A stretch of 64,000 nucleotides of DNA. It comes from Microbacterium ureisolvens. Lineage in GTDB: Bacteria; Actinomycetota; Actinomycetes; Actinomycetales; Microbacteriaceae. The notes below the pieces were generated by a model. That model saw nothing but the letters and a program-made list of their open reading frames with translations, had not been told where the DNA came from and made no database searches. This document shows, one piece after another, positions 1 through 64,000 of this stretch. The stretch's first letter is position 1; each line of letters starts with the position of its first letter. The stretch lies in assembly GCF_015278315.1 (NCBI RefSeq), contig NZ_JADIJE010000002.1:1-64000 (forward strand), in the 5' to 3' direction. The translations under genes were made by a program, and so were the position numbers.

Positions 1-81
1 TGGTACAACCACGACCGCATCTCAGAACGACTCGAGGGCCTGAGCCCGGTGCAATACCGGACCCAGACCCTCGCGGCCTAG
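1..81 (+). CDS. IS3-family transposase, C-terminal end only (partial)
   Basis: The first 26 codons read WYNHDRISERLEGLSPVQYR and then end in TAG. The pattern YN-x-x-RI-x-x-x-L-x-GLSP-x-x-YR is the typical C-terminus of IS3-family DDE transposases (the OrfB part). The gene starts outside the window, so whether the element is intact cannot be judged. The identification rests on family knowledge of this short tail plus the terminal repeat that follows. Confidence 0.8.
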   Translation, partial: WYNHDRISERLEGLSPVQYRTQTLAA

Positions 82-120
82 GCTTCGACTAAACCAGTCC
101 AACAAACGGGGACCAGTTCA
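1..120 (+). mobile_element. right end of an IS3-family insertion sequence
   Basis: After the transposase stop codon come 39 non-coding bases that end GGGGACCAGTTCA at 108-120. Read from the outside this is TGAACTGGTCCCC, the kind of TGA...TCA terminus that bounds IS3-family elements. The insertion boundary is therefore placed at 120. The other end and the target duplication lie outside the window. Confidence 0.7.
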
Positions 121-147
121 GCATCCGTCCGCCCCTCTTGCGTGCCC

Positions 148-211
148 AGCGCGTTTCGACAGGCTCTACGGCCGGCGCCGCGGCGGGCCGGTCCCAGATC
201 TTGTCGAAGGG
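148..211. repeat. inverted TTCGACAGGCTC / TTGTCGAAGG repeats
   Basis: TTTCGACAGGCTC near 145-160 faces a reverse copy ending TTGTCGAAGGG near 200-210. Degenerate GACAGGCTCAG copies follow to about 280. The same motif recurs within coding sequences at 26651, 36860 and 39016. I see no gene between 121 and 598: reading frames there have no homology I recognise and no plausible ribosome binding site. Confidence 0.55.
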
Positions 212-314
212 CGTGCAGCAGGTGGGCGCTCCGAGAGACAGGCTCAGGCGGCAGGGTCCGCGCAACAGGCTCAGCGGCCCGGTCGGGGCCGCTTCTCGCC
301 GCGCGATGCTCCGG

Positions 315-585
315 GCCGCGTTCCTGCCGCGCGTTCCGGATTCAGGAGATGAGACGTACGCAGGTCGTTCCGGCGCGGATCGTCCTGTTTTCGCCGATTC
401 ACCTGATCCGGAGACGGATGCCGCGGCCCGGGCGCACCGAGAGCCGCGGCCCGCTCGCCGGTTCGCGCCGCGCCGCGTTCCCGCCGTGCGTCACGGATTC
501 AGGCGATGAGACGTACGCAGGTCGTTTCTGGTGCGGATCGTCCTGTTTTCGCCGATTCACCTGATCCGGAGACGGATGCCGCGGC
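315..585. repeat. direct repeat of about 113 bp, two copies (315-427 and 472-585)
   Basis: Both copies run from GCCGCGTTC through CGGATTCAGG, GATGAGACGTACGCAGGTCG and CCTGTTTTCGCCGATTCACC to CGGATGCCGCGGC. They differ by scattered substitutions and one indel. Such conservation between non-coding copies suggests a recent duplication or a short mobile or regulatory repeat. Confidence 0.8.
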
Positions 586-598
586 TCGCGCCGCGCGC

Positions 599-1258
599 CT
601 ACTCCATGCCGTGGAGGACCTCGACGATGCCCGAGAGATGGGCGCGGGTCGCGGCCTCGGCGGCGTCGGGATCCTTCGCGAGGATCGCGTCGATGATCGC
701 GATGTGCTCGGGGGCGGAGGTGGCGGCGCGGCCGGGGTGGAATGCGAGCCGGAACTGGTGCCGAGCCGACTGGGCCCGCAGGCGCTCGAGCAGCTGCGTG
801 GCGGTGCCGTGGCGACTGAGGTCGCGGATGCGGCGGTCGAGCTCCTGGTTGAGGCGCGAGTAGGCCATGAGGTCGCCCGACCCGATGGCCGCCTCGATGT
901 CGGCGCGCAGCGCCCGCAGCTCGTCGGCGTCGGCGGGGGAGAGGTTCTCGGCAGCCTTGCGCGCGCACAGCGTCTCGAGGCCGATGCGCACCTCGACGAT
1001 CTCGATCGCCTCGTCCACGGTGATCGCGCGCACGCGCGCGCCCCGGTTGGGCAGGCGCTCGACGAGTCCCTCGCCCGCGAGGTTCAGCAGGGCCGTGCGC
1101 ACGGACGCGCGCGAGGCTCCGTAGCGCTCGCTGAGGTCCGCCTCGATGAGCCGCTGGTGAGGTGCGAACTGCGCGTCGAGGATCGCCTCGCGGATCAGCT
1201 GCGTGAGGTCGGGACGGTCGAGCGCTTCGTCCTCGCCCAGCACCGCGGCATCCGTCAT
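599..1258 (-). CDS. GntR-family transcriptional regulator (FCD type)
   Basis: A 219-residue regulator. Residues about 15-80 form a winged helix-turn-helix (LIREAILDAQFAPHQRLIEA, then SERYGASRASVRTALLNL). The remainder is an all-helical FCD ligand domain, including RIGLETLCARKAAE. The start at MTDAAVLGEDE was chosen because GGGGAAG lies just upstream; a longer in-frame extension would run through the promoter of the divergent aldehyde dehydrogenase. FCD regulators usually sense organic acids and control a neighbour, so control of the adjacent dehydrogenase is inferred. Confidence 0.85.
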   Translation of the reverse strand: MTDAAVLGEDEALDRPDLTQLIREAILDAQFAPHQRLIEADLSERYGASRASVRTALLNLAGEGLVERLPNRGARVRAITVDEAIEIVEVRIGLETLCARKAAENLSPADADELRALRADIEAAIGSGDLMAYSRLNQELDRRIRDLSRHGTATQLLERLRAQSARHQFRLAFHPGRAATSAPEHIAIIDAILAKDPDAAEAATRAHLSGIVEVLHGME

Positions 1259-1344
1259 CTCGGTCTTCCCCTTCGGCCTCATCGTCCGTGCACTGACACT
1301 ATCTCGCGACCGCAGGGACGGTGCGAAGCATTTCATACGAAATC

Positions 1345-1365
1345 TTCGCGAAAATCGTCGACAAT
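1345..1365. promoter_or_regulatory. candidate GntR operators in the divergent promoter region
   Basis: The space between the two divergent starts holds an AT-rich island with a perfect palindrome TTCGCGAA (1345-1352) and the near-palindrome ATCGTCGACAAT (1354-1365). FadR/FCD-type regulators bind short AT-flanked dyads of this size. The assignment is inferred from position and symmetry. Confidence 0.45.
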
Positions 1366-1463
1366 CTTGATTCCCGCACCGGGGGAGGGGCACGCTGGAT
1401 GAGGTGCCGATCCGCACCGACCCGAGGCGGATCGACGGTGAGCAACGGAGAGGTGGACGTTTC

Positions 1464-2960
1464 ATGGGCGAGACGGCGATGGGGACTGCGGTCCGGACCG
1501 GCCTGTACATCGGGGGTGAGGAGCGGTTCACCGACGACGTGCTGACCATCGCGGATCCCGGCAAGGCGGGCGCGGTCGTCGGCGAGGCGGCTGCGGCGTC
1601 CGCGTCGGACGTGACGGATGCCGTCGCCGCGGCGAAGGCGGCCTTCCCGGGGTGGGCGGCGCTCACGCCGCAGGAGCGCGCCGCGAAGATGGCCGAGGCC
1701 ATCGCCGGGATCGCGGACGACCGCGACGAGGACGCCGCGATCCTGTCGCAGGAGAACGGCAAGGTCCGCATGGAGGCGTGGATCGACGCACTCGTGTTCG
1801 AGATCCGCTGGAATCTGGCGCTCATGCTCGCCGACGAGGTCGACGCGACCAAGACGCTGCCGCCGGTGCCGGGCGCGATCCCGGTGTCGACCGAGGTGGC
1901 CTACCAGCCGCTCGGCGTCGTGACGGTGATCGTGCCGTTCAACTGGCCGATCGCGATCCTCGGCGCGGCACTCCCGCACGCGCTGCTGGCCGGCAACACC
2001 GCGATCGTGAAGCCGCCGCCCTCGGCGCCGCTGGCCACGACGCGCGTGGTCCAGCGCGTGGCCGAGAAGCTCCCGCCGGGCGTGCTGAACGTGGTCACCG
2101 GGCGCGACCAGGACATGGCGGGGCTCATCCAGAACCCCGACATCGCGAAGGTGTGCTTCACCGGCAGCGTCAACGGCGGCAAGCGGATCATGGAGATGGC
2201 GTCGAAGACCCTCACCCGCGTGACGCTCGAGCTCGGCGGCAACGACGCCGCGGTCTTCCTCGACGACGCGATCCTCGACGACGCCCACCTCGACCGGCTG
2301 TACGCGGCGGTCTACGACACGACCGGCCAGATCTGCATGAACGCCAAGCGGGTCTTCGTGCACCGCTCGCGCCTGGACGAGCTGGTGGCGGGGCTCACCG
2401 CACGGCTGGAGGCCGCTCGACTCGGCTACGGCCTCGACGAGGGCACGACGATGGGGCCGCTGCATCAGCCCGCGCAGAAGGCGTTCGTCGACGAGATCAT
2501 CCAGGAGGCGAAGGATGCCGGAGCCGACGTCCGCGAGTTCGGCGCGCTGCCCGAGGGCGACCTGGCCGGCGGCAACTTCGTGCGCCCGGCGATCGTCGTC
2601 GACCCGGCGCTCGACCTGCGCGTGGTCACGCAGGAGCAGTTCGGGCCGGTGATCCCGCTGATCCCGTTCGACGACGAGGCAGAGGCGGTGCGCCTCGCGA
2701 ACGACACGTGGGGCGGGCTCTGCGGCTCGGTGTGGACCGCCTCGCCCGAGGCGGCGCAGCGCGTCGGCTCGCAGCTGGAGTGCGGCTACGTCTGGGTCAA
2801 CGACCACGGCGCCACCCGCCTCGACCTGCGCGCGCCGTTCGGCGGCATGAAGCAGTCCGGGTTCGGCCGGGAGCAGGGCATCGAGGGCGTGCGCGCCTTC
2901 CAGGACACCCGTTCGATCGCGACCCTCGACCCGGAGGTGCTCGCCTCGATGGCGCACTGA
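1464..2960 (+). CDS. NAD(P)-dependent aldehyde dehydrogenase
   Basis: A 498-residue ALDH-superfamily enzyme oxidising an aldehyde to a carboxylic acid. Visible features are VPFNWPIAI, the cofactor loop FTGSVNGGKR, the general-base glutamate in TLELGGND (about residue 256), the catalytic cysteine in TTGQICMNAK (about 291) and FGGMKQSGFGRE near the end. The start at 1464 has GGAGAGG ten bases upstream and is preferred over an in-frame start at 1404. It is divergent from a GntR regulator and ends at a strong terminator, so it is probably monocistronic. The substrate is not evident. Confidence 0.9.
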   Translation: MGETAMGTAVRTGLYIGGEERFTDDVLTIADPGKAGAVVGEAAAASASDVTDAVAAAKAAFPGWAALTPQERAAKMAEAIAGIADDRDEDAAILSQENGKVRMEAWIDALVFEIRWNLALMLADEVDATKTLPPVPGAIPVSTEVAYQPLGVVTVIVPFNWPIAILGAALPHALLAGNTAIVKPPPSAPLATTRVVQRVAEKLPPGVLNVVTGRDQDMAGLIQNPDIAKVCFTGSVNGGKRIMEMASKTLTRVTLELGGNDAAVFLDDAILDDAHLDRLYAAVYDTTGQICMNAKRVFVHRSRLDELVAGLTARLEAARLGYGLDEGTTMGPLHQPAQKAFVDEIIQEAKDAGADVREFGALPEGDLAGGNFVRPAIVVDPALDLRVVTQEQFGPVIPLIPFDDEAEAVRLANDTWGGLCGSVWTASPEAAQRVGSQLECGYVWVNDHGATRLDLRAPFGGMKQSGFGREQGIEGVRAFQDTRSIATLDPEVLASMAH

Positions 2961-2974
2961 CCGGCATCTCGACG

Positions 2975-3018
2975 AAGGGTGGGTCTCCGCGCCTGGCGTG
3001 CGGAGGCCCACCCTTTTT
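2975..3018 (+). terminator. Rho-independent terminator after the aldehyde dehydrogenase
   Basis: AAGGGTGGG and TCTCCGC pair with GCGGAGG and CCCACCCTT around a short loop, followed by a run of T. It lies 15 bases after the dehydrogenase stop codon. Confidence 0.9.
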
Positions 3019-3106
3019 CGCGCCGCCGCGGGCCGCAGGGGGCCGCCGCCACGCCGCATCGCAGGAGGCACTGCTTCAGCGCGGCAGATTGTGGTCGAAA
3101 TTGATA

Positions 3107-3137
3107 GTTGAGAAATTCAACCATCAACTTTTATGAT
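3107..3137 (+). promoter_or_regulatory. promoter with overlapping dyad for the ABC/CoA-transferase operon
   Basis: TTGAGA (3108-3113), an 18-base spacer and TATGAT (3132-3137) make a good -35/-10 pair. The -35 box lies inside the dyad GTTGAGAAATTCAAC (3107-3121). A very similar sequence, GTTGAGAAAGTCAAT, lies at 28521-28535 in the promoter region of another operon next to a MarR gene. Repression by a MarR-type protein is inferred. Confidence 0.6.
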
Positions 3138-3190
3138 GTTATTGCGTCGCCACGAGGCGGCGCCCTTCTGCACAACGATGTGGAGTTCCC

Positions 3191-4096
3191 ATGCGTACCA
3201 GCACTGCCGCCGCCATCGCCGTCCCCCTCGTCGCCGCAGCCCTCCTCGTCGGCTGCTCGGCGTCGCCGTCGCCCGAGGCCGAGCCGGAGGAGACCGCCGC
3301 CGCGGCCGAGGCGCCCCTCTACGATCAGCTTCCCGATGCGATCAAGGACGCCGGGGTCATCAAGATCGCCGGCGACACCCACCCGCCCTACCGGACCATC
3401 GAGGAGGGCGGCGAGATCACCGGCATCGACCCCGATCTGCAGGCCGCGCTGTCGGAGCAGCTGGGCGTGCCATTCGAGATCATCACCTCGTCAGGCCTCG
3501 ACGCCATGCTGACCGGCATGCTGTCGGGCCGCTACGACGCCTTCAACGGCCCCGTGCGCACGACACCCGAGCGCGAGGCCGACTTCGACGCCGTGGTCTG
3601 GATGACCACGCGCACCTCCTACGTCTTCCTCGAGGAGCGCGCCGACGAGCTCGACGACCCGGAGGCGCTGTGCGGCGCCCGGGTCGCCGGCGTGACCGGC
3701 TCGGTCACCGAGAGCCAGCTCCAGCGCTACAACGAGTGGTGCGACGCGGAGGGTCTCGACCCGGCGGAGTTCATCGGCCTCGAGGACAGCAACGCCACGT
3801 TCCTCGCCGTCAACTCCGACCGCGCCGACTACGCCGGCACCACGCAGTCCGCCGCGATCGACCTGCAGGCCTCCGACCCCGACCGTTACGGCTACCTCAT
3901 CCAGTCCGATGAGCAGGGCGCGGGCATCGACCAGCTGGCCCTGTTCATGCCGAAGGGCAACGGGCTCGCCGAGCCGATGCTCGCGGCGTTCGAGGCCATC
4001 TTCGAGAACGGCGAGTACGAGCGCATCATGTCGGAGTGGGGCATCGAGGATGCCGCCGTCGACGCGCCGGCGCTCAACCCGATGACGAGCGAGTGA
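3191..4096 (+). CDS. ABC transporter substrate-binding lipoprotein (polar amino-acid type)
   Basis: A 301-residue periplasmic-binding-type protein tethered to the membrane. It has a lipoprotein signal peptide with lipobox LLVGC (Cys22), then a bilobal SBP_bac_3 fold: GVIKIAGDTHPPYRT, GIDPDLQAALSEQLG and MLTGMLSGRYDAFNGPV. This family binds amino acids or other small polar acids. It is first in a run of genes with a permease, an ATPase and CoA-thioester enzymes, so the imported ligand may be the substrate of those enzymes; that link is inferred. Confidence 0.88.
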   Translation: MRTSTAAAIAVPLVAAALLVGCSASPSPEAEPEETAAAAEAPLYDQLPDAIKDAGVIKIAGDTHPPYRTIEEGGEITGIDPDLQAALSEQLGVPFEIITSSGLDAMLTGMLSGRYDAFNGPVRTTPEREADFDAVVWMTTRTSYVFLEERADELDDPEALCGARVAGVTGSVTESQLQRYNEWCDAEGLDPAEFIGLEDSNATFLAVNSDRADYAGTTQSAAIDLQASDPDRYGYLIQSDEQGAGIDQLALFMPKGNGLAEPMLAAFEAIFENGEYERIMSEWGIEDAAVDAPALNPMTSE

Positions 4097-4100
4097 GACC

Positions 4101-5024
4101 ATGACCGATCTCACGACCCAGCCCGTGCGCAACCCGTTCGCGGACCGCACGGTGGACGTCGCCCACGCGCGACGCCGGATCCACCCCTGGCGCGTGGTCG
4201 TCGGCGCCCTGCTCGTGCTGATCACGGTGCAGATCGTGATGTTCCTCGTCACGAACGAGCGGTTCGACTGGCCCGTCGTCGCGGAGTACCTCTTCAACCC
4301 CACGGTGCTCATGGGGCTCGGCATGTCGCTCATGCTCACGGCCGTCGGCATGGTGCTCGGGTCGATCCTCGGCACGGGACTGGCAGCCGGACAGCTGAGC
4401 GACTTCGCGCCGCTGCGCTGGGCGTGCATCGTCTTCGTCGGTGTGTTCCGCGGCGTCCCCCCGCTCGTGCAGCTGATCTTCTGGTACAACCTCGCCTATC
4501 TGCTGCCCCGGCTCGCAGTCGGCGTGCCGTTCGGCCCCGAGCTCTTCAGCTGGTCGACGAACGAGCTCATCACGCCGCTGACCGCGGCGATCATCGGGCT
4601 GTCGCTCCACGAAGCGGCGTACATGGCCGAGATCATCCGCGCCGGCATCCTCTCGGTCGACTCGGGCCAGCGCGATGCGGCCGCCGCGATGGGCTTCAGC
4701 CGCTGGCACTCGTTCACGCGGGTGGTGCTGCCGCAGGCGATGCGCGTCATCATCCCGCCCACCGGCTCGCAGGTGATCGCGCTCATGAAGGGCACGTCGC
4801 TCGTGAGCGTGATCGCGATGGGCGACCTCCTGCACTCGGTGCAGGTGATCTACAACCGCACCTACGAGGTGGTGCCGATGCTGATCGTCGCCGTCATCTG
4901 GTACCTGGTCGTGGTGACCGCGCTGACGCTGGTGCAGCGTCGCGTGGAGCGGCATTTCAGCAGGGGGATGTCGCGGGCCGCGGTCGCCCGGCGAACCGTC
5001 GAGCGAACGGAGACGACGGCATGA
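4101..5024 (+). CDS. ABC transporter permease (HisM/GlnP type)
   Basis: A 307-residue membrane permease that starts four bases after the binding-protein stop. It has an N-terminal segment of about 55 residues and a transmembrane helix before the core. The EAA loop is clear: LHEAAYMAEIIRAGILSVDS, then GQRDAAAAMGFSRW and VVLPQAMRVIIPPTGSQ. It would form a homodimeric channel with the binding protein upstream and the ATPase downstream. Confidence 0.9.
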   Translation: MTDLTTQPVRNPFADRTVDVAHARRRIHPWRVVVGALLVLITVQIVMFLVTNERFDWPVVAEYLFNPTVLMGLGMSLMLTAVGMVLGSILGTGLAAGQLSDFAPLRWACIVFVGVFRGVPPLVQLIFWYNLAYLLPRLAVGVPFGPELFSWSTNELITPLTAAIIGLSLHEAAYMAEIIRAGILSVDSGQRDAAAAMGFSRWHSFTRVVLPQAMRVIIPPTGSQVIALMKGTSLVSVIAMGDLLHSVQVIYNRTYEVVPMLIVAVIWYLVVVTALTLVQRRVERHFSRGMSRAAVARRTVERTETTA

Positions 5025-5830
5025 ACGTCCACGACAGCGAGTCGCTGACGCCGGTGCTGCAGGTCGTGGGGCTGCGCAAGTCCTACGGCGACCACCTCGC
5101 CCTCGACGGCGTCGACTTCGAGGTCCACGCGCGCGAGGTCGTGGCGGTGCTGGGTCCTTCGGGCTCGGGCAAGTCGACCCTCGTGCGGTGCATCGATCAG
5201 CTGGAGTCCATCCAGGGCGGCGCGATGTACCTCGACGGCGAGCTCCTCGGCTACGAACGGCATCGCGACGGCATCCGTCCGCTGACCGATGCCGATGTGC
5301 AGCGGCAGCGCCGCCGCATGGGCATGGTATTCCAGCAGTTCAACCTCTTCCCGCACTGGACCGTGCTGCGCAACATCACCGAGGCCCCCGTCAAGGTGCA
5401 CGGGGTGTCGCCTGCGGAGGCGAAGGAGCGGGCCATGGAGCTCCTGGCGCGCGTCGGGCTGGCCGACAAGGCGAACGCCCACCCGCGTCAGCTGTCCGGG
5501 GGTCAGCAGCAGCGCGTCGCGATCGCCCGCGCCGTCGCGACGCGGCCGCGCATCCTCCTGTTCGACGAGCCCACCAGCTCGCTCGATCCGGAGCTCGTCG
5601 ACGAGGTGCTGCAGGTGATGAAGGACCTCGCCGAGACCGGGATGACGATGATCGTGGTCACCCACGAGCTGGAGTTCGCCCGGCACGTGGCCGACCGCTG
5701 CGTGTTCATGGCCGACGGCCAGGTGATCGAGGACCGGCCCTCGGCGGACTTCTTCGACCGCCCCGAGTCCACGCGCCTGCGCACGTTCCTGACCCGCACC
5801 TCGGCGGCGCCCGCGGGCGGGCCGGCGTGA
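5021..5830 (+). CDS. ABC transporter ATPase (GlnQ/HisP type)
   Basis: A 269-residue ATPase. It has Walker A GPSGSGKST, Q-loop FQQFNLFPH, signature LSGGQQQRV, Walker B ILLFDEPTSSLD and switch THELEFA. It overlaps the permease by an ATGA, so the two are translationally coupled. The insert between Walker A and the Q-loop (HRDGIRPLTDADVQRQRRR) is typical of amino-acid importers of this class. It completes the importer formed by the two preceding genes. Confidence 0.92.
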   Translation: MNVHDSESLTPVLQVVGLRKSYGDHLALDGVDFEVHAREVVAVLGPSGSGKSTLVRCIDQLESIQGGAMYLDGELLGYERHRDGIRPLTDADVQRQRRRMGMVFQQFNLFPHWTVLRNITEAPVKVHGVSPAEAKERAMELLARVGLADKANAHPRQLSGGQQQRVAIARAVATRPRILLFDEPTSSLDPELVDEVLQVMKDLAETGMTMIVVTHELEFARHVADRCVFMADGQVIEDRPSADFFDRPESTRLRTFLTRTSAAPAGGPA

Positions 5831-6951
5831 TCACCATCCACGCGGTGGGCGACCTCGTCCTCGAGCGCGACGACGCGCGGCCCCTCCTCGACCCCGCCGC
5901 CGACACGCTGCGCGCGGCCGACCTCGTGATCGGACACCTCGAGATCCCCCACGTCGCATCCGGCGTGGTGCAGACGACGGACGTTCCGGCCCTCCCCGGA
6001 CCCCCGTCGGCGCTGGACGCGCTCGCGGAGGCGGGGTTCGGCATCCTCACCCTCGCGGGCAACCACGTGTACGACTTCGGACCCGAGGGCATGCGCGAGA
6101 CCGCCCGCCACTGCGCGGACCGGGGCCTGCGCACAGTGGGCGTCGGAGAGACGATCGACGAGGCGTTCGAGCCGGTCGTCGTCGAGGTCGACGGCACCCG
6201 GATCGCGGTGCTGAGCGTCAACTGCGTCGGGCCGCGCGAGAGCCGGGCGACGACCCTCAAGCCCGGGGCCGCCTACATCGACGTCATCACGCACTACGAG
6301 CCCCGCAACGCGAACCCCGGCGGGCCGCCGCGCGTGGACACGTTCGCAGAGCCCGCGAGTCTGCGCCGGTTCGAGGCGGCGGTGACGGATGCCGCGACCC
6401 GCGCCGACGTCGTCATCGTGGCGCTGCACAAAGGGCTCGTCCACGTGCCGGTCGAGATCGCCGCGTACGAGATCGAGATCGCGCATGCCGCGGTCGACGC
6501 CGGGGCCGCGGCCGTGGTCGGTCACCACGCCCACATCTTCAAGGGCGTCGAGCTCTATCGGGGGAGGCCCGTCTTCCACGGGCTCGGCAATTTCGCGACC
6601 GTGACGAAGGCGCTCTCTGCGGCCCCCGGCGACGCGCCCGAGCGCGAGGCCTGGGCGCGCCAGCGGCGCCGGCTGTTCGGCTTCACCCCCGACCCGGCGA
6701 TGCCCGAGTACCCGTTCCACCCCGAGAGCCGCCACACCGCGATCGCCGTGCTCACCCTCGACGGGGACCGCGTCGAGGGCGGTCTCATCCCGTGCTGGAT
6801 CGACGGCGACGCCCGCCCGGTGCCCGTGGGCGGCACCGAGCGGGGCGACGCGGTCGCCGCCTATCTGCGGGGAATCACCGGCGAGGCCGGATTCGACACG
6901 GAACTCCACTGGGTCGGCGACCGACTCGTCGCCCGCACGAAGGAAGACTGA
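5827..6951 (+). CDS. CapA-family protein (metallophosphoesterase-like)
   Basis: A 374-residue protein of the CapA/PGA_cap family, with a calcineurin-like metal-binding fold. Motifs visible are the N-terminal HAVGDLVLE, IGHLEIP, AGNHVYDFGPEG, VALHKGLVH and VVGHHAHIFKG. It starts with GTG overlapping the ATPase stop (GTGA). No signal peptide is seen, so it should be cytoplasmic, unlike capsule-making CapA proteins that sit at the membrane. Its place between an importer and CoA enzymes suggests a metabolic hydrolase role, but the substrate is unknown. Confidence 0.75.
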   Translation: MITIHAVGDLVLERDDARPLLDPAADTLRAADLVIGHLEIPHVASGVVQTTDVPALPGPPSALDALAEAGFGILTLAGNHVYDFGPEGMRETARHCADRGLRTVGVGETIDEAFEPVVVEVDGTRIAVLSVNCVGPRESRATTLKPGAAYIDVITHYEPRNANPGGPPRVDTFAEPASLRRFEAAVTDAATRADVVIVALHKGLVHVPVEIAAYEIEIAHAAVDAGAAAVVGHHAHIFKGVELYRGRPVFHGLGNFATVTKALSAAPGDAPEREAWARQRRRLFGFTPDPAMPEYPFHPESRHTAIAVLTLDGDRVEGGLIPCWIDGDARPVPVGGTERGDAVAAYLRGITGEAGFDTELHWVGDRLVARTKED

Positions 6952-6952
6952 C

Positions 6953-8197
6953 ATGAGCACCATCGACGGCCCCCTCGCGGGCAAGACCGTGATCGACCTC
7001 ACGACGGCCCTCGCAGGTCCCTACGCCACCCTGCTGCTGGCGAGCCTCGGCGCGCGGGTGATCAAGGTCGAGAACCCCACCCGCGGCGGCGACTCTTCGC
7101 GCAACAACTCTCCGTATGTCACGGCGGACGGCCTGCAGATGCGGCGCACCGGTCCCGACGACATGTCGGTGTCGATGATGGCGCGCGGCCGCGGCAAGGA
7201 GAGCGTCACCCTCAACCTCAAGCACCCCGAGAGCCGCGGCGTCTTCTTCGACCTCGTGCGCCACGCCGACATCGTCGTCGAGAACTACAGCGCCGGCGTC
7301 ACCCGGCGGCTCGGCATCGACTACGCCGCCGTCCAGCAGGTGAACCCGCGCATCGTCTACACCTCCATCAGCGGGTTCGGCGCGCAGGGCGTCGCCGGCG
7401 AGGGCAAGGCGATGGACACGATCATCCAGGCGCTGAGCGGGGTCATGATGACCGCCGGCGAGCCGGGCGACGCGCCGATCCGGTTCGGCCTTCCCATCGG
7501 CGACCTCGTCGCGCCGCTGTTCGCCGTGATCGGAACGCTCGCCGCGGTGATGGACGCCGAGGCGACCGGCGAGGGACAGCACGTCGACGTCTCGATGCTC
7601 GGCAGCCTCACGTCGCTCGTGGCGTGCGAGCCGTTCGACGCGCTCGAGTCGGTCGGATTCCCGCTGCGCACCGGCTCGGTCGTGCCGCGGCTCGCGCCGT
7701 TCGGCACCTTCCAGTCCGCCGACGGCTGGTTCGCGATCTGCGCGCCCACCGACCAGTTCGCCGAGGGCACCCTCGCCGCCATGGACAACGGGCACCTCGC
7801 CGAAGACCCGCGCTTCTCGTCGCGCGATGCGCGCGTCACCCACGCCGACGAGCTCCACGGCATGATCGCCGAGTGGGCCGCCACGCGGTCGTCGGCCGAG
7901 GTGCTGTCGGCGCTCGAGCGCAACGGCGTGCCGGCGGCCCCCGTCCGCGACACGGCGACCGCCGTCCGCGACGACATCGTGACCAGCCGACGCGAGGTCG
8001 TGCCGCTCGTGCACCCGCGCTTCGGGCACTTCGAAGGGCTCTACGGCAGCGGCCTGCCGGTCGTCTTCTCGCGCAGCTCCGCCGACCTGTCGCGGCCGGC
8101 GCCGGCGCTCGGCGAGCACACCGGCGACGTGCTCGAGGGGCTGCTCGGCTACGACCAGGAGCGGGTCGAGGGGCTGCGCCGGGACGGCGTGCTGTGA
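6953..8197 (+). CDS. class III CoA-transferase (CaiB/BaiF family)
   Basis: A 414-residue CoA-transferase. It begins with LAGKTVIDLTTALAGPYAT and LGARVIKVENP and has ENYSAGVTRRLGIDY. The catalytic aspartate is in GKAMDTIIQALSG (about residue 155), and CAPTDQFAE and GVPAAPVRDT follow. These enzymes move CoA between carboxylic acids. Two proteins resembling 2-hydroxyacyl-CoA dehydratase subunits follow directly, the same pairing as FldA with FldBC in anaerobic phenyllactate dehydration, so this gene probably makes their CoA-thioester substrate (inferred). Confidence 0.88.
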   Translation: MSTIDGPLAGKTVIDLTTALAGPYATLLLASLGARVIKVENPTRGGDSSRNNSPYVTADGLQMRRTGPDDMSVSMMARGRGKESVTLNLKHPESRGVFFDLVRHADIVVENYSAGVTRRLGIDYAAVQQVNPRIVYTSISGFGAQGVAGEGKAMDTIIQALSGVMMTAGEPGDAPIRFGLPIGDLVAPLFAVIGTLAAVMDAEATGEGQHVDVSMLGSLTSLVACEPFDALESVGFPLRTGSVVPRLAPFGTFQSADGWFAICAPTDQFAEGTLAAMDNGHLAEDPRFSSRDARVTHADELHGMIAEWAATRSSAEVLSALERNGVPAAPVRDTATAVRDDIVTSRREVVPLVHPRFGHFEGLYGSGLPVVFSRSSADLSRPAPALGEHTGDVLEGLLGYDQERVEGLRRDGVL

Positions 8198-9231
8198 GCA
8201 GCCCCTCGGTCGGGATCGTCGGGAACGACGTGCCCCGTCAGCTCGTGCTCGCCGCCGGCGCCGTTCCGCGGCGCCTCACCGGATCGTGGCTGGGGGCGAT
8301 TGACCCCGCCGCCGCACAGCTGCTGGGGGCGGCGGACGCGCCCGCCGCGCGGATCCTCGGCGAGCTGACCGCCGGGGCAGTCCAGTGCGACGCGCTCATC
8401 GTGTGCGCCGACAGCCAGGCGCACGTGCGCCTCTTCTACGTGCTCCGCGCGGTCGCGCCCCAGCTGCCGCTGCACCTCCTCGATCTGCCGCGCGCGGACT
8501 CGCTCGCCGCGCGCCGGTTCGGGCGCGTGCAGCTCGAGAGCCTCGTGGCCTTCCTCGCCGATGTGACCGGCCGTCCCACCGACGTCGGTGCGCTGGCGGC
8601 GGCGGCGCAGGCGGAGCGGCAACTGGGGCGTGCGATCGACCGCCTGCGCGACCGCCGCCGCAGCGTCCCGCCACGCTGTGACGGCACCCTGGCGCTCGAC
8701 GCGATGCTCTCGGCCGCCCAGCTTCCGCCGTCCGACGCGGTCGCGCGGATCGAGCAGGCGCAGGCGGACGTGCCGGCGTCGGCCACGCGCGTCCACGTCA
8801 CGGGATCGAATCACCCGGATGCCGCGTTCTACCGTGAGCTCGAGGAGCACGGGTACGTCGTGGTCAGCGAAGACCACGACACCGGCGACGGCGCGTGGCT
8901 CGGCGCCGCCGCCGACGGCGCCGACGTCGGAGAGGTGCTCGACGCGCTGCTCGATCAGCACTTCACCCGCGTCGGCGGTTCGCCCACAGCCTCGAGCGCC
9001 GCCCGCGCAGGTCTCACGCGCGACACGGTCGTGGAGAGCGCGGCGGACCTGGTCGTCGCAGCGATCCGCGACCTCGATGAGGCACCGGCCTGGGATGTCG
9101 CCGACCAGGCGGCGCTCCTCGCCGAGATGGGAGTCCCTTTCCGCGTGCGCACCCGCGTGGCTCCCGGCGGCGAGATCGAGGCCGCCCACGAGCTCGCCCG
9201 TCAACCGGCGGGGGAGGTGGTGTCGGCATGA
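8194..9231 (+). CDS. 2-hydroxyacyl-CoA dehydratase D-component-like protein, subunit 1
   Basis: A 345-residue protein starting with a GTG that overlaps the CoA-transferase stop. The N-terminal NDVPRQLVLAAGAVPRRLTG matches the PxELxxAaGavPvRl opening of the HgdB/FldC/BcrB family. DALIVCADSQAH stands where the family has a cysteine-containing CD motif, LLDLPR follows, and HGYVVVSEDHDTGDG matches the conserved vVgDDxctG region. Only three cysteines occur (about 65, 71 and 162), too few in family positions for a normal [4Fe-4S] site. I assign the fold with fair confidence, but not the radical dehydratase activity. Confidence 0.62.
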   Translation: MSSPSVGIVGNDVPRQLVLAAGAVPRRLTGSWLGAIDPAAAQLLGAADAPAARILGELTAGAVQCDALIVCADSQAHVRLFYVLRAVAPQLPLHLLDLPRADSLAARRFGRVQLESLVAFLADVTGRPTDVGALAAAAQAERQLGRAIDRLRDRRRSVPPRCDGTLALDAMLSAAQLPPSDAVARIEQAQADVPASATRVHVTGSNHPDAAFYRELEEHGYVVVSEDHDTGDGAWLGAAADGADVGEVLDALLDQHFTRVGGSPTASSAARAGLTRDTVVESAADLVVAAIRDLDEAPAWDVADQAALLAEMGVPFRVRTRVAPGGEIEAAHELARQPAGEVVSA

Positions 9232-10487
9232 GCACGCGAGCCGTCGCCGCCGAGCGGCTGCCGAGCGCCGCTGCGGCCACCGCCTACCAGCGCGAGTGGT
9301 TCGCCGGCCTGGCCGAGCGGGTCCGCGGCGGCGAGGCGCTCGCGCTGGCGAATGCCGACGCGCCGCACGAGGTCCTTCGTGCGCTGGACGTGCCGTACGT
9401 GGTCAATCAGTGGTGGTCGTCGATCATCTCGGCCAAGCGCGCGGGACCGGCGAGTCTTCGCGCCGTCGCCGCGGCAGGACTCCCCGACGACAGCCGCCAG
9501 TACGACGTGCTGCCGCTGGGCGCTCAGGACCTGCCCGAGGAGGAGGCACCCTGGGGTGGGCTGCCCGAGCCGCGCTTCGCCATCGCCGAGCGCGGGGGCG
9601 ACGTCACGCACAAGATCTTCGAGCAGTGGGGTCGCCGCTCCGGCACCGAGACCTTCCTGCTCTCGCGCACGGCGGCCGACCCGGCGCCGGCGGGCTGGTG
9701 GGACCTGGTCGCGCACCGGTGGGACGAGGTGTTCGGGGCAGCGCGCATCGACCTCCTCCAGGGCGAGATCGAGGATCTCATCGGCTGGCTCGAGACCCGG
9801 CTGGACCGGCGGCTGGACCGCGACCGCCTGACCGGGGTGATGGCACTGGCCAACGAGCAGGCGGAGTGGAACCGCCGCACCCGCGATCTGCTGGCCGCGG
9901 CACGACCTCTGCCCGTACCGGTCACCGACATCATCCCGAGCGTCATGGTGCCGCAGTGGCACCGGGGGACGCGCTGGGCGGTGGAGGCGGCACAGCGGCT
10001 GCACGACGACGTCGCCCGCCGGATCGACGACGGAGCGGCGGTCGCCCCGCGCGAGCGGCGCCGGCTGATGTGGATCGGGCGCGGGCTGTGGTCGGACCTC
10101 GACATGTACCGGTCCTTCCAGGAGGACTTCGACGCGGTGTTCGTCTGGTCGATGTACCTGGCCATCGCCGCTGACGGGTACGCGCGGTACGGCGACGATC
10201 CCGTTCGCACGCTGGCGGCGCGCTTCGTCGGCCTGACCGACCTGCTCTACGTGCCGCCGATGTCGTCGTCCTGGTACGTCAAGGAGGCCGTGTCCCACGG
10301 CGTCGACGGCGTCGTGCATCTCGTCGCCGACGACACGCCGGGCGGAGCCCTGATCTCGGCGGCACTCGAGGAACGCGGCATCCCGGTCCTCGAGATCCGC
10401 GGCAGCAACGCCGACAGCCGCGCGACGGCCTCGGTGCGCGAGCGCATCGCGACCTTCCTGCGCGACCGCGTGCCCGCGAGCGCGTGA
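9228..10487 (+). CDS. 2-hydroxyacyl-CoA dehydratase D-component-like protein, subunit 2 (cysteine-free)
   Basis: A 419-residue partner overlapping subunit 1 by ATGA. Its start resembles the other HgdB-family subunit: ALALANADAPHEVLRALDVP and YVVNQWWSSIISAKRAG, where the family has the GE-x-x-x-PhEl-x-A-x-d-iP block. MWIGRGLWSD and AALEERGIPVLEIRGSNAD match later family blocks, including the C-terminal iP-x-L-x-ie stretch. The protein contains no cysteine at all, so it cannot ligate an iron-sulfur cluster by thiolates. No ATP-dependent activator (HgdC/FldI) gene is present nearby. Function is unknown. Confidence 0.6.
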   Translation: MSTRAVAAERLPSAAAATAYQREWFAGLAERVRGGEALALANADAPHEVLRALDVPYVVNQWWSSIISAKRAGPASLRAVAAAGLPDDSRQYDVLPLGAQDLPEEEAPWGGLPEPRFAIAERGGDVTHKIFEQWGRRSGTETFLLSRTAADPAPAGWWDLVAHRWDEVFGAARIDLLQGEIEDLIGWLETRLDRRLDRDRLTGVMALANEQAEWNRRTRDLLAAARPLPVPVTDIIPSVMVPQWHRGTRWAVEAAQRLHDDVARRIDDGAAVAPRERRRLMWIGRGLWSDLDMYRSFQEDFDAVFVWSMYLAIAADGYARYGDDPVRTLAARFVGLTDLLYVPPMSSSWYVKEAVSHGVDGVVHLVADDTPGGALISAALEERGIPVLEIRGSNADSRATASVRERIATFLRDRVPASA

Positions 10488-10491
10488 TCAG

Positions 10492-11688
10492 GTGACCGCG
10501 GGCAGAGTCTTCCAGCCGTTCGCGAACGGCCGCTTCTCGCTCTACTTCACCGGCCAGGTCGTCTCGAACACCGGCACGTGGTTCCAGAACCTCGCCCTCT
10601 CGCTCGTGGTCCTGGACGCGACGGGAAGCGCCCGCGCCCTCAGCGGGGTGACGGTGGCGCAGTTCCTGCCGCTGCTGCTCCTCAGCGTCCCGGCCGGCCG
10701 GGTGGCGGACCGCGTGCGACCGCGCACCATTTTGCTGATCACCTCGCTGCTCTCGGCGGTGATCGTGGGCGGGCTGGCGCTCGTGACGCTCGTGCCGGAC
10801 GCCCCGGTCGGCGTGCTCTACGGGCTCGTCGCGGCGCTCGGCACCGTGCACACCTTCGACCGCGTCGCGGCTCAGGCGATCATCTTCGAGCTCGTCGGCC
10901 CGGGTGAGCTCAGCCGGGCGGTGTCGCTGAGCACCATCGCGCTCGCCTCCGCCCGGTCGATCGGTCCGGGGCTCGCCGGCGTCGCCTTCCAGGGGCTGGG
11001 TGCCACGGCATGCATGCTCATCAACGCGCTGTCGTTCGTCCTCGTGTTCGTGTCGATCGCCCTCATCCGCCCGTCCGCGCTGCACCCGCGCGAGGTCCGC
11101 GACCGGAGGGCCGGTGACGACGGGTTCCGGGTGCGCGAGGATCGCCCCCTCGTCACGCTGCTCGTCGTCAACGCCGTCGTGGCGCTGCTGGCCCTCAACC
11201 TGATGCTGGTGCTCACCTCGACCGTGGCGCTGACCTTCGACGGCGACGCCGCTGCGGTCGGCTTCGTGCACACCCTCAACGCGGTCGGCGCGATCCTCGG
11301 CGGCATCCTGGCCGCGTCTCGGACCAAGGTGGCAGTGCGCTCGCTCACCGCCGCCTGCGCGGGGCTCGGACTCGCACTGCTGGCCAACGCCGCGGCACCG
11401 ATGCTGCCCGTCTTCCTCGCCCTCGGACCCTTGCTCGGCCTCGGCGTGGGGTATTACCAGGGCATCCTCAACGCGGCGGCGCAGGTCAGCGTGCCGCCAC
11501 AGCACATCGGGCGCACCATGTCGCTCGTGACACTCGGCAACTACGGCATGGTGCCGTTCGGGGCGCTCCTGATGGGCTGGGTGATCGACGAGGCCGGCGG
11601 GCGCGCTGCGCTGGCGATCGGCGGCACGGCGGCTCTCGCCTGCTCGGCGTTCGTCGTCCTGCGGCTCGGCAGCGGCCGGAAGATGTAG
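10492..11688 (+). CDS. MFS transporter (EntS-like exporter family)
   Basis: A 398-residue membrane protein with about 12 hydrophobic segments. It opens FSLYFTGQVVSNTGTWFQNL, characteristic of the MFS_3 group that includes EntS, and has the loop motif PAGRVADRVRPR. The GTG start lies four bases after the preceding stop, so it is the last gene of the importer/CoA operon. It may export a product or toxic intermediate of that pathway; the substrate is not evident. Confidence 0.82.
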   Translation: MTAGRVFQPFANGRFSLYFTGQVVSNTGTWFQNLALSLVVLDATGSARALSGVTVAQFLPLLLLSVPAGRVADRVRPRTILLITSLLSAVIVGGLALVTLVPDAPVGVLYGLVAALGTVHTFDRVAAQAIIFELVGPGELSRAVSLSTIALASARSIGPGLAGVAFQGLGATACMLINALSFVLVFVSIALIRPSALHPREVRDRRAGDDGFRVREDRPLVTLLVVNAVVALLALNLMLVLTSTVALTFDGDAAAVGFVHTLNAVGAILGGILAASRTKVAVRSLTAACAGLGLALLANAAAPMLPVFLALGPLLGLGVGYYQGILNAAAQVSVPPQHIGRTMSLVTLGNYGMVPFGALLMGWVIDEAGGRAALAIGGTAALACSAFVVLRLGSGRKM

Positions 11689-11712
11689 GGCCCGCCAGGG
11701 GTCCCGGGGCGC

Positions 11713-12249
11713 TCAGGCGGGCGTCATGCCGGCGCCGTTGCTCGGCCGGCGTCGCCGGGCGACCGCTTCGGCCTCGGCATCCTTGTCCCCGAAGTAGCCG
11801 CCCGCGAGCACGTCGGCGGCGTGCTCGAGGATCTCCGCCAGCGAATCGCCGAGTTCGGGTCCGATCGCCTCGGCGAGGCGCTCCTCACGCTCCCGGATCT
11901 CGCGCTCGCAATCCGCCAGCCTGGCCCAGCCGGCCTCGCTCAGCCGCACCAGCCTCACCCGCCGATTGGTCGGGTGCTCCACGCGCTCGATGAGTTCCGC
12001 CGCGAGCAGTTCGCCCGACACCACGTGGGCGGCCTGCGAGCTCACGAACGTGCGACGGGCGACCTGGGCGTTCGAGAGGGGCACGCCCTCCCCGAGCACC
12101 TGCAGGATCAGCAGCTGGGGGAGGGTGATGCCGTACGCCAGCGCGCTGTTCTCGGCCGCGCGGTTGAGGGCCCGCGCGAGCCGGTAGGCCGTGTAGTTGA
12201 GCCGATCGGTCGCAGGGGTTCCGCGTGGGTCTCGACTGGTGTCCGGCAC
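11713..12249 (-). CDS. MarR-family transcriptional regulator
   Basis: A 178-residue winged-helix regulator: LNRAAENSALAYGITLPQLL, LSNAQVARRTFVSSQAAHVV and VEHPTNRRVRLVRLSEAG are the dimer helix, recognition helix and wing. The start is a GTG six bases downstream of TAGGCT (12256-12261 on the complement), so the transcript is probably leaderless. It is convergent with the preceding MFS gene. It is a candidate regulator of that operon, whose promoter dyad at 3107 is MarR-like, but the link is not shown. Confidence 0.85.
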   Translation of the reverse strand: MPDTSRDPRGTPATDRLNYTAYRLARALNRAAENSALAYGITLPQLLILQVLGEGVPLSNAQVARRTFVSSQAAHVVSGELLAAELIERVEHPTNRRVRLVRLSEAGWARLADCEREIREREERLAEAIGPELGDSLAEILEHAADVLAGGYFGDKDAEAEAVARRRRPSNGAGMTPA

Positions 12250-12342
12250 GTCTTCAGCCTAGAACCGTCGCGGAGCTCCGCCGGTCCGGGCGCGACGAGC
12301 CCGGGCGCCGGCGATCGCGCGCTGAAGAGAGCCCGCAGACGT

Positions 12343-12380
12343 GGAGAGGGTGGGCCCCGCCTGACGGGGCCCACCCTCTT
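12343..12380 (-). terminator. terminator downstream of the tannase-like gene
   Basis: GAGAGGGTGGGCCCCG and CGGGGCCCACCCTCTT form a long perfect stem around a short loop. It lies just after the esterase stop codon on the minus strand, before the MarR gene. The stem could work in both directions. Confidence 0.85.
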
Positions 12381-12400
12381 CGATCCGATCCGATCCGATC
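12381..12400. repeat. CGATC pentamer tandem repeat
   Basis: Four perfect head-to-tail copies of CGATC lie between the esterase stop codon and its terminator. Such a run is prone to copy-number change. Confidence 0.8.
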
Positions 12401-12405
12401 CGGGA

Positions 12406-14193
12406 TCAGCGCTTGCCGTAGGCCAGGCCCGGGTGCGGGTCCTCGCAGGCGAAGCTCGCCGCGTTCTCGGGGTCTCCCGAGATGTACTGCGCGACCTGCG
12501 GATACACGCAGAGCGGACGCGAGCGGGTCGGCGACCAGTCGGCCGGCACCTCGGGGTTCGCCGGGTTGACCGAGGCGACGAGCTGGGCGGGCGCCGTGCC
12601 CTGCTCGACCCACGCGACGAGGGCGGCGAGGCCGGCGTGCTGGTCGGTGGCGGGGCCCCCGGCGACGTGTCCCATGCCGGGGACCTCGAAGTAGCGCGCG
12701 AACGCCTCGGCGTCGCCGCGGTAGTTGCGGTCGAGCTCGTCGAACCACGCGGCCGTGTCGTCCGGAGAGAACACGCCGTCCGACGCGCCGTGCATGACGA
12801 TCATCTTCGCGCCGCGCTCGCGCAGCGTGTCGAGGTGCGTCGGGTCGGGCGGCGTCATGAACGACATCGAGCTCTCGGTGTAGATGCCGGAGGTGGCGTA
12901 GATCTTCTCCGCCTCGGTGTCGACGTCGAAGCCCAGCGCGTAGCCCTGCAGATCCGCGAGGATGCCGGGGTCCTCGGGCGGCGTCATGAAGATGAAGCCG
13001 ACCGCCGGTGCGTCCCGCGTGTACGGTGAGCCGAACTTCCAGCCCGCCCATCCGGCCTGGGTGAGACCCGGGTCGAACGGGAACGAGGAGTAGATCTCCT
13101 TGTTGTTGCTGGTCCGGGCGCCGGCGAAGACCTCCTCGATCACGGCCTGCTGCTCCTTCGTCAGGCACGTGCCGTCGCGGTCGCCGTCGCACCGCGGCAC
13201 GTCGCGCTTGACCGAGAAGGCCCGCTGGCAGATCGTGCTGTCCTGCACCATGCCGTCGACGAGACCGTCGAGGCCGTCGCAGCGTGTGAGGATGGCGTTC
13301 GCGACGAGCGTGCGCTCCTGCGGGGTGAACGCCGTGTTGAGGTCGGCCGTGTTCGTGGCGACGCGGGCCCACTGCTGGGCCTGCCACAGCTGCGCGACGG
13401 CCGCCTGCGGCAGGTTGAAGCCCGGGGCGATGGCGAGGAACCCGTCGTACTGGTCGGCGTAGCGCGCGGCGGCGACCATCGTGTGGCGGCCGCCGTTGGA
13501 CCCGCCGGTGATGTACGAGCGGTCGGGCGCGCGGTCGTAGGCCGCCGTGATGAGCGCCTCGGCCATCGGGGTGAGCGTGCCCACGGCCTGGTAGCCGTAG
13601 TCCAGGCGCGCCTGCGGCTCGCGGCCGAACAGCGGGTTCTGCGCGCCGCTGTGGCCGGCGTCGGAGCTCAGCACCGCGAAGCCCATCTGCAGTCCGCTCT
13701 CGCCGCCGCGCGTGAGGCCGAGGGCGGGGGTCACCGAGCCGTCGAGCCCGCCGTTCCCCTGGTACAGGTACCGGCCGGCCCAAGCCACCGGGAGCCGCAT
13801 CTCGAACCCGATCGCGTAGGTCTGGCCGTCGAACGCGCTGACGCGCTCGTTCATGGTGCCGCGCACGAGGCAGTGCTCGCCGATCGGCTGGCCCCCGTTG
13901 CTGACGGTGCCCGCCGCGACGCGCGACACCGAGGCGATCTTGGTGGCAGGGTAAGCGAAGCCGGTGAGGGTCTCGCACTCCTGCAGCGTGCCCGGCTGTG
14001 CGGCCGACAGCTGGGGGAGCGGGTCCCGGCCGCCGGGAGGAGCGGCAGAGGCGGGGCCGGCGAGGCCGGCCGTGAGGAGGACGGATGCCGCGACCGCCGC
14101 CATCGTCGTCGAGAGTGTTCTGCGCCGCCTCCGGCCGGCGGCCGGTTCGCCGCGTGGAATGCCCTGGGGTGATCCGTAGAAGAAGCGTGACAT
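12406..14193 (-). CDS. secreted tannase/feruloyl esterase-family hydrolase
   Basis: A 595-residue exported alpha/beta hydrolase. RRRRRTLSTTM followed by a hydrophobic run and ASAAPP makes a Tat-like signal peptide. The nucleophile is in TGGSNGGR (Ser about 232), the acid in MHGASDGVF and the histidine in PGMGHVAGG. The calcium-loop-like CDGLDGLVDGM is present. In fungal feruloyl esterases and tannases a disulfide joins cysteines beside Ser and His (CS-D-HC); both are replaced here (G-S, H-V). The likely substrate is an ester of ferulate, gallate or a related phenolic, which fits the aromatic genes nearby. GGAAGAGG precedes the chosen start. Confidence 0.82.
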   Translation of the reverse strand: MSRFFYGSPQGIPRGEPAAGRRRRRTLSTTMAAVAASVLLTAGLAGPASAAPPGGRDPLPQLSAAQPGTLQECETLTGFAYPATKIASVSRVAAGTVSNGGQPIGEHCLVRGTMNERVSAFDGQTYAIGFEMRLPVAWAGRYLYQGNGGLDGSVTPALGLTRGGESGLQMGFAVLSSDAGHSGAQNPLFGREPQARLDYGYQAVGTLTPMAEALITAAYDRAPDRSYITGGSNGGRHTMVAAARYADQYDGFLAIAPGFNLPQAAVAQLWQAQQWARVATNTADLNTAFTPQERTLVANAILTRCDGLDGLVDGMVQDSTICQRAFSVKRDVPRCDGDRDGTCLTKEQQAVIEEVFAGARTSNNKEIYSSFPFDPGLTQAGWAGWKFGSPYTRDAPAVGFIFMTPPEDPGILADLQGYALGFDVDTEAEKIYATSGIYTESSMSFMTPPDPTHLDTLRERGAKMIVMHGASDGVFSPDDTAAWFDELDRNYRGDAEAFARYFEVPGMGHVAGGPATDQHAGLAALVAWVEQGTAPAQLVASVNPANPEVPADWSPTRSRPLCVYPQVAQYISGDPENAASFACEDPHPGLAYGKR

Positions 14194-14276
14194 GGGGGTC
14201 CTCTTCCGGTTCCGGTCCGCGAGGTCGTTCTCGCCGGACGATTCGGGCGCACGGCGTCGTTGCCGAGCGTTCTGAC

Positions 14277-14307
14277 AAGCTACGTAAACTAGTTGCACAT
14301 TGCAACT
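14277..14307 (-). promoter_or_regulatory. esterase promoter with MarR-type operator
   Basis: On the minus strand TTGCAA (14305-14300), a 17-base spacer and TAGCTT (14282-14277) form a promoter for the esterase. The palindrome AGTTGCA-CAT-TGCAACT (14291-14307, perfect 7-bp arms) covers the -35 and half the spacer. A divergent MarR gene starts 47 bases away. Repression of the esterase by that protein, relieved by a phenolic ligand, is inferred. Confidence 0.65.
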
Positions 14308-14353
14308 GTTTTCTCAGTGACCGGGTACCGCCGGGGCTAGACTGCGGAGCGGC

Positions 14354-14839
14354 ATGGCCGGGAACGGAACGGGGATTCGCTTGGCAGAGGCGAGCAGTCA
14401 GCGCGCGGCGGGACGCCTCGGCGACAACCCCGGCTTCCTCGCGGCCCGCTTCACCTCCCTCGCCGCCACCGTGTCGAACCGGGCACTCGCCCCGTTCGGA
14501 CTGCGTGCGCGCAGCTATTCGCTCGTCGAGCTCGCCGCGTCGTCGGGCGGCATGTCGCAGCGCGACATCGGACAGATCCTGTGCCTCGACAAGGCGCACG
14601 TCGTGCGTCTGGTGGACCAGGTCGTGGCCGGCGGGCTGGTGGTGCGCACCAGGGATCCCCACGACGGCCGTGCGTGGCTGATCCGCGTCACTCCCGAGGG
14701 CGCGTCGGTCGCCGAGGCGGCCGGCCGGGCGCTCGACGAGGCCTATGCCCGCATGCTCGGCTCACTCGGCGACGACGAGCTCGACACCGCGATGACCTCC
14801 CTGCGCCGGCTGGCCTTCGGCCTCGACGCCGAGGCCTGA
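14354..14839 (+). CDS. MarR-family regulator, probable repressor of the esterase
   Basis: A 161-residue MarR protein: NRALAPFGLRARSYSLVELA, MSQRDIGQILCLDKAHVVRL and TRDPHDGRAWLIRVTPEG give dimer helix, recognition helix and wing. It is divergent from the tannase-like gene and closely resembles the MarR protein at 28574 (shared blocks include the RARSYS/KARSYS segment). TAGACT lies ten bases before ATG, so the leader would be only a few bases. This subfamily often responds to aromatic acids; the ligand here is inferred. Confidence 0.85.
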   Translation: MAGNGTGIRLAEASSQRAAGRLGDNPGFLAARFTSLAATVSNRALAPFGLRARSYSLVELAASSGGMSQRDIGQILCLDKAHVVRLVDQVVAGGLVVRTRDPHDGRAWLIRVTPEGASVAEAAGRALDEAYARMLGSLGDDELDTAMTSLRRLAFGLDAEA

Positions 14840-14861
14840 CCGCGCGCCCACCGGGGTGAGG

Positions 14862-15470
14862 TCAGGTGCCGGTCGCCGAGGTCACGGCGACGCCGTCGAG
14901 CCGGTCCACGAGGTCCAGGCCCCGGCGGGCCCAGGCGATCTCGCCCTGGGCGCGCTCCACCAGACCCTCGTAGGCGAAGCGCTTGTAGGCGATGGTGCGC
15001 TCGCGATCGGCGTCCGCCGTCACCGCGAGGCGACGCACGAGCATCGGGTTGGCGACGGCGTCGATGCGCTCCAGCTCACCCTCCCACTGTGCGAGCTCGC
15101 CCTCCCACTGCGCGATGTGGCGCTCGAGGAAGGTCCGGGCGGCCTCGGGCGTCGCCGCCTCCAGGTAGGCGGCGCGCAGGTGTGCGGGGTCGCGCACGCG
15201 CTGATAGTCCAGCGGAGACCCCATCCAGTCGAGGAACGCCCGGTTTCCGGCATCCGTCACGTGGTACATCCGGCGCGTGCCGCGCTCGCCGCGGGCCTGC
15301 TCCTCGCCCTCGATGAGCCCCTGCTCCTCCATCTTCCGCAGCTCGGGGTAGATCTGCGAGTCGGGGGCATGCCACACGTGTCCCACGGACTGGTGGAACT
15401 GCTTCTGCAGGTCGTACCCCGACAGCGGGCCGACGCGCAGGATCGCCAGCAGTGCGTAACGCAGACTCAT
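14862..15470 (-). CDS. PadR-family transcriptional regulator
   Basis: A 202-residue regulator with the N-terminal PadR winged helix (MSLRYALLAILRVGPLSGYD, LQKQFHQSVGHVWHAPDSQI, YPELRKMEEQGLI, GTRRMYHVTDAG). A helical C-terminal domain contains the repeat QWEGELAQWEGELERI. GAGGAGAG precedes the chosen ATG. It lies downstream of, and in the same direction as, the O-demethylase gene. PadR was named for phenolic acid control, so a role in aromatic metabolism is plausible but unproved. Confidence 0.87.
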   Translation of the reverse strand: MSLRYALLAILRVGPLSGYDLQKQFHQSVGHVWHAPDSQIYPELRKMEEQGLIEGEEQARGERGTRRMYHVTDAGNRAFLDWMGSPLDYQRVRDPAHLRAAYLEAATPEAARTFLERHIAQWEGELAQWEGELERIDAVANPMLVRRLAVTADADRERTIAYKRFAYEGLVERAQGEIAWARRGLDLVDRLDGVAVTSATGT

Positions 15471-15524
15471 CGAACGCTCTCCTCTCTCGCCCGAGGGTAG
15501 CGGCCCGCACATCCCCGACCGCGG

Positions 15525-15669
15525 CGACGGCCCGACGCCCGGGTGTCACGACATGCGGCTTCGGTGGAGAAGCTGCCCCACTTCGTGCCGCCCGAACCCG
15601 ACAGCCCGGCGCTCGGGTGTCACGACACGCGGCCTCGGTGGTGCTGATGCCGCGTGTCGTGCCACCCGG
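15525..15669. repeat. 43-bp direct repeat plus an inverted partial copy
   Basis: Copies at 15525-15567 and 15599-15641 share CGAC-GCCCG-CG, CGGGTGTCACGACA and GCGGC-TCGGTGG. An inverted copy of the core, CCGCGTGTCGTGCCACCCGG, follows at 15650-15669. It occupies the 243-base gap between the demethylase stop and the PadR start; I see no gene here. Confidence 0.7.
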
Positions 15670-15713
15670 ACGACAGGAGTGAGGGCGCGCCGGGCGCGAT
15701 CACCCGCGAAATG

Positions 15714-17138
<1,425 letters not shown>

Positions 17139-17163
17139 TCATGGGATTTCGGTCGGGTGATGA

Positions 17164-17188
17164 CGGATGCCGCGGCCCGCGGCATCCG
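17164..17188. repeat. GGATGCC-type palindromic hairpin between purU and ligM
   Basis: CGGATGCCGCGG (17164-17175) and CCGCGGCATCCG (17177-17188) are perfect arms around one base. It sits inside the minus-strand operon between the purU stop and the ligM start. It may weaken read-through or stabilise mRNA ends. The same hairpin recurs at 20321, 29120, 33818, 38149, 39707 and 45997. Confidence 0.75.
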
Positions 17189-17200
17189 CTCTCTGTCGGG

Positions 17201-18076
17201 TCAGGTGAAGACGATGGTGTGGTTGCCGTGCCGGATGACGCGGTCCTGCGCGTGCCACTGCACGGCGCGGGAGAGCACGGCGCGCTCGACGTACGCGCCG
17301 CGGGCCTGCAGGTCGCCGGCGGTCATCGCGTGCGTGACGCGCGCCACGTCCTGCTCGATGATCGGGCCCTCGTCGAGGTCTTCGGTGACGTAGTGACTGG
17401 TCGCCCCGATGAGCTTCACGCCGCGCTCCTTCGCCTTGCGGTAGGGCGCCGCACCGATGAAGGCGGGGAGGAACGAGTGGTGGATGTTGATCACCGGCAC
17501 CCCCACGTCGTCGAGGAACGAGTCGGAGAGGATCTGCATGTAGCGGGCGAGGACGACGAAGTCGACGTTGTCCTTGAGCAGCTCGACGATCTTCGCCTCG
17601 GCGGCGGACTTGTCAGGCCCCTGCGAGGGGACGTGGAAGAACGGGATGCCGAAGCTGCGGACGTCCTCGGCGGTGTTGGTGTGATTGGAGATCACCATCG
17701 GGATGGTCACCGGCAGCTCGCCGCGGCGGTGGCGCCACAAGAGCTCGAGCAGGCAGTGGTCGCTGGTGGAGACGAGGATCGCCATGCGCTTGGGGATGGA
17801 CTGGTCGGTCAGGCGCCACTCCATGCCGAGCGGGCTCAGCGTCTCGTCCAGGTCGGCCTCGATCTCGGGGAGCGCTGCCTGCAGATCGGGCCGGTGGAAG
17901 ACCACGCGCTGGAAGAACTCACCGCCCTCGGGGTTGTCGGAGTACTGGTCGAGGGTGACGATGTTGCCGCCCACGCGGGTGACGAGCGCGGTCACTGCCG
18001 CGACGATGCCCGGCCGGTCGGGGCCGTGCACGATGAGGCAGGCGTGGTCGCGCAGCGCTTCGAGGTGCGCCGTCAT
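17201..18076 (-). CDS. purU: formyltetrahydrofolate deformylase (copy 1)
   Basis: A 291-residue PurU. The N-terminal ACT domain (HACLIVHGPDRPGIVAAVTA, GGNIVTLDQYSD) is followed by a formyltransferase-fold catalytic domain with the signature blocks VISNHTNTAEDVR, NIHHSFLPAFIGA and SHYVTEDLDEGPIIEQD. It hydrolyses 10-formyl-THF to formate and THF. It overlaps metF by four bases (ATGA) and precedes ligM, so here it probably regenerates THF during O-demethylation rather than serving purine synthesis. A second copy lies at 42234. Confidence 0.92.
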   Translation of the reverse strand: MTAHLEALRDHACLIVHGPDRPGIVAAVTALVTRVGGNIVTLDQYSDNPEGGEFFQRVVFHRPDLQAALPEIEADLDETLSPLGMEWRLTDQSIPKRMAILVSTSDHCLLELLWRHRRGELPVTIPMVISNHTNTAEDVRSFGIPFFHVPSQGPDKSAAEAKIVELLKDNVDFVVLARYMQILSDSFLDDVGVPVINIHHSFLPAFIGAAPYRKAKERGVKLIGATSHYVTEDLDEGPIIEQDVARVTHAMTAGDLQARGAYVERAVLSRAVQWHAQDRVIRHGNHTIVFT

Positions 18077-18975
18077 CGGCGCGCCCCCGAGGACTGCGCG
18101 GCGACGAACTCCCGCGCCCACTGCGAGGTCGCGAGGAGGCCCCCGAACGTGTAGAAGTGCAGCTTCACGTCGCCGTAACCGTGTGCGGCCGCGCCCGCCG
18201 GCGGCTCGGACAGGAGCGCCGCGAGATCCGAGACGAACCGGTCGGGCCCGGCGGTGCCCATCAGGTTGGTGAGCGAGAAGCCGTACTTCTTCACGATCAT
18301 CGCGTTCGCGCCGATGCCGAAACGGCGGGCGAAGCCGAGCAGCCGCTTGATGCCGGCGGGGCCGGGGGTGCCGATGCGGATCTGCGCGTCGATGCCACGG
18401 TCGCGGACAGCCTGGATCCACGTCATGACGGGATCGGTGTCGAAGGCGAACTGCGTCAGGACGACGGCATCCAATCCCTGCTGGGCAAGGGTGAGCGCCT
18501 TCTCGTCGAGGTGCCGCCACAGCACGTCGTCGGCGATGTCGGGGTGTCCCTCGGGGTAGCCGGCGATCGAGACCTCGCGGACGCCGTACTTCTGCAGCAC
18601 GCCCGAGCGGATCACCGTGAGCGCGTCCGGGTACGGACCCTCGGGCTCGGCGGGGTCGCCGCCGACGGCGAAGACGTGCTCGGTGGCGCCGACCTCCTGC
18701 AGGCGGCCGAGGAACTCCTCGAGCTCGTCCTGCGACCGCAGCCGCCGCGCCGAGAGGTGCGGCACCGGGACGAAGCCCAGCTCCCGCACGGCCTTCGCGG
18801 CCGCGACCCGCATCTCGAGGTCCTCGTTGCCGAGGAACGTGACATTGATCTTCGTGCCCTGCGGAATCATGTCCCGGGCCTCTTCGAGCCCCGCGATGTC
18901 CTTGCCGGTCATCTCCAGCGAGAAGCCGTCGACGAGCGCTGCCGCCTGGGGGGACACGGGTGTCGGGTGAGCCAC
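18073..18975 (-). CDS. metF: methylenetetrahydrofolate reductase-like protein
   Basis: A 300-residue TIM-barrel protein of the MetF family: GTKINVTFLGNEDLEMRVAA, GFVPVPHLSARRL, VFAVGGDP, VSIAGYPEGHPD, LTQFAFDTDPVMTW and RIGTPGPAG follow the family order for flavin and folate binding. In this operon (metF-purU-ligM) it would oxidise 5-methyl-THF from the demethylase to 5,10-methylene-THF, the reverse of its methionine role. The same arrangement of metF beside a THF demethylase is known in lignin-degrading Sphingobium. It is divergent from the ABC importer at 19311. Confidence 0.85.
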   Translation of the reverse strand: MAHPTPVSPQAAALVDGFSLEMTGKDIAGLEEARDMIPQGTKINVTFLGNEDLEMRVAAAKAVRELGFVPVPHLSARRLRSQDELEEFLGRLQEVGATEHVFAVGGDPAEPEGPYPDALTVIRSGVLQKYGVREVSIAGYPEGHPDIADDVLWRHLDEKALTLAQQGLDAVVLTQFAFDTDPVMTWIQAVRDRGIDAQIRIGTPGPAGIKRLLGFARRFGIGANAMIVKKYGFSLTNLMGTAGPDRFVSDLAALLSEPPAGAAAHGYGDVKLHFYTFGGLLATSQWAREFVAAQSSGARR

Positions 18976-19029
18976 TGTCGAGGTCCTTTCCTCTTCCGGG
19001 TGCGTCGCTGCACCGCGGTGTTCCGAGAA

Positions 19030-19047
19030 TACCTATCGCCATAGGTA
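19030..19047 (-). promoter_or_regulatory. palindromic operator upstream of metF-purU-ligM
   Basis: TACCTAT-CGCC-ATAGGTA is a perfect 7-bp-arm dyad 55-72 bases upstream of the metF start, in an otherwise GC-rich divergent region (18976-19310). GGCAATAGGC follows as a partial third copy. The binding protein is unknown; the nearby PaaX-type and PadR regulators are candidates. Confidence 0.55.
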
Positions 19048-19187
19048 ATGGCAATAGGCACGTGTGAACGTGCGGCTCCATCCTGTGCCGCGCGCGGGGT
19101 GGCTCGGCGGCGGGTTTCCGTTGAGCGGATGCCGGCACGCCGGCTCGCGGATAGTTCAAGCAATTCGTGACGGGCGTCACAAAACCA

Positions 19188-19216
19188 TTGACAATGCATC
19201 GGCGGAGGCGCACGAT
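19188..19216 (+). promoter_or_regulatory. candidate promoter of the TauA-type ABC operon
   Basis: TTGACA (19188-19193) with CACGAT 17 bases downstream (19211-19216) lies about 95 bases before the binding-protein start. The -35 is perfect; the -10 is weak. The stretch between it and the metF operator holds no gene I can support. Confidence 0.45.
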
Positions 19217-19310
19217 GGCACTGTCCGGCACACTGCGGTGAGGACTCCGACTCCTCGTTGCACGCGAACCCGGCCGCCGGCACCCCCGCACCATCACGAG
19301 AGGCCCGTCA

Positions 19311-20303
19311 ATGAAGAAGAGTCTTGCCACCCTCGGCGTGCTCGCCGCCGCCGCGCTCGCCCTGAGCGGCTGCACCGATTCCGCCGCCGATCCCGAGTCG
19401 ACCGCCACGTCCACCGGCGATGCCGGCGGGTCGGGCGAACTCACCACCGTCCGCGTCGCCGCGCTGCCGATCGCCGAGACCGGGGCGCTGTGGGCCGCGA
19501 TCGACGAGGGCATCTTCGAGGAGCACGGCCTCGAGATCGAGGTCGTCCCCGCGCAGGGCGGCGCCAACGCCATCCCGGCCCTGCTCAGCGGCGACATCCA
19601 GTTCGCGATCGGACAGCCGTTCGGCCCGATCCGCGCCGACGCGCAGGACCTCGGTGTCGTCATCGTCGGCAACTACGCCAACAGCCTCGCCGAGGGGGAC
19701 GACGTCAACGCCGTCGTCGCGCTCGGCGACGCGGGCATCACGCGGCCCGCCGACCTCGCCGGCAAGAAGGTGTCGGTCAACACGATCGGCGCCGCCGGCG
19801 ACCTGACGATCCGCAAGGCCGTGCAGGACGACGGCGGCGACCCCTCGACCATCGAGTTCGTCGAGGTCGCCTTCCCCGACGTCCCGGCGCAGCTCGAGGC
19901 CGGCACGATGGACGCCGCGTGGGCGCCCGACCCGTTCCGCGGCATGATCGTGGGCGAGGGCGGCGTCTCGGTCGTGCAGCCGTACCAGGCGACGATCCCT
20001 GGCCTGTCGGTGCTCACCAACATCACGACGCAGGCGCTCATCGATGAGGACCCCGACCTCGTCGCCGCGTACTCCGAGGCGATGGCGGAGGCGCTCGAGT
20101 GGGCCTCCGGCAACGAAGAGGCGGTGCGCGCCGCGATCGCCACCAACCTCGACATCCCCGAGGAGGCGGCCGCGGGCATCACCCTCCCCACCTTCACGTG
20201 GGACCTCGCCGACGCGGGCATCGAAGACCTCGGCGCGCTCGCCGTCGAGTTCGCGTACATCGACGCCGAGCCCGACTACGACCGGCTGCTCCAGCAGCAG
20301 TAG
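19311..20303 (+). CDS. ABC transporter substrate-binding lipoprotein (NMT1/TauA/SsuA type)
   Basis: A 330-residue lipoprotein: KK near the start, hydrophobic run, lipobox LSGC (Cys21), then the periplasmic-binding fold VAALPIAETGALWAAIDEGI, FEEHGLEIEVVPAQGG, LLSGDIQFAIG and LAGKKVSVNTIG. This family carries sulfonates, thiamine precursors, phthalate and other aromatic acids. Its position divergent from a methoxyaromatic demethylase operon points to an aromatic acid ligand, which is inferred. Confidence 0.88.
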   Translation: MKKSLATLGVLAAAALALSGCTDSAADPESTATSTGDAGGSGELTTVRVAALPIAETGALWAAIDEGIFEEHGLEIEVVPAQGGANAIPALLSGDIQFAIGQPFGPIRADAQDLGVVIVGNYANSLAEGDDVNAVVALGDAGITRPADLAGKKVSVNTIGAAGDLTIRKAVQDDGGDPSTIEFVEVAFPDVPAQLEAGTMDAAWAPDPFRGMIVGEGGVSVVQPYQATIPGLSVLTNITTQALIDEDPDLVAAYSEAMAEALEWASGNEEAVRAAIATNLDIPEEAAAGITLPTFTWDLADAGIEDLGALAVEFAYIDAEPDYDRLLQQQ

Positions 20304-20320
20304 TCGCACGACGAGAGGGT

Positions 20321-20349
20321 GACGGATGCCGCGGGCCGCGGCATCCGTC
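20321..20349. repeat. perfect GGATGCC-type palindrome after the binding-protein gene
   Basis: GACGGATGCCGCGG and CCGCGGCATCCGTC are perfect 14-bp arms around one G. It lies between the binding-protein stop and the permease start. It could attenuate transcription so that the binding protein is made in excess over the permeases, as is common in ABC operons. Confidence 0.8.
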
Positions 20350-20400
20350 CCCTCCCGCGTACCTTCGCTCCCCGCCGCCTCGACCAGATCGGATCCGCCG

Positions 20401-21240
20401 ATGGCCACCGCCGACGCTCCCATGATCGTCGCCACGCCGCCGCGCCCGCGCAGTGCGCGGAGGACGCGCACACTGCGCAAGCTCGCGCTCGGCGTCGCCG
20501 GCATCCTGGGATTCCTCGTCACCTGGCAGCTGCTTCCCACGCTGGGGCTCGTCGACCCGCGGTACTTCCCGAGCGCGACGGTCACCCTCGGTGCGCTCGG
20601 CCAGGAGATGCGCGACCTCGAGTTCTGGCGCAACGTCGGCCGCACGATGACCGCGTGGGGCCTCGGGCTCGTCATCGCGACCGTGCTCGCCACGGTCCTC
20701 GGGACTGTCATCGGGCTCGTGCCGTTCCTGCGCCGTGCGACGCACACCACCGTCGAGTTCCTCCGGCCGATCCCGTCGGTCGCCCTCATCCCGCTGGCGA
20801 TCCTCATGTTCGGCCTGCGGATCGAGGCGGCGCTGGTCATCATCGTCTACGCCAGCTTCTGGCAGGTGTTCATCCAGGTGCTCTATGGCGTCGCCGACGT
20901 CGACACCGTCGCCCGCGACACGGCGCGCAGCTTCGGGCTCTCGCGCGGATCGCGCATCGTGAACCTGGTGTTCCCGACGGCGCTCCCCTACCTCATGACC
21001 GGGCTGCGCCTGGCCGCGGCCGTGGCGCTGATCCTCGCGATCACGGCCGAGATGTTCATCGGCAACCCGGGCCTCGGCCGCGAGATCGTCTTCGCGCAGT
21101 CGGCGGGCAACTGGCCCAAGGTCTACGCGCTCGTCATCGTGACCGGGCTCCTCGGCCTCCTCATCAACCTGGTGTTCCGCGCGATCGAGCGGCGCTCGCT
21201 GGCGTGGCACCAGTCGGTGCGAGGGGAGGAAGTGCTGTGA
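20401..21240 (+). CDS. ABC transporter permease 1 (TauC/SsuC type)
   Basis: A 279-residue permease with about six membrane helices. It has the BPD_transp_1 loop VDTVARDTARSFGLSRGSRI followed by NLVFPTALPYLMTGLRLA. The start at 20401 was chosen because an in-frame upstream start (20326) would encode the intergenic palindrome. A start at 20422 is also possible, since no clear ribosome site is seen. It pairs with the next permease as a heterodimeric channel. Confidence 0.87.
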   Translation: MATADAPMIVATPPRPRSARRTRTLRKLALGVAGILGFLVTWQLLPTLGLVDPRYFPSATVTLGALGQEMRDLEFWRNVGRTMTAWGLGLVIATVLATVLGTVIGLVPFLRRATHTTVEFLRPIPSVALIPLAILMFGLRIEAALVIIVYASFWQVFIQVLYGVADVDTVARDTARSFGLSRGSRIVNLVFPTALPYLMTGLRLAAAVALILAITAEMFIGNPGLGREIVFAQSAGNWPKVYALVIVTGLLGLLINLVFRAIERRSLAWHQSVRGEEVL

Positions 21241-22061
21241 CGCTGTACACCAGCACGGTCGTGACGCCCCGGCGGCGCTCACGGGTGTGGGCGAAGATCG
21301 GCGAGAGCACGCTCTACGCGATCGGCCTGCCGCTCCTGCTGCTGCTGATCTGGGGCGTGTGGGCGACCATCAGCCCGGCGCTCTTCTTCCCGCCGCCGCT
21401 GGAGATCCTCCAGGCCTTCGTCGACACGTGGATCGGGCCCGCCTTCATCACCGACGTGCTGCCGAGCCTCGGCCGCCTCGCCATCGGCATCACCGTGTCG
21501 ATCGTGGTCGGGATCGTCGCCGGCACCCTCATCGGCCTCAACCGGTGGCTGCGCGAGCTGCTCGAGCCGATGCTCGAGTTCTTCCGCGCGGTGCCGCCGC
21601 CCGTGCTGCTGCCGATCGTGGTGGTGCTCATGGGCCCGACCGACGCCATGAAGATCGTGGTCATCGTGGTGGGGTCGGTGTGGCCGATCCTGCTCAACAC
21701 GATCGAGGGCGTCCGCTCCACCGACTCGGTCATGACCGAGACGGCCCGCTCGTTCGCGGTGACGCCGGGGGAGCGGCTGCGCTACCTCGTGCTGCCGGCG
21801 GCGAGCCCGCGCATCATGGCCGGTGTGCGGCAGTCGCTGTCGATCGCGCTCATCCTGATGGTGATCTCGGAGCTGGCGTACTCGTCGTCCGGGCTCGGCT
21901 ATCAGATCGTCTACTTCCAGCGGAACTATCTCATCGCCGAGATGTGGAGCGGCATCCTGCTGCTCGGTCTCATCGGTATCCTGCTCGCGGCGATCTTCGG
22001 TTTCGTCGAGCGACGCGTGCTGCGCTGGTATCACGGAATCAAGGAGGTGGAGCGTGCCTGA
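21237..22061 (+). CDS. ABC transporter permease 2 (TauC/SsuC type)
   Basis: A 274-residue permease starting at a GTG that overlaps the previous stop, with GGGGAGG upstream. It has an N-terminal helix, then FFRAVPPPVLLPIVVVLMGP and the coupling loop VMTETARSFAVTPGERLRYL followed by VLPAASPRIMAGVRQSLSIA. Together with permease 1 it forms the membrane pore of the importer. Confidence 0.88.
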   Translation: MTLYTSTVVTPRRRSRVWAKIGESTLYAIGLPLLLLLIWGVWATISPALFFPPPLEILQAFVDTWIGPAFITDVLPSLGRLAIGITVSIVVGIVAGTLIGLNRWLRELLEPMLEFFRAVPPPVLLPIVVVLMGPTDAMKIVVIVVGSVWPILLNTIEGVRSTDSVMTETARSFAVTPGERLRYLVLPAASPRIMAGVRQSLSIALILMVISELAYSSSGLGYQIVYFQRNYLIAEMWSGILLLGLIGILLAAIFGFVERRVLRWYHGIKEVERA

Positions 22062-22857
22062 GACGCTCTTGAACGTCGAGCACCTGCGCAAGGTGTACGA
22101 GTCGTCGACGGGGAACGTCGAAGCGATCGGCGACATCGGATTCCGGATGGATGCCGGCGAGCTGGTGTGCATCGTCGGCCCGTCCGGATGCGGCAAGACG
22201 ACCCTGCTGAAGTGCATCGCCGGACTCCTCAAGCCCACCTCGGGCGTGGTCGAGCTGGGCGGACGGAAGGTGACCGCCCCGCCGCCGAACATGGCGCTCG
22301 TCTTCCAGGAGTACGGACGCAGCCTGTACCCGTGGCTCACCGTGCGCGGGAACGTCGAGCTTCCGCTCAAGCACAAGAAGCTCACGCGCGCGGAGCGCGA
22401 CCGGCTCGTCGACGACGCCCTGGCCGCGGTCGGCCTCGACCACGCGTCGGGAAGCTATCCGTGGCAGCTGTCGGGGGGCATGCAGCAGCGCGTGGCGATC
22501 GCCCGGGCCGTCGCGTACGAGCCCGAGGTGCTCATCATGGACGAGCCCTTCGCGGCCGTCGACGCGCAGACGCGGGCCGACCTCGAGGATCTGGTGCGCA
22601 AGCTCCACCGCGAGCGCGGGATGTCGATCCTCTTCGTGACGCACGACATCGACGAGTCCGTCTACCTGGGCGAGCGCGTGATCGTGCTGTCGAAGTCGCC
22701 GACGTGGGTGCAGGAGGACCTCGCGATCGACCTCGCACCCGAGCGCGACCAGATCACGACGCGGGCGCTGCCCCGATTCACCGAGCTGCGCACGCACGTG
22801 TACGAGCAGATCCAGCGCGCCAAGCGCGGTGAGGCCGTGCGCCCGGAGGCGGCGTGA
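22054..22857 (+). CDS. ABC transporter ATPase (TauB/SsuB type)
   Basis: A 267-residue ATPase: Walker A GPSGCGKTT, Q-loop VFQEYGRSLYPWLTV, signature LSGGMQQRV, Walker B VLIMDEPFAAVD and switch THDIDES. A GTG start follows AAGGAGGTGGAGC. It overlaps permease 2 by eight bases and the regulator by four, so the whole transporter and regulator are co-translated. Confidence 0.92.
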   Translation: MPETLLNVEHLRKVYESSTGNVEAIGDIGFRMDAGELVCIVGPSGCGKTTLLKCIAGLLKPTSGVVELGGRKVTAPPPNMALVFQEYGRSLYPWLTVRGNVELPLKHKKLTRAERDRLVDDALAAVGLDHASGSYPWQLSGGMQQRVAIARAVAYEPEVLIMDEPFAAVDAQTRADLEDLVRKLHRERGMSILFVTHDIDESVYLGERVIVLSKSPTWVQEDLAIDLAPERDQITTRALPRFTELRTHVYEQIQRAKRGEAVRPEAA

Positions 22858-23681
22858 GCGTCGCCACCGCCGCCGATGCGTCGATCCTCACGCGCAAGCC
22901 GCGCCAGCTGCTGCTGGCGTTCTTCGGCGAGTTCGTGTGCGACCGGTACTTCGCACCGCTGCGCGCCAGCGTGCTGATCGGCACCCTCGAGAGCGCGGGG
23001 GTCGCGGCATCCGCCGTCCGCACGAACCTCGACCGCATGGTCGACAGCGGCATGCTCGAGCGCCGGCGCCTCGGCCGCGAGATCGGGTTCGAGCTCACCG
23101 GGCACGGCAGCGAGGTGCTGCGCGAGGCATCCGGCCGCGTCAACGGGCCCGCCCCGTTCGAGCCCCAGGGCGAGGGATGGACGCTCGTCACCTTCAGCGT
23201 TCCCGAGCACCTGCGGGATCTCCGCCACCGCCTGCGGGCGGCGCTGACCTGGTCGGGCTTCGCGTTGCTGCGCGACGGCCTCTGGATCGCTCCGGGCGCC
23301 GTCGACCTCGCCGCGGCGCTCGGGGCCATCATCCCCGACCTGCCGCCGGCCTCGGTGAACGCCTTCTCGGCGTCCGAGCTCGACGGGTTCCCGATGGGCG
23401 AGGCGGTGCGGGACGCCTGGGACGTCGAGCGCATCCGCGCCGCGCACGACGAGTTCATCGCGCACTGGGAGCGTGAGGATGCGGCATCCGATCTCCCGCC
23501 GGTCACCGCGCGCACACTCCTCGTGGCCGACTGGCTCGCGCTGCTGCGCACCGACCCGCGCCTGCCCCGCCAGTACATGGGCGAGGACTGGCCCGCCGAC
23601 CGGTCGTTCGAGCTCTTCACCCGCCGCCACCGCGAGTTCGCCTTCCCCGCCGTCAGGGACTTCGCGGGTCTCGTCGACTGA
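22854..23681 (+). CDS. PaaX-family transcriptional regulator
   Basis: A 275-residue regulator. The N-terminal PaaX-type winged helix covers LLLAFFGEFVCDRYFAPLRA, AVRTNLDRMVDSGMLERRRL and GREIGFELTGHG. The central part (GWTLVTFSVPEHLRDLRHRL, LTWSGFALLRDGLWIAPG) and the C-terminal helical domain ending in FPAVRDFAGL complete the usual three-domain layout. PaaX represses phenylacetate genes through phenylacetyl-CoA; here it is fused in an operon with an ABC importer, so it may sense the transported acid or its CoA ester. Confidence 0.86.
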   Translation: MSVATAADASILTRKPRQLLLAFFGEFVCDRYFAPLRASVLIGTLESAGVAASAVRTNLDRMVDSGMLERRRLGREIGFELTGHGSEVLREASGRVNGPAPFEPQGEGWTLVTFSVPEHLRDLRHRLRAALTWSGFALLRDGLWIAPGAVDLAAALGAIIPDLPPASVNAFSASELDGFPMGEAVRDAWDVERIRAAHDEFIAHWEREDAASDLPPVTARTLLVADWLALLRTDPRLPRQYMGEDWPADRSFELFTRRHREFAFPAVRDFAGLVD

Positions 23682-23703
23682 CTTTTCGGTCCTGCCCCTG
23701 GCC

Positions 23704-23974
23704 CTGCCGAACCCACACGTCTCACGCGAGCCCACATCATCGTGAGCGTCCTCGGGTGTGGGTTGGCGGGATGGGTGTGGGTTGGGGATGAATGTGGGTT
23801 GGCGTTGGGTGGGGGGCTGGTGCGACGGGTGTGGGTTGGCGCGGCGCGCGGGGCGGGGGTCGAGGCTTCGCGCGGTCCGGCCCCGTGTTCCTGCCGAACC
23901 CACACGTCTCACGCGAGCCCACATCATGGTGGGCGTCCTCAGGTGTGGGTTGGCGGGATGGGTGTGGGTTGGGG
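23704..23974. repeat. 84-bp direct repeats rich in TGTGGGTTGG
   Basis: Copies at 23704-23787 and 23891-23974 differ at only a few bases. Both start CTGCCGAACCCACACGTCTC and end in GGTGTGGGTTGGGG, with more single TGTGGGTT units between them. The gap between the PaaX gene and the DUF3237-like gene (23682-24012) contains only this and holds no supportable gene. Related GCCCACAC/TGTGGGCTCG units occur at 33706-33802. Confidence 0.8.
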
Positions 23975-24012
23975 GAGCGGATGCGCGTCGGCTCGGCGGT
24001 CCGGCGCGCGAG

Positions 24013-24501
24013 TCAGGTGAGGCGGTACGCGACGTAGCGCACGCGGTGCGCCTCGCGGATGTACGACGCGACGTAGACCGACCGCTCGAACTCGGGGTGG
24101 GCGGCGGACTCGAGCGTCAGCGCCGCGCGGAAGTAATAGGAGTGCGGGTCGACCTCTTCGCCCGCCAGGAGCGCCTCCAGCAGGGCCGGGTCGCCGCTGC
24201 GGATGCCGCGAGCGCGGATGTAGAGGAGCGAACCGTCGTCGCCGCGGGCGCTGTAGCGCCCGTCGATCTCGATGGACCCGTCGGCGCGCACGGTCTGCCA
24301 ATCCGCTCCGCTGGGGAGGATGGTCCCGGTGAAGCCGCCGGTCACCGTGCCGCCGACGACCGGGATGATCCGCCGGTGGCCGGCGCGGGTCATCCCGTGG
24401 TCCTCGAGGGCACCGAGCTCGGCGACGACCTCGAACGCCCGCTCGAGCGAGGGGACCGGCGGCTGCGGCGCCGAGCTCGGCGGCTCGGGCGTCACGGTCA
24501 C
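24013..24501 (-). CDS. DUF3237-like protein
   Basis: A 162-residue protein, last gene of the 28478-24013 operon. LERAFEVVAELG, RRIIPVVGGTVTGGFTGTIL, PSGADWQTVRADGSIEIDGR and GSLLYIRARGIRSG match the DUF3237 beta-barrel pattern. The GTG start overlaps the ligase stop (GTGA). Members sit in many aromatic and CoA-linked catabolic operons without a known reaction. A small binding or isomerase-like role would be a guess. Confidence 0.75.
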   Translation of the reverse strand: MTVTPEPPSSAPQPPVPSLERAFEVVAELGALEDHGMTRAGHRRIIPVVGGTVTGGFTGTILPSGADWQTVRADGSIEIDGRYSARGDDGSLLYIRARGIRSGDPALLEALLAGEEVDPHSYYFRAALTLESAAHPEFERSVYVASYIREAHRVRYVAYRLT

Positions 24502-26021
24502 GTTCCCCGCCCGTAGCGCTCGCGCAGGTCGGCCTTGCGCACCTTGCCGGAGGCGGTGCGGGGGAGATCCTCGACCACGACCACGTTCTTGGGCAGCTTG
24601 TACCGGGCGAGCAGGCCGTCGAGGTGGGAGCGCACGGTCTCGGTGTCGACCTCGGCGCCCGGCTGCAGCGTCACCACCGCCCAGGGCACCTCGCCCCACC
24701 GGTCGTCGGGCACTCCGACGACGGCGACACCTGAAATTCCCTCGATGTCGGAGATGAGGTTCTCCACCTCCGCGGGGTAGATGTTCTCGCCGCCCGAGAT
24801 GATCATGTCCTTCAGCCGGTCGGCGATGTAGAGGTAGCCGTCGGGGTCGAGGTACCCGAGGTCGCCCGAGCGGAACCAGCCGTCGTCGGTGAAGGCGGCG
24901 GCGCTCGCCTCGGGCTGCCCGTGGTAGCCGAGGAAGACGTTGGGACCCGCGATCTCGATCTCGCCGACGGTGCCCCGTGGCACCACGTCACCGCGCTCGT
25001 CGGTGATGCGGACGTCTGTGAAGAAGTGCGGGAGCCCGACGCTGCCCTGCTTCTCGCGGGTCATGGCGGGGGCCAGCGACGTCGCTCCCGGCGAGGTCTC
25101 GGTCATGCCGTAGCCCTGCGAGAACGACAGGCCGCGCTCCTCGTAGGCGTTGAGGATGCGGGTCGGCACGGCCGAGCCGCCGCATGTCAGCTTGTGGAGC
25201 GTCGACAGGTCGGTCGTCGCCCACGCGGGGTGATCGGCCATCATCTGGTAGGTCGTGGGCACGCCGCTGAGCATGGTGACGCCGCGCTCCTGGATGAGCG
25301 CGAGCGCCCGGCCCGGCTCGAAGCCCTTCTCGAGCACGAGCGTCGCGCCCTTGAGCAGCACCGGCAGCGCGCCCATGCCGAGCGACGCGACGTGGAACAG
25401 CGGCGAGATCATGAGCGACACGTCGTCCGACACGACGTCGTAGTCGACGACGCAGTTGAGGGCCACCCACGTGAGGTTGCCGTGACTCAGCACGGCGCCC
25501 TTGGGGCGGCCGGTCGTGCCGGACGTGTAGATGATCGCCGCAGGATCGTCGAGGTCCACATCGGCCACCGTGTGGCCGCCGGGCGCCTCGGCGATGAGTC
25601 GCGCGAGCCCGGGATGCTCGGGCAGCCCGTCACCGGTCACGATCACGTGCGCGATGCGCCCGGCCTCGACGCCCGCCATCGCGCGGTCGAGGAACTCGGC
25701 GTCGAGCACGACCGCGCGCGCTCCGGAGTCGACGAGCACATGCCGCATCTCGGGCCCCGCCAGGCGGGTGTTCACGGGCACGAAGACCGCTCCGAGCTGC
25801 GCGGCCCCGAACATCACCTGCAGGAACTGCGGGCTGTTCTCGCCGATGTACGCCACCGCGTCGCCGCGCCGGAGGCCGCGGTGCCACAGCACGGCGGCGA
25901 CCCGGTCTGCGGCATCCGCCAGCTCACGATAGGTCAGCTGCTCGCCGCCGAAGATCACGGCGGGCTTGTCGGGGTTCTTCAGCCGCCGCTTGGCCAGCCA
26001 GAACCCGATTCCCCTGTGCAT
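24498..26021 (-). CDS. acyl-CoA synthetase (class I adenylate-forming)
   Basis: A 507-residue AMP-dependent ligase making an acyl-CoA from acid, ATP and CoA. Motifs in order: IIYTSGTTGRPKGAVLSH (P-loop), GYGMTETSPG, DDGWFRSGDLGYLDPDGYLY (hinge) and the catalytic lysine region LPRTASGKVRKADL. It lies between MaoC and DUF3237-like genes in one operon. The medium/long-chain or aromatic acid it activates cannot be told from sequence. Confidence 0.9.
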   Translation of the reverse strand: MHRGIGFWLAKRRLKNPDKPAVIFGGEQLTYRELADAADRVAAVLWHRGLRRGDAVAYIGENSPQFLQVMFGAAQLGAVFVPVNTRLAGPEMRHVLVDSGARAVVLDAEFLDRAMAGVEAGRIAHVIVTGDGLPEHPGLARLIAEAPGGHTVADVDLDDPAAIIYTSGTTGRPKGAVLSHGNLTWVALNCVVDYDVVSDDVSLMISPLFHVASLGMGALPVLLKGATLVLEKGFEPGRALALIQERGVTMLSGVPTTYQMMADHPAWATTDLSTLHKLTCGGSAVPTRILNAYEERGLSFSQGYGMTETSPGATSLAPAMTREKQGSVGLPHFFTDVRITDERGDVVPRGTVGEIEIAGPNVFLGYHGQPEASAAAFTDDGWFRSGDLGYLDPDGYLYIADRLKDMIISGGENIYPAEVENLISDIEGISGVAVVGVPDDRWGEVPWAVVTLQPGAEVDTETVRSHLDGLLARYKLPKNVVVVEDLPRTASGKVRKADLRERYGRGT

Positions 26022-26064
26022 CGTTGCGGTGTCCTCTCCTTCGAGGAGTCTCCTCCGGTGCGGG

Positions 26065-26517
26065 TCAGGCGTAGAAGCGGTACAGGCCGCGCGCGGCGAC
26101 GGCCGGCTTGTCGGAGCCCTCGATCTCGATGGTCTGGTCGACGGCGAACTGGTAGCCGCCGCGCACCTCGGTGACCTCGGCGATGACGGCGTTCATGCGC
26201 ACCCGCGCGCCCACCTTCACCGGCGAGACGAAGCGCACCTTGTCGAGGCCGTAGTTGACGCGCGTGGTGACACCGGTCACATCGAACAACTCCGACCAGA
26301 ACTTCACCGTCAGCGAAAGCGACAGGAAGCCGTGCGCGATCGGCGCGCCGAACGGGCCCTCGGCGGCCCGCTCCGGGTCGACGTGGATCCACTGGTGGTC
26401 GTCGGTGGCGTCGGCGAAGAGGTTCACGCGGTCCTGCGTGACCTCGAGCCACTCGGTCCAGCCGAGGTCGGTGCCGGCGAGTCCTGCGACGTCGGCGTAG
26501 TCGACGGTGGTGGTCAT
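26065..26517 (-). CDS. MaoC-family (R)-specific enoyl-CoA hydratase-like protein
   Basis: A 150-residue hot-dog protein with the hydratase-2 motif: ATDDHQWIHVDPERA and GPFGAPIAHGFLSLSL hold the expected Asp and His. It starts at an ATG with AAGGAGAT upstream. It would hydrate or dehydrate an acyl-CoA thioester produced by the ligase encoded next in the operon. Confidence 0.88.
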   Translation of the reverse strand: MTTTVDYADVAGLAGTDLGWTEWLEVTQDRVNLFADATDDHQWIHVDPERAAEGPFGAPIAHGFLSLSLTVKFWSELFDVTGVTTRVNYGLDKVRFVSPVKVGARVRMNAVIAEVTEVRGGYQFAVDQTIEIEGSDKPAVAARGLYRFYA

Positions 26518-26578
26518 GGGATCTCCTTGCGTGTGGGGTGGAAGCGTGTGGCGATGACGGATGCCGCGTCCCGGCCGG

Positions 26579-27478
26579 TCAGCCGAGGCCGAGCAGTCGT
26601 GCGGCGTTGGCCTTGAGGATGCCGGGCATGACCTCGGGCTTGAACATCCCGGTCCCTGAGCCTGCCGAAGGGTCCGCGTCGCGGAGCCAGCGGTCGGGGG
26701 TGAGGAGCGGGAAGTCGGAGCCGAAGAGCACGCGGTTCTTGAGGTAGGAGTTCGCCGCTCGCACGAGCGACTCGGGGAAGTACTTCGGGCTCCAGCCCGA
26801 CAGGTCGATCCAGGTGTTGTGCTTGTGCGTGGCGACAGACAGGGCCTCGTCCTGCCAGGGCACGGAGGGGTGCGCCATGATGATCTGCAGGTCGGCGAAC
26901 CGGGCGGCGACCGGATCGAGGAGGATCGGGTTCGACAGGCCGAGCAGCAGCCCCCGGCCGCCGGGGAGGCCCGCGCCGATCCCCGTCTGGCCGGTGTGGA
27001 ACAGCGCCACCATGCCCTCGGCCTGCAGCAGCTCGTACAGCGCGAAGTGCGCCTCGTCGGAGGGGTCGAACCCCTGGACCGTCGGGTGGAACTTGAAGCC
27101 GCGCACACCGGCGTCGTCGATGAGGCGGCGGGCGCGGTCGACGGCGTCCGGCCGGCGGGGGTCCACCGACCCGAACGGGATGAGCACGTCGTTGTTGCGT
27201 GCGGCGCCCTCGGCGACCTCTTCGCTCGAGACGGGCGCGTGGCCGAGCTGCGTCTCGGCGTCGACGGTGAAGACGACTGCGGCCATCGACCGCTCGCGGT
27301 AGTACTCGGCCACCGAGTCGAGGTCGGGGCGAGGGCCGTCCGCGCTGAAGTACTTCGACGCGGCGTCGCGCAGGTCGTCGGGCAGCGAAGCGTGACCGTG
27401 TCCGTCGATCTCGATGTGCACGTGGACGTCGATCGCGGTGATCGCGTCGAGGTCGATCGCGGATTCGTAGCGGGTCAT
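26579..27478 (-). CDS. amidohydrolase-family protein (ACMSD/LigJ-like metal hydrolase or decarboxylase)
   Basis: A 299-residue amidohydrolase-2 protein: DVHVHIE near residue 17 is the HxH metal motif, and FKFHPTVQGF, FHTGQTG, MAHPSVPW and LFGSDFPLLTPDRW follow in family order. Relatives include decarboxylases and hydratases of aromatic breakdown. Close to the C-terminus an in-frame stretch reading DPSAGSGTGMF is encoded by a short genomic repeat (26651-26675) and looks inserted. The reaction is not assignable. Confidence 0.8.
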   Translation of the reverse strand: MTRYESAIDLDAITAIDVHVHIEIDGHGHASLPDDLRDAASKYFSADGPRPDLDSVAEYYRERSMAAVVFTVDAETQLGHAPVSSEEVAEGAARNNDVLIPFGSVDPRRPDAVDRARRLIDDAGVRGFKFHPTVQGFDPSDEAHFALYELLQAEGMVALFHTGQTGIGAGLPGGRGLLLGLSNPILLDPVAARFADLQIIMAHPSVPWQDEALSVATHKHNTWIDLSGWSPKYFPESLVRAANSYLKNRVLFGSDFPLLTPDRWLRDADPSAGSGTGMFKPEVMPGILKANAARLLGLG

Positions 27479-27490
27479 GACGTGTCTTTC

Positions 27491-27524
27491 GGTCGTTGAG
27501 CGAGCGAAGCGAGACGAAACGGTC
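27491..27524. repeat. GTCGTTGAGCG...GACGAAAC repeat, copy A
   Basis: GGTCGTTGAGCGAGC followed by GAAGCGAGACGAAACGGTC fills the short gap between the SDR stop and the amidohydrolase start. Related copies lie at 53890, 54666 (inverted) and 54805. Confidence 0.7.
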
Positions 27525-27530
27525 AGCGGG

Positions 27531-28478
27531 TCACGAGCGCTGCAGCTCCTCGGGAAGGGGCGGGAACTTCTCGCCCACAGACTGGAGCGGGCCCGCCGCG
27601 TCGGCGAAGCCGGCGGCGAGGTCCTCGTACGACCAGCCGCCGTCGCTGTACGCGGTCGCCACCGCCTCGGGGTGCGACCACAGCTGCAGCCTGTCGCCGC
27701 CGATGCCGATGGCCTGGCCGGTGACGGCGGCTGCGGCATCCGATGCGAGGAAGGCGATGAGTCCCGCGACGTCGTCCGACGTGCCGAACCCGAGGTCGTG
27801 GCGGAAGAACGTGGGCATGGGCTCGCCCGCCGCGTCGGCCTCGACGGCCGCGGCGAAGTAGGGGACGGTCGCGGTCATCGCGGTCGCGGCGACCGGGATG
27901 ACGGCGTTCGCGGTGATGCCGGCGCGCTTGAGCTCGAGTGCCCACGTGCGCACCATGCCGACGACGCCCGCCTTGGCGGCGGCGTAGTTGGTCTGGCCGA
28001 AGTTGCCGCGCTGACCGGTGGGCGAGCCGATGCAGATGATGCGCCCGGCCACGTCGTTCTCGCGCATCCAGCTGGCGGCCTCGCGCACGCAGGTGAAGGT
28101 GCCGCGCAGGTGGACGTTGACGACGGTGTCGAAGTCGTCGTCGCTCATCTTCCACAGCACCGTGTCGCGCAGCACGCCGGCGTTCGTGACGAGGATGTCG
28201 AGCCGGCCGAAGGTGTCGACGGCGGTCTTCACGAGCTGCTGCGCGGTCTCGGTGGGGCCGACCGGGGCGACGACCGCGACCGCGCGGCCGCCGTCGGACT
28301 CGATCGTGGCGACGGCCTCGGCGGCGGTGGCGTCGTCGACGTCGTTGATCACGACGGCGGCGCCCTGCCGGGCGAGCTCCTGGGCGTAGGCGAGGCCGAG
28401 GCCGCGGCCCGAACCGGTGACGATGGCGACCTTGCCGTCGAGGGGGCGGAGGTCGGGGGAAGCGCCGTCGAGTGACAT
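27531..28478 (-). CDS. short-chain dehydrogenase/reductase
   Basis: A 315-residue classical SDR, first gene of the minus-strand operon. Features are TGSGRGLGLAYAQELA (cofactor glycine motif), LVTNAGVL, the catalytic Ser in IICIGSPTGQRG and YAAAKAG (Tyr/Lys). The C-terminal tail (about residues 255-315) is longer than usual and contains WSYEDLAAGFADAAGP, as in SDRs annotated near MaoC and acyl-CoA genes. It probably oxidises a 3-hydroxyacyl-CoA. GAAGGAG precedes the ATG. Confidence 0.87.
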   Translation of the reverse strand: MSLDGASPDLRPLDGKVAIVTGSGRGLGLAYAQELARQGAAVVINDVDDATAAEAVATIESDGGRAVAVVAPVGPTETAQQLVKTAVDTFGRLDILVTNAGVLRDTVLWKMSDDDFDTVVNVHLRGTFTCVREAASWMRENDVAGRIICIGSPTGQRGNFGQTNYAAAKAGVVGMVRTWALELKRAGITANAVIPVAATAMTATVPYFAAAVEADAAGEPMPTFFRHDLGFGTSDDVAGLIAFLASDAAAAVTGQAIGIGGDRLQLWSHPEAVATAYSDGGWSYEDLAAGFADAAGPLQSVGEKFPPLPEELQRS

Positions 28479-28520
28479 ACGTGAGACTCCTTCGTGTCGG
28501 CATCCATTGAATAGCCAACT

Positions 28521-28566
28521 GTTGAGAAAGTCAATCATTCCGTTCATCCATGAACTGGGCTACGAT
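28521..28566. promoter_or_regulatory. divergent promoter region with two dyads
   Basis: GTTGAGAAAGTCAAT (28521-28535) resembles GTTGAGAAATTCAAC at 3107. GTTCAT-CC-ATGAAC (28542-28555) is a perfect 6-bp dyad. TACGAT (28561-28566) is a -10 box placed seven bases before the MarR start. On the complement TTGACT reads toward the SDR gene. Autoregulation plus control of the SDR operon by the MarR protein is inferred. Confidence 0.55.
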
Positions 28567-28573
28567 CGTGGCC

Positions 28574-29038
28574 ATGCCGAAAGCCGCCGATGCCGTCGCC
28601 CCCGCGGACCTGCGCTCGTCGGCGCTGACCGATGACCTGAGCTTCCTGCTCGCGCGCGCCAACGCGATCGCGCTGGCCGCCGGCAACGCCGCGCTCGCCG
28701 AGCACGGCTTGAAGGCGCGGTCGTACTCGGTGCTGGTCCTCGCGGCGGGCGACGCCCGGCCGTCGCAGCGCGAGCTCGCCGAGTTCCTGCGCCTCGACCC
28801 GAGCCAGGTCGTGAGCCTCGTCGACGAGCTGCAGTCGCGCAAGCTGGTCGAGCGCCGGCCCGACCCCTCGGACCGCCGCGCGAACGTGGTCGTGGCGACC
28901 GACGCCGGGCGCGAGCTCGTCGCGACCGCGCGCGACGCCGCGCGCGCCGCCGAGGAGCGCGTGCACGCCCAGCTGACCGAGGCCGACCGCGAGGCGCTCG
29001 CGACCCTTCTCCGCACGCTCGCCTTCCCCGAGGACTGA
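28574..29038 (+). CDS. MarR-family transcriptional regulator
   Basis: A 154-residue MarR protein (MPKAADAV start). NAALAEHGLKARSYSVLVLA, SQRELAEFLRLDPSQVVSLV and RPDPSDRRANVVVATDAG form the core. The start at 28574 is preferred to 28550 because TACGAT lies exactly seven bases before it, a leaderless arrangement seen repeatedly in this window. It is divergent from the SDR-amidohydrolase-MaoC-ligase operon and is its likely regulator. It is a close paralogue of the MarR protein at 14354. Confidence 0.85.
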   Translation: MPKAADAVAPADLRSSALTDDLSFLLARANAIALAAGNAALAEHGLKARSYSVLVLAAGDARPSQRELAEFLRLDPSQVVSLVDELQSRKLVERRPDPSDRRANVVVATDAGRELVATARDAARAAEERVHAQLTEADREALATLLRTLAFPED

Positions 29039-29119
29039 CGCCGGCGGCCCTCGGGGCACCCGCGCGCGGCGCGCAGGTGGTCTGGTGGAGGCGCGGAGGA
29101 TCGCGCGGACGATGTGCGA

Positions 29120-29146
29120 ACGGATGCCGGGGGCCGCGGCATCCGT
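29120..29146. terminator. GGATGCC-type hairpin between convergent genes
   Basis: ACGGATGCCGG and CCGCGGCATCCGT form an imperfect stem in the gap between the MarR stop and the MFS stop. Its position between convergent genes suggests a bidirectional terminator, though there is no T tract. Confidence 0.6.
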
Positions 29147-29151
29147 CGTCG

Positions 29152-30378
29152 TCAGCGACGTTCGAGGACGAACCTGTCGCGACCGGCGAACACGCCGACC
29201 ACCGTCAGCCCCGCGAGCACGGCGAGGACGAGCGAGAGCGATGCAGCCCAGCCTCCGGTGAGGCTGTGGAGTCCGCCGAAGGCCACCGGCCCGACCGCCG
29301 CGATGACATAACCGACCGATTGTGACATGCCCGACAGGGCTGCCGAGGTGTCGTGGTCGCGGGCGCGCTGCGCCATCAGCGTGAGCGACATGGCGAGGGT
29401 CGCGCCGCCGGTGAGGCCGATGAGTGAGGCCCACACCAGCACCGCATCAGGGGCGACGAGCAGCCCTGCGACGCCGACGATCGCGAGCGACGGGATGAGG
29501 GCCGGCGCCCAGCGCTCGAGCGCGCCGCGGAGGACGAGTGGCAGCAGCAGGCATCCGGCGAGCGAGAACAGCTGGTAGACCATGACGTCGACGCCGGCGA
29601 CGACCTCGGAGCGGCCGATCGACATCGACAGCGGCGCCAGCCACGTCACGAACATGTAGAACATGGATGCCTGGAGCCCCATGTAGACGGCGACCTGCCA
29701 CGCGACGGGATCGGTCCAGATGCCGGTGCGACCACGCGGCGCCGCGGAGCGGTCGTGTGCGCGTGCGGCTCCGCGGTGTGCCCACCACCACGCCGCGATC
29801 GCGAACGGCAGCAGCGCTGCGCCGGTGACGAGGAGCGCGAAGCGCCATCCGGCCGGGTCGCCGCCGATCTCGATGTGCGAGATCGGCACGACGATGCCCG
29901 ACGAGACCGCGCCCATTCCGGCCAGCAGCGCGGTGTAGACCGCCGTCACCGCGGGGATGTGGCGCGAGAACTCGCGCTTGACCACCGCCGGCATCAGCAC
30001 GTTGATGATCGCGATGCCGATGCCGATGATCGCGGTGCCGATCCACAGGCTCGCGACCGGGCCGGGGATCGACCGCACCAGCGTGCCGGCCAGCAGCACC
30101 AGCAGCGACCACAGCAGCACGCGCGGCTGGCCGAAGCGCCGGCTGAGCTCGTGCGCGAGCGGCGAGAACAGCGCCCACGCGACGAGCGGCACCGCCGCCA
30201 GCGCCCCGAGCGCCGTGAGCGACATCCCGGTGTCGGCGCCGATCTGATCCAGCAGCGGCCCGAGCCCCGTGATCGCGGGCCGCATGTTCGCCGCGACGAG
30301 GCACACCGCGGCGAGCAGCATCGCCACGGATGCCCCGCGCGACGGACGCGGCCGCGCGGTCCGCGACGGTGAGGCCAT
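29152..30378 (-). CDS. MFS transporter (CynX/NimT family)
   Basis: A 408-residue transporter with about 12 helices: VAANMRPAITGLGPLLDQIG is the family-typical first helix, then LAHELSRRFGQPR, NVLMPAVVKREF and MSQSVGYVIAAVGPVAFG. The start at 30378 follows TATAGT nine bases upstream on the minus strand. An ATTCCCGTTGAGCGG sequence 44-61 bases upstream resembles the operator before pobA, so it may move 4-hydroxybenzoate or a related acid (inferred). Confidence 0.8.
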   Translation of the reverse strand: MASPSRTARPRPSRGASVAMLLAAVCLVAANMRPAITGLGPLLDQIGADTGMSLTALGALAAVPLVAWALFSPLAHELSRRFGQPRVLLWSLLVLLAGTLVRSIPGPVASLWIGTAIIGIGIAIINVLMPAVVKREFSRHIPAVTAVYTALLAGMGAVSSGIVVPISHIEIGGDPAGWRFALLVTGAALLPFAIAAWWWAHRGAARAHDRSAAPRGRTGIWTDPVAWQVAVYMGLQASMFYMFVTWLAPLSMSIGRSEVVAGVDVMVYQLFSLAGCLLLPLVLRGALERWAPALIPSLAIVGVAGLLVAPDAVLVWASLIGLTGGATLAMSLTLMAQRARDHDTSAALSGMSQSVGYVIAAVGPVAFGGLHSLTGGWAASLSLVLAVLAGLTVVGVFAGRDRFVLERR

Positions 30379-30421
30379 AGGGCTGGGACTATAGCCGACG
30401 CGGCGGCTGCGGCATCCGCTC

Positions 30422-30439
30422 ATTCCCGTTGAGCGGCAG
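30422..30439 (-). promoter_or_regulatory. degenerate copy of the pobA operator before the MFS gene
   Basis: ATTCCCGTTGAGCGGCAG matches ATTCCCGTTGAACGGGAG at 31856 except in the right half. It sits just upstream of the candidate -10 box of the MFS gene. Joint control with pobA is inferred. Confidence 0.4.
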
Positions 30440-30468
30440 TCTTGCCGTGCCGCCCTACCTCTGCGGTG

Positions 30469-30549
30469 CCGAAAGCCTGGCGCGCGACGCGACTCGCCGG
30501 TCGGAGGGCGACGCCGACGGCGTGTCGACGTGACCGGCCAGGTTTTCGG
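30469..30549. repeat. palindromic element with CCGAAAxCCTGGC ends, copy 1
   Basis: CCGAAAGCCTGGC (30469-30481) faces GGCCAGGTTTTCGG (30536-30549). The 81-bp unit lies in the gap between pobA and the MFS gene. A second copy with perfect ends is at 57473-57553. Confidence 0.7.
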
Positions 30550-30598
30550 GACGGGTCCGGGAGGCCGTGCCGACGATGCGGCGAGGCGCCGCGCAGCG

Positions 30599-31783
30599 TC
30601 AGGTGAGGCCCTCCAGCGGCCACCCCGTGTATGCCTCGGCGAGGACGCGGCGGCCGGCCTCGGACTCGACCACGGACTGCAGCTCGCCGAGCTGGCGGAG
30701 GCGATCGAAGTCCGACGCGTCGGGGGCGACGTGGAGCATGTTGGTCATCCACCAGGAGAAGTGCTGCGCCTTCCAGATGCGGTGCAGCGCCTTCTCCGGG
30801 AAGGTCTCGATGAGCCGCGTGTCGTTCTCGAGCAGCAGGGCGCGGAGCGCCCGCTCGAGCACCAGCACGTCGGCGACGGCGAGGTTCATGCCCTTGGCGC
30901 CGGTCGGCGGCACGGTGTGGGCGGCGTCGCCGATGAGCGCGACCCGCCCGCGGAGCAGTTCGTGCGCCACGAAGCTGCGGAAGCGCAGGACATCGCGCTG
31001 GAAGATCGGACCCTCCTTCAGCGTCGTGCCGGGCACGCGCGACTGGAGCTCCTCCCACAGCTGCTCCTCGCTGAGCGCATTCGGGTCGGCCTCGGGGTCG
31101 CACTGGAAGTACATCCGCTGCACCGTGGCGCTGCGCTGGCTGATGAGCGCGAAGCCGTTCGGCGAGTTGCTGTAGATGAGCTCGTCGGCGCTCGGCGGGG
31201 CCTCGCAGAGGATCCCGAACCATGCGAACGGGTACTCGCGGAAGTAGCCGCCGGTGTGCGAACCGGTGACCGCTTCGCGCACGACACTTCGCGACCCGTC
31301 CGAGCCCACCACGAAGTCGGCCTCGATCTCGAGGGGCGAGCCGTCGGCGTCGGTGGCGATCACACGGGGACGATCGGATGCCGCGTCCTCGACCCGCACG
31401 GCCGTCACGCCGAAGCGGAGGTCCTGGCCCTTGTCGAGCCGCACGGCGATGAGGTCCTTCAGGGCTTCGTGCTGCGGGTACAGCCACACGCCCCGGCCGA
31501 CGAGCTCGGCGAAGTCGATGCGGTGGCCCGCCCCGGCGAAGCGGAGCTCGATCCCGTCGTGACGGTTGCCGACGGTGCGCACGCGGCTCGAGGCGCCCGA
31601 CGAGTCGAGCACCTCCACGGTGCCCTGCTCGAGGATGCCGGCGCGGATCGTCGTCTCGATCTCCTCGCGGGAGCGCTGGTCGATCACGACCGACTCGATC
31701 CCGGCGATGCCGAGCAGGTGCGACAGCAGCAGCCCTGCCGGGCCGGCGCCGACGATGGCAACGCGGGTGCGGATCGTTGACAT
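30599..31783 (-). CDS. pobA: 4-hydroxybenzoate 3-monooxygenase
   Basis: A 394-residue FAD monooxygenase, the same length as the well-studied Pseudomonas PobA. Motifs: VAIVGAGPAGLLLSHLL (FAD), RAGILEQGTVEVL, VGSDGSRS, IYSNSPNGFALIS near the active site and LIGDAAHTVPPTGAKGMNLA. It hydroxylates 4-hydroxybenzoate to protocatechuate with NAD(P)H and O2, feeding pcaHG across the way. GAAGGAGACG precedes the start. A perfect palindrome at 31858 is the likely regulatory site. Confidence 0.93.
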   Translation of the reverse strand: MSTIRTRVAIVGAGPAGLLLSHLLGIAGIESVVIDQRSREEIETTIRAGILEQGTVEVLDSSGASSRVRTVGNRHDGIELRFAGAGHRIDFAELVGRGVWLYPQHEALKDLIAVRLDKGQDLRFGVTAVRVEDAASDRPRVIATDADGSPLEIEADFVVGSDGSRSVVREAVTGSHTGGYFREYPFAWFGILCEAPPSADELIYSNSPNGFALISQRSATVQRMYFQCDPEADPNALSEEQLWEELQSRVPGTTLKEGPIFQRDVLRFRSFVAHELLRGRVALIGDAAHTVPPTGAKGMNLAVADVLVLERALRALLLENDTRLIETFPEKALHRIWKAQHFSWWMTNMLHVAPDASDFDRLRQLGELQSVVESEAGRRVLAEAYTGWPLEGLT

Positions 31784-31857
31784 GAGCGTCTCCTTCGACG
31801 TTCGGGAACGGATGCCTCGGCCCAGTGTCACGCCGCCGGCCCTCGGAGCGCTGAGAT

Positions 31858-31872
31858 TCCCGTTGAACGGGA
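31858..31872 (-). promoter_or_regulatory. palindromic operator upstream of pobA
   Basis: TCCCGTT-G-AACGGGA is a perfect dyad 75-89 bases upstream of pobA. It resembles the dyad before pcaH at 33845 in having TCCC/GGGA arms. IclR proteins encoded alongside are the probable binders. Confidence 0.6.
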
Positions 31873-31920
31873 GGACTCTTCCCACCTGGTCGATCGCGTC
31901 CTCGCGTGCCACGTCACAGA

Positions 31921-32014
31921 ATCGGATCCGCGGGTGCGGGGCCTCGGGGGACACGCCGCTCCTGTCGCCGGTGGCCCGGCGTGTCTGTGCCGGCGTCCGT
32001 AGGTGCGGATCCGA
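31921..32014. repeat. nested palindromic element between iclR and pobA
   Basis: ATCGGATCCGC (31921-31931) pairs with GCGGATCCGAT (32004-32014). Inside, GGACACGCCG pairs with CGGCGTGTC around 31949-31986. The 94-bp unit could fold as one long hairpin. It separates the IclR gene stop from the pobA promoter region. Confidence 0.6.
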
Positions 32015-32038
32015 TGTTGCGCGCGCAAGCGGGCCGGG

Positions 32039-32791
32039 TCAGCGGCGGTCGGCGCGCAGCGCCGCCTCGATCCCCGCGGAGGCCTCGCGCAGCGCCTCGA
32101 CCGCGGCATCCGGGTCGCTCTCGCGCGGCAGCACGACCGAGAGCGCGGCCACCACCTCGCCGGCGTCGCGGATCGGCACGGCCACACCGGTCGAGACGGC
32201 CTCGATCGAGCCGGGGGCCACCACCACTCCGGTGCGGCGGACCTCGGCGATCAGGCGGCGCAGGCGTGCGGCATCCGTCACCGTCTCGGGAGCCAGCGCG
32301 CGCAGCGGACCGGCGAGCACGCGCTCGCGCAGGGCCGCCGGGGCGTGGGCGAGCAGCACGAGGCCCGACGACGAGGCGTGCAGCGGCAGGCGGCCGGCGA
32401 TGCGGGTGATGTTCGCGCCGGCATCAGGGTGCGAGAGGCGCTCGAGGAAGAGGGCCTCGTCCTGCTCGAGCACGGCGAGCTGGGTGTGCTCGCGGATGCG
32501 GGCCTGCACGCGCTCCATGTGGGGGAGCGCGGCCTGACGCAGCCGGAGGGCGGTCGAGCCGCGCAGCGCGAGTTCCCACAGGCGCAGGCCGAGGTGCACG
32601 CGCCGGTCCTCGTCGCGCTCGAGCAGGCCGGCGTCGACGAGCTCGTCGACGATCCGGTGCGCCGTGGACGACGGCAGCCCCGCGCGCCGGCCGATCTCGG
32701 ACGCGGACTGCATCGACCGCTCGGCCGTGAAGGTCTCGAGCACCCGCACGATGCGGTCGGTCATCGAGTCGCCGGACGGCGAGTTGGCCAT
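32039..32791 (-). CDS. IclR-family transcriptional regulator
   Basis: A 250-residue IclR protein. The N-terminal winged helix is DRIVRVLETFTAERSMQSAS, GRRAGLPSSTAHRIVDELV. The GAF-like effector domain follows: LRLRQAALPHMERVQARI, ITRIAGRLPLHASSSGLVLL, GVAVPIRDAGEVVAALSVVL. It is upstream of pobA on the same strand and divergent from another IclR gene. It probably controls pobA and/or pca genes in response to an aromatic acid. Confidence 0.87.
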   Translation of the reverse strand: MANSPSGDSMTDRIVRVLETFTAERSMQSASEIGRRAGLPSSTAHRIVDELVDAGLLERDEDRRVHLGLRLWELALRGSTALRLRQAALPHMERVQARIREHTQLAVLEQDEALFLERLSHPDAGANITRIAGRLPLHASSSGLVLLAHAPAALRERVLAGPLRALAPETVTDAARLRRLIAEVRRTGVVVAPGSIEAVSTGVAVPIRDAGEVVAALSVVLPRESDPDAAVEALREASAGIEAALRADRR

Positions 32792-32822
32792 GCGCCCACT
32801 CTCGCACAGCTGCGACCTGCAG

Positions 32823-32897
32823 AACTCCACGCGATCCGGGGCACCGAGGCCCCACGCCGCCGGTTTTCGCCTGCCCCCGCGACGGTTCCGTGGAGTT
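32823..32897. repeat. palindromic element with AACTCCACG / CGTGGAGTT ends, copy 1
   Basis: AACTCCACG (32823-32831) faces CGTGGAGTT (32889-32897). It fills the gap between two divergent IclR genes. Another unit with the same ends and similar length is at 58832-58908, which argues for a dispersed repeat as well as, or instead of, an IclR operator. Confidence 0.65.
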
Positions 32898-32938
32898 ATG
32901 CATGCGGCGTGCGGGTAACGTCGCTCGGGGAGGATCCG

Positions 32939-33697
32939 ATGGCGGACGGCGAGGGCGTGCTCGAGCGCACGCTGCGCGTGCTCGGCTGCTTCACCGACGA
33001 CGAGCCGGCGGTCACCGCGACGACCCTGGCCGCGCGCACCGGGCTGGCGACCTCGACCCTCCACCGGCTGCTCGCGACGCTCGTGGCCGAGGGCCTCCTC
33101 ACCCGCGGTCCCGGCCACACGTACGCGATCGGGCCGCGGCTGTGGGAGCTCGGCGAGCTCTCGCCGCTGTCGCTGCGGCTGCGCGAGGCGGCGCTGCCGC
33201 ACATGGTGAGGCTGTACGAGGCGACCGGCGAGAACGTGCACCTCGCCGTGCTCGACGGCGCGACTCCCGAGACGTCGACCGCCCTCTACGTCGGGCGCCT
33301 CACCGGGCGCCAGTCCATCGCGACCCTCAGCCGCATGGGCGGGCGCGGGCCGCTGCACACGACCGGCGTCGGCAAGGCTCTGCTCGCGACGCGCGACGAG
33401 GGGTGGCTGGCTCAGTACTTCCGCGCGCCGCTCGAGCGCGAGACGGTGAACTCGATCACGACCGAGCAGGAGCTCCGCGCCGACATCGCCCGCACGCGTG
33501 CCCTCGGCTACGCCACCACCCGCGAGGAGATGACGCTCGGGAACGTCTCGGTCGCTGCCGCCCTGCCCCGGGTCGAGGGCCTCCCGCCGAGCGCCCTCGG
33601 CCTCGTCGTGCACCTCGAGCGCGCCGACGAGCGCCGCCTCGGCCCGCTCGTCGTGCAGGCCGCGAAGGACCTCCACCACGACCTCCGGCGCCCCTGA
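32939..33697 (+). CDS. IclR-family transcriptional regulator
   Basis: A 252-residue IclR protein with helix-turn-helix LAARTGLATSTLHRLLATLV and effector domain (LREAALPHMVRLYEATGENV, IATLSRMGGRGPLHTTGVGK, ALGYATTREEMTLGNVSVAA). GGGAGGATCC precedes the ATG. It lies immediately upstream of pcaH in the same direction, with a palindrome (33845) between them, making it a strong candidate regulator of the pca operon. Confidence 0.87.
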   Translation: MADGEGVLERTLRVLGCFTDDEPAVTATTLAARTGLATSTLHRLLATLVAEGLLTRGPGHTYAIGPRLWELGELSPLSLRLREAALPHMVRLYEATGENVHLAVLDGATPETSTALYVGRLTGRQSIATLSRMGGRGPLHTTGVGKALLATRDEGWLAQYFRAPLERETVNSITTEQELRADIARTRALGYATTREEMTLGNVSVAAALPRVEGLPPSALGLVVHLERADERRLGPLVVQAAKDLHHDLRRP

Positions 33698-33705
33698 ACG
33701 AGCGC

Positions 33706-33802
33706 GAGCCCACACGTTCCGTGCGAACCCACCCGCAACGGGCTGCGCGTTCGTGTGGGTTCGGTGCGACGGTGTGGGCTCGGTGCGAAGGTGTGGGCTC
33801 GG
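33706..33802. repeat. GCCCACAC / TGTGGGCTCG repeat cluster
   Basis: Units read GAGCCCACACGTTCC, GCGAACCCACCCGC, TTCGTGTGGGTTCGG, ACGGTGTGGGCTCGG and AAGGTGTGGGCTCGG. They form inverted and direct copies in the 231-base gap before pcaH. Related units occur at 23704-23974. Confidence 0.7.
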
Positions 33803-33817
33803 CGGAGAACAGAGCGA

Positions 33818-33842
33818 CGGATGCCTCGGCCCGCGGCATCCG
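33818..33842. repeat. GGATGCC-type hairpin before the pcaH operator
   Basis: CGGATGCCTCGG and GCGGCATCCG form an imperfect stem directly next to the operator at 33845. It may end read-through from the IclR gene. Confidence 0.6.
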
Positions 33843-33844
33843 CT

Positions 33845-33863
33845 ATTCCCACTGGGTGGGAAT
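33845..33863 (+). promoter_or_regulatory. palindromic operator upstream of the pcaHGBDC operon
   Basis: ATTCCCAC-TGG-GTGGGAAT has perfect 8-bp arms and lies 66-84 bases before the pcaH start. It resembles the pobA dyad at 31858. The pcaH and pobA leaders also share CGTCGAAGGAGAC before their start codons. Binding by an IclR regulator is inferred. Confidence 0.65.
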
Positions 33864-33928
33864 CCGGGAAGAGTCGTTCGCCGGGCAGTGCGACCCTGGG
33901 ACGACCCGAGTCGTCGAAGGAGACCTTG

Positions 33929-34798
33929 ATGAGTGCGACGCAGCCCGATCCCCGGGGCGAAGAGGCGTTCTCGTCGTCGGTGGTGCTGGAGCAGACCGTG
34001 GCGGCACCCGAGTCGCTGCTGGCCTCGCCCGACCAGCTGACGCAGAACGAGATCACGCAGGAGATCGTCGACTACCACGCCGCCGCCGCGCGGCGTGAAG
34101 CGGCCGGCGAGAGGCTCAACATGAGCCTGCACGACTTTCCGCCGTACCGGTCGAGCCTGCTGCGCCACCCGACCAAGAACCCGAAGCTCGTCGACCCCGA
34201 GACGATCGAGCTGTGGTCGCCGGCGTTCGGGCAGCGCGATGTCGCGGCGATCGAGTCCGATCTGACGCTGCAGCACATCGGCGAGCCGCAGGGCGAGCGC
34301 ATGACGGTCGAGGGCCGCGTGCTCGACTCGTGGGGGCGTCCGGTCGCCAACCAGCTCGTCGAGATCTGGCAGGCGAATGCCGCGGGCCGCTACATCCACC
34401 AGCGGGACCAGCATCCGGCCCCGCTCGACCCGAACTTCACCGGGGCCGGCCGTATCGTCACCGACGACGACGGGTTCTACAAGTTCACGACGATCAAGCC
34501 CGGCGCCTATCCGTGGAAGAACCACGTCAACGCGTGGCGTCCCGCGCACATCCACTTCTCGATCTTCGGCACGGGCTTCACCCAGCGCCTCGTGACGCAG
34601 ATGTACTTCCCGGGCGACCCGCTGTTCCCGCTCGACCCGATCTACAACACCATCTGGCGCCAGAAGGACCGCGACCGCCTCATCGGCCAGTACGACCACG
34701 ACCTGTCGGTGCCCGAGTTCTCGATGGGCTACCGCTTCGACATCGTGGTCGACGGCCCCGACGCGACCTGGTTCGAGCCGGAAGAAGGAGAGCACTGA
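33929..34798 (+). CDS. pcaH: protocatechuate 3,4-dioxygenase beta subunit
   Basis: A 289-residue iron(III) dioxygenase subunit that opens protocatechuate to 3-carboxy-cis,cis-muconate with the alpha subunit. Iron-ligand regions are visible: NAAGRYIHQRDQ (Tyr), then GAYPWKN (Tyr) and WRPAHIHFSIFG (two His). The N-terminus is longer than the roughly 240 residues usual for PcaH, with about 40 extra residues before the family start. CGAAGGAGACC precedes the ATG. It is the first of five overlapping pca genes. Confidence 0.94.
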   Translation: MSATQPDPRGEEAFSSSVVLEQTVAAPESLLASPDQLTQNEITQEIVDYHAAAARREAAGERLNMSLHDFPPYRSSLLRHPTKNPKLVDPETIELWSPAFGQRDVAAIESDLTLQHIGEPQGERMTVEGRVLDSWGRPVANQLVEIWQANAAGRYIHQRDQHPAPLDPNFTGAGRIVTDDDGFYKFTTIKPGAYPWKNHVNAWRPAHIHFSIFGTGFTQRLVTQMYFPGDPLFPLDPIYNTIWRQKDRDRLIGQYDHDLSVPEFSMGYRFDIVVDGPDATWFEPEEGEH

Positions 34799-35400
34799 TG
34801 GTTTCGACGAGCTCGGCCACCGGTGGTGGTCGCACCAAGCGCGACCTGGGACCGAAGACCCACGAGGCCACCGGCGGCCAGACGGTCGGCCCGTTCTTCG
34901 CCTTCGGCCTGGATTACGAGAAGAAGCACCAGGTCGTCTTTCCGCACAGCCCGGGCTCGATCGTGCTGGGGGGCACTGTCTTCGACGGCGCCGGGGCCCC
35001 GATCCCCGACTCGGTCATCGAGATCTGGAGCGCCGACGAGAACGGCGAGATCCCGCGCGCCCACGGCGCCTTCCGCCGTGACGACCATTCGTTCACCGGC
35101 TTCGGGCGTGCGGCGACGACGGATGTCGGCCGCTACGAGTTCTGGACCCGCAACCCCGGTCCGGTCGACGGCGGCGCGCCGTTCTACTCGGTCATCGTGT
35201 TCGCGCGCGGGCTTCCCGACAAGCTCGTGACCCGCATCTACCTCCCCGAGCACGAGGAGCTCCTCGCGGCCGATCCGCTGCTGTCCTCGCTCGACGAGGA
35301 CGAGCGCGCTACGCTCATCGCGACGCGCCTGCCCGACGGCAACCTGCACCACGACATCCACCTGCAGGGCGAGAAGGAGACCGTGTTCCTTGCCTTCTGA
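34798..35400 (+). CDS. pcaG: protocatechuate 3,4-dioxygenase alpha subunit
   Basis: A 200-residue partner of PcaH, coupled by a TGATG overlap. The family pattern is seen in TGGQTVGPFFAFGLDYE, VFDGAGAPIPDSVIEIWSAD, FTGFGRAATTD and FYSVIVFARGLPDKLVTRIY. The alpha subunit lacks the iron ligands but shapes the active site. AGAAGGAGAG lies before the start. Confidence 0.94.
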   Translation: MVSTSSATGGGRTKRDLGPKTHEATGGQTVGPFFAFGLDYEKKHQVVFPHSPGSIVLGGTVFDGAGAPIPDSVIEIWSADENGEIPRAHGAFRRDDHSFTGFGRAATTDVGRYEFWTRNPGPVDGGAPFYSVIVFARGLPDKLVTRIYLPEHEELLAADPLLSSLDEDERATLIATRLPDGNLHHDIHLQGEKETVFLAF

Positions 35401-36826
35401 CCGTGACCGGCCCGCACTCGATGAGGGCCTGCTCTCGCCGGTGACCGTCGGTCACGACGAGACGGTGACGGATGCCGCGTACCTCGACGCCCTCGTGACC
35501 GCCGAGGTCGCGCTCGCGCGCGCCTGGGTCGAGGTCGGCGTCGCATCCGCGGAGGCGGTCGACGAGCTCGAGACGGAGTTCGGCTGGCAGGGCGCACTGC
35601 GCGGATGCCGCGACCACGGCGTCGACCTCGCGGCCCTGGCATCCGCATCCGTCGCCGGTGGCAATCCGGTGATCCCGCTCGTCGGGCGGCTCAAGGAGCG
35701 CGTCGGGGAGGACGCCCGCGTGTGGGTGCATCGCGGAGCGACCAGCCAGGACATCGTCGACACCGCGGCGATGCTGGTGGCGCGGTCGGCGACCAGCCGT
35801 ATCGCAGGGGCGCTCGCGCACGCCGAGATCTCGCTGCGGTCGCTGGCGCGCTCGCGGCGCGACGACGTCGCGGTGGCCCGCACGCTGACCCAGCACGCCG
35901 TACCGACGACCGTGGGCCTGCGGGCGGCCGGGTGGCTCCGCGGTGTCGTGCGCGCCAAGGAGCGCGTCGAAGAGGTGGAGCGCCGGCTGCCCGCCCAGCT
36001 CGGCGGCGCCGCCGGGACGCTCGCCTCGTTCGCCCAGATCGCGGACCCGGAGGCGGCGGCCGCCCTTCCGGCCGCGTTCGCGCACGAGCTGGGGCTCGCC
36101 GCCCCCGACGCGCCGTGGCACACCACGCGCTGGCCTGTCACCGAGCTCGGCGACGCGCTCGTCCAGGCGATCGACGCCGTCGGCCGGATCGCGACCGACG
36201 TGGCGACTCTCAGCCGCACCGAGATCGGCGAACTGGCCGAGGGCTCGGGAGGCGGCTCGTCGGCGATGCCGCAGAAGCGCAACCCCGCGGCATCCGTTCT
36301 CATCCGTTCGGCGGCCCTCCGCGCGCCGCAGCTCGGCGCGACGCTGCATCTCGCCTCGGCCCTCGCCGGCGACGAGCGCCCCGACGGCGCATGGCACGCC
36401 GAGTGGCAGACGCTGCGCGAACTGCTGCGCCTCGCGCTCGGCGCGACGGCGCACGCCGCCTCGCTCGTGGAGGGCCTGCACGTCGACACCGACGCCGTCG
36501 AGCGCAACCTCGCCGCCACCGGCGGCCTCATCGTCGCCGAGCGCCTGTCGCTCGTGCTCGGGCCGCTCGTGGGTGCGGCCCGGGTCTCGAAGCTCGTGAC
36601 GGATGCCGCGGGCGGCGCAGATCTCGCCGACGCCCTCGTCGCACTTCCCGAGGTCGCCGCGCTGGCGGCCGAGCGCGGGGTGGAGCCCGACGCCTTCGTC
36701 GGAGAGATGCTCGATCCCGCCCGCTACACGGGCCTCGCCGGACGCCTCGTCGATGAGGCCGTCGCCCCGGCATCCCGGAGCACCCGATCCCGGAGCACCC
36801 GCCTCGACGAGGAGGAGAACACGTGA
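35390..36826 (+). CDS. pcaB: 3-carboxy-cis,cis-muconate cycloisomerase
   Basis: A 478-residue fumarase/aspartase-superfamily enzyme forming 4-carboxymuconolactone. RGATSQDIVDTAAM and the signature GGSSAMPQKRNP are clear. The best start is TTG at 35390, overlapping pcaG by 11 bases, with AGAAGGAGA upstream. The C-terminal tail SRSTRSRSTRLDEEE comes from a 15-bp tandem duplication (36773-36802) and is probably unstructured. Confidence 0.92.
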   Translation: MPSDRDRPALDEGLLSPVTVGHDETVTDAAYLDALVTAEVALARAWVEVGVASAEAVDELETEFGWQGALRGCRDHGVDLAALASASVAGGNPVIPLVGRLKERVGEDARVWVHRGATSQDIVDTAAMLVARSATSRIAGALAHAEISLRSLARSRRDDVAVARTLTQHAVPTTVGLRAAGWLRGVVRAKERVEEVERRLPAQLGGAAGTLASFAQIADPEAAAALPAAFAHELGLAAPDAPWHTTRWPVTELGDALVQAIDAVGRIATDVATLSRTEIGELAEGSGGGSSAMPQKRNPAASVLIRSAALRAPQLGATLHLASALAGDERPDGAWHAEWQTLRELLRLALGATAHAASLVEGLHVDTDAVERNLAATGGLIVAERLSLVLGPLVGAARVSKLVTDAAGGADLADALVALPEVAALAAERGVEPDAFVGEMLDPARYTGLAGRLVDEAVAPASRSTRSRSTRLDEEENT

Positions 36827-37620
36827 CCGTCCCCGCCATCTCGCTCACCACCCCGGTCGGGCCTTCGACGGGCTCAGGGGCCGAAAGTGCTCCGCTGCTC
36901 GTGCTCGGGCCGTCGCTGGGCACCTCCACGCTGCTGTGGGACCGCGTGATCCCGGCGCTCGCCGAGCACTACCGGGTCGTGGCATGGGACCTGCCCGGAC
37001 ACGGCGCCGCCCCGGCGGCGACCGCGCCGTTCACGATCGCCGAGCTCGCCGACGCCGTCGCGGCGGCGGTCGGCGAGCCGTTCCTCTACGCCGGGGTGTC
37101 GCTGGGCGGCTGCGTGGGGCTCGAGCTGCTGCTCCGCCATGGCGATCGGGTCGACGCCGCCGCGATCATCTGCTCCGGCGCGGCGATCGGCGCGGCCGCC
37201 GGCTGGCACGAACGGGCGGCGCAGGTGCGCGCCCAGAGCACGTCGAGCCTCATCATCGGCTCGGCCCAGCGCTGGTTCGCGCCGAGTTCGATCGAGCGTG
37301 ACCCCGACCTCACGGGCCGGCTCCTCCACGTCCTGCAGAACACCGACGACGAGAGCTACGCGCTGTGCTGCGAGGCGCTCGCCGACTTCGACGTGCGCGC
37401 GCGCCTGGGCGAGATCGACACCCCGGTGCTCGCCGTGTGGGGCGATCACGACGGCGTCACGCCCGAGGCATCCGCTCGCGAGATCGCCGACGGCGTGCAG
37501 AACGGGGGTTCCGTCGGGATCCCGGATGCCTCGCACCTGGCCCCTGCCGACGCGCCGGCGGCGACGGCGGCCGCACTGCAGGAGTTCTTCGACCGCGTCA
37601 CGGCGGAGCGTGCGGCATGA
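36823..37620 (+). CDS. pcaD: 3-oxoadipate enol-lactonase
   Basis: A 265-residue alpha/beta hydrolase: GPSLGTST (oxyanion region), nucleophile in AGVSLGGCVG, acid in WGDHDGVTP and histidine in DASHLAPAD. It hydrolyses the enol-lactone to 3-oxoadipate. GTG start overlaps pcaB (GTGA) with GAGGAGGAG upstream. Residues about 12-21 (VGPSTGSGAES) are encoded by a dispersed CTTCGACGGGCTCAG repeat, an apparent in-frame insertion near the N-terminus. Confidence 0.92.
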   Translation: MTVPAISLTTPVGPSTGSGAESAPLLVLGPSLGTSTLLWDRVIPALAEHYRVVAWDLPGHGAAPAATAPFTIAELADAVAAAVGEPFLYAGVSLGGCVGLELLLRHGDRVDAAAIICSGAAIGAAAGWHERAAQVRAQSTSSLIIGSAQRWFAPSSIERDPDLTGRLLHVLQNTDDESYALCCEALADFDVRARLGEIDTPVLAVWGDHDGVTPEASAREIADGVQNGGSVGIPDASHLAPADAPAATAAALQEFFDRVTAERAA

Positions 37621-38018
37621 CGCGCCCGGACGGCGAGGGCCTCGCCGACGAGGAGCGCTACGACCAGGGCATGGTCGTGCGCCGCGAGGTGCTGTCGGAC
37701 GAGCACGTCGATCGCGCGATCGCGGGCACGACCGAGCTGACCGCCGACTTCCAGGACTTCATCACCCGCGTCGCATGGGGCGACATCTGGTCGCGCCCCG
37801 GGCTCGACCGCAGGTCGCGGTCGGTCGCGGTGCTCACGGCCCTCATCGCACTCGGCCACCACGAGGAGCTCGCGATGCACCTGCGCGCGGCGCTTCGCAA
37901 CGGGCTCACGGTCGATGAGATCAAGGAAGTGATCCTGCAGGCCGGCCTGTACTGCGGCGTACCCGCCGCGAACACCGCCTTCCGCATCGCCAAGGACGTG
38001 TTCGCCGAAGAGGCCTGA
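37617..38018 (+). CDS. pcaC: 4-carboxymuconolactone decarboxylase
   Basis: A 133-residue protein of the carboxymuconolactone decarboxylase family: DIWSRPGLDRRSRSVAVLTA, ALIALGHHEELAMHLRAALR and EIKEVILQAGLYCGVPAAN are diagnostic. It converts 4-carboxymuconolactone to the enol-lactone used by PcaD. It overlaps pcaD by ATGA and ends the pcaHGBDC unit. It is a stand-alone enzyme, not the PcaL fusion common in actinomycetes. Confidence 0.93.
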   Translation: MTRPDGEGLADEERYDQGMVVRREVLSDEHVDRAIAGTTELTADFQDFITRVAWGDIWSRPGLDRRSRSVAVLTALIALGHHEELAMHLRAALRNGLTVDEIKEVILQAGLYCGVPAANTAFRIAKDVFAEEA

Positions 38019-38148
38019 CCCCCGCCCGCTGCGTCGGCCCGCGGTGCCGTCCCGGCGTAGTGAGCCCGGTCGTTTCGGGGCGGGCCGTGCGCCTTCGGGG
38101 CGTGCGGGTTCGCCCCGGGTGTCTCCCGCGCCGCCCCGAACCGGAGGG

Positions 38149-38177
38149 TGACGGCTGCCGCGGGCCGCGGTCAGCCG
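38149..38177. repeat. variant hairpin after pcaC (GGCTGCC form)
   Basis: GACGGCTGCCGCGG and CCGCGGTCAGCCGC form a stem with a bulge. It is a diverged member of the GGATGCC hairpin family and lies between pcaC and the pcaIJF promoter, where it could act as terminator. The rest of 38019-38287 holds TTCGGGGCG direct repeats and the promoter listed next. Confidence 0.6.
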
Positions 38178-38229
38178 CGCAAGCCGGGCCTGAAGGGGGC
38201 TGGGCTTCCCGTCCGCGCCGACCAGGAGT

Positions 38230-38270
38230 TACACTGGATCGCAGAGCGTACAGATGTTCGCAGAGCGAAC
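38230..38270 (+). promoter_or_regulatory. pcaIJF promoter with tandem operators
   Basis: TACACT (38230-38235) looks like a -10 box. Two palindromic copies follow: GATCGC-AGA-GCGTAC (38237-38251, imperfect) and GTTCGC-AGA-GCGAAC (38256-38270, perfect). They cover the transcription start, as expected for repression. The IclR protein at 41101 or those at 32-33 kb are candidate binders. Confidence 0.6.
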
Positions 38271-38287
38271 AGCAAGGAGGCGAGTAC

Positions 38288-39058
38288 GTGATCGACAAGA
38301 CCGTGGGCTCCGTCGAAGAGGCCGTCGCCGGCATCCGCGACGGCGCGACCATCATGATCGGCGGCTTCGGCCGGGCCGGGCAGCCCGTCGAGCTGATCGA
38401 CGCGCTCATCGCGCAGGGGGCGGGCGACCTCACGATCATCAACAACAACGCCGGCAACGGCGACGTCGGCCTGGCCGCGCTCCTGGCGAACAAGCGCGTG
38501 CGCAAGATCCTCTGCTCGTTCCCGCGCCAGCATGACTCGTGGGTGTTCGACGGTCTCTACCGCGCCGGCGAGATCGAGCTCGAGCTCGTGCCGCAGGGCA
38601 ATCTGGCCGAGCGCATCCGTGCCGCGGGCGCCGGCATCGGCGCCTTCTTCTCGCCCACGGGTGTGGGCACGCAGCTGGCCGAGGGCAAGGAGATCCGCGA
38701 GATCGACGGGCGCACGTACGCCCTCGAGTACCCCATCAGGGCCGATGTCGCTCTCGTCAGCGCCTACCGCGCCGATCGCTGGGGCAACCTCGTCTACCGC
38801 GAGACCGCCCGCAACTTCGGCCCGATCATGGCGTCGGCCGCGACAACCACGATCGTTCAGGTCGACGAGATCGTGCCGCTCGGAGCCCTCGAACCCGAGA
38901 CGGTGGTGACCCCCGGCATCTTCGTCGACCGCGTCGTCGCCGTGGGGGAGCGCCGCTGGCTCGACGACGGCCGCTTCGTCGGGGGAGTGGACATCGAAGG
39001 GCGCCCGCTCGAGGGAGCTTCGACCGGCTCAGCGACCGCAGAGGGGACAGACCAGTGA
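38288..39058 (+). CDS. pcaI: 3-oxoadipate CoA-transferase subunit A
   Basis: A 256-residue class I CoA-transferase alpha subunit: DGATIMIGGFGRAGQPVELI, NNNAGNGDVGLAALL, FFSPTGVGTQLAEGKEI and VSAYRADRWGNLVYRETARN. With PcaJ it moves CoA from succinyl-CoA to 3-oxoadipate. The GTG start follows AAGGAGGCGAG. The C-terminal tail GASTGSATAEG is encoded by a TTCGACCGGCTCAG repeat (39016-39037). Confidence 0.92.
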   Translation: MIDKTVGSVEEAVAGIRDGATIMIGGFGRAGQPVELIDALIAQGAGDLTIINNNAGNGDVGLAALLANKRVRKILCSFPRQHDSWVFDGLYRAGEIELELVPQGNLAERIRAAGAGIGAFFSPTGVGTQLAEGKEIREIDGRTYALEYPIRADVALVSAYRADRWGNLVYRETARNFGPIMASAATTTIVQVDEIVPLGALEPETVVTPGIFVDRVVAVGERRWLDDGRFVGGVDIEGRPLEGASTGSATAEGTDQ

Positions 39059-39744
39059 GCACGGAGACCGCATCGCAGGCCACCCGGATCACCCGCGAGC
39101 AGCTCGCGGCGCGCATCGCGCAGGACATCCCCGAGGGCTCGTACGTCAACCTCGGCATCGGTGCGCCCACGCTCGTCGCCGACTACCTGCCCGCCGACCA
39201 GGAGATCATCCTCCACACCGAGAACGGCATGCTCGGCATGGGTCCGTCGCCCGAGCGCGGACAGGTCGACCCCGACCTCATCAACGCCGGCAAGCAGCCG
39301 GTTACCGCGCTCGCCGGCGCCGCGTACTTCCACCACGCCGACTCGTTCGGCATGATGCGCGGCGGCCACCTCGACGTCTGCGTGCTCGGCGCCTTCCAGG
39401 TGTCGCAGCGCGGCGACCTCGCCAACTGGTCGACGGGTGCCCCGGGCGCGATCCCCGCGGTCGGCGGCGCGATGGACCTCGCCATCGGCGCCAAGAACGT
39501 GTACGTGATGACCGACCTCCTGACCAAGACGGGGGAGTCCAAGCTCGTCGAGGCGTGCACCTACCCGCTCACCGGCGTCGGCTGCGTCACGCGCGTCTAC
39601 ACCGATCACGCCGTCTTCGACGTCACGCCCGACGGCTTCGCGGTGCGCGAGGCGTTCGGCGACAACACCCTCGAGCTTCTCGCGGAGCTCACGGGCCTGG
39701 AATTGACGGATGCCGGTGGCCCCGGCATCCGGGAAGGTGAATGA
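39055..39744 (+). CDS. pcaJ: 3-oxoadipate CoA-transferase subunit B
   Basis: A 229-residue beta subunit with the catalytic glutamate in ILHTENGMLGMGP, preceded by VNLGIGAPTLVADYLP and followed by VCVLGAFQVSQRGDLANW. The GTG start overlaps pcaI (GTGA). The last residues (LTDAGGPGIREGE) are encoded by a GGATGCC palindrome, so the repeat has become part of the protein. Confidence 0.93.
   Translation: MSTETASQATRITREQLAARIAQDIPEGSYVNLGIGAPTLVADYLPADQEIILHTENGMLGMGPSPERGQVDPDLINAGKQPVTALAGAAYFHHADSFGMMRGGHLDVCVLGAFQVSQRGDLANWSTGAPGAIPAVGGAMDLAIGAKNVYVMTDLLTKTGESKLVEACTYPLTGVGCVTRVYTDHAVFDVTPDGFAVREAFGDNTLELLAELTGLELTDAGGPGIREGE
39707..39731. repeat. GGATGCC-type hairpin inside the 3' end of pcaJ
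   Basis: CGGATGCCGG and CCGGCATCCG are perfect arms around five bases. They lie within the last codons of pcaJ, just before the pcaF ribosome binding site. Confidence 0.7.
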
Positions 39745-39745
39745 C

Positions 39746-40918
39746 ATGGTGACCTACGTCTACGACGCCGTCCGCACGCCGTTCGGCCGCGCCGGCGGGG
39801 CGCTCTCGGGAGTCCGGCCGGACGACCTCGCCGCCGTCGTCATGAAGGCGACGATCGAGCGGACCGGCCTCGACCCCGCGCGCATCGACGATGTCATCTT
39901 CGGTGACGCGAACCAGGCGGGGGAGGACAACCGCAACGTCGCGCGCATGGGCGCGCTGCTGGCGGGGTTCCCGACGTCGGTGACGGGCGTCACGGTCAAC
40001 CGCCTGTGTGCGTCATCGGTGGAGGCAGTGATCCAGGGATCGCGTGCCATCGACGCCGGCGATGTGGACGTCGTGCTCGCGGGCGGCGTGGAGTCGATGA
40101 GCCGCGCGCCCTTCGTCGTCGAGAAGTCGCCGCGGCCGTGGCCGAGCGTCGGCAACCAGACGCTGTGGAACACCTCGATCGGGTGGCGCATGACCAACCC
40201 GAAGCTGCCGAAGCACTGGACGATCTCGAACGGCGAGTCCGCCGAGCAGATCGCCCGGGAGTGGGGCATCTCGCGCGACGCGCAGGACGAGTTCGCGGTG
40301 CGCTCGCACCGCCTCGCCGCCGAGGCGTGGGCGGCGGGCGTCTACGACGCCGAGACGGTGCAGGTTCCCGGTGCGGAGCTCACGCGCGACGAGGGCATCC
40401 GCGACGACACCTCGGTCGAGAAGCTCGCGGGCCTGAAGGCCCTCTTCGCCGCCGACGGCGACGGCACCGTGACCGCCGGCAACTCCTCGCCGATCAACGA
40501 CGGCGCCTCGGCCGTGCTGCTCGGCCGCGAGGGCGCGCTGCCGGGTGAGCCGCTCGCGCGCATCACCGGGCGCGGGGCCCACGGCGTCGATCCCGACCAG
40601 TTCCCGATCGCGCCGATCGAGGCCGCGAACAAGGCGCTCGCGCGCGCCGACCGCACGTGGGCCGACGTCGACCTCGTCGAGCTCAACGAGGCGTTCGCGT
40701 CGCAGTCCCTCGCGTGCCTGGCCGGCTGGCCGGAGCTCGACCCCGACAAGCTCAACATCCACGGCGGCGCGCTGGCGATAGGTCACCCGCTCGGTGCGTC
40801 GGGCGGCCGCATCATCGGCCACGCCGCGCACGAGCTCGCGCGCCGCGGCGGAGGCGTCGCGGTCGCCGCGATCTGCATCGGCGTGGGGCAGGGCCTCGCC
40901 GTCGTCCTCGAGCGCTGA
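39746..40918 (+). CDS. pcaF: 3-oxoadipyl-CoA thiolase
   Basis: A 390-residue thiolase: YDAVRTPFGRAGGALSG, nucleophilic cysteine in VNRLCASSVEAV (about residue 88), NGESAEQIA, VELNEAFASQS, GALAIGHPLGASGGR and CIGVGQG. It cleaves 3-oxoadipyl-CoA to succinyl-CoA and acetyl-CoA, the last step of the beta-ketoadipate pathway. GGGAAGGTG precedes the ATG, one base after the pcaJ stop. Confidence 0.92.
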   Translation: MVTYVYDAVRTPFGRAGGALSGVRPDDLAAVVMKATIERTGLDPARIDDVIFGDANQAGEDNRNVARMGALLAGFPTSVTGVTVNRLCASSVEAVIQGSRAIDAGDVDVVLAGGVESMSRAPFVVEKSPRPWPSVGNQTLWNTSIGWRMTNPKLPKHWTISNGESAEQIAREWGISRDAQDEFAVRSHRLAAEAWAAGVYDAETVQVPGAELTRDEGIRDDTSVEKLAGLKALFAADGDGTVTAGNSSPINDGASAVLLGREGALPGEPLARITGRGAHGVDPDQFPIAPIEAANKALARADRTWADVDLVELNEAFASQSLACLAGWPELDPDKLNIHGGALAIGHPLGASGGRIIGHAAHELARRGGGVAVAAICIGVGQGLAVVLER

Positions 40919-40958
40919 AGTGAGGGCGCGGTGGTGAGGGGAACGAACGCGCCACTTT

Positions 40959-40996
40959 CCTGCGAGCGCGGCGTCGCGCGACGCCGCGCTCGCAGG
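40959..40996. repeat. perfect 17-bp-arm palindrome after pcaF
   Basis: CCTGCGAGCGCGGCGTC and GACGCCGCGCTCGCAGG flank a GCGC loop. It lies 40 bases past the pcaF stop and is probably a terminator, though no T run follows. GCGCTG hexamer repeats follow at about 41006-41027. Confidence 0.75.
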
Positions 40997-41100
40997 GAAC
41001 TGCAGCGCTGGCGCTGGCGCTGGCGCCCTCGGCGAAGCCGGGAGCGTGCCGTAGGCGCTATCGGCGCTGTCGGAGCACGGCGGGTCGGTAGGGTGAGCCG

Positions 41101-41916
41101 GTGACCGACGACGCGCGACGTGACGACGACGGCGTCGTGGTGAAGGGCAACGACACCGTGCAGTCCCTGGCACGCGGGCTCGCCGTGATCCGGGCGTTCG
41201 ACGCGGAGCATCCCGAGCTCACGCTGAGCGAGGTCGCCCGGCGCGCCGACATCACCCGCGCCGCGGCCGGCCGCTTCCTCCGCACGCTCGAGGAGCTGGG
41301 CTATGTGCGCCCTTCGGCAGACTCGGGGATTGGAAGAACGTTCGCGCTGACCCCGCGCGTGCTCGAGCTGGGGTTCAGCTACCTCTCCGCGCTGTCGATC
41401 CCCGAGATCGTGCAGCCGCACCTCGAGCGGCTGTCGCGCGAGGTCGATGAGAGCGTCTCGGCGGCCGTCCTCGACGGCGGCGACATCGTCTACATCGCCC
41501 GCGTCCCGACGCGGCGCATCATGAGCGTCCGCATCACCATCGGCACGCGGTTCCCGGCGTTCGCGACGTCGATGGGTCGTGTGCTGCTGGCCGGGATGCC
41601 GGATGCCGCGCGCGACGCGGTGCTCGCGGCATCCGCTCTCCCGTCCCTCACCCAGCGCACCGTCACCGATCGGGGCGAGCTGCGGGCGGAGCTGGCGCGT
41701 GTGGAGGAGCGGGGGTGGGCGCTCGTCGACGGCGAGCTCGAGCCCGGGCTGCGGTCGGTCGCTGTGCCGCTGCACGACCGCCGCGGTGAGGTCGTGGCCG
41801 CGGTGAACGTGTCGACGAGCGCGACGCGCGACTCCGTCGACCACGTGGTGGAGCGGTACCTGCCGCCGCTGCAGCGCACCGCGGCGGCGATCGACGCGGA
41901 GCTGCGCCTCGTCTAG
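41101..41916 (+). CDS. IclR-family regulator of the PcaR/PcaU/PobR type
   Basis: A 271-residue regulator: VQSLARGLAVIRAFDAEHPE, SEVARRADITRAAAGRFLRT, LEELGYV, FALTPRVLELGFSYLSAL and the C-terminal effector region ending RYLPPLQRTAAAIDAEL. The FALTPRVLxLGFxYL block is typical of beta-ketoadipate pathway regulators. A GTG start lies six bases after TAGGGT, suggesting a leaderless message. It follows pcaIJF and probably regulates it. Confidence 0.88.
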   Translation: MTDDARRDDDGVVVKGNDTVQSLARGLAVIRAFDAEHPELTLSEVARRADITRAAAGRFLRTLEELGYVRPSADSGIGRTFALTPRVLELGFSYLSALSIPEIVQPHLERLSREVDESVSAAVLDGGDIVYIARVPTRRIMSVRITIGTRFPAFATSMGRVLLAGMPDAARDAVLAASALPSLTQRTVTDRGELRAELARVEERGWALVDGELEPGLRSVAVPLHDRRGEVVAAVNVSTSATRDSVDHVVERYLPPLQRTAAAIDAELRLV

Positions 41917-42206
41917 CGGGCGGTCTTGTCGGGGTAGCCGGGTACCGCCGTGCGACCGGTGCCGGCGAGGGGGCCGGTGCCGAGACGCAGCATTCGCTGC
42001 ACGCCGCTGAGGACGACGGCTCCGGTGAACGCGGCCGCGGCGATCGCGACCAGCAGGCGGACCCACCCCTCGATCGAGGCCACCCCGGCGACATCGTAGG
42101 TCTCGTTGTCGACGAGCTGCCACGTGACCACGGTCAGCATGAAGGCGATCACCAGCGACAGCCCGCCGGTCGCCCAGAGGGCGACCGCCCAGGGATTGCG
42201 CGTCAT
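41913..42206 (-). CDS. small two-helix membrane protein
   Basis: A 97-residue protein with two hydrophobic segments (about residues 7-29 and 47-67): LWATGGLSLVIAFMLTVVTW and LLVAIAAAAFTGAVVLSGVQ. The charged C-terminal tail should be cytoplasmic. A CAGGAT box lies six bases upstream of the ATG. It overlaps the tail of the convergent IclR gene by four bases. I do not recognise a family. Confidence 0.7.
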   Translation of the reverse strand: MTRNPWAVALWATGGLSLVIAFMLTVVTWQLVDNETYDVAGVASIEGWVRLLVAIAAAAFTGAVVLSGVQRMLRLGTGPLAGTGRTAVPGYPDKTAR

Positions 42207-42233
42207 GCGCTCATCCTGGCAGGCGCCGCCGCC

Positions 42234-43106
<873 letters not shown>

Positions 43107-43152
43107 TGTTCGATTCTGCCCTGTCGGCGAGGGGCCGGAATGACGGATGCCG

Positions 43153-43536
43153 TCACGCGGAGTCCGCGACGCGCACCAGGTCGCCGTTGCGCGTGAGGTC
43201 GAGATACCGCGCCACCGCATCGCGGCTCTTGGTGAGGCACGCGAGCCGGTCGTCGAGCGCGGAGAGCTCTGTGGCCAGCATCTCGGCGAGTTCGCGCGAG
43301 CATGTCGGCCGCTCCATCGCACACTGGCGCTCGACGTCGAGCACCACTTTCGCGAGGCGGGTCGACAGCCCCGCCTGCACGAGGCCGCGGGCGCGCGCGG
43401 CGCGATCCACGTCGGCCTCGTCGTACGCGCGATAGCCGTTCGCCGACCGCTCGGAGGCCAGCAGCCCCTGCTCCTCGTAGTAGCGCAGCATGCGCGCCGG
43501 GATGCCGGTGCGCTGGGAGAGTTCGCCGATCTTCAT
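43153..43536 (-). CDS. MerR-family transcriptional regulator
   Basis: A 127-residue MerR protein: MKIGELSQRTGIPARMLRYY, EEQGLLASERSANGYRAYDE and a C-terminal coiled-coil dimerisation helix (ELAEMLATELSALDDRLACL). Cysteines at CAMERPTC resemble loops of metal- or redox-sensing relatives but no clear site is evident. It is divergent from an MFS exporter whose promoter has the long spacer that MerR proteins need. Confidence 0.88.
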   Translation of the reverse strand: MKIGELSQRTGIPARMLRYYEEQGLLASERSANGYRAYDEADVDRAARARGLVQAGLSTRLAKVVLDVERQCAMERPTCSRELAEMLATELSALDDRLACLTKSRDAVARYLDLTRNGDLVRVADSA

Positions 43537-43576
43537 GCCGTTCCGTCCTCCGTGTCGATGTGTGTCGCGCCGAAGC

Positions 43577-43608
43577 TTGACATTGACATTGATGTCAAAG
43601 TTTAGCCT
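43577..43608 (+). promoter_or_regulatory. MerR-type promoter of the MFS gene
   Basis: TTGACA (43577-43582), a 20-base spacer and TAGCCT (43603-43608). The dyad TTGACAT-TG-ATGTCAA (43583-43598) fills the spacer. Over-long spacers with a central dyad are the mark of promoters activated by MerR proteins through DNA distortion. The ATG is six bases after the -10 box. Confidence 0.8.
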
Positions 43609-43614
43609 CGCTCC

Positions 43615-44826
43615 ATGACCTCGTCCACGGCATCCGTCACCCTCCCCGATTCCTCCGTCGCGCGCTTCCCGCTCGGCGCGCTCCTGCTGCTCTCGCTCGG
43701 CGTCTTCGTCACCGTCACGGCCGAATCCCTGCCGGCCGGACTCATGCCCGAGATGGCCGCCGACCTCGGGGTCGATCCGCTGCGCATCGGCCTGCTCGTC
43801 TCGGTGTGGGCGATCGTGGTGATCGCCTCGAGCATCCCGCTCACCCGGGCGACGCGGCGGATCGACCGCCGCGTCGTCGTCGCGGTCTCGCTCGCGTTGT
43901 TCGCCGTCGCCAACATCGCGACGGCGTTCGCGCCGAGCTACGAGGTGGCCTTCGCCACGCGGGTCGTGGCGGCTCTCGCGCACGGCGTCTTCTGGGCGAT
44001 CGTCATCGTCTACGCCACCTCGCTGCTCTCGGGCGCGCAGCTCGGCCGCGGTCTCGCGCTGGTCACCGGTGGTGGCACGGCGGCCACGGTGCTCGGTCTT
44101 CCGACGGCCACGGCGCTGGCGCAGCTCACCAGCTGGCGCGTCTCGTTCGCGGTGATGGGGATCGGGATGCTGGTGCTCGCGGCCGTCGTCTTCCGCCGGC
44201 TTCCGCGCTCGGTCGTGGTGCCGCTCCCCGCCGGGGAGCGGGCACCGCTCCGGCACGATCGGAGCATCCCGCCGCTCCTCGCCTACGGCTTCGCGGGCCT
44301 GCTCATCGGCCTGGCGCAGTTCCTCGCCTTCGTCTACATCCGCCCCTACCTCGCCGAGTCCGCCGGCATCGCCGACGGCTGGGCGAGTGCGCTGCTGTTC
44401 GTCTACGGCGCCGCCGGCATCCTCGGCGTCGTCGTGGCGGGCCCGCTCGCCGACCGGTTCCCCCGGACGGCGCTGACCGCATCGCTGCTGGTGTTCGTCG
44501 CCGCCTACGCCGCCCTCGCCGTGCTCCCTCACGTCACGCCCGTCGTCATCGTCGCACTGGCACTGTGGGGAGCCGGCACGGGGGCGATGTTCCCGCTGAT
44601 CCAGACGGCGCTCATGCGCGCGGCATCCGATCGCCTCCGCGACCTCGCGAGCGCATCGATCGTGGTGCTCTTCAACGTCGGGATCGCCGGCGGATCGTGG
44701 GCGGGCGGCCAGCTCACCGCGACCTACGGGCCGACGGCGAACATGGCGGTCGCCGCGGTCGTGGTGCTGGTCGCGGCGGTCCTGACGGCCCTCGGCGCGG
44801 GGCTCAGCGCGCGGCGGGCGGGCTGA
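43615..44826 (+). CDS. MFS transporter, drug-efflux (DHA1) type
   Basis: A 403-residue, 12-helix transporter: LGVFVTVTAESLPAGLMPEM, RIGLLVSVWAIVVIASSIPL, TRATRRIDRR and FATRVVAALAHGVFWAIVIV match the AraJ/CmlA-like group. Expression probably depends on the divergent MerR protein. The exported compound is unknown. Confidence 0.85.
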   Translation: MTSSTASVTLPDSSVARFPLGALLLLSLGVFVTVTAESLPAGLMPEMAADLGVDPLRIGLLVSVWAIVVIASSIPLTRATRRIDRRVVVAVSLALFAVANIATAFAPSYEVAFATRVVAALAHGVFWAIVIVYATSLLSGAQLGRGLALVTGGGTAATVLGLPTATALAQLTSWRVSFAVMGIGMLVLAAVVFRRLPRSVVVPLPAGERAPLRHDRSIPPLLAYGFAGLLIGLAQFLAFVYIRPYLAESAGIADGWASALLFVYGAAGILGVVVAGPLADRFPRTALTASLLVFVAAYAALAVLPHVTPVVIVALALWGAGTGAMFPLIQTALMRAASDRLRDLASASIVVLFNVGIAGGSWAGGQLTATYGPTANMAVAAVVVLVAAVLTALGAGLSARRAG

Positions 44827-44994
44827 GTGGGGCGACGCCGCGTCGGTCCACCCCGACCGCCGCTCGAGGCGCATGACTTTCGACGGGATCGATGAGCTCG
44901 TCGGCGTCGTCGGGCGCGTGGGGCCGGCGCCCGAGCTCCTGCCCGCGCAGCAGGAACCGCACGCGCCTGGGCACCGAGTCGTAGCCTGAGGACC

Positions 44995-45912
44995 ATGGTC
45001 TACACGCGCGACTCGATCCCCGACCTGCACGGCCGCGTGGCCGTCGTCACGGGTGCGAACGGGGGACTCGGACTCGAGACCGCGAAGGCGTTCGCCGCCA
45101 AGGGCGCGCACGTCGTGTCGGCCGTCCGCGACCTGGAGAAGGGTGCCGAAGCGCTCGAGCAGATACGCGCCGAGACACCGGGCCCCTCGCTCGAGCTGGT
45201 CGAGCTCGACCTCGGATCCCAGGCATCGGTCAAGCGGGCTGCGGAGCACATCGCGGCGACGCATCCGTCGATCGACATCCTCGTGAACAACGCCGGTGTC
45301 ATGGCGATGCCCGAGCGCACGACGGAGGACGGCTACGAGATGCAGCTGGGCATCGACCATCTCGGCCACTGGACCTTGACCGCGCTGCTGCTCCCGTCGA
45401 TCCTCGCGGCTCCCGCGGCCCGGGTCGTGACGGTGACCTCGACAGCACATCACTTCGGGCGCGCGATCGACCTCGACAATCCCTATCGCCGAGGCAAGTA
45501 TCAGCCGTGGCTCGTCTACGGCAACGCCAAGCTCGCCAATTACCACTTCGGACTGGGCCTCGACGCACGATTCCGCGACGCGGGGGTCCGCGCGCAGAGC
45601 CTCATCGCCCACCCCGGCCTCTCGCACACCGACCTTCAGACCCGCACGGTCCGCGAGGGGGGCGGTGGACGGATGGCGGCCTTCTTCGCGGGCACGGCGG
45701 CGCGACGGGGCATGCCCGCGAGCGAGGGCGCGATGCCGCAGATCCGAGCCGCGACCGACCCCTCCGCCCGCGGCGGCCAGTTCTACGGACCGCGGTGGAT
45801 GAACACGGGCCGAGCTGTACGGGTGCCGGTGCTGCGGCTCGGCCGCCGCCGGGCGATAGAGAAGCTGTGGGCGTTCTCCGAGGCCGAGACGAGCGTGCCG
45901 ATCTCACTTTGA
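44995..45912 (+). CDS. short-chain dehydrogenase (retinol-dehydrogenase-like)
   Basis: A 305-residue SDR: VVTGANGGLGLETAKAFAAK, ILVNNAGVMA, LGIDHLGHWTLTALLLPSI, VTVTSTAHHFG and the catalytic YGNAKLANYHF. The longer C-terminal part is typical of the light-dependent protochlorophyllide reductase/retinol-like group. TAGCCT lies seven bases before the ATG, a leaderless layout. The 168 bases before it (44827-44994) hold no convincing gene. Confidence 0.88.
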   Translation: MVYTRDSIPDLHGRVAVVTGANGGLGLETAKAFAAKGAHVVSAVRDLEKGAEALEQIRAETPGPSLELVELDLGSQASVKRAAEHIAATHPSIDILVNNAGVMAMPERTTEDGYEMQLGIDHLGHWTLTALLLPSILAAPAARVVTVTSTAHHFGRAIDLDNPYRRGKYQPWLVYGNAKLANYHFGLGLDARFRDAGVRAQSLIAHPGLSHTDLQTRTVREGGGGRMAAFFAGTAARRGMPASEGAMPQIRAATDPSARGGQFYGPRWMNTGRAVRVPVLRLGRRRAIEKLWAFSEAETSVPISL

Positions 45913-45996
45913 TTGTTCATCCACTGAAGGCCGGCTGGAATCGACAGTGACGTTGTGGCCACTTCGGCCCCTTCCCTGCGGCGATCCCTTGGTTCG

Positions 45997-46029
45997 ATGG
46001 CGGATGCCGCGGGCCGCGGCATCCGCCAT
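45997..46029. terminator. 33-bp perfect palindrome between convergent genes
   Basis: ATGGCGGATGCCGCGG and CCGCGGCATCCGCCAT are perfect 16-bp arms around one G. It lies between the stop codons of the convergent SDR and POT genes, which suggests a bidirectional terminator. It is the most complete member of the GGATGCC hairpin family here. Confidence 0.75.
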
Positions 46030-46031
46030 CC

Positions 46032-47651
46032 CTATCGCACGCCCCGCATGAGCTTCAGCACCGGCTTCACGGACGCGAGCAGCGCGAGTCCCAGCACGAT
46101 CGCGATGCCGCCGAGGATCGTGAAGTACGGGATCTCGTCCTCGGGGTTGTAGAACTGCGCGAGCCAGCCGGCGATCGCCGTGCCGAGGGCGATGGAGAGG
46201 AAGTACAGCGCCACCATCTGGGTGTGGAACCGCTGCGGTGCGAGCTTCGTCGTGACCGAGAGGCCCGGCGGGGAGATGAAGAGCTCGGCGATCGTGAAGA
46301 CGAACAGGATCATGACGATCGCCAGCAGCGGCGTCGAGTTCGGGGCGCCGTTGGCCCAGGGGAGGAACAGCAGGAATGCGACGCCCATGATCATCGCGCC
46401 GAGCGCGAACTTGACGGGCGCCGACGGCGCACGATCGCCGAGCTTGGTCCAGATCGCGGCGAACACGCCGGAGAGGATGATGACGAAGATCGGGTTGATC
46501 GAGTTCACCCACGACACCGGCATCTCCCAGCCGAAGATCGTGCGGTCGAGCTGCTTGTCGGAGTAGATCGTGAGCACCGTGAACTGCTGCTGGTAGAGCG
46601 ACCAGAACCCCACGTTCACGATGAACAGCGGGATGAAGCCGATCACCCGCGAGCGGTCGTCGCCGGTGATCGCGCGCGACGAGATGATCACCGAGAAGTA
46701 GGCGATCGCCGCGCCGAGCGTCACGAGGATCACGATGCCCGCGAGATTGTCGGCGCGGATCACGCCGGTGAGCACGAGCACGACGATGAGCAGCAGGCCG
46801 GCGATGCCGATCCCGATCATCATCCCGCGGCGGTTCGCCGGGAGCGGGTTCGCGACGACGCGGGATGAGGCGGGCAGCTGCTTGCGGCCGAACGAGTACT
46901 GGGTGAGGCCGATCGCCATGCCGATCGCCGCCGCGCCGAAGCCCCAGTGGAAGCCGACGTTGCTCTGCAGGAAGCCGGTCACGATCGGTCCGAGGAACGC
47001 ACCGAGGTTGATGCCGAGGTAGAAGAGCGAGAACCCGGCGTCGCGGCGCGGGTCCTTCGCGGAGTACAGCGTCCCGACGACGGCCGTGGCGTTGGCTTTC
47101 AGCCCGCCCGAACCGACGGCGACGAGGACGAGCCCGACCCCCAGCCCCCACACGCTGGGGAGCAGGGCCAGGGCGATGTGCCCGGCCATGATGACCCAGG
47201 CGCTGTAGAAGAGCACGCGCTCCGAGCCGAGCAGGCGGTCGGCCACCCAGGCGCCGAGGATGGTCGACAGGTAGACGGTGCCGCCGTAGGCGCCGACGAT
47301 GCCGGTCGCGGTCGCCTCCGGGATCCCGAGGCCGCCCTCCGACACGGAGTAGTACATGTAGATGAGCAGGATGCCCTGCATGCCGTAGAAGCTGAACCGC
47401 TCCCACATCTCCACCCCGAAGATGTGCGCGAGCGCCCAGGGCTGCCCGAAGAACCTCGCGTCGTGGTCGGCGCCGTCGTCGGGGGCCGTCGTGCCGGCGG
47501 CGTCGGTGCCGCTGCGGGCGGCCAGCGTGCCCGTCCTCGTGGCGTCGGCCGCGGCGGTGGCGCCGTCCGGCGGACCGACCGGCACCTGCTCCGGCCTGTT
47601 CTCGCCCCGCGTCGGATCGCTCCCCTGATCGCCTTGTTCCCGCCCGTCCAT
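46032..47651 (-). CDS. POT/PTR-family peptide:proton symporter
   Basis: A 539-residue transporter. A polar N-terminal region of about 65 residues precedes the family start FGVEMWERFSFYGMQGILLI. GSGGLKANATAVVG and FSLFYLGINLGAFLGPIV are PTR2 signature blocks. GGAGG lies seven bases before the ATG. It imports di- and tripeptides with protons. It is divergent from the oxidoreductase at 47766. Confidence 0.9.
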   Translation of the reverse strand: MDGREQGDQGSDPTRGENRPEQVPVGPPDGATAAADATRTGTLAARSGTDAAGTTAPDDGADHDARFFGQPWALAHIFGVEMWERFSFYGMQGILLIYMYYSVSEGGLGIPEATATGIVGAYGGTVYLSTILGAWVADRLLGSERVLFYSAWVIMAGHIALALLPSVWGLGVGLVLVAVGSGGLKANATAVVGTLYSAKDPRRDAGFSLFYLGINLGAFLGPIVTGFLQSNVGFHWGFGAAAIGMAIGLTQYSFGRKQLPASSRVVANPLPANRRGMMIGIGIAGLLLIVVLVLTGVIRADNLAGIVILVTLGAAIAYFSVIISSRAITGDDRSRVIGFIPLFIVNVGFWSLYQQQFTVLTIYSDKQLDRTIFGWEMPVSWVNSINPIFVIILSGVFAAIWTKLGDRAPSAPVKFALGAMIMGVAFLLFLPWANGAPNSTPLLAIVMILFVFTIAELFISPPGLSVTTKLAPQRFHTQMVALYFLSIALGTAIAGWLAQFYNPEDEIPYFTILGGIAIVLGLALLASVKPVLKLMRGVR

Positions 47652-47730
47652 GGCCAGCCTCCGTCGCCCCCGGTGTGTGGTCAGGCTAGCGACGGGCTCG
47701 CGGGCGCGATAGCCCCCCGCGCTCGGGCGT

Positions 47731-47752
47731 TAGTGTGAGCCAGGGGCTCACA
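47731..47752. promoter_or_regulatory. palindrome in the POT/oxidoreductase divergent region
   Basis: TGTGAGCC-AGG-GGCTCACA (47734-47752) is a perfect 8-bp dyad overlapping TAGTGT (47731-47736). It sits 14 bases before the oxidoreductase start. The binding protein is unknown. Confidence 0.5.
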
Positions 47753-47765
47753 GGACGGCGCACAC

Positions 47766-49028
47766 ATGCGGATCGGCATCATCGGCGGCGGCGCCGCGGG
47801 GCTCGCGAGCGCCTGGCTGCTGGAGCGGGATCACGAGGTCACGCTGTTCGAGAGGGACGACCGCCTCGGCGGCCACGCGCACACCGTCGACGTCGAGGTC
47901 GACGGCCGGGCGCTCCGAGTGGACGCCGGCTTCCAGTTCTTCGCCCGCAGCGCCGCCTACGCGACGTTCAACCGGCTCCTCGACGAACTCGGCGTTCCGC
48001 GCACGACCTATCCGGCGACGCTCACCGTCTCGCGCATCGACGGCACGCGTCCGGTGGCGATGCCGCCGTTCCGGCGCGGCCGGCTGGTATGGGCCTCTCT
48101 CACACCTCGGGCGATCGCCCACCTGCTGCGTTTCCGCGCGTTCCTGTCGCGTCTGCCGGCGTTCCTCGCCCAGCACGACACGACAGTGACGATCGCCGAG
48201 TACGTCGAGCGCGAGGGGCTGCCCAAGGCGTTCGTCGACGACTTCCTCTTCCCTCTGCTGCTCGCGTTCTGGTGCGTCGACCTCGACGAGTTCCGGCGGT
48301 TCGCGGCCTACAACGCCCTGTACTACCTGGGTGCGAATCTGCCTCGCGGCCTGCGGCCGCCCGACCAGTGCGAGATCCCGGGCGGACTCCGCGCCTACGT
48401 GGACGCCCTCGTCGCCTCGCTGGGGCGGACGACGCTGCACACGGGCTCCGGCGTCGACGCCGTCACCCGGGATGCCGACGGCACGCTGCTGGTCGAGGCC
48501 GCCGGGTCGCGGCATCCGTTCGACCATCTCGTGCTGGCGTGCAACGCGCGCCAGGCGCACGACCTGCTGGCACCGCTGCCGGAGCTCGCAGAGACGACGC
48601 GACAGCTGAGGCGATTCCGGTACTTCGACACCACGATCGCGATCCACGGGGATCGACGCCTCATGCCGCGAGATCGGTCCGCGTGGTCGGTCGTGAACGT
48701 GCGGACGGATGCCGCGCACAGCGCGCTGTCGGTCTGGAACCCGTCGCGCGGGGCAGATGTGTTCAAGAGCTGGGTGACCTACGACGAGGACCTGCCGCGG
48801 CCGCTGTACGCCACGGCGACCTACGAGCACGGACTCATCGACACCGACTACTTCGATGCGCAACGACGGCTGCGCCCGCTGCAGGGGCAGCACGGCGTGT
48901 CGCTCGCGGGGCTGTACACCGCCGACGCGGACTCCCACGAGAGCGCGATCCGCTCGGCCGTCGCGGTCGCCGAGCGCCTCGGCCCGGACTCACCGCGCCT
49001 CGCGTCGCTGCGTGCGCCCGGCGGCTGA
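47766..49028 (+). CDS. FAD-dependent amine-oxidase-like oxidoreductase
   Basis: A 420-residue flavoprotein. IGIIGGGAAGLASAWLLERD and LFERDDRLGGHAHTVDVEVD form the FAD-binding start. DAGFQFFARSAAYATFNRLL follows, and SLAGLYTADADSHESAIRSA near the end is where the family closes around FAD. Homologues are annotated as NAD/FAD-binding proteins near fatty-acid cyclopropane or carotenoid-like genes, none of which is present here. Substrate unknown. Confidence 0.82.
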   Translation: MRIGIIGGGAAGLASAWLLERDHEVTLFERDDRLGGHAHTVDVEVDGRALRVDAGFQFFARSAAYATFNRLLDELGVPRTTYPATLTVSRIDGTRPVAMPPFRRGRLVWASLTPRAIAHLLRFRAFLSRLPAFLAQHDTTVTIAEYVEREGLPKAFVDDFLFPLLLAFWCVDLDEFRRFAAYNALYYLGANLPRGLRPPDQCEIPGGLRAYVDALVASLGRTTLHTGSGVDAVTRDADGTLLVEAAGSRHPFDHLVLACNARQAHDLLAPLPELAETTRQLRRFRYFDTTIAIHGDRRLMPRDRSAWSVVNVRTDAAHSALSVWNPSRGADVFKSWVTYDEDLPRPLYATATYEHGLIDTDYFDAQRRLRPLQGQHGVSLAGLYTADADSHESAIRSAVAVAERLGPDSPRLASLRAPGG

Positions 49029-49064
49029 ACCCCGGCCGCTGAACCGGCCGGCCGCTGACGTCCC

Positions 49065-50081
49065 TCACACGACGGACGCACCCTCCAGCACCCGCGCCCG
49101 CTGCAGAGTGGCGAGTGCGCTGATCGTCGACTCGGCACCGCGATTGTCGTTTCGGCCCGTCGGGGTCAGTCCGTCGTAGCCGGCGCCGGTGACCGGATCG
49201 AACAGCGCGACGCCGACGTCGTTGTCGCCTTCGAACCACGCCCACGCGCGGCGGACCTCGCGCTGCCAGCGCTCTTGACCGGTGACCGTGCGCGCGCGCA
49301 GCGCGGCGTCGGCGATCGCGGCGGCCTCGAGCGGCTGCTGGTCGAATGCCGGAGCGGCGTCGAAGGGCCCGCGGCCGCCGACGGGCGTCGGTGAGAGGTG
49401 GCCGTCGCGCGTTTCGCGTGCGAGAAGAAAGTCGAGGAGTTCCAGTCCGCGCCGGATGAGGTCGCGCTCGCCACGTGCGGTCCCCGCCGCGAGCAGGGCG
49501 TCAGGAAGGGAGCCGTTCGCGTAGTGCAGGCGGTCCTCGGGCCAGCACCAGCCGGGGTGCGCCGGCGCGGTGAGCACCGGCCTGGCGTCATCGAGCACAC
49601 GACGGGCGGCGGCCGAACGCGGGTCGGCCTCGAGCACTGCCGCCGCGCCGAGCGCGGCGAACGCGGCGGTGCGCAGCGACAGCCCGGGTCCGGAGGCTCG
49701 TGCCGCCCGCTCGAACACCGCGTGCGCGCGCCGGCGCACGTGCTCGTCGCCGGACATGGTCGCCGCGACGGCGAGTCCGTGCAGGGCGCGCCCCCACCAG
49801 TCACCGCGCGCGGGCGCATCGCGCCAGCGTCCGTCGATGTCCATCCGGTTCCGCGCGCGTCCGTCGGGGACGACGGCGTGGTCGACGAAGGTCAGATACG
49901 TCTCGGTGAGCCGGCCTGCGATGGTCGAGCCGTCTTCGCGCACGGTCACGATCAGGGCACGCGCGGCGTCGTCCAGGCAGTAGCCGTGTTCGCGTCGCGG
50001 GGACGCTCTCGACGCGTGCTCGAAGATCCCGCGGTCGTCGGTGAGGGCTGCGAGATGCGCGAGCGGCAGCGGTGCGCTCAC
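49065..50081 (-). CDS. alpha/alpha-toroid (six-hairpin glycosidase-like) protein of a glycosyltransferase operon
   Basis: A 338-residue protein, last of a three-gene operon after two glycosyltransferases. GYCLDDAARALI, RDAPARGDWWGRALHGLAVA, HPGWCWPEDRLHYANGSLPD and WFEGDNDVGVALFDPVTGAG recur in a family of uncharacterised (alpha/alpha)6-barrel proteins found beside GT4 enzymes. No signal peptide is seen, so it is probably cytoplasmic. The GTG start overlaps the previous stop. It may trim or phosphorolyse an oligosaccharide; this is a guess from context. Confidence 0.6.
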   Translation of the reverse strand: MSAPLPLAHLAALTDDRGIFEHASRASPRREHGYCLDDAARALIVTVREDGSTIAGRLTETYLTFVDHAVVPDGRARNRMDIDGRWRDAPARGDWWGRALHGLAVAATMSGDEHVRRRAHAVFERAARASGPGLSLRTAAFAALGAAAVLEADPRSAAARRVLDDARPVLTAPAHPGWCWPEDRLHYANGSLPDALLAAGTARGERDLIRRGLELLDFLLARETRDGHLSPTPVGGRGPFDAAPAFDQQPLEAAAIADAALRARTVTGQERWQREVRRAWAWFEGDNDVGVALFDPVTGAGYDGLTPTGRNDNRGAESTISALATLQRARVLEGASVV

Positions 50082-51196
50082 GCGGCCCGCTCGGCGCGCA
50101 GCCGGGCCGCAAGGGCCGCGTAGCGCGCGGCCACCTCCGGCCAGGGCAGGCCGAGTCCTCCGGCGGCGGCCGGCCGCGTCATCCGCCGCGGCCCGCGAGC
50201 GGCGTCCAGGGTGCGCCGCAGCGCCGCGGCCATGGCCGCGAGATCGTCGTGCGGGACCGCGATGCCCGAGCGTCCGTCGAGCAGCTCGACGGCGTGCGGG
50301 AACGCGGTCGCGACGACCGGCACGCCCGAGGCGACGGCCTCGACGAGCACTCCCGACGTCGCCTGCTCCTGCGACTCGTACGGCAGCAGTACGACGTCCG
50401 CCGAGCCGCGCAGCTCGTCCAGCTCGGCGTCGTCCAGGTAGCGGTCGACGAAGTGCACGTCCGACTCGACGCCGAGCGCCCGCGACAGTCCCTGCAGCGA
50501 GTCGCGGTAGCGCTCGCCGTCGTGCGCGAGCACCTTCGGGTGCGTCTGGCCGGCGATGACGTACTCGGCACGCAACCCCTGTTCGCGCAGCAGGGACAGG
50601 GCGCGGATGCCGCGATCGAGCCCCTTCCCGGGAGAGATCAGGCCCCACGTGGCGATGCGCGGCAGGGCGCCCGCGTGGGGGGCGGCGCCCGCCTGCGGCA
50701 CCGGCACGCCGTGCGGGATGAGCGCCACGCGACGCGGATCGACGTCGTACTCGCGCAGGAGCGTGTCGCGCGCGTGCGTGGTCATCACCACCAGCACCGA
50801 TGCGAGGGCACCCAGTCGCACGATGATGTCGCGCTGCGGCCCGCTGGGGGCGGGAAGCACGGTGTGCAGCACCACGATCACCGCGGATCGCAGTCGTGCG
50901 ATGGTCTCGAGCACGTCGATGCCGTCGGGACCGCCGTAGATGCCGTACTCGTGCTGTGCGATCACGACGTCGCAGCCGGCGAGGGCCTCGGCCGCGGCGG
51001 CGGGGTCGTCCCGCGGAACGGCGGCGTCGACGGGCGGTGTGATGCGCGGGTCATCGGCCGCGTCCCCGTCCTGGAGCACGCGCACGATCACCGCCGGGTC
51101 CTGCGGTCCGCACATCGCCGCGGCCAGCGAGCGGCTGAAGGTGGCCAGCCCGCAGCGCGTGGGCGGGTAGGTGGAAAGGAAGCCGAACCGGGTCAT
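50078..51196 (-). CDS. GT4-family glycosyltransferase 2
   Basis: A 372-residue GT-B enzyme: FLSTYPPTRCGLATFSRSLA at the acceptor side, VVIAQHEYGIYGG, VALIPHGVP, ATWGLISPGKGLDRGIRALS, and the nucleotide-sugar site ADVVLLPYESQEQATSGVLV followed by EAVASGVPVVAT. It overlaps the first glycosyltransferase by ATGA, with GGAGATGACG as ribosome site. Sugar and acceptor are not evident. Confidence 0.85.
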   Translation of the reverse strand: MTRFGFLSTYPPTRCGLATFSRSLAAAMCGPQDPAVIVRVLQDGDAADDPRITPPVDAAVPRDDPAAAAEALAGCDVVIAQHEYGIYGGPDGIDVLETIARLRSAVIVVLHTVLPAPSGPQRDIIVRLGALASVLVVMTTHARDTLLREYDVDPRRVALIPHGVPVPQAGAAPHAGALPRIATWGLISPGKGLDRGIRALSLLREQGLRAEYVIAGQTHPKVLAHDGERYRDSLQGLSRALGVESDVHFVDRYLDDAELDELRGSADVVLLPYESQEQATSGVLVEAVASGVPVVATAFPHAVELLDGRSGIAVPHDDLAAMAAALRRTLDAARGPRRMTRPAAAGGLGLPWPEVAARYAALAARLRAERAA

Positions 51197-52302
51197 CTCG
51201 TCATCTCCTTCGCGAAGCCGGTGTCGTGGCGGGTTCGGCGAGGGTCGGATGCCGCGGCCAGCAGCCCGCGGTACAGCTCGAGGTAGGCGTCGACCATGCG
51301 GTCGGCACTGAAGCGGTCGCGTGCGCGATCGCGTACGGTCCGGCGGTCGAGGGCGATCGCACGCCCCACGGCGGCGACGGCTCCTGCGATGCCGTCGGCG
51401 GGCGGGACGAGGCATCCGGTGACGCCCTCGTCGACCACTTCCGGAAGCGCGCCGCGCGCGTAGGCGACCACCGGCGTGCCGCAGGCCATGGCCTCGATCA
51501 CGGACAGGCCGAACGGCTCGTCGAAGTGGATCGGGTGCAGCAGCGCCGCCACCGAGCCGAGGACGCCCGGGCGATCCACGGCGCCGACCGGGCCGAGGTG
51601 GACCACCCGCTCGCCGTCGATGTGGGGCTCCACCCGCTGCCGGAAGTACTCCTCGTCATGGACGATGCCGGCGATGAGGAGACGTCGACCCGCACGGCGG
51701 GCGATCTCGATGGCGTCGGCGACGCCCTTGTCGGGATGGATGCGGCCGAAGACGAGCAGGTCGTCGCCGCCCGGTCCTGCGGGGAACGCGTCGAGGTCGA
51801 GGCCGTGCCCGATGGTGGCGGCGTAGGGCAGGTCGGGCGAGCGGTCCGCGGCCGAGATCGCGACCAGCGCCGACGATGCGCGACGGTACGCCGGCAGGAT
51901 GCCGGGACCCGAGAATCCGTGCACCGTGGTGACCAGCGGCGCGCGCCACAGCTCGCCGAAGGCGAGAGGCAGCCAGTCGAGGTGGCTGTGGACGAGGTCG
52001 AAGTCGCCGGACCGCGCCAGCACGTGCGCCACGTGCAGCGCCTCCCAGACGCGCCCGTCCATCGCGGGATCCTCCGCGTAGCCGTGGGGCGCGACCGCGT
52101 CCAGCCGCGCCGTCGTCACCGAATCGGCGGTCGCGAACAGCGTCACGTCGACGCCGCGGGCGACCAGGCCCTCGGCCAGCGTCGAGGCCACCTGCTCCCA
52201 CGGTCCGTAGTGCACGGGCGGCGTCCGCCACGCGATCGGCGCCATCATCGCGACTCGCAGCGGCGCCGCGCGGGCGTCGTCGATCGGGTCGGGTGTGGTC
52301 AT
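51193..52302 (-). CDS. GT4-family glycosyltransferase 1
   Basis: A 369-residue GT-B enzyme: MAPIAWRTPPVHYGPWEQVA, VHSHLDWLPLAFGE, VTTVHGFSGPG, TIGHGLDLDAFP, VFGRIHPDKGVADAIEIARR and the donor motif HFDEPFGLSVIEAMACGTPV. The GPWE opening is common to actinobacterial GT4 enzymes paired with a second GT4. First gene of the operon. Confidence 0.87.
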   Translation of the reverse strand: MTTPDPIDDARAAPLRVAMMAPIAWRTPPVHYGPWEQVASTLAEGLVARGVDVTLFATADSVTTARLDAVAPHGYAEDPAMDGRVWEALHVAHVLARSGDFDLVHSHLDWLPLAFGELWRAPLVTTVHGFSGPGILPAYRRASSALVAISAADRSPDLPYAATIGHGLDLDAFPAGPGGDDLLVFGRIHPDKGVADAIEIARRAGRRLLIAGIVHDEEYFRQRVEPHIDGERVVHLGPVGAVDRPGVLGSVAALLHPIHFDEPFGLSVIEAMACGTPVVAYARGALPEVVDEGVTGCLVPPADGIAGAVAAVGRAIALDRRTVRDRARDRFSADRMVDAYLELYRGLLAAASDPRRTRHDTGFAKEMTR

Positions 52303-52404
52303 GCGGGTCCTGCTTCCGGGAGAACCACACCGTAGGCGCGCCCGACGCTTCCCGGACCGGGGTTGACAACCGCGCTTCCCCCGCGCAAGGCGTGCGGCGC
52401 CGGA

Positions 52405-53847
52405 TCACTCCCGGAGGGACGGATGCCGCTCCTGCGGCGCGTGGTGTCGCGGGATGAACAGCGCCACCACGAGGGCGATCACGGCCGCCCCGCCGCCGAG
52501 CAGGAACGAGACCTGGAACGCGGCCGGCTCGGGGACCGACACCCCGTCCAGGTCGATCGCGAAGGTGGCCAGCACCGCGCCGACCACGGCGGCGGCGGTG
52601 CTCGTGCCGAGCGAGCGGAAGAGGGCGTTGAGGCCGTTCGAGGCGCCGGTCTCGGACTGCGGCACCGAGCGCATGATGAGCATCGGCATGGCCGCGTAGC
52701 CGAAGCCGATGCCGAAGCCGATCCCGATGTTGGCGACGAGGATCTGCCACACCTCGCTCGAGAACAGGAGGGTGAAGCCGTAGGTGACCACGAGCGCCAT
52801 CGCGCCCAGCACCAGCAGCAGCTTCGGGCCCACCGTGCGGGCGAGCTGGCCCGAGAACGGCGAGAGCACCATCATCACCAGGCCCGCCGGCATGACGACG
52901 AGGCTCGCGGCCACGAGCGACAGGCCGAAGCCGCCCACCGCCGCGGGCAGCTCCAGCATCTGCGGGTAGACGACGTTCGAGGCGAAGAGCGAGAACCCGA
53001 AGGCGATCGAGGCGAGGTTCGTCAGCAGCACCGGGCGCCGTGCGGCGACCCGCAGATCCAGCAGCGGGTCGTCGGTGCGCAGCTCATACCAGCCCCACAG
53101 GAGCAGTACCGCGAGACCGCCGAGGCCGCAGACGAGCACGGCGGGGGAGGTCCAGCCCCACTCGTTGCCCCGCGAGACCGCGAGCAGCACCCCGACGAGG
53201 CCGACCGCCAGGCCGAGGGTGCCGAGGTAGTCGAAGCGCCCGCCGGTGCGCAGCGCGCTCACGGGCACGATCCACAGCACGAGGGCGAACACGATCGCGC
53301 CGAGCCCGGCGGCGACCCAGAAGAGCACGTGCCAGTCGCTGCGCTCGGTGATGAGGGCGCTGATCGGCAGTCCGAGCGCGCCGCCCACGCCGAGCGTCGC
53401 GCTGATCAGGGCGATCGCGGCATCCACCCGGTCCTCGTGGAGCACGTCGCGCAGGATCGAGATGCCGAGCGGGATGACGCCGGTGACCGCACCCTGCAGC
53501 GTGCGGCCGATGATCACCCCGACGATGCCGGGGGATGCCGCCGCGATGACCGAGCCCAGCACCAACAGCGCGAGCAGCACCAGCACGATGCGGCGCTTCC
53601 CGTACATGTCGCCGAGCCGGCCGGCGATCGGCGTCATCACCGCGGCGGCGAGGAGCGTCGAGGTCACGACCCACGCGGTGTCTTCGCGGCTGGCGTTCAG
53701 CAGCTCGGGGAGCTTGGACTGGATCGGCACGACCAGCGTGAACATGAACGACGACGCGAGCCCCGCGATCGCCAGGACCGCGACGATCGCGCCCTGGCGA
53801 GGCATCCGGGTGAGTCTTCTTCTCGCGTCCTCGTCACCCGTACCCAT
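52405..53847 (-). CDS. MFS transporter, DHA2 (EmrB/QacA) type
   Basis: A 480-residue protein with 14 predicted helices: VPIQSKLPELLNASREDTAW, GRLGDMYGKRR (motif A), GRTLQGAVTGVIPLGISILR (motif C region) and LGVGGALGLPISALI. TAGCCT lies six bases before the ATG on the minus strand, so the message is probably leaderless. It likely exports drugs or metabolites. Confidence 0.88.
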   Translation of the reverse strand: MGTGDEDARRRLTRMPRQGAIVAVLAIAGLASSFMFTLVVPIQSKLPELLNASREDTAWVVTSTLLAAAVMTPIAGRLGDMYGKRRIVLVLLALLVLGSVIAAASPGIVGVIIGRTLQGAVTGVIPLGISILRDVLHEDRVDAAIALISATLGVGGALGLPISALITERSDWHVLFWVAAGLGAIVFALVLWIVPVSALRTGGRFDYLGTLGLAVGLVGVLLAVSRGNEWGWTSPAVLVCGLGGLAVLLLWGWYELRTDDPLLDLRVAARRPVLLTNLASIAFGFSLFASNVVYPQMLELPAAVGGFGLSLVAASLVVMPAGLVMMVLSPFSGQLARTVGPKLLLVLGAMALVVTYGFTLLFSSEVWQILVANIGIGFGIGFGYAAMPMLIMRSVPQSETGASNGLNALFRSLGTSTAAAVVGAVLATFAIDLDGVSVPEPAAFQVSFLLGGGAAVIALVVALFIPRHHAPQERHPSLRE

Positions 53848-53889
53848 CGCTTCAGGCTATCGGGGCCCGCAGGCACCAGGCTCTGCCGA

Positions 53890-53925
53890 CCGTCGAGCGA
53901 GCGGGGAACGCGCGAGACGAAAGGC
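53890..53925. repeat. GTCG(T)TGAGCG...GACGAAA repeat, copy B
   Basis: CCGTCGAGCGAGC followed by GCGCGAGACGAAAGGC, just upstream of the GNAT promoter. It faces the inverted copy C at 54666, so the two bracket the GNAT gene. Confidence 0.6.
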
Positions 53926-53950
53926 GCGAGCGGCGGAGTACCGTGAACGC

Positions 53951-54664
53951 ATGGCCGAGACCCCGACCCCGCCCGGCATCGACATCCGCTTCCTCGACAC
54001 GGTCGAGGAGGTGCATCGCGCGTCGGCCGTGCTCGCCGAGGTCTGGGGCGGCGACAGGGGCGGCATGCCGCCGAACCTGCTGCGCGCACTCGCCCACGCC
54101 GGCAACTACGCGGTCGGCCTGTACGACGAGGAGCGCATGGTCGGGGCATCCGTCGCGTTCTTCGCCGAGCCGTCGGCCCGCTCGATGCACAGCCACATCA
54201 CCGGTGTGCTCGCCGACCAGCGGTCGCAGGGGCTCGGCCGGGTGCTGAAGCGCCACCAGCAGGAGTGGGCGCTCGCCCGCGGCGTGGGCCACATCACCTG
54301 GACCTTCGACCCGCTCGTCGCCCGCAACGCCCACTTCAACCTGCGGGTGCTCGGCACGCGTGTGACCGAGTACCTCGTCAACCACTACGGACCCATGGAC
54401 GACGGCGTCAACCGCGGCGACGAGACCGACCGCATCATGGTGTCGTGGGCGCTCGCCGCTCCGCCCGCGCCGACGCCCGACGACGATCGCGTCGTGGCGT
54501 CGGTCGAGATCCCGCACGACATCGAGACGATGCGTCGCGAAGCGCCGACGGATGCCGCGGCCTGGCGCCTCCGGGTGCGCGATGCCGTTCTCGGCCACGT
54601 GGCCGACGGCCTCGCGATCGGCGGCTTCGACGACGCGCGTGGGTACCTTTTCGTCCGGCCCTGA
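53951..54664 (+). CDS. GNAT-family acetyltransferase (COG3375-like)
   Basis: A 237-residue protein: AVLAEVWGGDRGGMPPNLLR, ERMVGASVAFFAE, MHSHITGVLADQRSQGLGRV (the R-x-x-G-x-G acetyl-CoA loop) and WTFDPLVARNAHFNLRVLGT. This branch of GNAT proteins often neighbours enolase-superfamily N-acylamino-acid racemase or MenC-like genes, one of which is at 57681. TACCGT lies six bases before the ATG. Confidence 0.82.
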   Translation: MAETPTPPGIDIRFLDTVEEVHRASAVLAEVWGGDRGGMPPNLLRALAHAGNYAVGLYDEERMVGASVAFFAEPSARSMHSHITGVLADQRSQGLGRVLKRHQQEWALARGVGHITWTFDPLVARNAHFNLRVLGTRVTEYLVNHYGPMDDGVNRGDETDRIMVSWALAAPPAPTPDDDRVVASVEIPHDIETMRREAPTDAAAWRLRVRDAVLGHVADGLAIGGFDDARGYLFVRP

Positions 54665-54665
54665 C

Positions 54666-54838
54666 GGGTTTCGTCTCGCTCGTTCCCCGCTCGCTCAACG
54701 ACCGGCCACCCCGCACCGCCCGCGAGCTCCGGCGACCCCATCCCGCACCCGCCGGTGACGACGCTGGCCCGGCCCCGGTCGGCGAGCGCCGGCGACCCCG
54801 GGCCCGGTCGTTGAGCGCCGGCGAGCGAGACGAAACGC
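54666..54838. repeat. inverted pair of GTTGAGCG...GACGAAAC repeats (copies C and D)
   Basis: Copy C (54666-54705) reads GGGTTTCGTCTCGCTCG and ends GCTCGCTCAACGACCGG. Copy D (54805-54838) reads CGGTCGTTGAGCGCCGG and ends AGCGAGACGAAACG. They face each other about 100 bp apart. No gene is evident in 54665-54873. Confidence 0.75.
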
Positions 54839-54873
54839 GCCCCACCCCGCCGATACCTGGGGCGCGCCGGCCC

Positions 54874-55077
54874 CTACTCCTGCGGATCCTTCGTGGGGTC
54901 GCCCGGCCGGACGTCCGCGTCGTCTCGGATGTCGATGCGGGTGACGCCGTCGCGGTGCGTGACGTCGATGCGGGGATCGGCGTCGGACTCGACGGCGTCG
55001 GGCGCCGAGGTCAGCTGGTCGCGCCGCTTCTCCTCGTCGGTCATGCCTGTGCCGTCGGTGGTGTCGTCGTGGCTCAT
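54874..55077 (-). CDS. small acidic hypothetical protein
   Basis: A 67-residue, very acidic, hydrophilic protein (MSHDDTTDGTGMTDEEKRRD, then VTRIDIRDDADVRPGD). The start at 55077 is preferred because GGAAGGG lies six bases upstream; 55083 is also in frame. It follows the SDR gene with overlap and is probably co-transcribed. I recognise no family. Confidence 0.6.
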   Translation of the reverse strand: MSHDDTTDGTGMTDEEKRRDQLTSAPDAVESDADPRIDVTHRDGVTRIDIRDDADVRPGDPTKDPQE

Positions 55078-55079
55078 CG

Positions 55080-55886
55080 TCATCCCTTCCGCCAGTCGTC
55101 GCTCTTGAGGTGCGAGCCCGCCTGCGGGCCCATCTGCAGCATGCCGCCGTCGACGCTCCAGCTGGCGCCGGTCACGTAGCTCGACGCCGGCGACGCGAGG
55201 AACGCCACGACCGCTGCGATCTCATCCGGCTTGCCCGGTCGCCCGAGGGGGATGCCCGGGCGGCGCGTGCGCTCGGCATCCTCGGGATCCTGGTCGGTCA
55301 GGGGCGTGGCGATCTCGCCCGGGGCGACCGCGTTCACGGTGATCGCGTGCTCGCCGAGCTCCTGCGCCATCGTCTGGATGAGACCGCCGAGCCCGTGCTT
55401 CGCCGCGACGTAGGCGGCCGAGCCGACGCGGGGCTGTGTCTCGTGCACGCTCGTGATCGCGATGAGACGGCCACCCTTGCCGGCACGCACCAGGTGCCGC
55501 GCGGCAGCCTGCAGTCCCGCGAACGCGCCGTCGAGGTTGAGCGCGACGATCTGGCGCCAGTCCTCGAGCGAGACCTCGAGGAACGGCCCGCCGGATCCGC
55601 CGCCGGCGTTGTTGACGAAGACGTCGAGGCCGCCCAGGCGCTCGACGAGCTCATCGATCGTGCCGGCGACGCTCTCGAGGTCGGTGGCGTCGAATCGCGT
55701 CACCTCGGCCCGGCGGCCGCGCTCGCGCACGGCGGCCGCCGTCTTCTCGGCGCCTTCCTCATCGCTGTGCCACGTGATGCCGACGTCGAGGCCCGCCTCG
55801 GCGAGGGCGATCGCCGTCGCCTGTCCGATGCCCGAGTCGGAAGCTGTCACGATCGCGGTTCGTGGGGCGAAGTCGAAGGTGTCCAT
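55080..55886 (-). CDS. short-chain dehydrogenase/reductase
   Basis: A 268-residue classical SDR: VTASDSGIGQATAIALAEAG (SGIG core, with A-S in place of the usual G-x), FVNNAGGGSGG, IAITSVHETQ, YVAAKHGLG (Tyr/Lys) and the C-terminal WSVDGGMLQMGPQAG. TAGCGT lies six bases before the ATG. Similar proteins are annotated as glucose-dehydrogenase-like or general stress SDRs; substrate unknown. Confidence 0.87.
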   Translation of the reverse strand: MDTFDFAPRTAIVTASDSGIGQATAIALAEAGLDVGITWHSDEEGAEKTAAAVRERGRRAEVTRFDATDLESVAGTIDELVERLGGLDVFVNNAGGGSGGPFLEVSLEDWRQIVALNLDGAFAGLQAAARHLVRAGKGGRLIAITSVHETQPRVGSAAYVAAKHGLGGLIQTMAQELGEHAITVNAVAPGEIATPLTDQDPEDAERTRRPGIPLGRPGKPDEIAAVVAFLASPASSYVTGASWSVDGGMLQMGPQAGSHLKSDDWRKG

Positions 55887-56051
55887 GCCTCGACGCTAGG
55901 AGCGCGGCGGGCCGGCGGGGACGGGGTTGCGCTCGCACCCTGCGATTCGGAGAATGCCCGGGCCGAAGCATTCCTGCCGCTTCCCCCGGATCGCCTGCCA
56001 TTGTCGTCATCCGGTCGGGCGGGACGGATGCCGCCCCCTAGGCTGACCGGC

Positions 56052-56969
56052 ATGCCCGAGTACCGCGCCCACTTCGACTTCGACATGCGCTTCGCCAACG
56101 GGGGAGGGCTGTCGGGTACGGGCTTCCGCCTCGACCTGCCCTCTGCCGATGCCTCGGAGGACGAGATCGCGCGCCTGCTGATCACCCACCTCGGCCTCGC
56201 TCTCGTGGACGAGGTCGAGCTGCGCGGCCTGCGCATCGTCGAAGAGGCACACCGCGGCAGTCGGGGCGTAGACGTGCCGGCGGGCTCTGACGCGGGGGGT
56301 CGGGTCGTCGACCTCAGCCACCCGATCCGAGCGGGTCTCGTGACTTACCCGGGGCTGCCCGCCCCCACCATCACGCCGCACCTCACGCGCGAGGACTCGC
56401 GTGCGCGCTACGCGCGGGGCACCGAGTTCGCGATGGACGTCATCACGATGATCGGCAACACCGGCACCTACCTCGATTCGCCCTTCCACCGCTACGCCGA
56501 GGGCAGCGACCTGGCAGGACTCGACCTGGCCACGCTCGTCGGACTCCGCGCCGAGGTGTTCCACCTCGAGGACGCGTGGGACGCCTCGCGTCGCGGCATC
56601 CGTCCCAAGACGCTCGCCGATCGCGACGTGCGCGGCGCCGCCGTCCTGCTGCACACCGGATGGGACCGCTGGTTCGGGCAGCCGGAGTACGGCACGGGGG
56701 CGCCGTTCCTCACCGGCGACGCCGCGCAGTGGCTCATCGACGGGGGAGCGGTCCTGGTCGGCATCGATTCGGTGAACATCGACGACACGGAGTCGGGCGG
56801 CGAGCGGCCCGCCCACACGCTGCTGCTCGGCGCCGGTGTGCACGTCGTCGAGCACCTCACGAACCTCGGGCAGCTACCGCCGCGCGGCGCGCGGTTCACC
56901 TCGGCACCGCCCGCGGTCGAGGGGTTCGGCACGTTCCCCGTGCGCGCCTTCGCCGAGCTCCCCGCCTGA
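56052..56969 (+). CDS. cyclase-family (kynurenine formamidase-like) protein with an extra N-terminal domain
   Basis: A 305-residue protein. Residues about 85-300 form the cyclase fold (VVDLSHPIRAGLVTYPGLPA, NTGTYLDSPFHRYAEGSDLA, VGIDSVNIDD). The usual metal motif HxGTHxDxPxH here reads NxGTYxDSPFH, so two of its histidines are replaced. Residues 1-75 (YRAHFDFDMRFANGGGLSGT, LITHLGLALVDEVELRGLRI) make a separate small domain that I cannot name. TAGGCT lies seven bases before the ATG. Confidence 0.78.
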   Translation: MPEYRAHFDFDMRFANGGGLSGTGFRLDLPSADASEDEIARLLITHLGLALVDEVELRGLRIVEEAHRGSRGVDVPAGSDAGGRVVDLSHPIRAGLVTYPGLPAPTITPHLTREDSRARYARGTEFAMDVITMIGNTGTYLDSPFHRYAEGSDLAGLDLATLVGLRAEVFHLEDAWDASRRGIRPKTLADRDVRGAAVLLHTGWDRWFGQPEYGTGAPFLTGDAAQWLIDGGAVLVGIDSVNIDDTESGGERPAHTLLLGAGVHVVEHLTNLGQLPPRGARFTSAPPAVEGFGTFPVRAFAELPA

Positions 56970-57213
56970 CCCGGCCCGGCCGCGCGTGCGGGTGTGAAGG
57001 CCCCGGGCCGACCCATTCCCGGCGACGCTCGCGGGCACGCAGACAGGCGTCCCGCTCCGGTTCTCGCATGGGGCCTGCGGTGTCGGGATCTCCGCGTCTC
57101 GCCGGCCCTGCCCGGGGCCGGAATGTCGGAACCCCCGCGTACCGTGAGCGGCAGATAGACGGACGTATCAGCGCACACGCCCGCCGCTCTTCTCAAGGGA
57201 ACGAGGAGGAGCC

Positions 57214-57378
57214 ATGCGCGAGCACATCGAGACTCTGATCGTCGCCATGGGCGACGCCATGCGGGGGACAGCGACCCACAGCGCGCCCGCCGAGCCGCGC
57301 CGCCGCCGGCCGCGCCGCGCGCGGTCGACGTACGTGCCCGTGCGTCGAGACCTCGCCACGGCGCGCTTCGCCCACTGA
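57214..57378 (+). CDS. small basic protein (54 residues)
   Basis: A short reading frame with an excellent ribosome site (ACGAGGAGGAGCC before ATG). MREHIETLIVAMGDAMRG suggests an amphipathic helix, followed by an arginine-rich segment RRRRPRRARSTYVPVRRD. It could be a nucleic-acid- or membrane-binding small protein. No family is recognised and it is supported only by the start region. The flanking 56970-57213 holds nothing else I can support. Confidence 0.5.
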   Translation: MREHIETLIVAMGDAMRGTATHSAPAEPRRRRPRRARSTYVPVRRDLATARFAH

Positions 57379-57472
57379 CCCAGCCCGAGCGCGGATCGCC
57401 GCTGCTCACGGCGGACCCGACTCGGTCGCTCGACGCGACCCGCCGACCGCTCGCCCGGCCGCCCACCCGGTG

Positions 57473-57553
57473 CCGAAAACCTGGCCGGTGACGCGGCGCG
57501 CCGGGGCGCGGCATCCGTTTCCGGCGTGTTGTGGTGACGGGCCAGGTTTTCGG
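57473..57553. repeat. palindromic element with CCGAAAACCTGGCC ends, copy 2
   Basis: CCGAAAACCTGGCC (57473-57486) and GGCCAGGTTTTCGG (57540-57553) are perfect 14-bp inverted ends. The unit is 81 bp, the same size as copy 1 at 30469-30549. No gene is evident in the surrounding 57379-57680. Confidence 0.8.
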
Positions 57554-57680
57554 TCGTCGACCCCTGGCTCCCGCCGACCGCGCCGACGGGCCCCGGGCTC
57601 CCGCCGACTGGCGCGCGGCTCGCCACGGCGCGCACCGACCTCCGGCTCGCGGCGCACAACCTCGGGCGTACGCTGAGCGC

Positions 57681-58814
57681 ATGCCCATCGCCCGGCCCGC
57701 CGCGCCCGTCGCTCTCGAAGGCTTCGAGCTGCGCGTGCTGCATCTGCCCCTCGTCGCCCCGTTCACGACGTCGTTCGGCACCGAGACGGTGCGCGAGGTC
57801 ATCGCCGTCCGGGCGCTGACCTCGGACGGCGAGGGCTGGGGCGAGGTCGTCACGCAGGCCGACCCGCTGTACTCCAGCGAGTACACGCAGGGCGCGTGGG
57901 ACGTGGCGCTGCGGTTCCTCGCGCCCGCCCTCCTCGACCGGCAACGCCTCGCGCCCGAGGAGGTCGCCGGCGTGCTCGAGCCGTTCAAGGGGCACCGCAT
58001 GGCCAAGGCCGGACTCGAGCTCGCGGTGCTCGACGCCGCCCTCCGCGCGGAGGGCCGAAGCTTCGGCGAGTACGCCGGCGCGGTGCGCGACCGGGTGCCG
58101 AGCGGCGTGTCGGTGGGCATCCAGCGCGACCCCGCCGCTCTCGTCGACGCCGCGCGCGGATACCTCGACGAGGGCTACGTGCGCATCAAGATCAAGATCA
58201 AGCCCGGTCGCGACGTCGACGACACGGCCGCCGTGCGCGACGCCTTCGGCGGCATCCCGCTGCAGGTCGACGCGAACTCGGCGTTCACGATGGCGGATGC
58301 CGACACCCTGGCCGAGCTCGACCGCTTCGACCTGCTCCTCATCGAGCAGCCGCTCCAGGAGGACGACCTCGTCGATCACGCCACCCTCGCCCGGCGCCTG
58401 CGGACACCGGTGTGCCTGGACGAATCCATCGTGTCGGACAAGGCGGCTGCCGACGCGCTCGCGCTGGGCTCGGCATCCGTCATCAACATCAAGGCCGGGC
58501 GGGTCGGCGGCTACCTCGAGGCGGTGCGCATCCACGACCGCTGCCTCGCGGCCGGCGTGCCGGTGTGGTGCGGCGGCATGCTCGAGACCGGGATCGGACG
58601 CGCGGCCAACGCCGCGCTCGCCGCACTCCCCGGATTCACGCTGCCCGGCGACGTGTCGGCGTCCAGCCGCTTCTACACGCGCGACATCGTGACCGAGCCC
58701 GCAGTGCTCGAGGACGGCCACGTGCGCGTGCCGCTCGGCCACGGCCTCGGCGTCGAGATCGACCCCGTCGCGCTCGAGGACTTCACCGTCGCCCGCGAGA
58801 CGCTGACGCGGTAG
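57681..58814 (+). CDS. enolase-superfamily enzyme (o-succinylbenzoate synthase / N-acylamino-acid racemase type)
   Basis: A 377-residue enzyme. ELRVLHLPLVAPFTTSFGTE is the capping domain. The barrel carries RIKIKIKPG (K-x-K about 170-172), LQVDANSAF, LIEQPLQEDD and CLDESIVSD (three metal ligands), and INIKAGRVGG. These mark the MenC/NAAAR group, which makes o-succinylbenzoate for menaquinone or racemises N-acyl amino acids. No other men gene is nearby. TACGCT lies six bases before the ATG. Confidence 0.88.
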   Translation: MPIARPAAPVALEGFELRVLHLPLVAPFTTSFGTETVREVIAVRALTSDGEGWGEVVTQADPLYSSEYTQGAWDVALRFLAPALLDRQRLAPEEVAGVLEPFKGHRMAKAGLELAVLDAALRAEGRSFGEYAGAVRDRVPSGVSVGIQRDPAALVDAARGYLDEGYVRIKIKIKPGRDVDDTAAVRDAFGGIPLQVDANSAFTMADADTLAELDRFDLLLIEQPLQEDDLVDHATLARRLRTPVCLDESIVSDKAAADALALGSASVINIKAGRVGGYLEAVRIHDRCLAAGVPVWCGGMLETGIGRAANAALAALPGFTLPGDVSASSRFYTRDIVTEPAVLEDGHVRVPLGHGLGVEIDPVALEDFTVARETLTR

Positions 58815-58831
58815 CGATGCACCGGCGCGCG

Positions 58832-58908
58832 GAACTCCACCGAAACGGAGGGCGGATGCCGCGCCACGCCGCTCTGCGGCCGGCCCCGGCACTCGGTCCG
58901 TGGAGTTC
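58832..58908. repeat. palindromic element with GAACTCCAC / GTGGAGTTC ends, copy 2
   Basis: GAACTCCAC (58832-58840) faces GTGGAGTTC (58900-58908). It fills the gap between the enolase-family gene and the lipoprotein gene. Copy 1 is at 32823-32897. Confidence 0.7.
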
Positions 58909-58912
58909 GGGG

Positions 58913-59791
58913 GTGCCGCGACGGCACGCAACGGTCGCCACTGCGACGGTGCTCGCCGGCGTGCTGCTGCTCGCCGGGTGCGCTGCGGCGACGCCCGCGC
59001 CCGAACCCACGCCGACCCTGCCCGCGGGTGTCACCGTCGCCGTCGCCCAGCTGCGGGCCGACGTGGCGCCGCGTCAGGCGCAGCTGCGGGTGACCAACGG
59101 ATCCGACGAGCCCATCACGGTCGGGGACGTGCGCGTCGAGGATCCACGGTTCGACGGCCCGGCGACCCGGGTGTTCGCCGATCGCGTGAGCACCATCCCC
59201 GCTGGTGTGACGGTCGACATCCGCATCCAGCTGCCCGCTGCGGACTGTTCCGCACCCGACGACGGCGAGGGTACGGCGGTTCTCGAGCTCGTCTCCGATT
59301 CCGGCAGCGCCGAGGTGACGGCATCCGCTCCCGACCTGCTCGGCTTCGTCGCCGACATGCACGTCCGCGACTGCGTGCTGGAGCGGGTGACGGATGCCGC
59401 GACCCTCGCGTTCACCGGGTTCGAGCCGTCCGCACCGGGGCAGCCCGCGACGCTCGAGCTCACCGTCACGCCGACCGGCGAGGGCACGGTCACCGTGATC
59501 GGGGTGGAGGGCACCAACCTGCTGTCGTTCGCGGGGGTGCCTCCGGAGGAGGATCTGTACCCGCTCGGCCTCGCGGTGCGGCCCGGCGACACCGATGCCG
59601 CGGTCGTCGACCTCCCGCTCGTCCCCTTCCGGTGCGATCCCCATGCGGTGCAGGAGGACAAGCGCGGCACGCTCTTCGACGTGCGGGTGGAGCTCGACGG
59701 AGAGGAAGGCGAGTTCGAGCTGTTCGTGGGGGAGGAGATGCGCGGCGACATGCTGACGTGGGTCGCCGAGTGGTGCGGCTTCGGCACCTGA
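58913..59791 (+). CDS. putative surface lipoprotein
   Basis: A 292-residue protein with a lipoprotein signal: basic start, hydrophobic run, LLLAGC (Cys23). The rest is beta-rich, with two copies of an immunoglobulin-like pattern (VAPRQAQLRVTNGSDEPITV and PGQPATLELTVTPTGEGTVT) and paired cysteines (DC-S, DC-V, RCD, WCGF). The start at 58913 avoids reading through the palindromic element; in-frame starts at 58817 and 58857 are possible. Function unknown. Confidence 0.7.
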   Translation: MPRRHATVATATVLAGVLLLAGCAAATPAPEPTPTLPAGVTVAVAQLRADVAPRQAQLRVTNGSDEPITVGDVRVEDPRFDGPATRVFADRVSTIPAGVTVDIRIQLPAADCSAPDDGEGTAVLELVSDSGSAEVTASAPDLLGFVADMHVRDCVLERVTDAATLAFTGFEPSAPGQPATLELTVTPTGEGTVTVIGVEGTNLLSFAGVPPEEDLYPLGLAVRPGDTDAAVVDLPLVPFRCDPHAVQEDKRGTLFDVRVELDGEEGEFELFVGEEMRGDMLTWVAEWCGFGT

Positions 59792-59837
59792 CCCCGGTGG
59801 GCTCGGCACGCCCGTGCTCCTGCGTAGGCTGGGCCGC

Positions 59838-61196
59838 ATGGCCCAGAGCAGCGTCGCTCCCGAAGACCCCGCCGCCGCATCGCGCGGCATCTCCCGCCGG
59901 ACCCAGTCCGAGATCTACCGCGCCGGCATCAGCGGCACCCGGCCGCGCGTGCCCGTCGACGTCGACGAGCTCGAATCCGTCGCGCGCAAGGCGCTCAGCG
60001 CGGAGGCGTTCGCGTACATCGCCGGCGGCGCCGGTGCCGAGCGCACGACAGCCGCGAACCGCGCGGCGTTCGGTCGATTGCAGATCTGGCCCCGCCCCCT
60101 CCGCGACGTGTCGTCTCGCGACCTGTCGATCGACTTCCTCGGCGTGCGTCGCGCGACGCCGCTGCTGCTCGCCCCTCTCGGGGTGATGGAGATGGCGCAC
60201 GGCGACGCCGATCTCGCGGTGGCGCGGGCTGCGGCATCGCTCGGCGTCCCCTACACGCTCTCGAACCAGGCGTCCTTCCCGATGGAGGCCGTCGCCGAGG
60301 CCGCGCCCGGCGGGTCTCGGCTCTTCCAGCTCTACTGGTCGGCCTCCGACGAGCTGAACGCCTCGCTGCTGCGCCGGGCCGAGGCATCCGGGTGCGAAGC
60401 CGTCGTCGTCACCCTCGACACGCACCTGCTCGGCTGGCGCACACGGGATCTCGACCTGGCGTATCTGCCGTTCACCCGCGCGATGGGCATCGCGCAGTAC
60501 ACCAGCGATCCCGTCTTCCAGCAGCTCGTGCGCGAGCGTGCGTCGGCACGCTCGGAAGGTGGGGAGGGGACGGATGCCGCGGCCGCCCCCGCACCGCCGG
60601 TCAAGGTCACCCCGAAGGCGGTGCGCGCGGGGCTCGGCATCGCGCGGAAGGGCGCAGCGCTCACCGGCTCGAAGAGCGTGCGCGACAACCTGCGCTCGCC
60701 GCTGCCGCGCGCGGCGGTGGAGACGTTCCTCGACGTGTTCTCGACGCCGGCGCTGACGTGGGACGACCTCGCCAAGGCCCGTCAGTGGACGTCGCTGCCG
60801 ATCCTGCTGAAGGGCATCGTGCACCCCGACGACGCCATCCGCGCGCTGGATGCGGGCGTCGACGGCATCTGGATCTCGAACCACGGCGGCCGGCAGATCG
60901 ACCAGTCGGTGCCGACGCTCGACGTGCTGCCCACGATCGCCGAGCGGGTCGCGGGCCGTGTGCCGATCGTGTTCGACTCGGGCGTGCGTCAGGGGGCCGA
61001 CGTGCTCATCGCGCTCGCGCTGGGCGCGACCGCCGTCGCGCTGGGCCGCCCGTACGCGTACGGTCTCGGCATCGCCGGCGAGGCGGGGGTGCGCGAGGTG
61101 GTGCGCAACGTGCTGGCCGAGTTCGACATCACCCTCGGGCTCTCGGGTCACACGTCCGTCGCGGAGGTCGGCCGGGAGGCACTCCGCCCGGTGTGA
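59838..61196 (+). CDS. FMN-dependent alpha-hydroxy acid oxidase (lactate 2-monooxygenase-like)
   Basis: A 452-residue TIM-barrel flavoenzyme. Features are AFAYIAGGAGAERT (Tyr region), PLLLAPLGVMEMAHGDADLA, LTLSNQ-type flavin region, VTLDTHLLGWRTRDLDLAYL, LLKGIVHPDDA, the catalytic histidine in ISNHGGRQID (about residue 349) and FDSGVRQGADVLIALALGAT. The insert at about 225-265 (YTSDPVFQQLVRERASARSE) matches the long form that includes lactate monooxygenase. TAGGCT lies seven bases before the ATG. Confidence 0.87.
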   Translation: MAQSSVAPEDPAAASRGISRRTQSEIYRAGISGTRPRVPVDVDELESVARKALSAEAFAYIAGGAGAERTTAANRAAFGRLQIWPRPLRDVSSRDLSIDFLGVRRATPLLLAPLGVMEMAHGDADLAVARAAASLGVPYTLSNQASFPMEAVAEAAPGGSRLFQLYWSASDELNASLLRRAEASGCEAVVVTLDTHLLGWRTRDLDLAYLPFTRAMGIAQYTSDPVFQQLVRERASARSEGGEGTDAAAAPAPPVKVTPKAVRAGLGIARKGAALTGSKSVRDNLRSPLPRAAVETFLDVFSTPALTWDDLAKARQWTSLPILLKGIVHPDDAIRALDAGVDGIWISNHGGRQIDQSVPTLDVLPTIAERVAGRVPIVFDSGVRQGADVLIALALGATAVALGRPYAYGLGIAGEAGVREVVRNVLAEFDITLGLSGHTSVAEVGREALRPV

Positions 61197-61226
61197 TCCG
61201 GAGGGCCGGGGACTTACTCTGGACCC

Positions 61227-63104
61227 ATGGTCCCTCGCCCCCTGCGACCGTCCACCCGCTCCTCGCTGTCGATGCCGACCCCGAGCGGTCGCCGGGCCGC
61301 GCGCGCGGCGGCTGCCGGCGCCATGCTGACTTCTGCGATCCTCGCCCTGACCGGCTGCTTCGGAGCGACCTCCGACGGAGGCGGTGACTCCGCCGACGGC
61401 GACTTCGCGGACGACGGCTGCACGAGCGTCGTCGTGGCGACCTCGTCGGAGAAGGTCAACATGCTCGACGCCCTGGCGGACGCGTTCAAGGAGTCGTCCC
61501 AGCACGAGCAGCTCGAGGAATGCGCGACCGTGCACCCCATCAATGTCTCGTCGGGGGACGCCACGCGGTTCCTGACCGCCGGCGGCGACTGGCCCGACGA
61601 CGACACGCGCCGCTGGCCCACCATGTGGTCACCTGCCTCGACGGTGTGGACCGATCGGGTCGCGGCGGCGGCGTCGGCGTCCCTCGTCGGCGAGCCCGAG
61701 TCCTTCACCCACACGCCCGTCGTGTTCGGCGTGCCGGAGACCATGGCGGAGGCCCTCGGGTGGCCCGACTCGGAGATCGGCATCGCCGACTTCGAGGCGC
61801 TGTGCCAGGATCCGCAGGGCTGGGCGAGTGTCGGCAAACCGCTGTGGGGGTCGTTCAAGATCTCGAAGACCAATCCCAACACGTCGACCACCGGACTCTC
61901 GGCGATCCTGATGCAGTCGTACGAGGCATCCGGCAAGACCGCCGATCTCACCGCCGACGACGTGGCCGCCGCCGCCGAGTTCTCCCGCGTGTTCGAGGAG
62001 TGCGTGATCCACTACGGCGACACCACCGGAAAGGTGCTGACGCGCCTGTATGACGAGACGCAGAACGGCGCGGGCGGCTCGGGCTACGTGTCGGCGGTCG
62101 CGCTCGAAGAGACCTCGCTCCTCAACTACAACCAGGGCAACCCCGACTCGCACACCGTGCAGCCGGGCGAGACGCTCACGCCGCCGAAGGAGAAGCTCGT
62201 CGCGGTGTACCCGTCGGGCGGCTCGATGTGGTCCGACAACCCGATCACCGTGCTCGGCGTCGATTGGGTGACGCCCGAGCAGGCCGACGCGGGCGCCGCG
62301 TTCGCCGCCTTCCTGCAGACGGATGCGGCGCAGGAGATCCTGCCGGAGTACGGCTTCCGTCCCCTGGACGCGTCGGTGCCGCTGGGCGACCTCTTCACGG
62401 CCGAGTACGGCGTCGATCCCGCGGGTCCCGCTGTCACGCTGCCGAAGCCCGCCGTCGAGGTCGTCTCGGCCGCGATCGACCAGTGGACGCAGATCCGCAA
62501 GCCGTCGTCGGTGCTCGAGGTCATCGACATCTCGGGCTCGATGGACGAGGCGATCGGCGATGGGCGCTCCAAGCTCGACGGCGCCATCGAGGGGGCGCAG
62601 GCGACGCTCGGCCACTTCCGCTCCTCCGACGAGGTCGGCGTGTGGGCGTTCACCACCGGGGTGGAGTCCGAGGCGGGCGAGAACATCGTCGTCCTGCGCA
62701 ACGTCGAGCCCCTCGCGTCGGACCGCGAATCGGTGGATGCGTCGCTCGAGGACCTGCGCTTCGCCCACCGCGACGGCACGCCCCTCTACGACGCGATCGC
62801 CGCGGCGTACGACGAGATGCTCGAGCGCGCAGAGCCCGGGCGCATCAACGCGATCGTGCTGCTGTCGGACGGTCAGGACACCGACTCGACGATCTCGCTC
62901 GACTCGCTCATCGCGAAGATCGGCGGGTCCGCCCGCGAGGGCGGCGACGAGGCGCCGGTGCGCATCTTCCCCATCGCCTACGGCGAGGGCGCCGATGCCG
63001 GCGCCCTGCAGCGGATCGCCGAGGCCACCGGCGGGCAGTGGTTCGACGCGTCCGACGCCGCGAAGATCGACCTCGTCTTCGCGTCCGTGATCAACAACTT
63101 CTGA
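61227..63104 (+). CDS. lipoprotein with substrate-binding and von Willebrand A domains
   Basis: A 625-residue protein. LALTGC (Cys44) is the lipobox. Residues about 60-420 resemble an extracellular solute-binding protein (SVVVATSSEKVNMLDALADA, EYGFRPLD at the end of the lobe). Residues about 430-620 are a VWA domain with MIDAS motif DISGSMD and VLLSDGQDTDST. This chimera is known in actinobacteria, usually beside genes with TPM-like and toxic-anion-resistance domains. TACTCT lies six bases before the ATG. Role unknown, probably envelope or metal-related. Confidence 0.85.
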   Translation: MVPRPLRPSTRSSLSMPTPSGRRAARAAAAGAMLTSAILALTGCFGATSDGGGDSADGDFADDGCTSVVVATSSEKVNMLDALADAFKESSQHEQLEECATVHPINVSSGDATRFLTAGGDWPDDDTRRWPTMWSPASTVWTDRVAAAASASLVGEPESFTHTPVVFGVPETMAEALGWPDSEIGIADFEALCQDPQGWASVGKPLWGSFKISKTNPNTSTTGLSAILMQSYEASGKTADLTADDVAAAAEFSRVFEECVIHYGDTTGKVLTRLYDETQNGAGGSGYVSAVALEETSLLNYNQGNPDSHTVQPGETLTPPKEKLVAVYPSGGSMWSDNPITVLGVDWVTPEQADAGAAFAAFLQTDAAQEILPEYGFRPLDASVPLGDLFTAEYGVDPAGPAVTLPKPAVEVVSAAIDQWTQIRKPSSVLEVIDISGSMDEAIGDGRSKLDGAIEGAQATLGHFRSSDEVGVWAFTTGVESEAGENIVVLRNVEPLASDRESVDASLEDLRFAHRDGTPLYDAIAAAYDEMLERAEPGRINAIVLLSDGQDTDSTISLDSLIAKIGGSAREGGDEAPVRIFPIAYGEGADAGALQRIAEATGGQWFDASDAAKIDLVFASVINNF

Positions 63105-63118
63105 GCGGCGGGAGCGTG

Positions 63119-64000
63119 ATGTACGCGGCGGATGGGCAGGGTTACGTCGACGACGCGATCGACGGCATCGAGGTCGACAACATCTACGTCTCACCCGAGG
63201 TGCCGGACGCCGACGCGCTCGAGGCGACCCTGGCGCAGCAGGTCGGCGACGCCTCGATCGGCATCGCGGTGCTGTCGGACAACGCCTTGCTGGAGGCATC
63301 CGGGCCAGACATCGTGCGCGAGATCGCGACGGCGCATCCGGACTGCGAGACGGTGATCGTCGCGGTCGGCGACGACCTGTGGGCCGGCTCCCACGCATTG
63401 GGGCAGGGTGAGGCGATGGGCATCGCCAACCAGGCCGAGCAGTCGACCGACTCGCTCGAGGCTGCGCTCACCGAGACGGTCCAGGGCGTGATCGCGGCGT
63501 CCGATGCCGCCGGCGCCGGCGACGACGGCGTAGGCGGCGGGCCGATCATCGGCGGGGTGCTCACCGTTGCCGTCGTCCTGGCCGCCGGCGTGGCGGTCTG
63601 GGGCGTCAGCCGCTCGCGCCGCAGGAGCCGCGGCGAGAACCGGCACGCCCCGCTGCCCGACACCGTTCGCCCGCTCGTCGCGCGGCTGCGTGCGCTGAGC
63701 GGTGAGTACGCGGCGGCCGCGGCATCCGGGAATCCCGTCGCAGGTGAGGTGAGCGCCGAGGTCTCGCTCGTCGCGGAGAACGCCACCGAGCTCTTCGACC
63801 GTCTGGACCGCAAGGGCGACGAGGGCCAGCGCGCGACGGCCGCCGTGGAATACGGCGAGACGCTGCGCAAGCTCACCGCCGCGCTCGACCGGGACTATCT
63901 GCTCGACATCCTGGAGCATCCCGACCTGTGGGACGAGCCGGGCGACCGGGTGCGCGAGGTGCGCACGGCACTGTCGTCGTTCTCCTCCGAGCTGGTCGAG
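63119..64000 (+). CDS. single-pass membrane protein, 3' end outside the window
   Basis: An open frame of 294 codons running off the edge. GGGAG lies five bases before the ATG; an in-frame GTG just before it is possible. The first 135 residues (DGIEVDNIYVSPEVPDADAL, IGIAVLSDNALLEA) look like a small extracytoplasmic alpha/beta domain resembling TPM-type modules. One membrane helix follows (about 140-162, IIGGVLTVAVVLAAGVAVWG), then basic residues and a helical cytoplasmic part. It probably works with the VWA lipoprotein upstream. Confidence 0.7.
   Translation, partial: MYAADGQGYVDDAIDGIEVDNIYVSPEVPDADALEATLAQQVGDASIGIAVLSDNALLEASGPDIVREIATAHPDCETVIVAVGDDLWAGSHALGQGEAMGIANQAEQSTDSLEAALTETVQGVIAASDAAGAGDDGVGGGPIIGGVLTVAVVLAAGVAVWGVSRSRRRSRGENRHAPLPDTVRPLVARLRALSGEYAAAAASGNPVAGEVSAEVSLVAENATELFDRLDRKGDEGQRATAAVEYGETLRKLTAALDRDYLLDILEHPDLWDEPGDRVREVRTALSSFSSELVE

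Follow-up and report, generated by a model that had tools for sequence, protein, structure and literature searches.

The radical 2-hydroxyacyl-CoA dehydratases, like class I benzoyl-CoA reductases, are known to be anaerobic enzymes requiring an iron-sulfur cluster and an ATP-driven activator, and a dehydratase-like gene pair that encodes few cysteines raises the question of what its products can do. Here, we describe such a pair, S1 and S2, in the first 64,000 nucleotides of contig NZ_JADIJE010000002.1 of Microbacterium ureisolvens (RefSeq assembly GCF_015278315.1; this whole stretch is called the window). A preliminary description had named positions 8194-10487 a 2-hydroxyacyl-CoA dehydratase-like pair following a class III CoA-transferase, and had expected it to work differently from known members, as a cluster-free CoA-thioester lyase, isomerase or binding protein suited to an aerobe. 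S1 and S2 belong to a rare, well-separated subfamily of PF06050.

Gene layout and family of the pair

S1 and S2 have open reading frames with a 4-base overlap, and the 3' end of the CaiB gene overlaps the S1 start by another 4 (Table 1). CaiB (PF02515, 359 bits, overlapping gene) is a class III CoA-transferase partner such as Had, Hgd and Fld systems have, in line with the preliminary description. All of its NCBIfam equivalog scores are far under cut-off; its closest solved structure is YfdE (199 bits), and it retains the Asp of the YfdE AYDTIIQAMSG stretch, which we take to be the catalytic residue. CaiB presumably loads CoA on the substrate. The closest solved chains to the CapA-like protein are 8gqb and 8gq9 (78 bits).

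Table 1. Genes around S1 and S2, with positions in the window
Feature	Position	Strand	Evidence or remark
ABC transporter solute-binding protein, SBP_bac_3	3191..4096	+	PF00497, 64.9 bits
ABC transporter permease	4101..5024	+	307-aa ORF between the solute-binding protein and ATPase genes; judged by eye
ABC transporter ATPase	5048..5830	+	PF00005, 121 bits
PGA_cap (CapA-like) protein, adjoins CoA-transferase gene	5827..6951	+	PF09587, 181 bits
CaiB, class III CoA-transferase (CaiB/Frc family)	6953..8197	+	PF02515, 359 bits
S1, beta-type (HadC/BzdN-like) PF06050 subunit	8194..9231	+	GTG start, 345 aa
S2, alpha-type (HadB/BzdO/MbdO-like) PF06050 subunit	9228..10487	+	419 aa
MFS transporter (MFS_3 type), 3' of S2	10492..11688	+	PF05977, 116 bits
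MarR-family regulator, convergent	11713..12249	-	PF12802, 39.2 bits

Both subunits score above the PF06050 cut-off of 28.4 bits (S1, 80.9; S2, 102.5), which bears out the dehydratase-like assignment. A profile built from 53 S1 rows matches BzdN (161 bits) and HadC (119 bits), and one from 61 S2 rows matches MbdO (99.8 bits), BzdO (90.5 bits) and HadB (81.4 bits). The models agree: S1 (pLDDT 94.5) has BzdN 8s02_B as its top Foldseek match (E 3.0e-20), and S2 (pLDDT 91.6) matches MbdO (E 1.0e-17) and HadB (TMt 0.85), so that the predicted folds resemble HadBC and BzdNO and no unrelated fold appeared. Against NCBIfam bzdO, S2 scores 32.8 bits (cut-off 448.6), and none of the curated NCBIfam benzoyl-CoA reductase subunit models was reported for S1; because equivalogs are matched only far under cut-off, no characterised function can be transferred to the pair.

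Cluster ligands and the activator

S2 has no cysteine and S1 has three (C65, C71, C162), none in a mapped ligand column; C71 lies three residues N-terminal of S74, a BzdN/HadC ligand column, in agreement with the preliminary description. According to PMC11971306, the cluster ligands of BzdO are Cys95, Cys128 and Cys380. In profile alignments these map to S2 columns 90, 124 and the loop past 369, where S2 has R90, G124 and a deleted loop and thus lacks the three-cysteine [4Fe-4S] set of Had, Hgd and Fld alpha subunits; the vacated site is surrounded by R90, D93, G124 and D369. Counted likewise, BzdN ligand columns C73, C100 and C327 are D48, S74 and D295 in S1, which lacks the cluster cysteines of Had, Hgd and Fld beta subunits. 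The mapping to residues of solved enzymes rests on profile alignments between distant sequences (12-23% identity to the family in Foldseek). Scarcity of cysteine in a high-GC protein says little alone, and the weight lies on the all-or-none loss of ligand columns among relatives described below. We infer that the S1-S2 protein holds no cluster.

The activator was reported as absent from the window, and across the whole genome none exceeds the family cut-off: the sole match to the TIGR00241 activator model scores 23.5 bits (cut-off 125.4), and no ATP-binding activating pair of the benzoyl-CoA reductase type was found for S1-S2. Since cluster ligands are absent and no activator exceeds the cut-off in the genome, the pair probably works differently from known members, as had been expected. 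The genome has two PF01869 matches above that family's cut-off and a third below it (24.7 bits). The two were rejected as hidden activators, being sugar-kinase-like with N-acetylglucosamine kinase as best model (67.0 and 62.3 bits, far under the equivalog cut-off of 370). One of these two genes adjoins AnmK-like and MurQ-like genes, identified by eye.

Relatives and the cysteine split

Related genes were found in 61 loci from several phyla, and S1 adjoins S2 in most. In part of the search at most four candidates per genome were scored, and genes in these loci were called simply by ourselves, so that some frames may be wrong. Single ORFs span both halves in L063-L065, L071, L145 and L146, including in Caulobacteraceae, and S1 and S2, with their overlapping genes, may form a catalytic heterodimer. 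Fused ORFs were also aligned with S1 and S2 as separate rows (A4), but S1 rows were drawn onto the S2 half and this alignment was set aside; the broken L071 was omitted from alignment A3, and the S1 alignment (A5) was made without L025, L029, L033, L036, L050, L062, L066, L068 and L071 (split, merged, absent or undetected). Searches of one open-licence library, several of them dominated by unrelated papers, gave no titles on cluster-free PF06050 members.

The S2 rows divide sharply. Eight of 61 have cysteines at 90, 93, 124 and in the loop (the three canonical ligands and a fourth), and the other 53, including that of the window, have no cysteine at 90, 93 or 124. The cysteine-bearing branches come from Paenibacillus (L051), Litchfieldia (L052), Evansella (L054), Cohnella (L067), Clostridiales (L058), Spirochaetales (L060/L061) and Chloroflexi (L050), and score above 600 bits against the S2 family profile. 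Genomes added later fit the split, with two new cysteine-bearing rows from Bacillota and two cysteine-free rows from Actinomycetota. In a tree rooted with 7 canonical dehydratase rows, all cysteine-free rows group in a single nested clade (support 100/99), and a tree built without the Cys columns gives the same split (SH-aLRT 100); the outgroup rows have very long branches, and the tree tool cautions that joins of this kind can be false. A single loss is therefore the simplest reading. The ligand set is absent from S1 in all 53 aligned rows, among them the S1 partners found for 7 of the 8 cysteine-bearing S2 (7/7). Stray cysteines occur in cysteine-free S2 rows, for example immediately after 369 in L021, and 33 rows have Cys at column 273. 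Selenocysteine or recoding at ligand positions was considered and rejected: three canonical PF06050 matches have in-frame stops (L085, TGA; L121 and L122, TAG), none at a ligand by eye. In L121 and L122 the TAG lies where the dehydratase frame ends.

Active-site columns do not follow this split. S2 Q61, W62, W63, Q243, W244, W307, D316 and R332 are present in 64/64 family rows, with or without cysteines (tally without L114, L144 and L146, which are duplicate or misaligned; L146 was read separately). Column 61 is Glu in 4/4 canonical rows and Gln in all family rows; it corresponds to HadB residue 55, counted on the alignment, which we take to be the active-site Glu of Had, Hgd and Fld enzymes. 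Trp 62, 63, 244 and 307 are absent from the 4 canonical rows. BzdO Tyr97 and Tyr298, which bind the thioester oxygen according to PMC11971306, are retained as S2 Y92 and Y310 and occur in family and canonical rows alike. Across the 61 rows, the most distant of which share 41% identity with that of the window, 48 S2 columns are fully invariant, often as W, R, D, E, Q or Y. The active-site changes are thus common to cysteine-bearing and cysteine-free rows, and in the best reading the chemistry changed before the cluster was lost, whereas the CoA pocket was retained together with both oxyanion tyrosines.

TIGR00241 is matched above cut-off in 4 of 29 relatives' genomes searched and not above it in 25. 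Three of the eight cysteine-bearing genomes (G297, G301, G303) have activators above cut-off, and their proteins may have a radical role; the other five (G298, G299, G300, G302, G304) have none above cut-off. In Citricoccus (G309), activators adjoin two other PF06050 pairs on a different contig. Because the S2 cysteines persist in Paenibacillus, Cohnella, Evansella and Litchfieldia although these genomes have no activator above cut-off (that of Cohnella has one 21.1-bit match), activator loss is separate from cluster loss and probably preceded it. The proposal of a protein suited to an aerobe is consequently not the whole story.

Proposed function and comparison with known systems

Of the 61 loci, 59 have a class III CoA-transferase homologue close to S1/S2 and 45 a PGA_cap/CapA-like protein; neighbour cluster c9, probably of the MFS kind judging by position, length and a single scanned member, occupies the MFS-gene position in 12/61, and cluster c6, probably of the MarR kind judging by position and length, the MarR-gene position in 18/61. 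Among 32 distinct neighbour proteins scanned with Pfam, tannase-family genes are found near the pair in the window and L064, Lyase_1 and hydrolase-CMD genes read as Pca-type in L065, Amidohydro_2 in L015, a PaaX-type regulator in L053, a CitMHS carrier in L058, S15-type and other esterases, a P450 and an FAA hydrolase in L067, MmgE/PrpD and enoyl-CoA hydratase in L051, and an AMP-ligase with 3-hydroxyacyl-CoA dehydrogenase in L052. This context hints at organic acids, aromatic or other, whose degradation ends in the breakdown of an acyl-CoA; as the genes do not converge, no substrate is claimed.

We propose, with the case evenly poised, that S1-S2 is a heterodimeric acyl-CoA enzyme that has the HAD/benzoyl-CoA-reductase fold and operates without ATP-driven activator or iron-sulfur cluster. 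An organic acid would be imported by the transporter and receive CoA from CaiB, and S2 would bind the thioester in the ancestral CoA pocket, its Tyr92 and Tyr310 polarising the carbonyl with help from Arg285. In place of electron injection, an enolate-like intermediate would be stabilised for proton-transfer chemistry, most likely elimination or hydration of a leaving group, or isomerisation. Catalysis may fall to Gln61 (a Glu in relatives), Asp44, Asp316 or the acidic residues 93 and 369 next to the emptied cluster site, where a divalent metal is possibly bound. By elimination, the enzyme is probably a lyase, (de)hydratase or isomerase that relies on acid-base catalysis or a metal.

Loss of the cysteines coincides with new carboxylates. 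D369 is present in 53/54 cysteine-free rows, where 10/10 cysteine-bearing rows have S or N, and all 53 cysteine-free rows have exactly one acid at 90 or 93, an alternation unique to these columns among the tested pairs of variable columns spaced 1-5 or 7 apart. In S1, the BzdN C73 and C327 columns are D48 (47/53) and D295 (51/53). We consider it unlikely that the S2 Fe-S site, perhaps with S1 D48 and D295 near E226-D227-H228, became a divalent-metal site whose Lewis acid replaces the open iron, a swap that these residues favour; against it, rows with acid at 93 form one clade, so that the 90/93 alternation reflects one switch only and the rows do not count independently, and the added member L146 has neither acid (Q90, S93). 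Conserved non-cysteine residues at some vacated ligand positions may mark a replacement metal or acid-base site. The preliminary description had named conserved non-cysteine ligands together with a cognate activator as evidence against it; such residues do occur at some positions, and no cognate activator was found.

That S1-S2 is a non-catalytic carrier or partner that holds, protects or channels the acyl-CoA of CaiB, or regulates CaiB, would suit the missing ligands in both subunits, the proximity of CaiB in 59/61 loci and the binding protein named in the preliminary description, but the 48 invariant S2 columns exceed expectation for a mere carrier and make this improbable. It is quite improbable that the pair is still a radical enzyme with electrons from flavin, ferredoxin or a diverged activator missed by the models: some dehydratases of this class also bear flavin (PMC11574389) and cysteine-bearing relatives retain the cluster site, whereas S1 and S2 of the window lack the ligand set, the catalytic Glu column is Gln, and most relatives' genomes lack TIGR00241 above cut-off. 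A thioester hydrolase or CoA-recycling step, rather than a lyase or isomerase, could use the retained oxyanion tyrosines, but spending a CoA donor through CaiB ahead of a thioesterase would, by reasoning only, be futile, and we regard it as very improbable. Decaying dehydratase remnants, suggested by the lost cofactor ligands, are scarcely credible given 61 loci across several phyla, S1 mostly beside S2, fused ORFs in Caulobacteraceae and others, and the invariant columns.

Returning to a cluster-free acyl-CoA enzyme, its history can be sketched tentatively, with slightly more doubt than trust: the beta cluster and activator would first have been lost while the alpha cysteine site was kept, and the alpha cluster would then have been swapped once for carboxylates (Asp/Glu at 90 or 93, and Asp369). 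The result would be an oxygen-tolerant, non-radical enzyme whose chemistry is new and whose catalytic partner is a CapA-like protein. If true, the subfamily would show how a radical scaffold escapes dependence on cluster and activator and could supply an oxygen-stable scaffold; its living intermediates, which share their active-site columns whether or not the cluster cysteines are present, are open to side-by-side comparison, and the label '2-hydroxyacyl-CoA dehydratase' on such genes may mislead.

Like S1-S2, HadBC ((R)-2-hydroxyisocaproyl-CoA dehydratase, PDB 3o3m) is an alpha/beta PF06050 pair (S2-HadB TMt 0.85; S1 profile-HadC 119 bits), with HadA as its class III CoA-transferase partner. 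Unlike HadBC and its activator, S1-S2 has no cluster ligand sets, no activator above cut-off, Gln at the catalytic Glu column and a CapA-like neighbour. The class I benzoyl-CoA reductases BzdNO (8s02) and MbdON (9g87) are the top matches by both profile and fold, BzdN for S1 and MbdO for S2, and share Tyr97/Tyr298, but S1-S2 lacks their [4Fe-4S] and mapped [8Fe-9S] ligands and has invariant S2 Trp that are missing from the canonical rows. The double-cubane cluster protein DCCP (6eno, 7yyl) shares the PF06050 fold with S1 (model TMq 0.85), whereas S1 and S2 are two different genes, scoring 21.8 and 23.0 bits against NCBIfam double_cubane (cut-off 350). The cysteine-bearing sister branches have the same active-site columns as the window pair, with CaiB near in 7/8 and a CapA-like protein in 6/8, and differ in keeping S2 C90, C93, C124 and the loop Cys; their S1 (found in 7/8) lacks the ligand set, as does that of the window.

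Gene run and family membership

The genes for the class III CoA-transferase (CaiB) and the two PF06050 subunits, S1 (345 aa) and S2 (419 aa), are open, coupled frames with a 4-base overlap at each junction. CaiB matches PF02515 at 359 bits, and both subunits exceed the PF06050 cut-off of 28.4 bits (S1 80.9, S2 102.5), so the pair belongs to this superfamily. S2 has no cysteine and S1 has three (C65, C71 and C162).

Features of the window and of related loci
Feature	Position	Strand	Remark
ORF, 295-337 aa	506-1402	+	no Pfam match at E 1e-5
PGA_cap/CapA-like gene	5827-6951	+	immediately upstream of CaiB
CaiB	6953-8197
S1	8194-9231
S2	9228-10487
MFS carrier gene			downstream of S2
Solute-binding protein and ABC ATPase genes			same gene run as pair
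Tannase/feruloyl-esterase family gene	12406-14298	-	near operon
GCV_T-type folate-binding protein gene	15714-17123	-	near operon
ORFs, 295-337 aa	17141-18154, 18157-19044, 19064-20047	+	no Pfam match at E 1e-5
L060, Spirochaetales MAG	165-10510
Canonical pairs, Citricoccus zhacaiensis	G309 C3:140742-152214		L086, L095, L104, L107, L075, L079
L121	G373:C1:752965-754077
L085	G301:C30:10419-11465

Structure models built from alignments of the subunits' own loci (S2, 61 rows, pLDDT 91.6; S1, 53 rows, pLDDT 94.5) had as their best 20 Foldseek matches the known family (E <= 1e-7 for S2, E <= 5e-9 for S1), with far weaker ones following. Matches were headed by MbdO, BzdO and HadB for S2 and by BzdN, DCCP and HadC for S1, and profile searches ranked S2 with MbdO (99.8 bits), BzdO (90.5) and HadB (81.4) over HadC (just 24.1), and S1 with BzdN (161) and HadC (119). 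As the two methods agree, S2 is an alpha-type subunit (the catalytic one in relatives) and S1 a beta-type.

Scanning a single genome for each species, with a bias from the reliance on two peptide patterns, yielded 61 loci, 48 from Actinomycetota and the remainder, going by record titles, from Bacillota, Chloroflexota, Spirochaetota and Caulobacteraceae. Independent profile searches found members in 3 of 396 Actinomycetota genomes (544-672 bits; next best 126) and 3 of 398 Bacillota genomes (603-677 bits; next best 174), a wide score gap that, at the level of sequence, sets the subfamily apart. PF06050 matches occur in 4 of 297 genomes of the order to which the window belongs, its own genome included, two per genome. 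S1 and S2 read as a single fused frame of ~770-820 aa in L063, L064 and L065 (Caulobacteraceae) and L145 and L146 (Actinomycetota), and of 681 aa in the broken Caulobacteraceae locus L071; they also look fused in L062, L066 and L068 (Geodermatophilaceae), whose S1 halves were not among the phmmer matches.

Cluster ligands and activator

The [4Fe-4S] ligands of BzdO are Cys95, Cys128 and Cys380 (PMC11971306); counted along the profile alignment, their columns fall at S2 positions 90 and 124 and in a loop just past 369, where the window protein has Arg90, Gly124 and no loop. Cys73, Cys100 and Cys327 of BzdN, three of its six listed ligands (PMC11971306) and the three mapped here, read Asp48, Ser74 and Asp295 in S1. 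With these columns vacated, S2 cysteine-free and both proteins matching the family in score and fold, the profile search proposed in the preliminary description and structure models of the single subunits confirm its claim of a dehydratase-like pair without iron-sulfur cysteines.

Loss in S2 is all-or-none: eight of the 61 rows carry the loop Cys together with Cys90, Cys93 and Cys124, and in the other 53 cysteine is absent from all three of these numbered positions, with an unrelated Cys just past 369 in L021 and stray cysteines elsewhere (e.g. column 273 in 33 rows). Later-found members fit this split, L115 and L116 (Bacillota) having all four and L145 and L146 none. In 4/4 canonical rows (ordinary dehydratase alpha subunits), Cys90, Cys124 and the loop Cys are present and Cys93 is absent, so Cys93 looks like an extra of the subfamily. 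The S1 ligand set is in none of 53 aligned S1 rows, 19 of which have a lone Cys at 74.

In a tree of the 61 S2 rows rooted with 7 canonical alpha rows, the 53 cysteine-free rows form one clade (100/99) and the cysteine-bearing rows, not monophyletic, lie at the base, with a 100/99 branch that groups the Bacilli rows and a single row from Chloroflexota with the cysteine-free clade and leaves out L058 (Clostridiales) and L060 and L061 (Spirochaetales); branches to the outgroup are long, and joins of this kind could be false, as the tree tool warns. The split is recovered with Cys columns removed and no outgroup (SH-aLRT 100). The cysteine-free clade is most simply read as one loss; since canonical proteins have three of these four residues, loss is simpler than gain.

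In 53/53 cysteine-free rows an acid stands at position 90 or at position 93, never at both, as Glu/Asp90 with Ser/Asn93 or as Asp93 with another residue at 90 (Arg90 and Asp93 in the window); no other tested pair of variable columns, 1-5 or 7 apart, shows this. All Asp93 rows fall in a single clade, which means one switch and rows that are not independent. Position 369 is Asp in 53/54 cysteine-free and Ser/Asn in 10/10 cysteine-bearing rows; the added cysteine-free member L146 has Gln90 and Ser93, neither acidic, and Asp369.

The ATP-dependent activator model TIGR00241, searched against 29 of 30 relatives' genomes (that of L015 left out), scored over cut-off in four: the cysteine-bearing MAGs G297, G301 and G303, and Citricoccus (G309), whose activators accompany two other PF06050 pairs on C3, a different contig from that of the subfamily pair (C12). 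Five cysteine-bearing genomes (G298, G299, G300, G302 and G304) had no whole-genome match over cut-off (G304 one of 21.1 bits) and no PF06050 matches besides the subfamily pair; gaps in the MAG G302 could conceal an activator, and the four Bacilli genomes are not marked as MAGs. Because of these five, the subfamily seems able to work without an activator even where S2 cysteines remain.

Each canonical Citricoccus pair adjoins an activator over cut-off, which is unexpected in a genus that we take to be aerobic. By eye, L121 runs from a canonical dehydratase subunit through TAG into same-frame activator-like sequence, and the canonical gene L085 has one in-frame TGA off the ligand positions and is probably broken or an assembly error.

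Neighbours and substrate

Within fetched loci (<=8 kb per side), a CaiB homologue is present in 59/61, the exceptions being L029 (a 3.7-kb contig) and L067 (Cohnella), and a CapA-like gene in 45/61. The window's CapA-like protein, with nearest solved chains 8gqb/8gq9 and an 88-bit match to the NCBIfam lasso-peptide C-terminal Trp epimerase model (far below its cut-off of 700), may act on the pair's substrate. In L052, L058 and L067 two CapA/PGA_cap-like genes lie close to the pair; L060 has a CaiB copy 3' of the pair, and its other flank holds another CaiB copy, a CapA-like gene and genes that resemble a TRAP transporter by eye. Transporters vary between loci (SBP_bac_3, SBP_bac_5, CitMHS, TonB receptors), and together with nearby genes for esterases, for acyl-CoA breakdown and, in some cases, for aromatic acids they suggest catabolism of an imported organic acid. 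GCV_T-type folate-binding proteins are of the kind that includes O-demethylases. The four Pfam-less window ORFs are either novel proteins or wrong frames.

Active site and comparison with known enzymes

Among the columns invariant in 64/64 family rows, with or without cysteines, are Gln61, Trp62, Trp63, Tyr92, Gln243, Trp244, Arg246, Trp307, Tyr310, Asp316 and Arg332. Column 61, Gln in the family, is Glu in 4/4 canonical rows, HadB and MbdO. Glu65 of BzdO is an acid/base catalyst next to the iron-bound water (PMC11971306); it falls outside the stretch aligned in the S2 profile search, and we infer that it corresponds to HadB Glu55 and S2 column 61. Functional membership as a 2-hydroxyacyl-CoA dehydratase or benzoyl-CoA reductase is not shown, since cluster ligands, activator and catalytic Glu were each looked for and not found for the pair.

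Dehydration of alpha-hydroxyacyl-CoA must remove a weakly acidic beta proton, which explains why known dehydratases employ a cluster and an electron (PMC11574389); without a cluster, the pair would be unlikely to catalyse it. The retained pocket and oxyanion tyrosines would favour reactions via an enolate, candidates being elimination/hydration involving a leaving group at the beta position, epimerisation and isomerisation, perhaps helped by a bound metal. From sequence comparison, carbonyl polarisation was probably kept and the proton/electron part rebuilt before cluster loss.

BzdO Gln274, third donor to the thioester oxygen (PMC11971306), aligns with S2 Arg285 (R in 60/64 rows) in a column variable in canonical rows. 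Tyr97 and Tyr298 of BzdO, which bind this oxygen (PMC11971306), align with and are retained as S2 Tyr92 and Tyr310.
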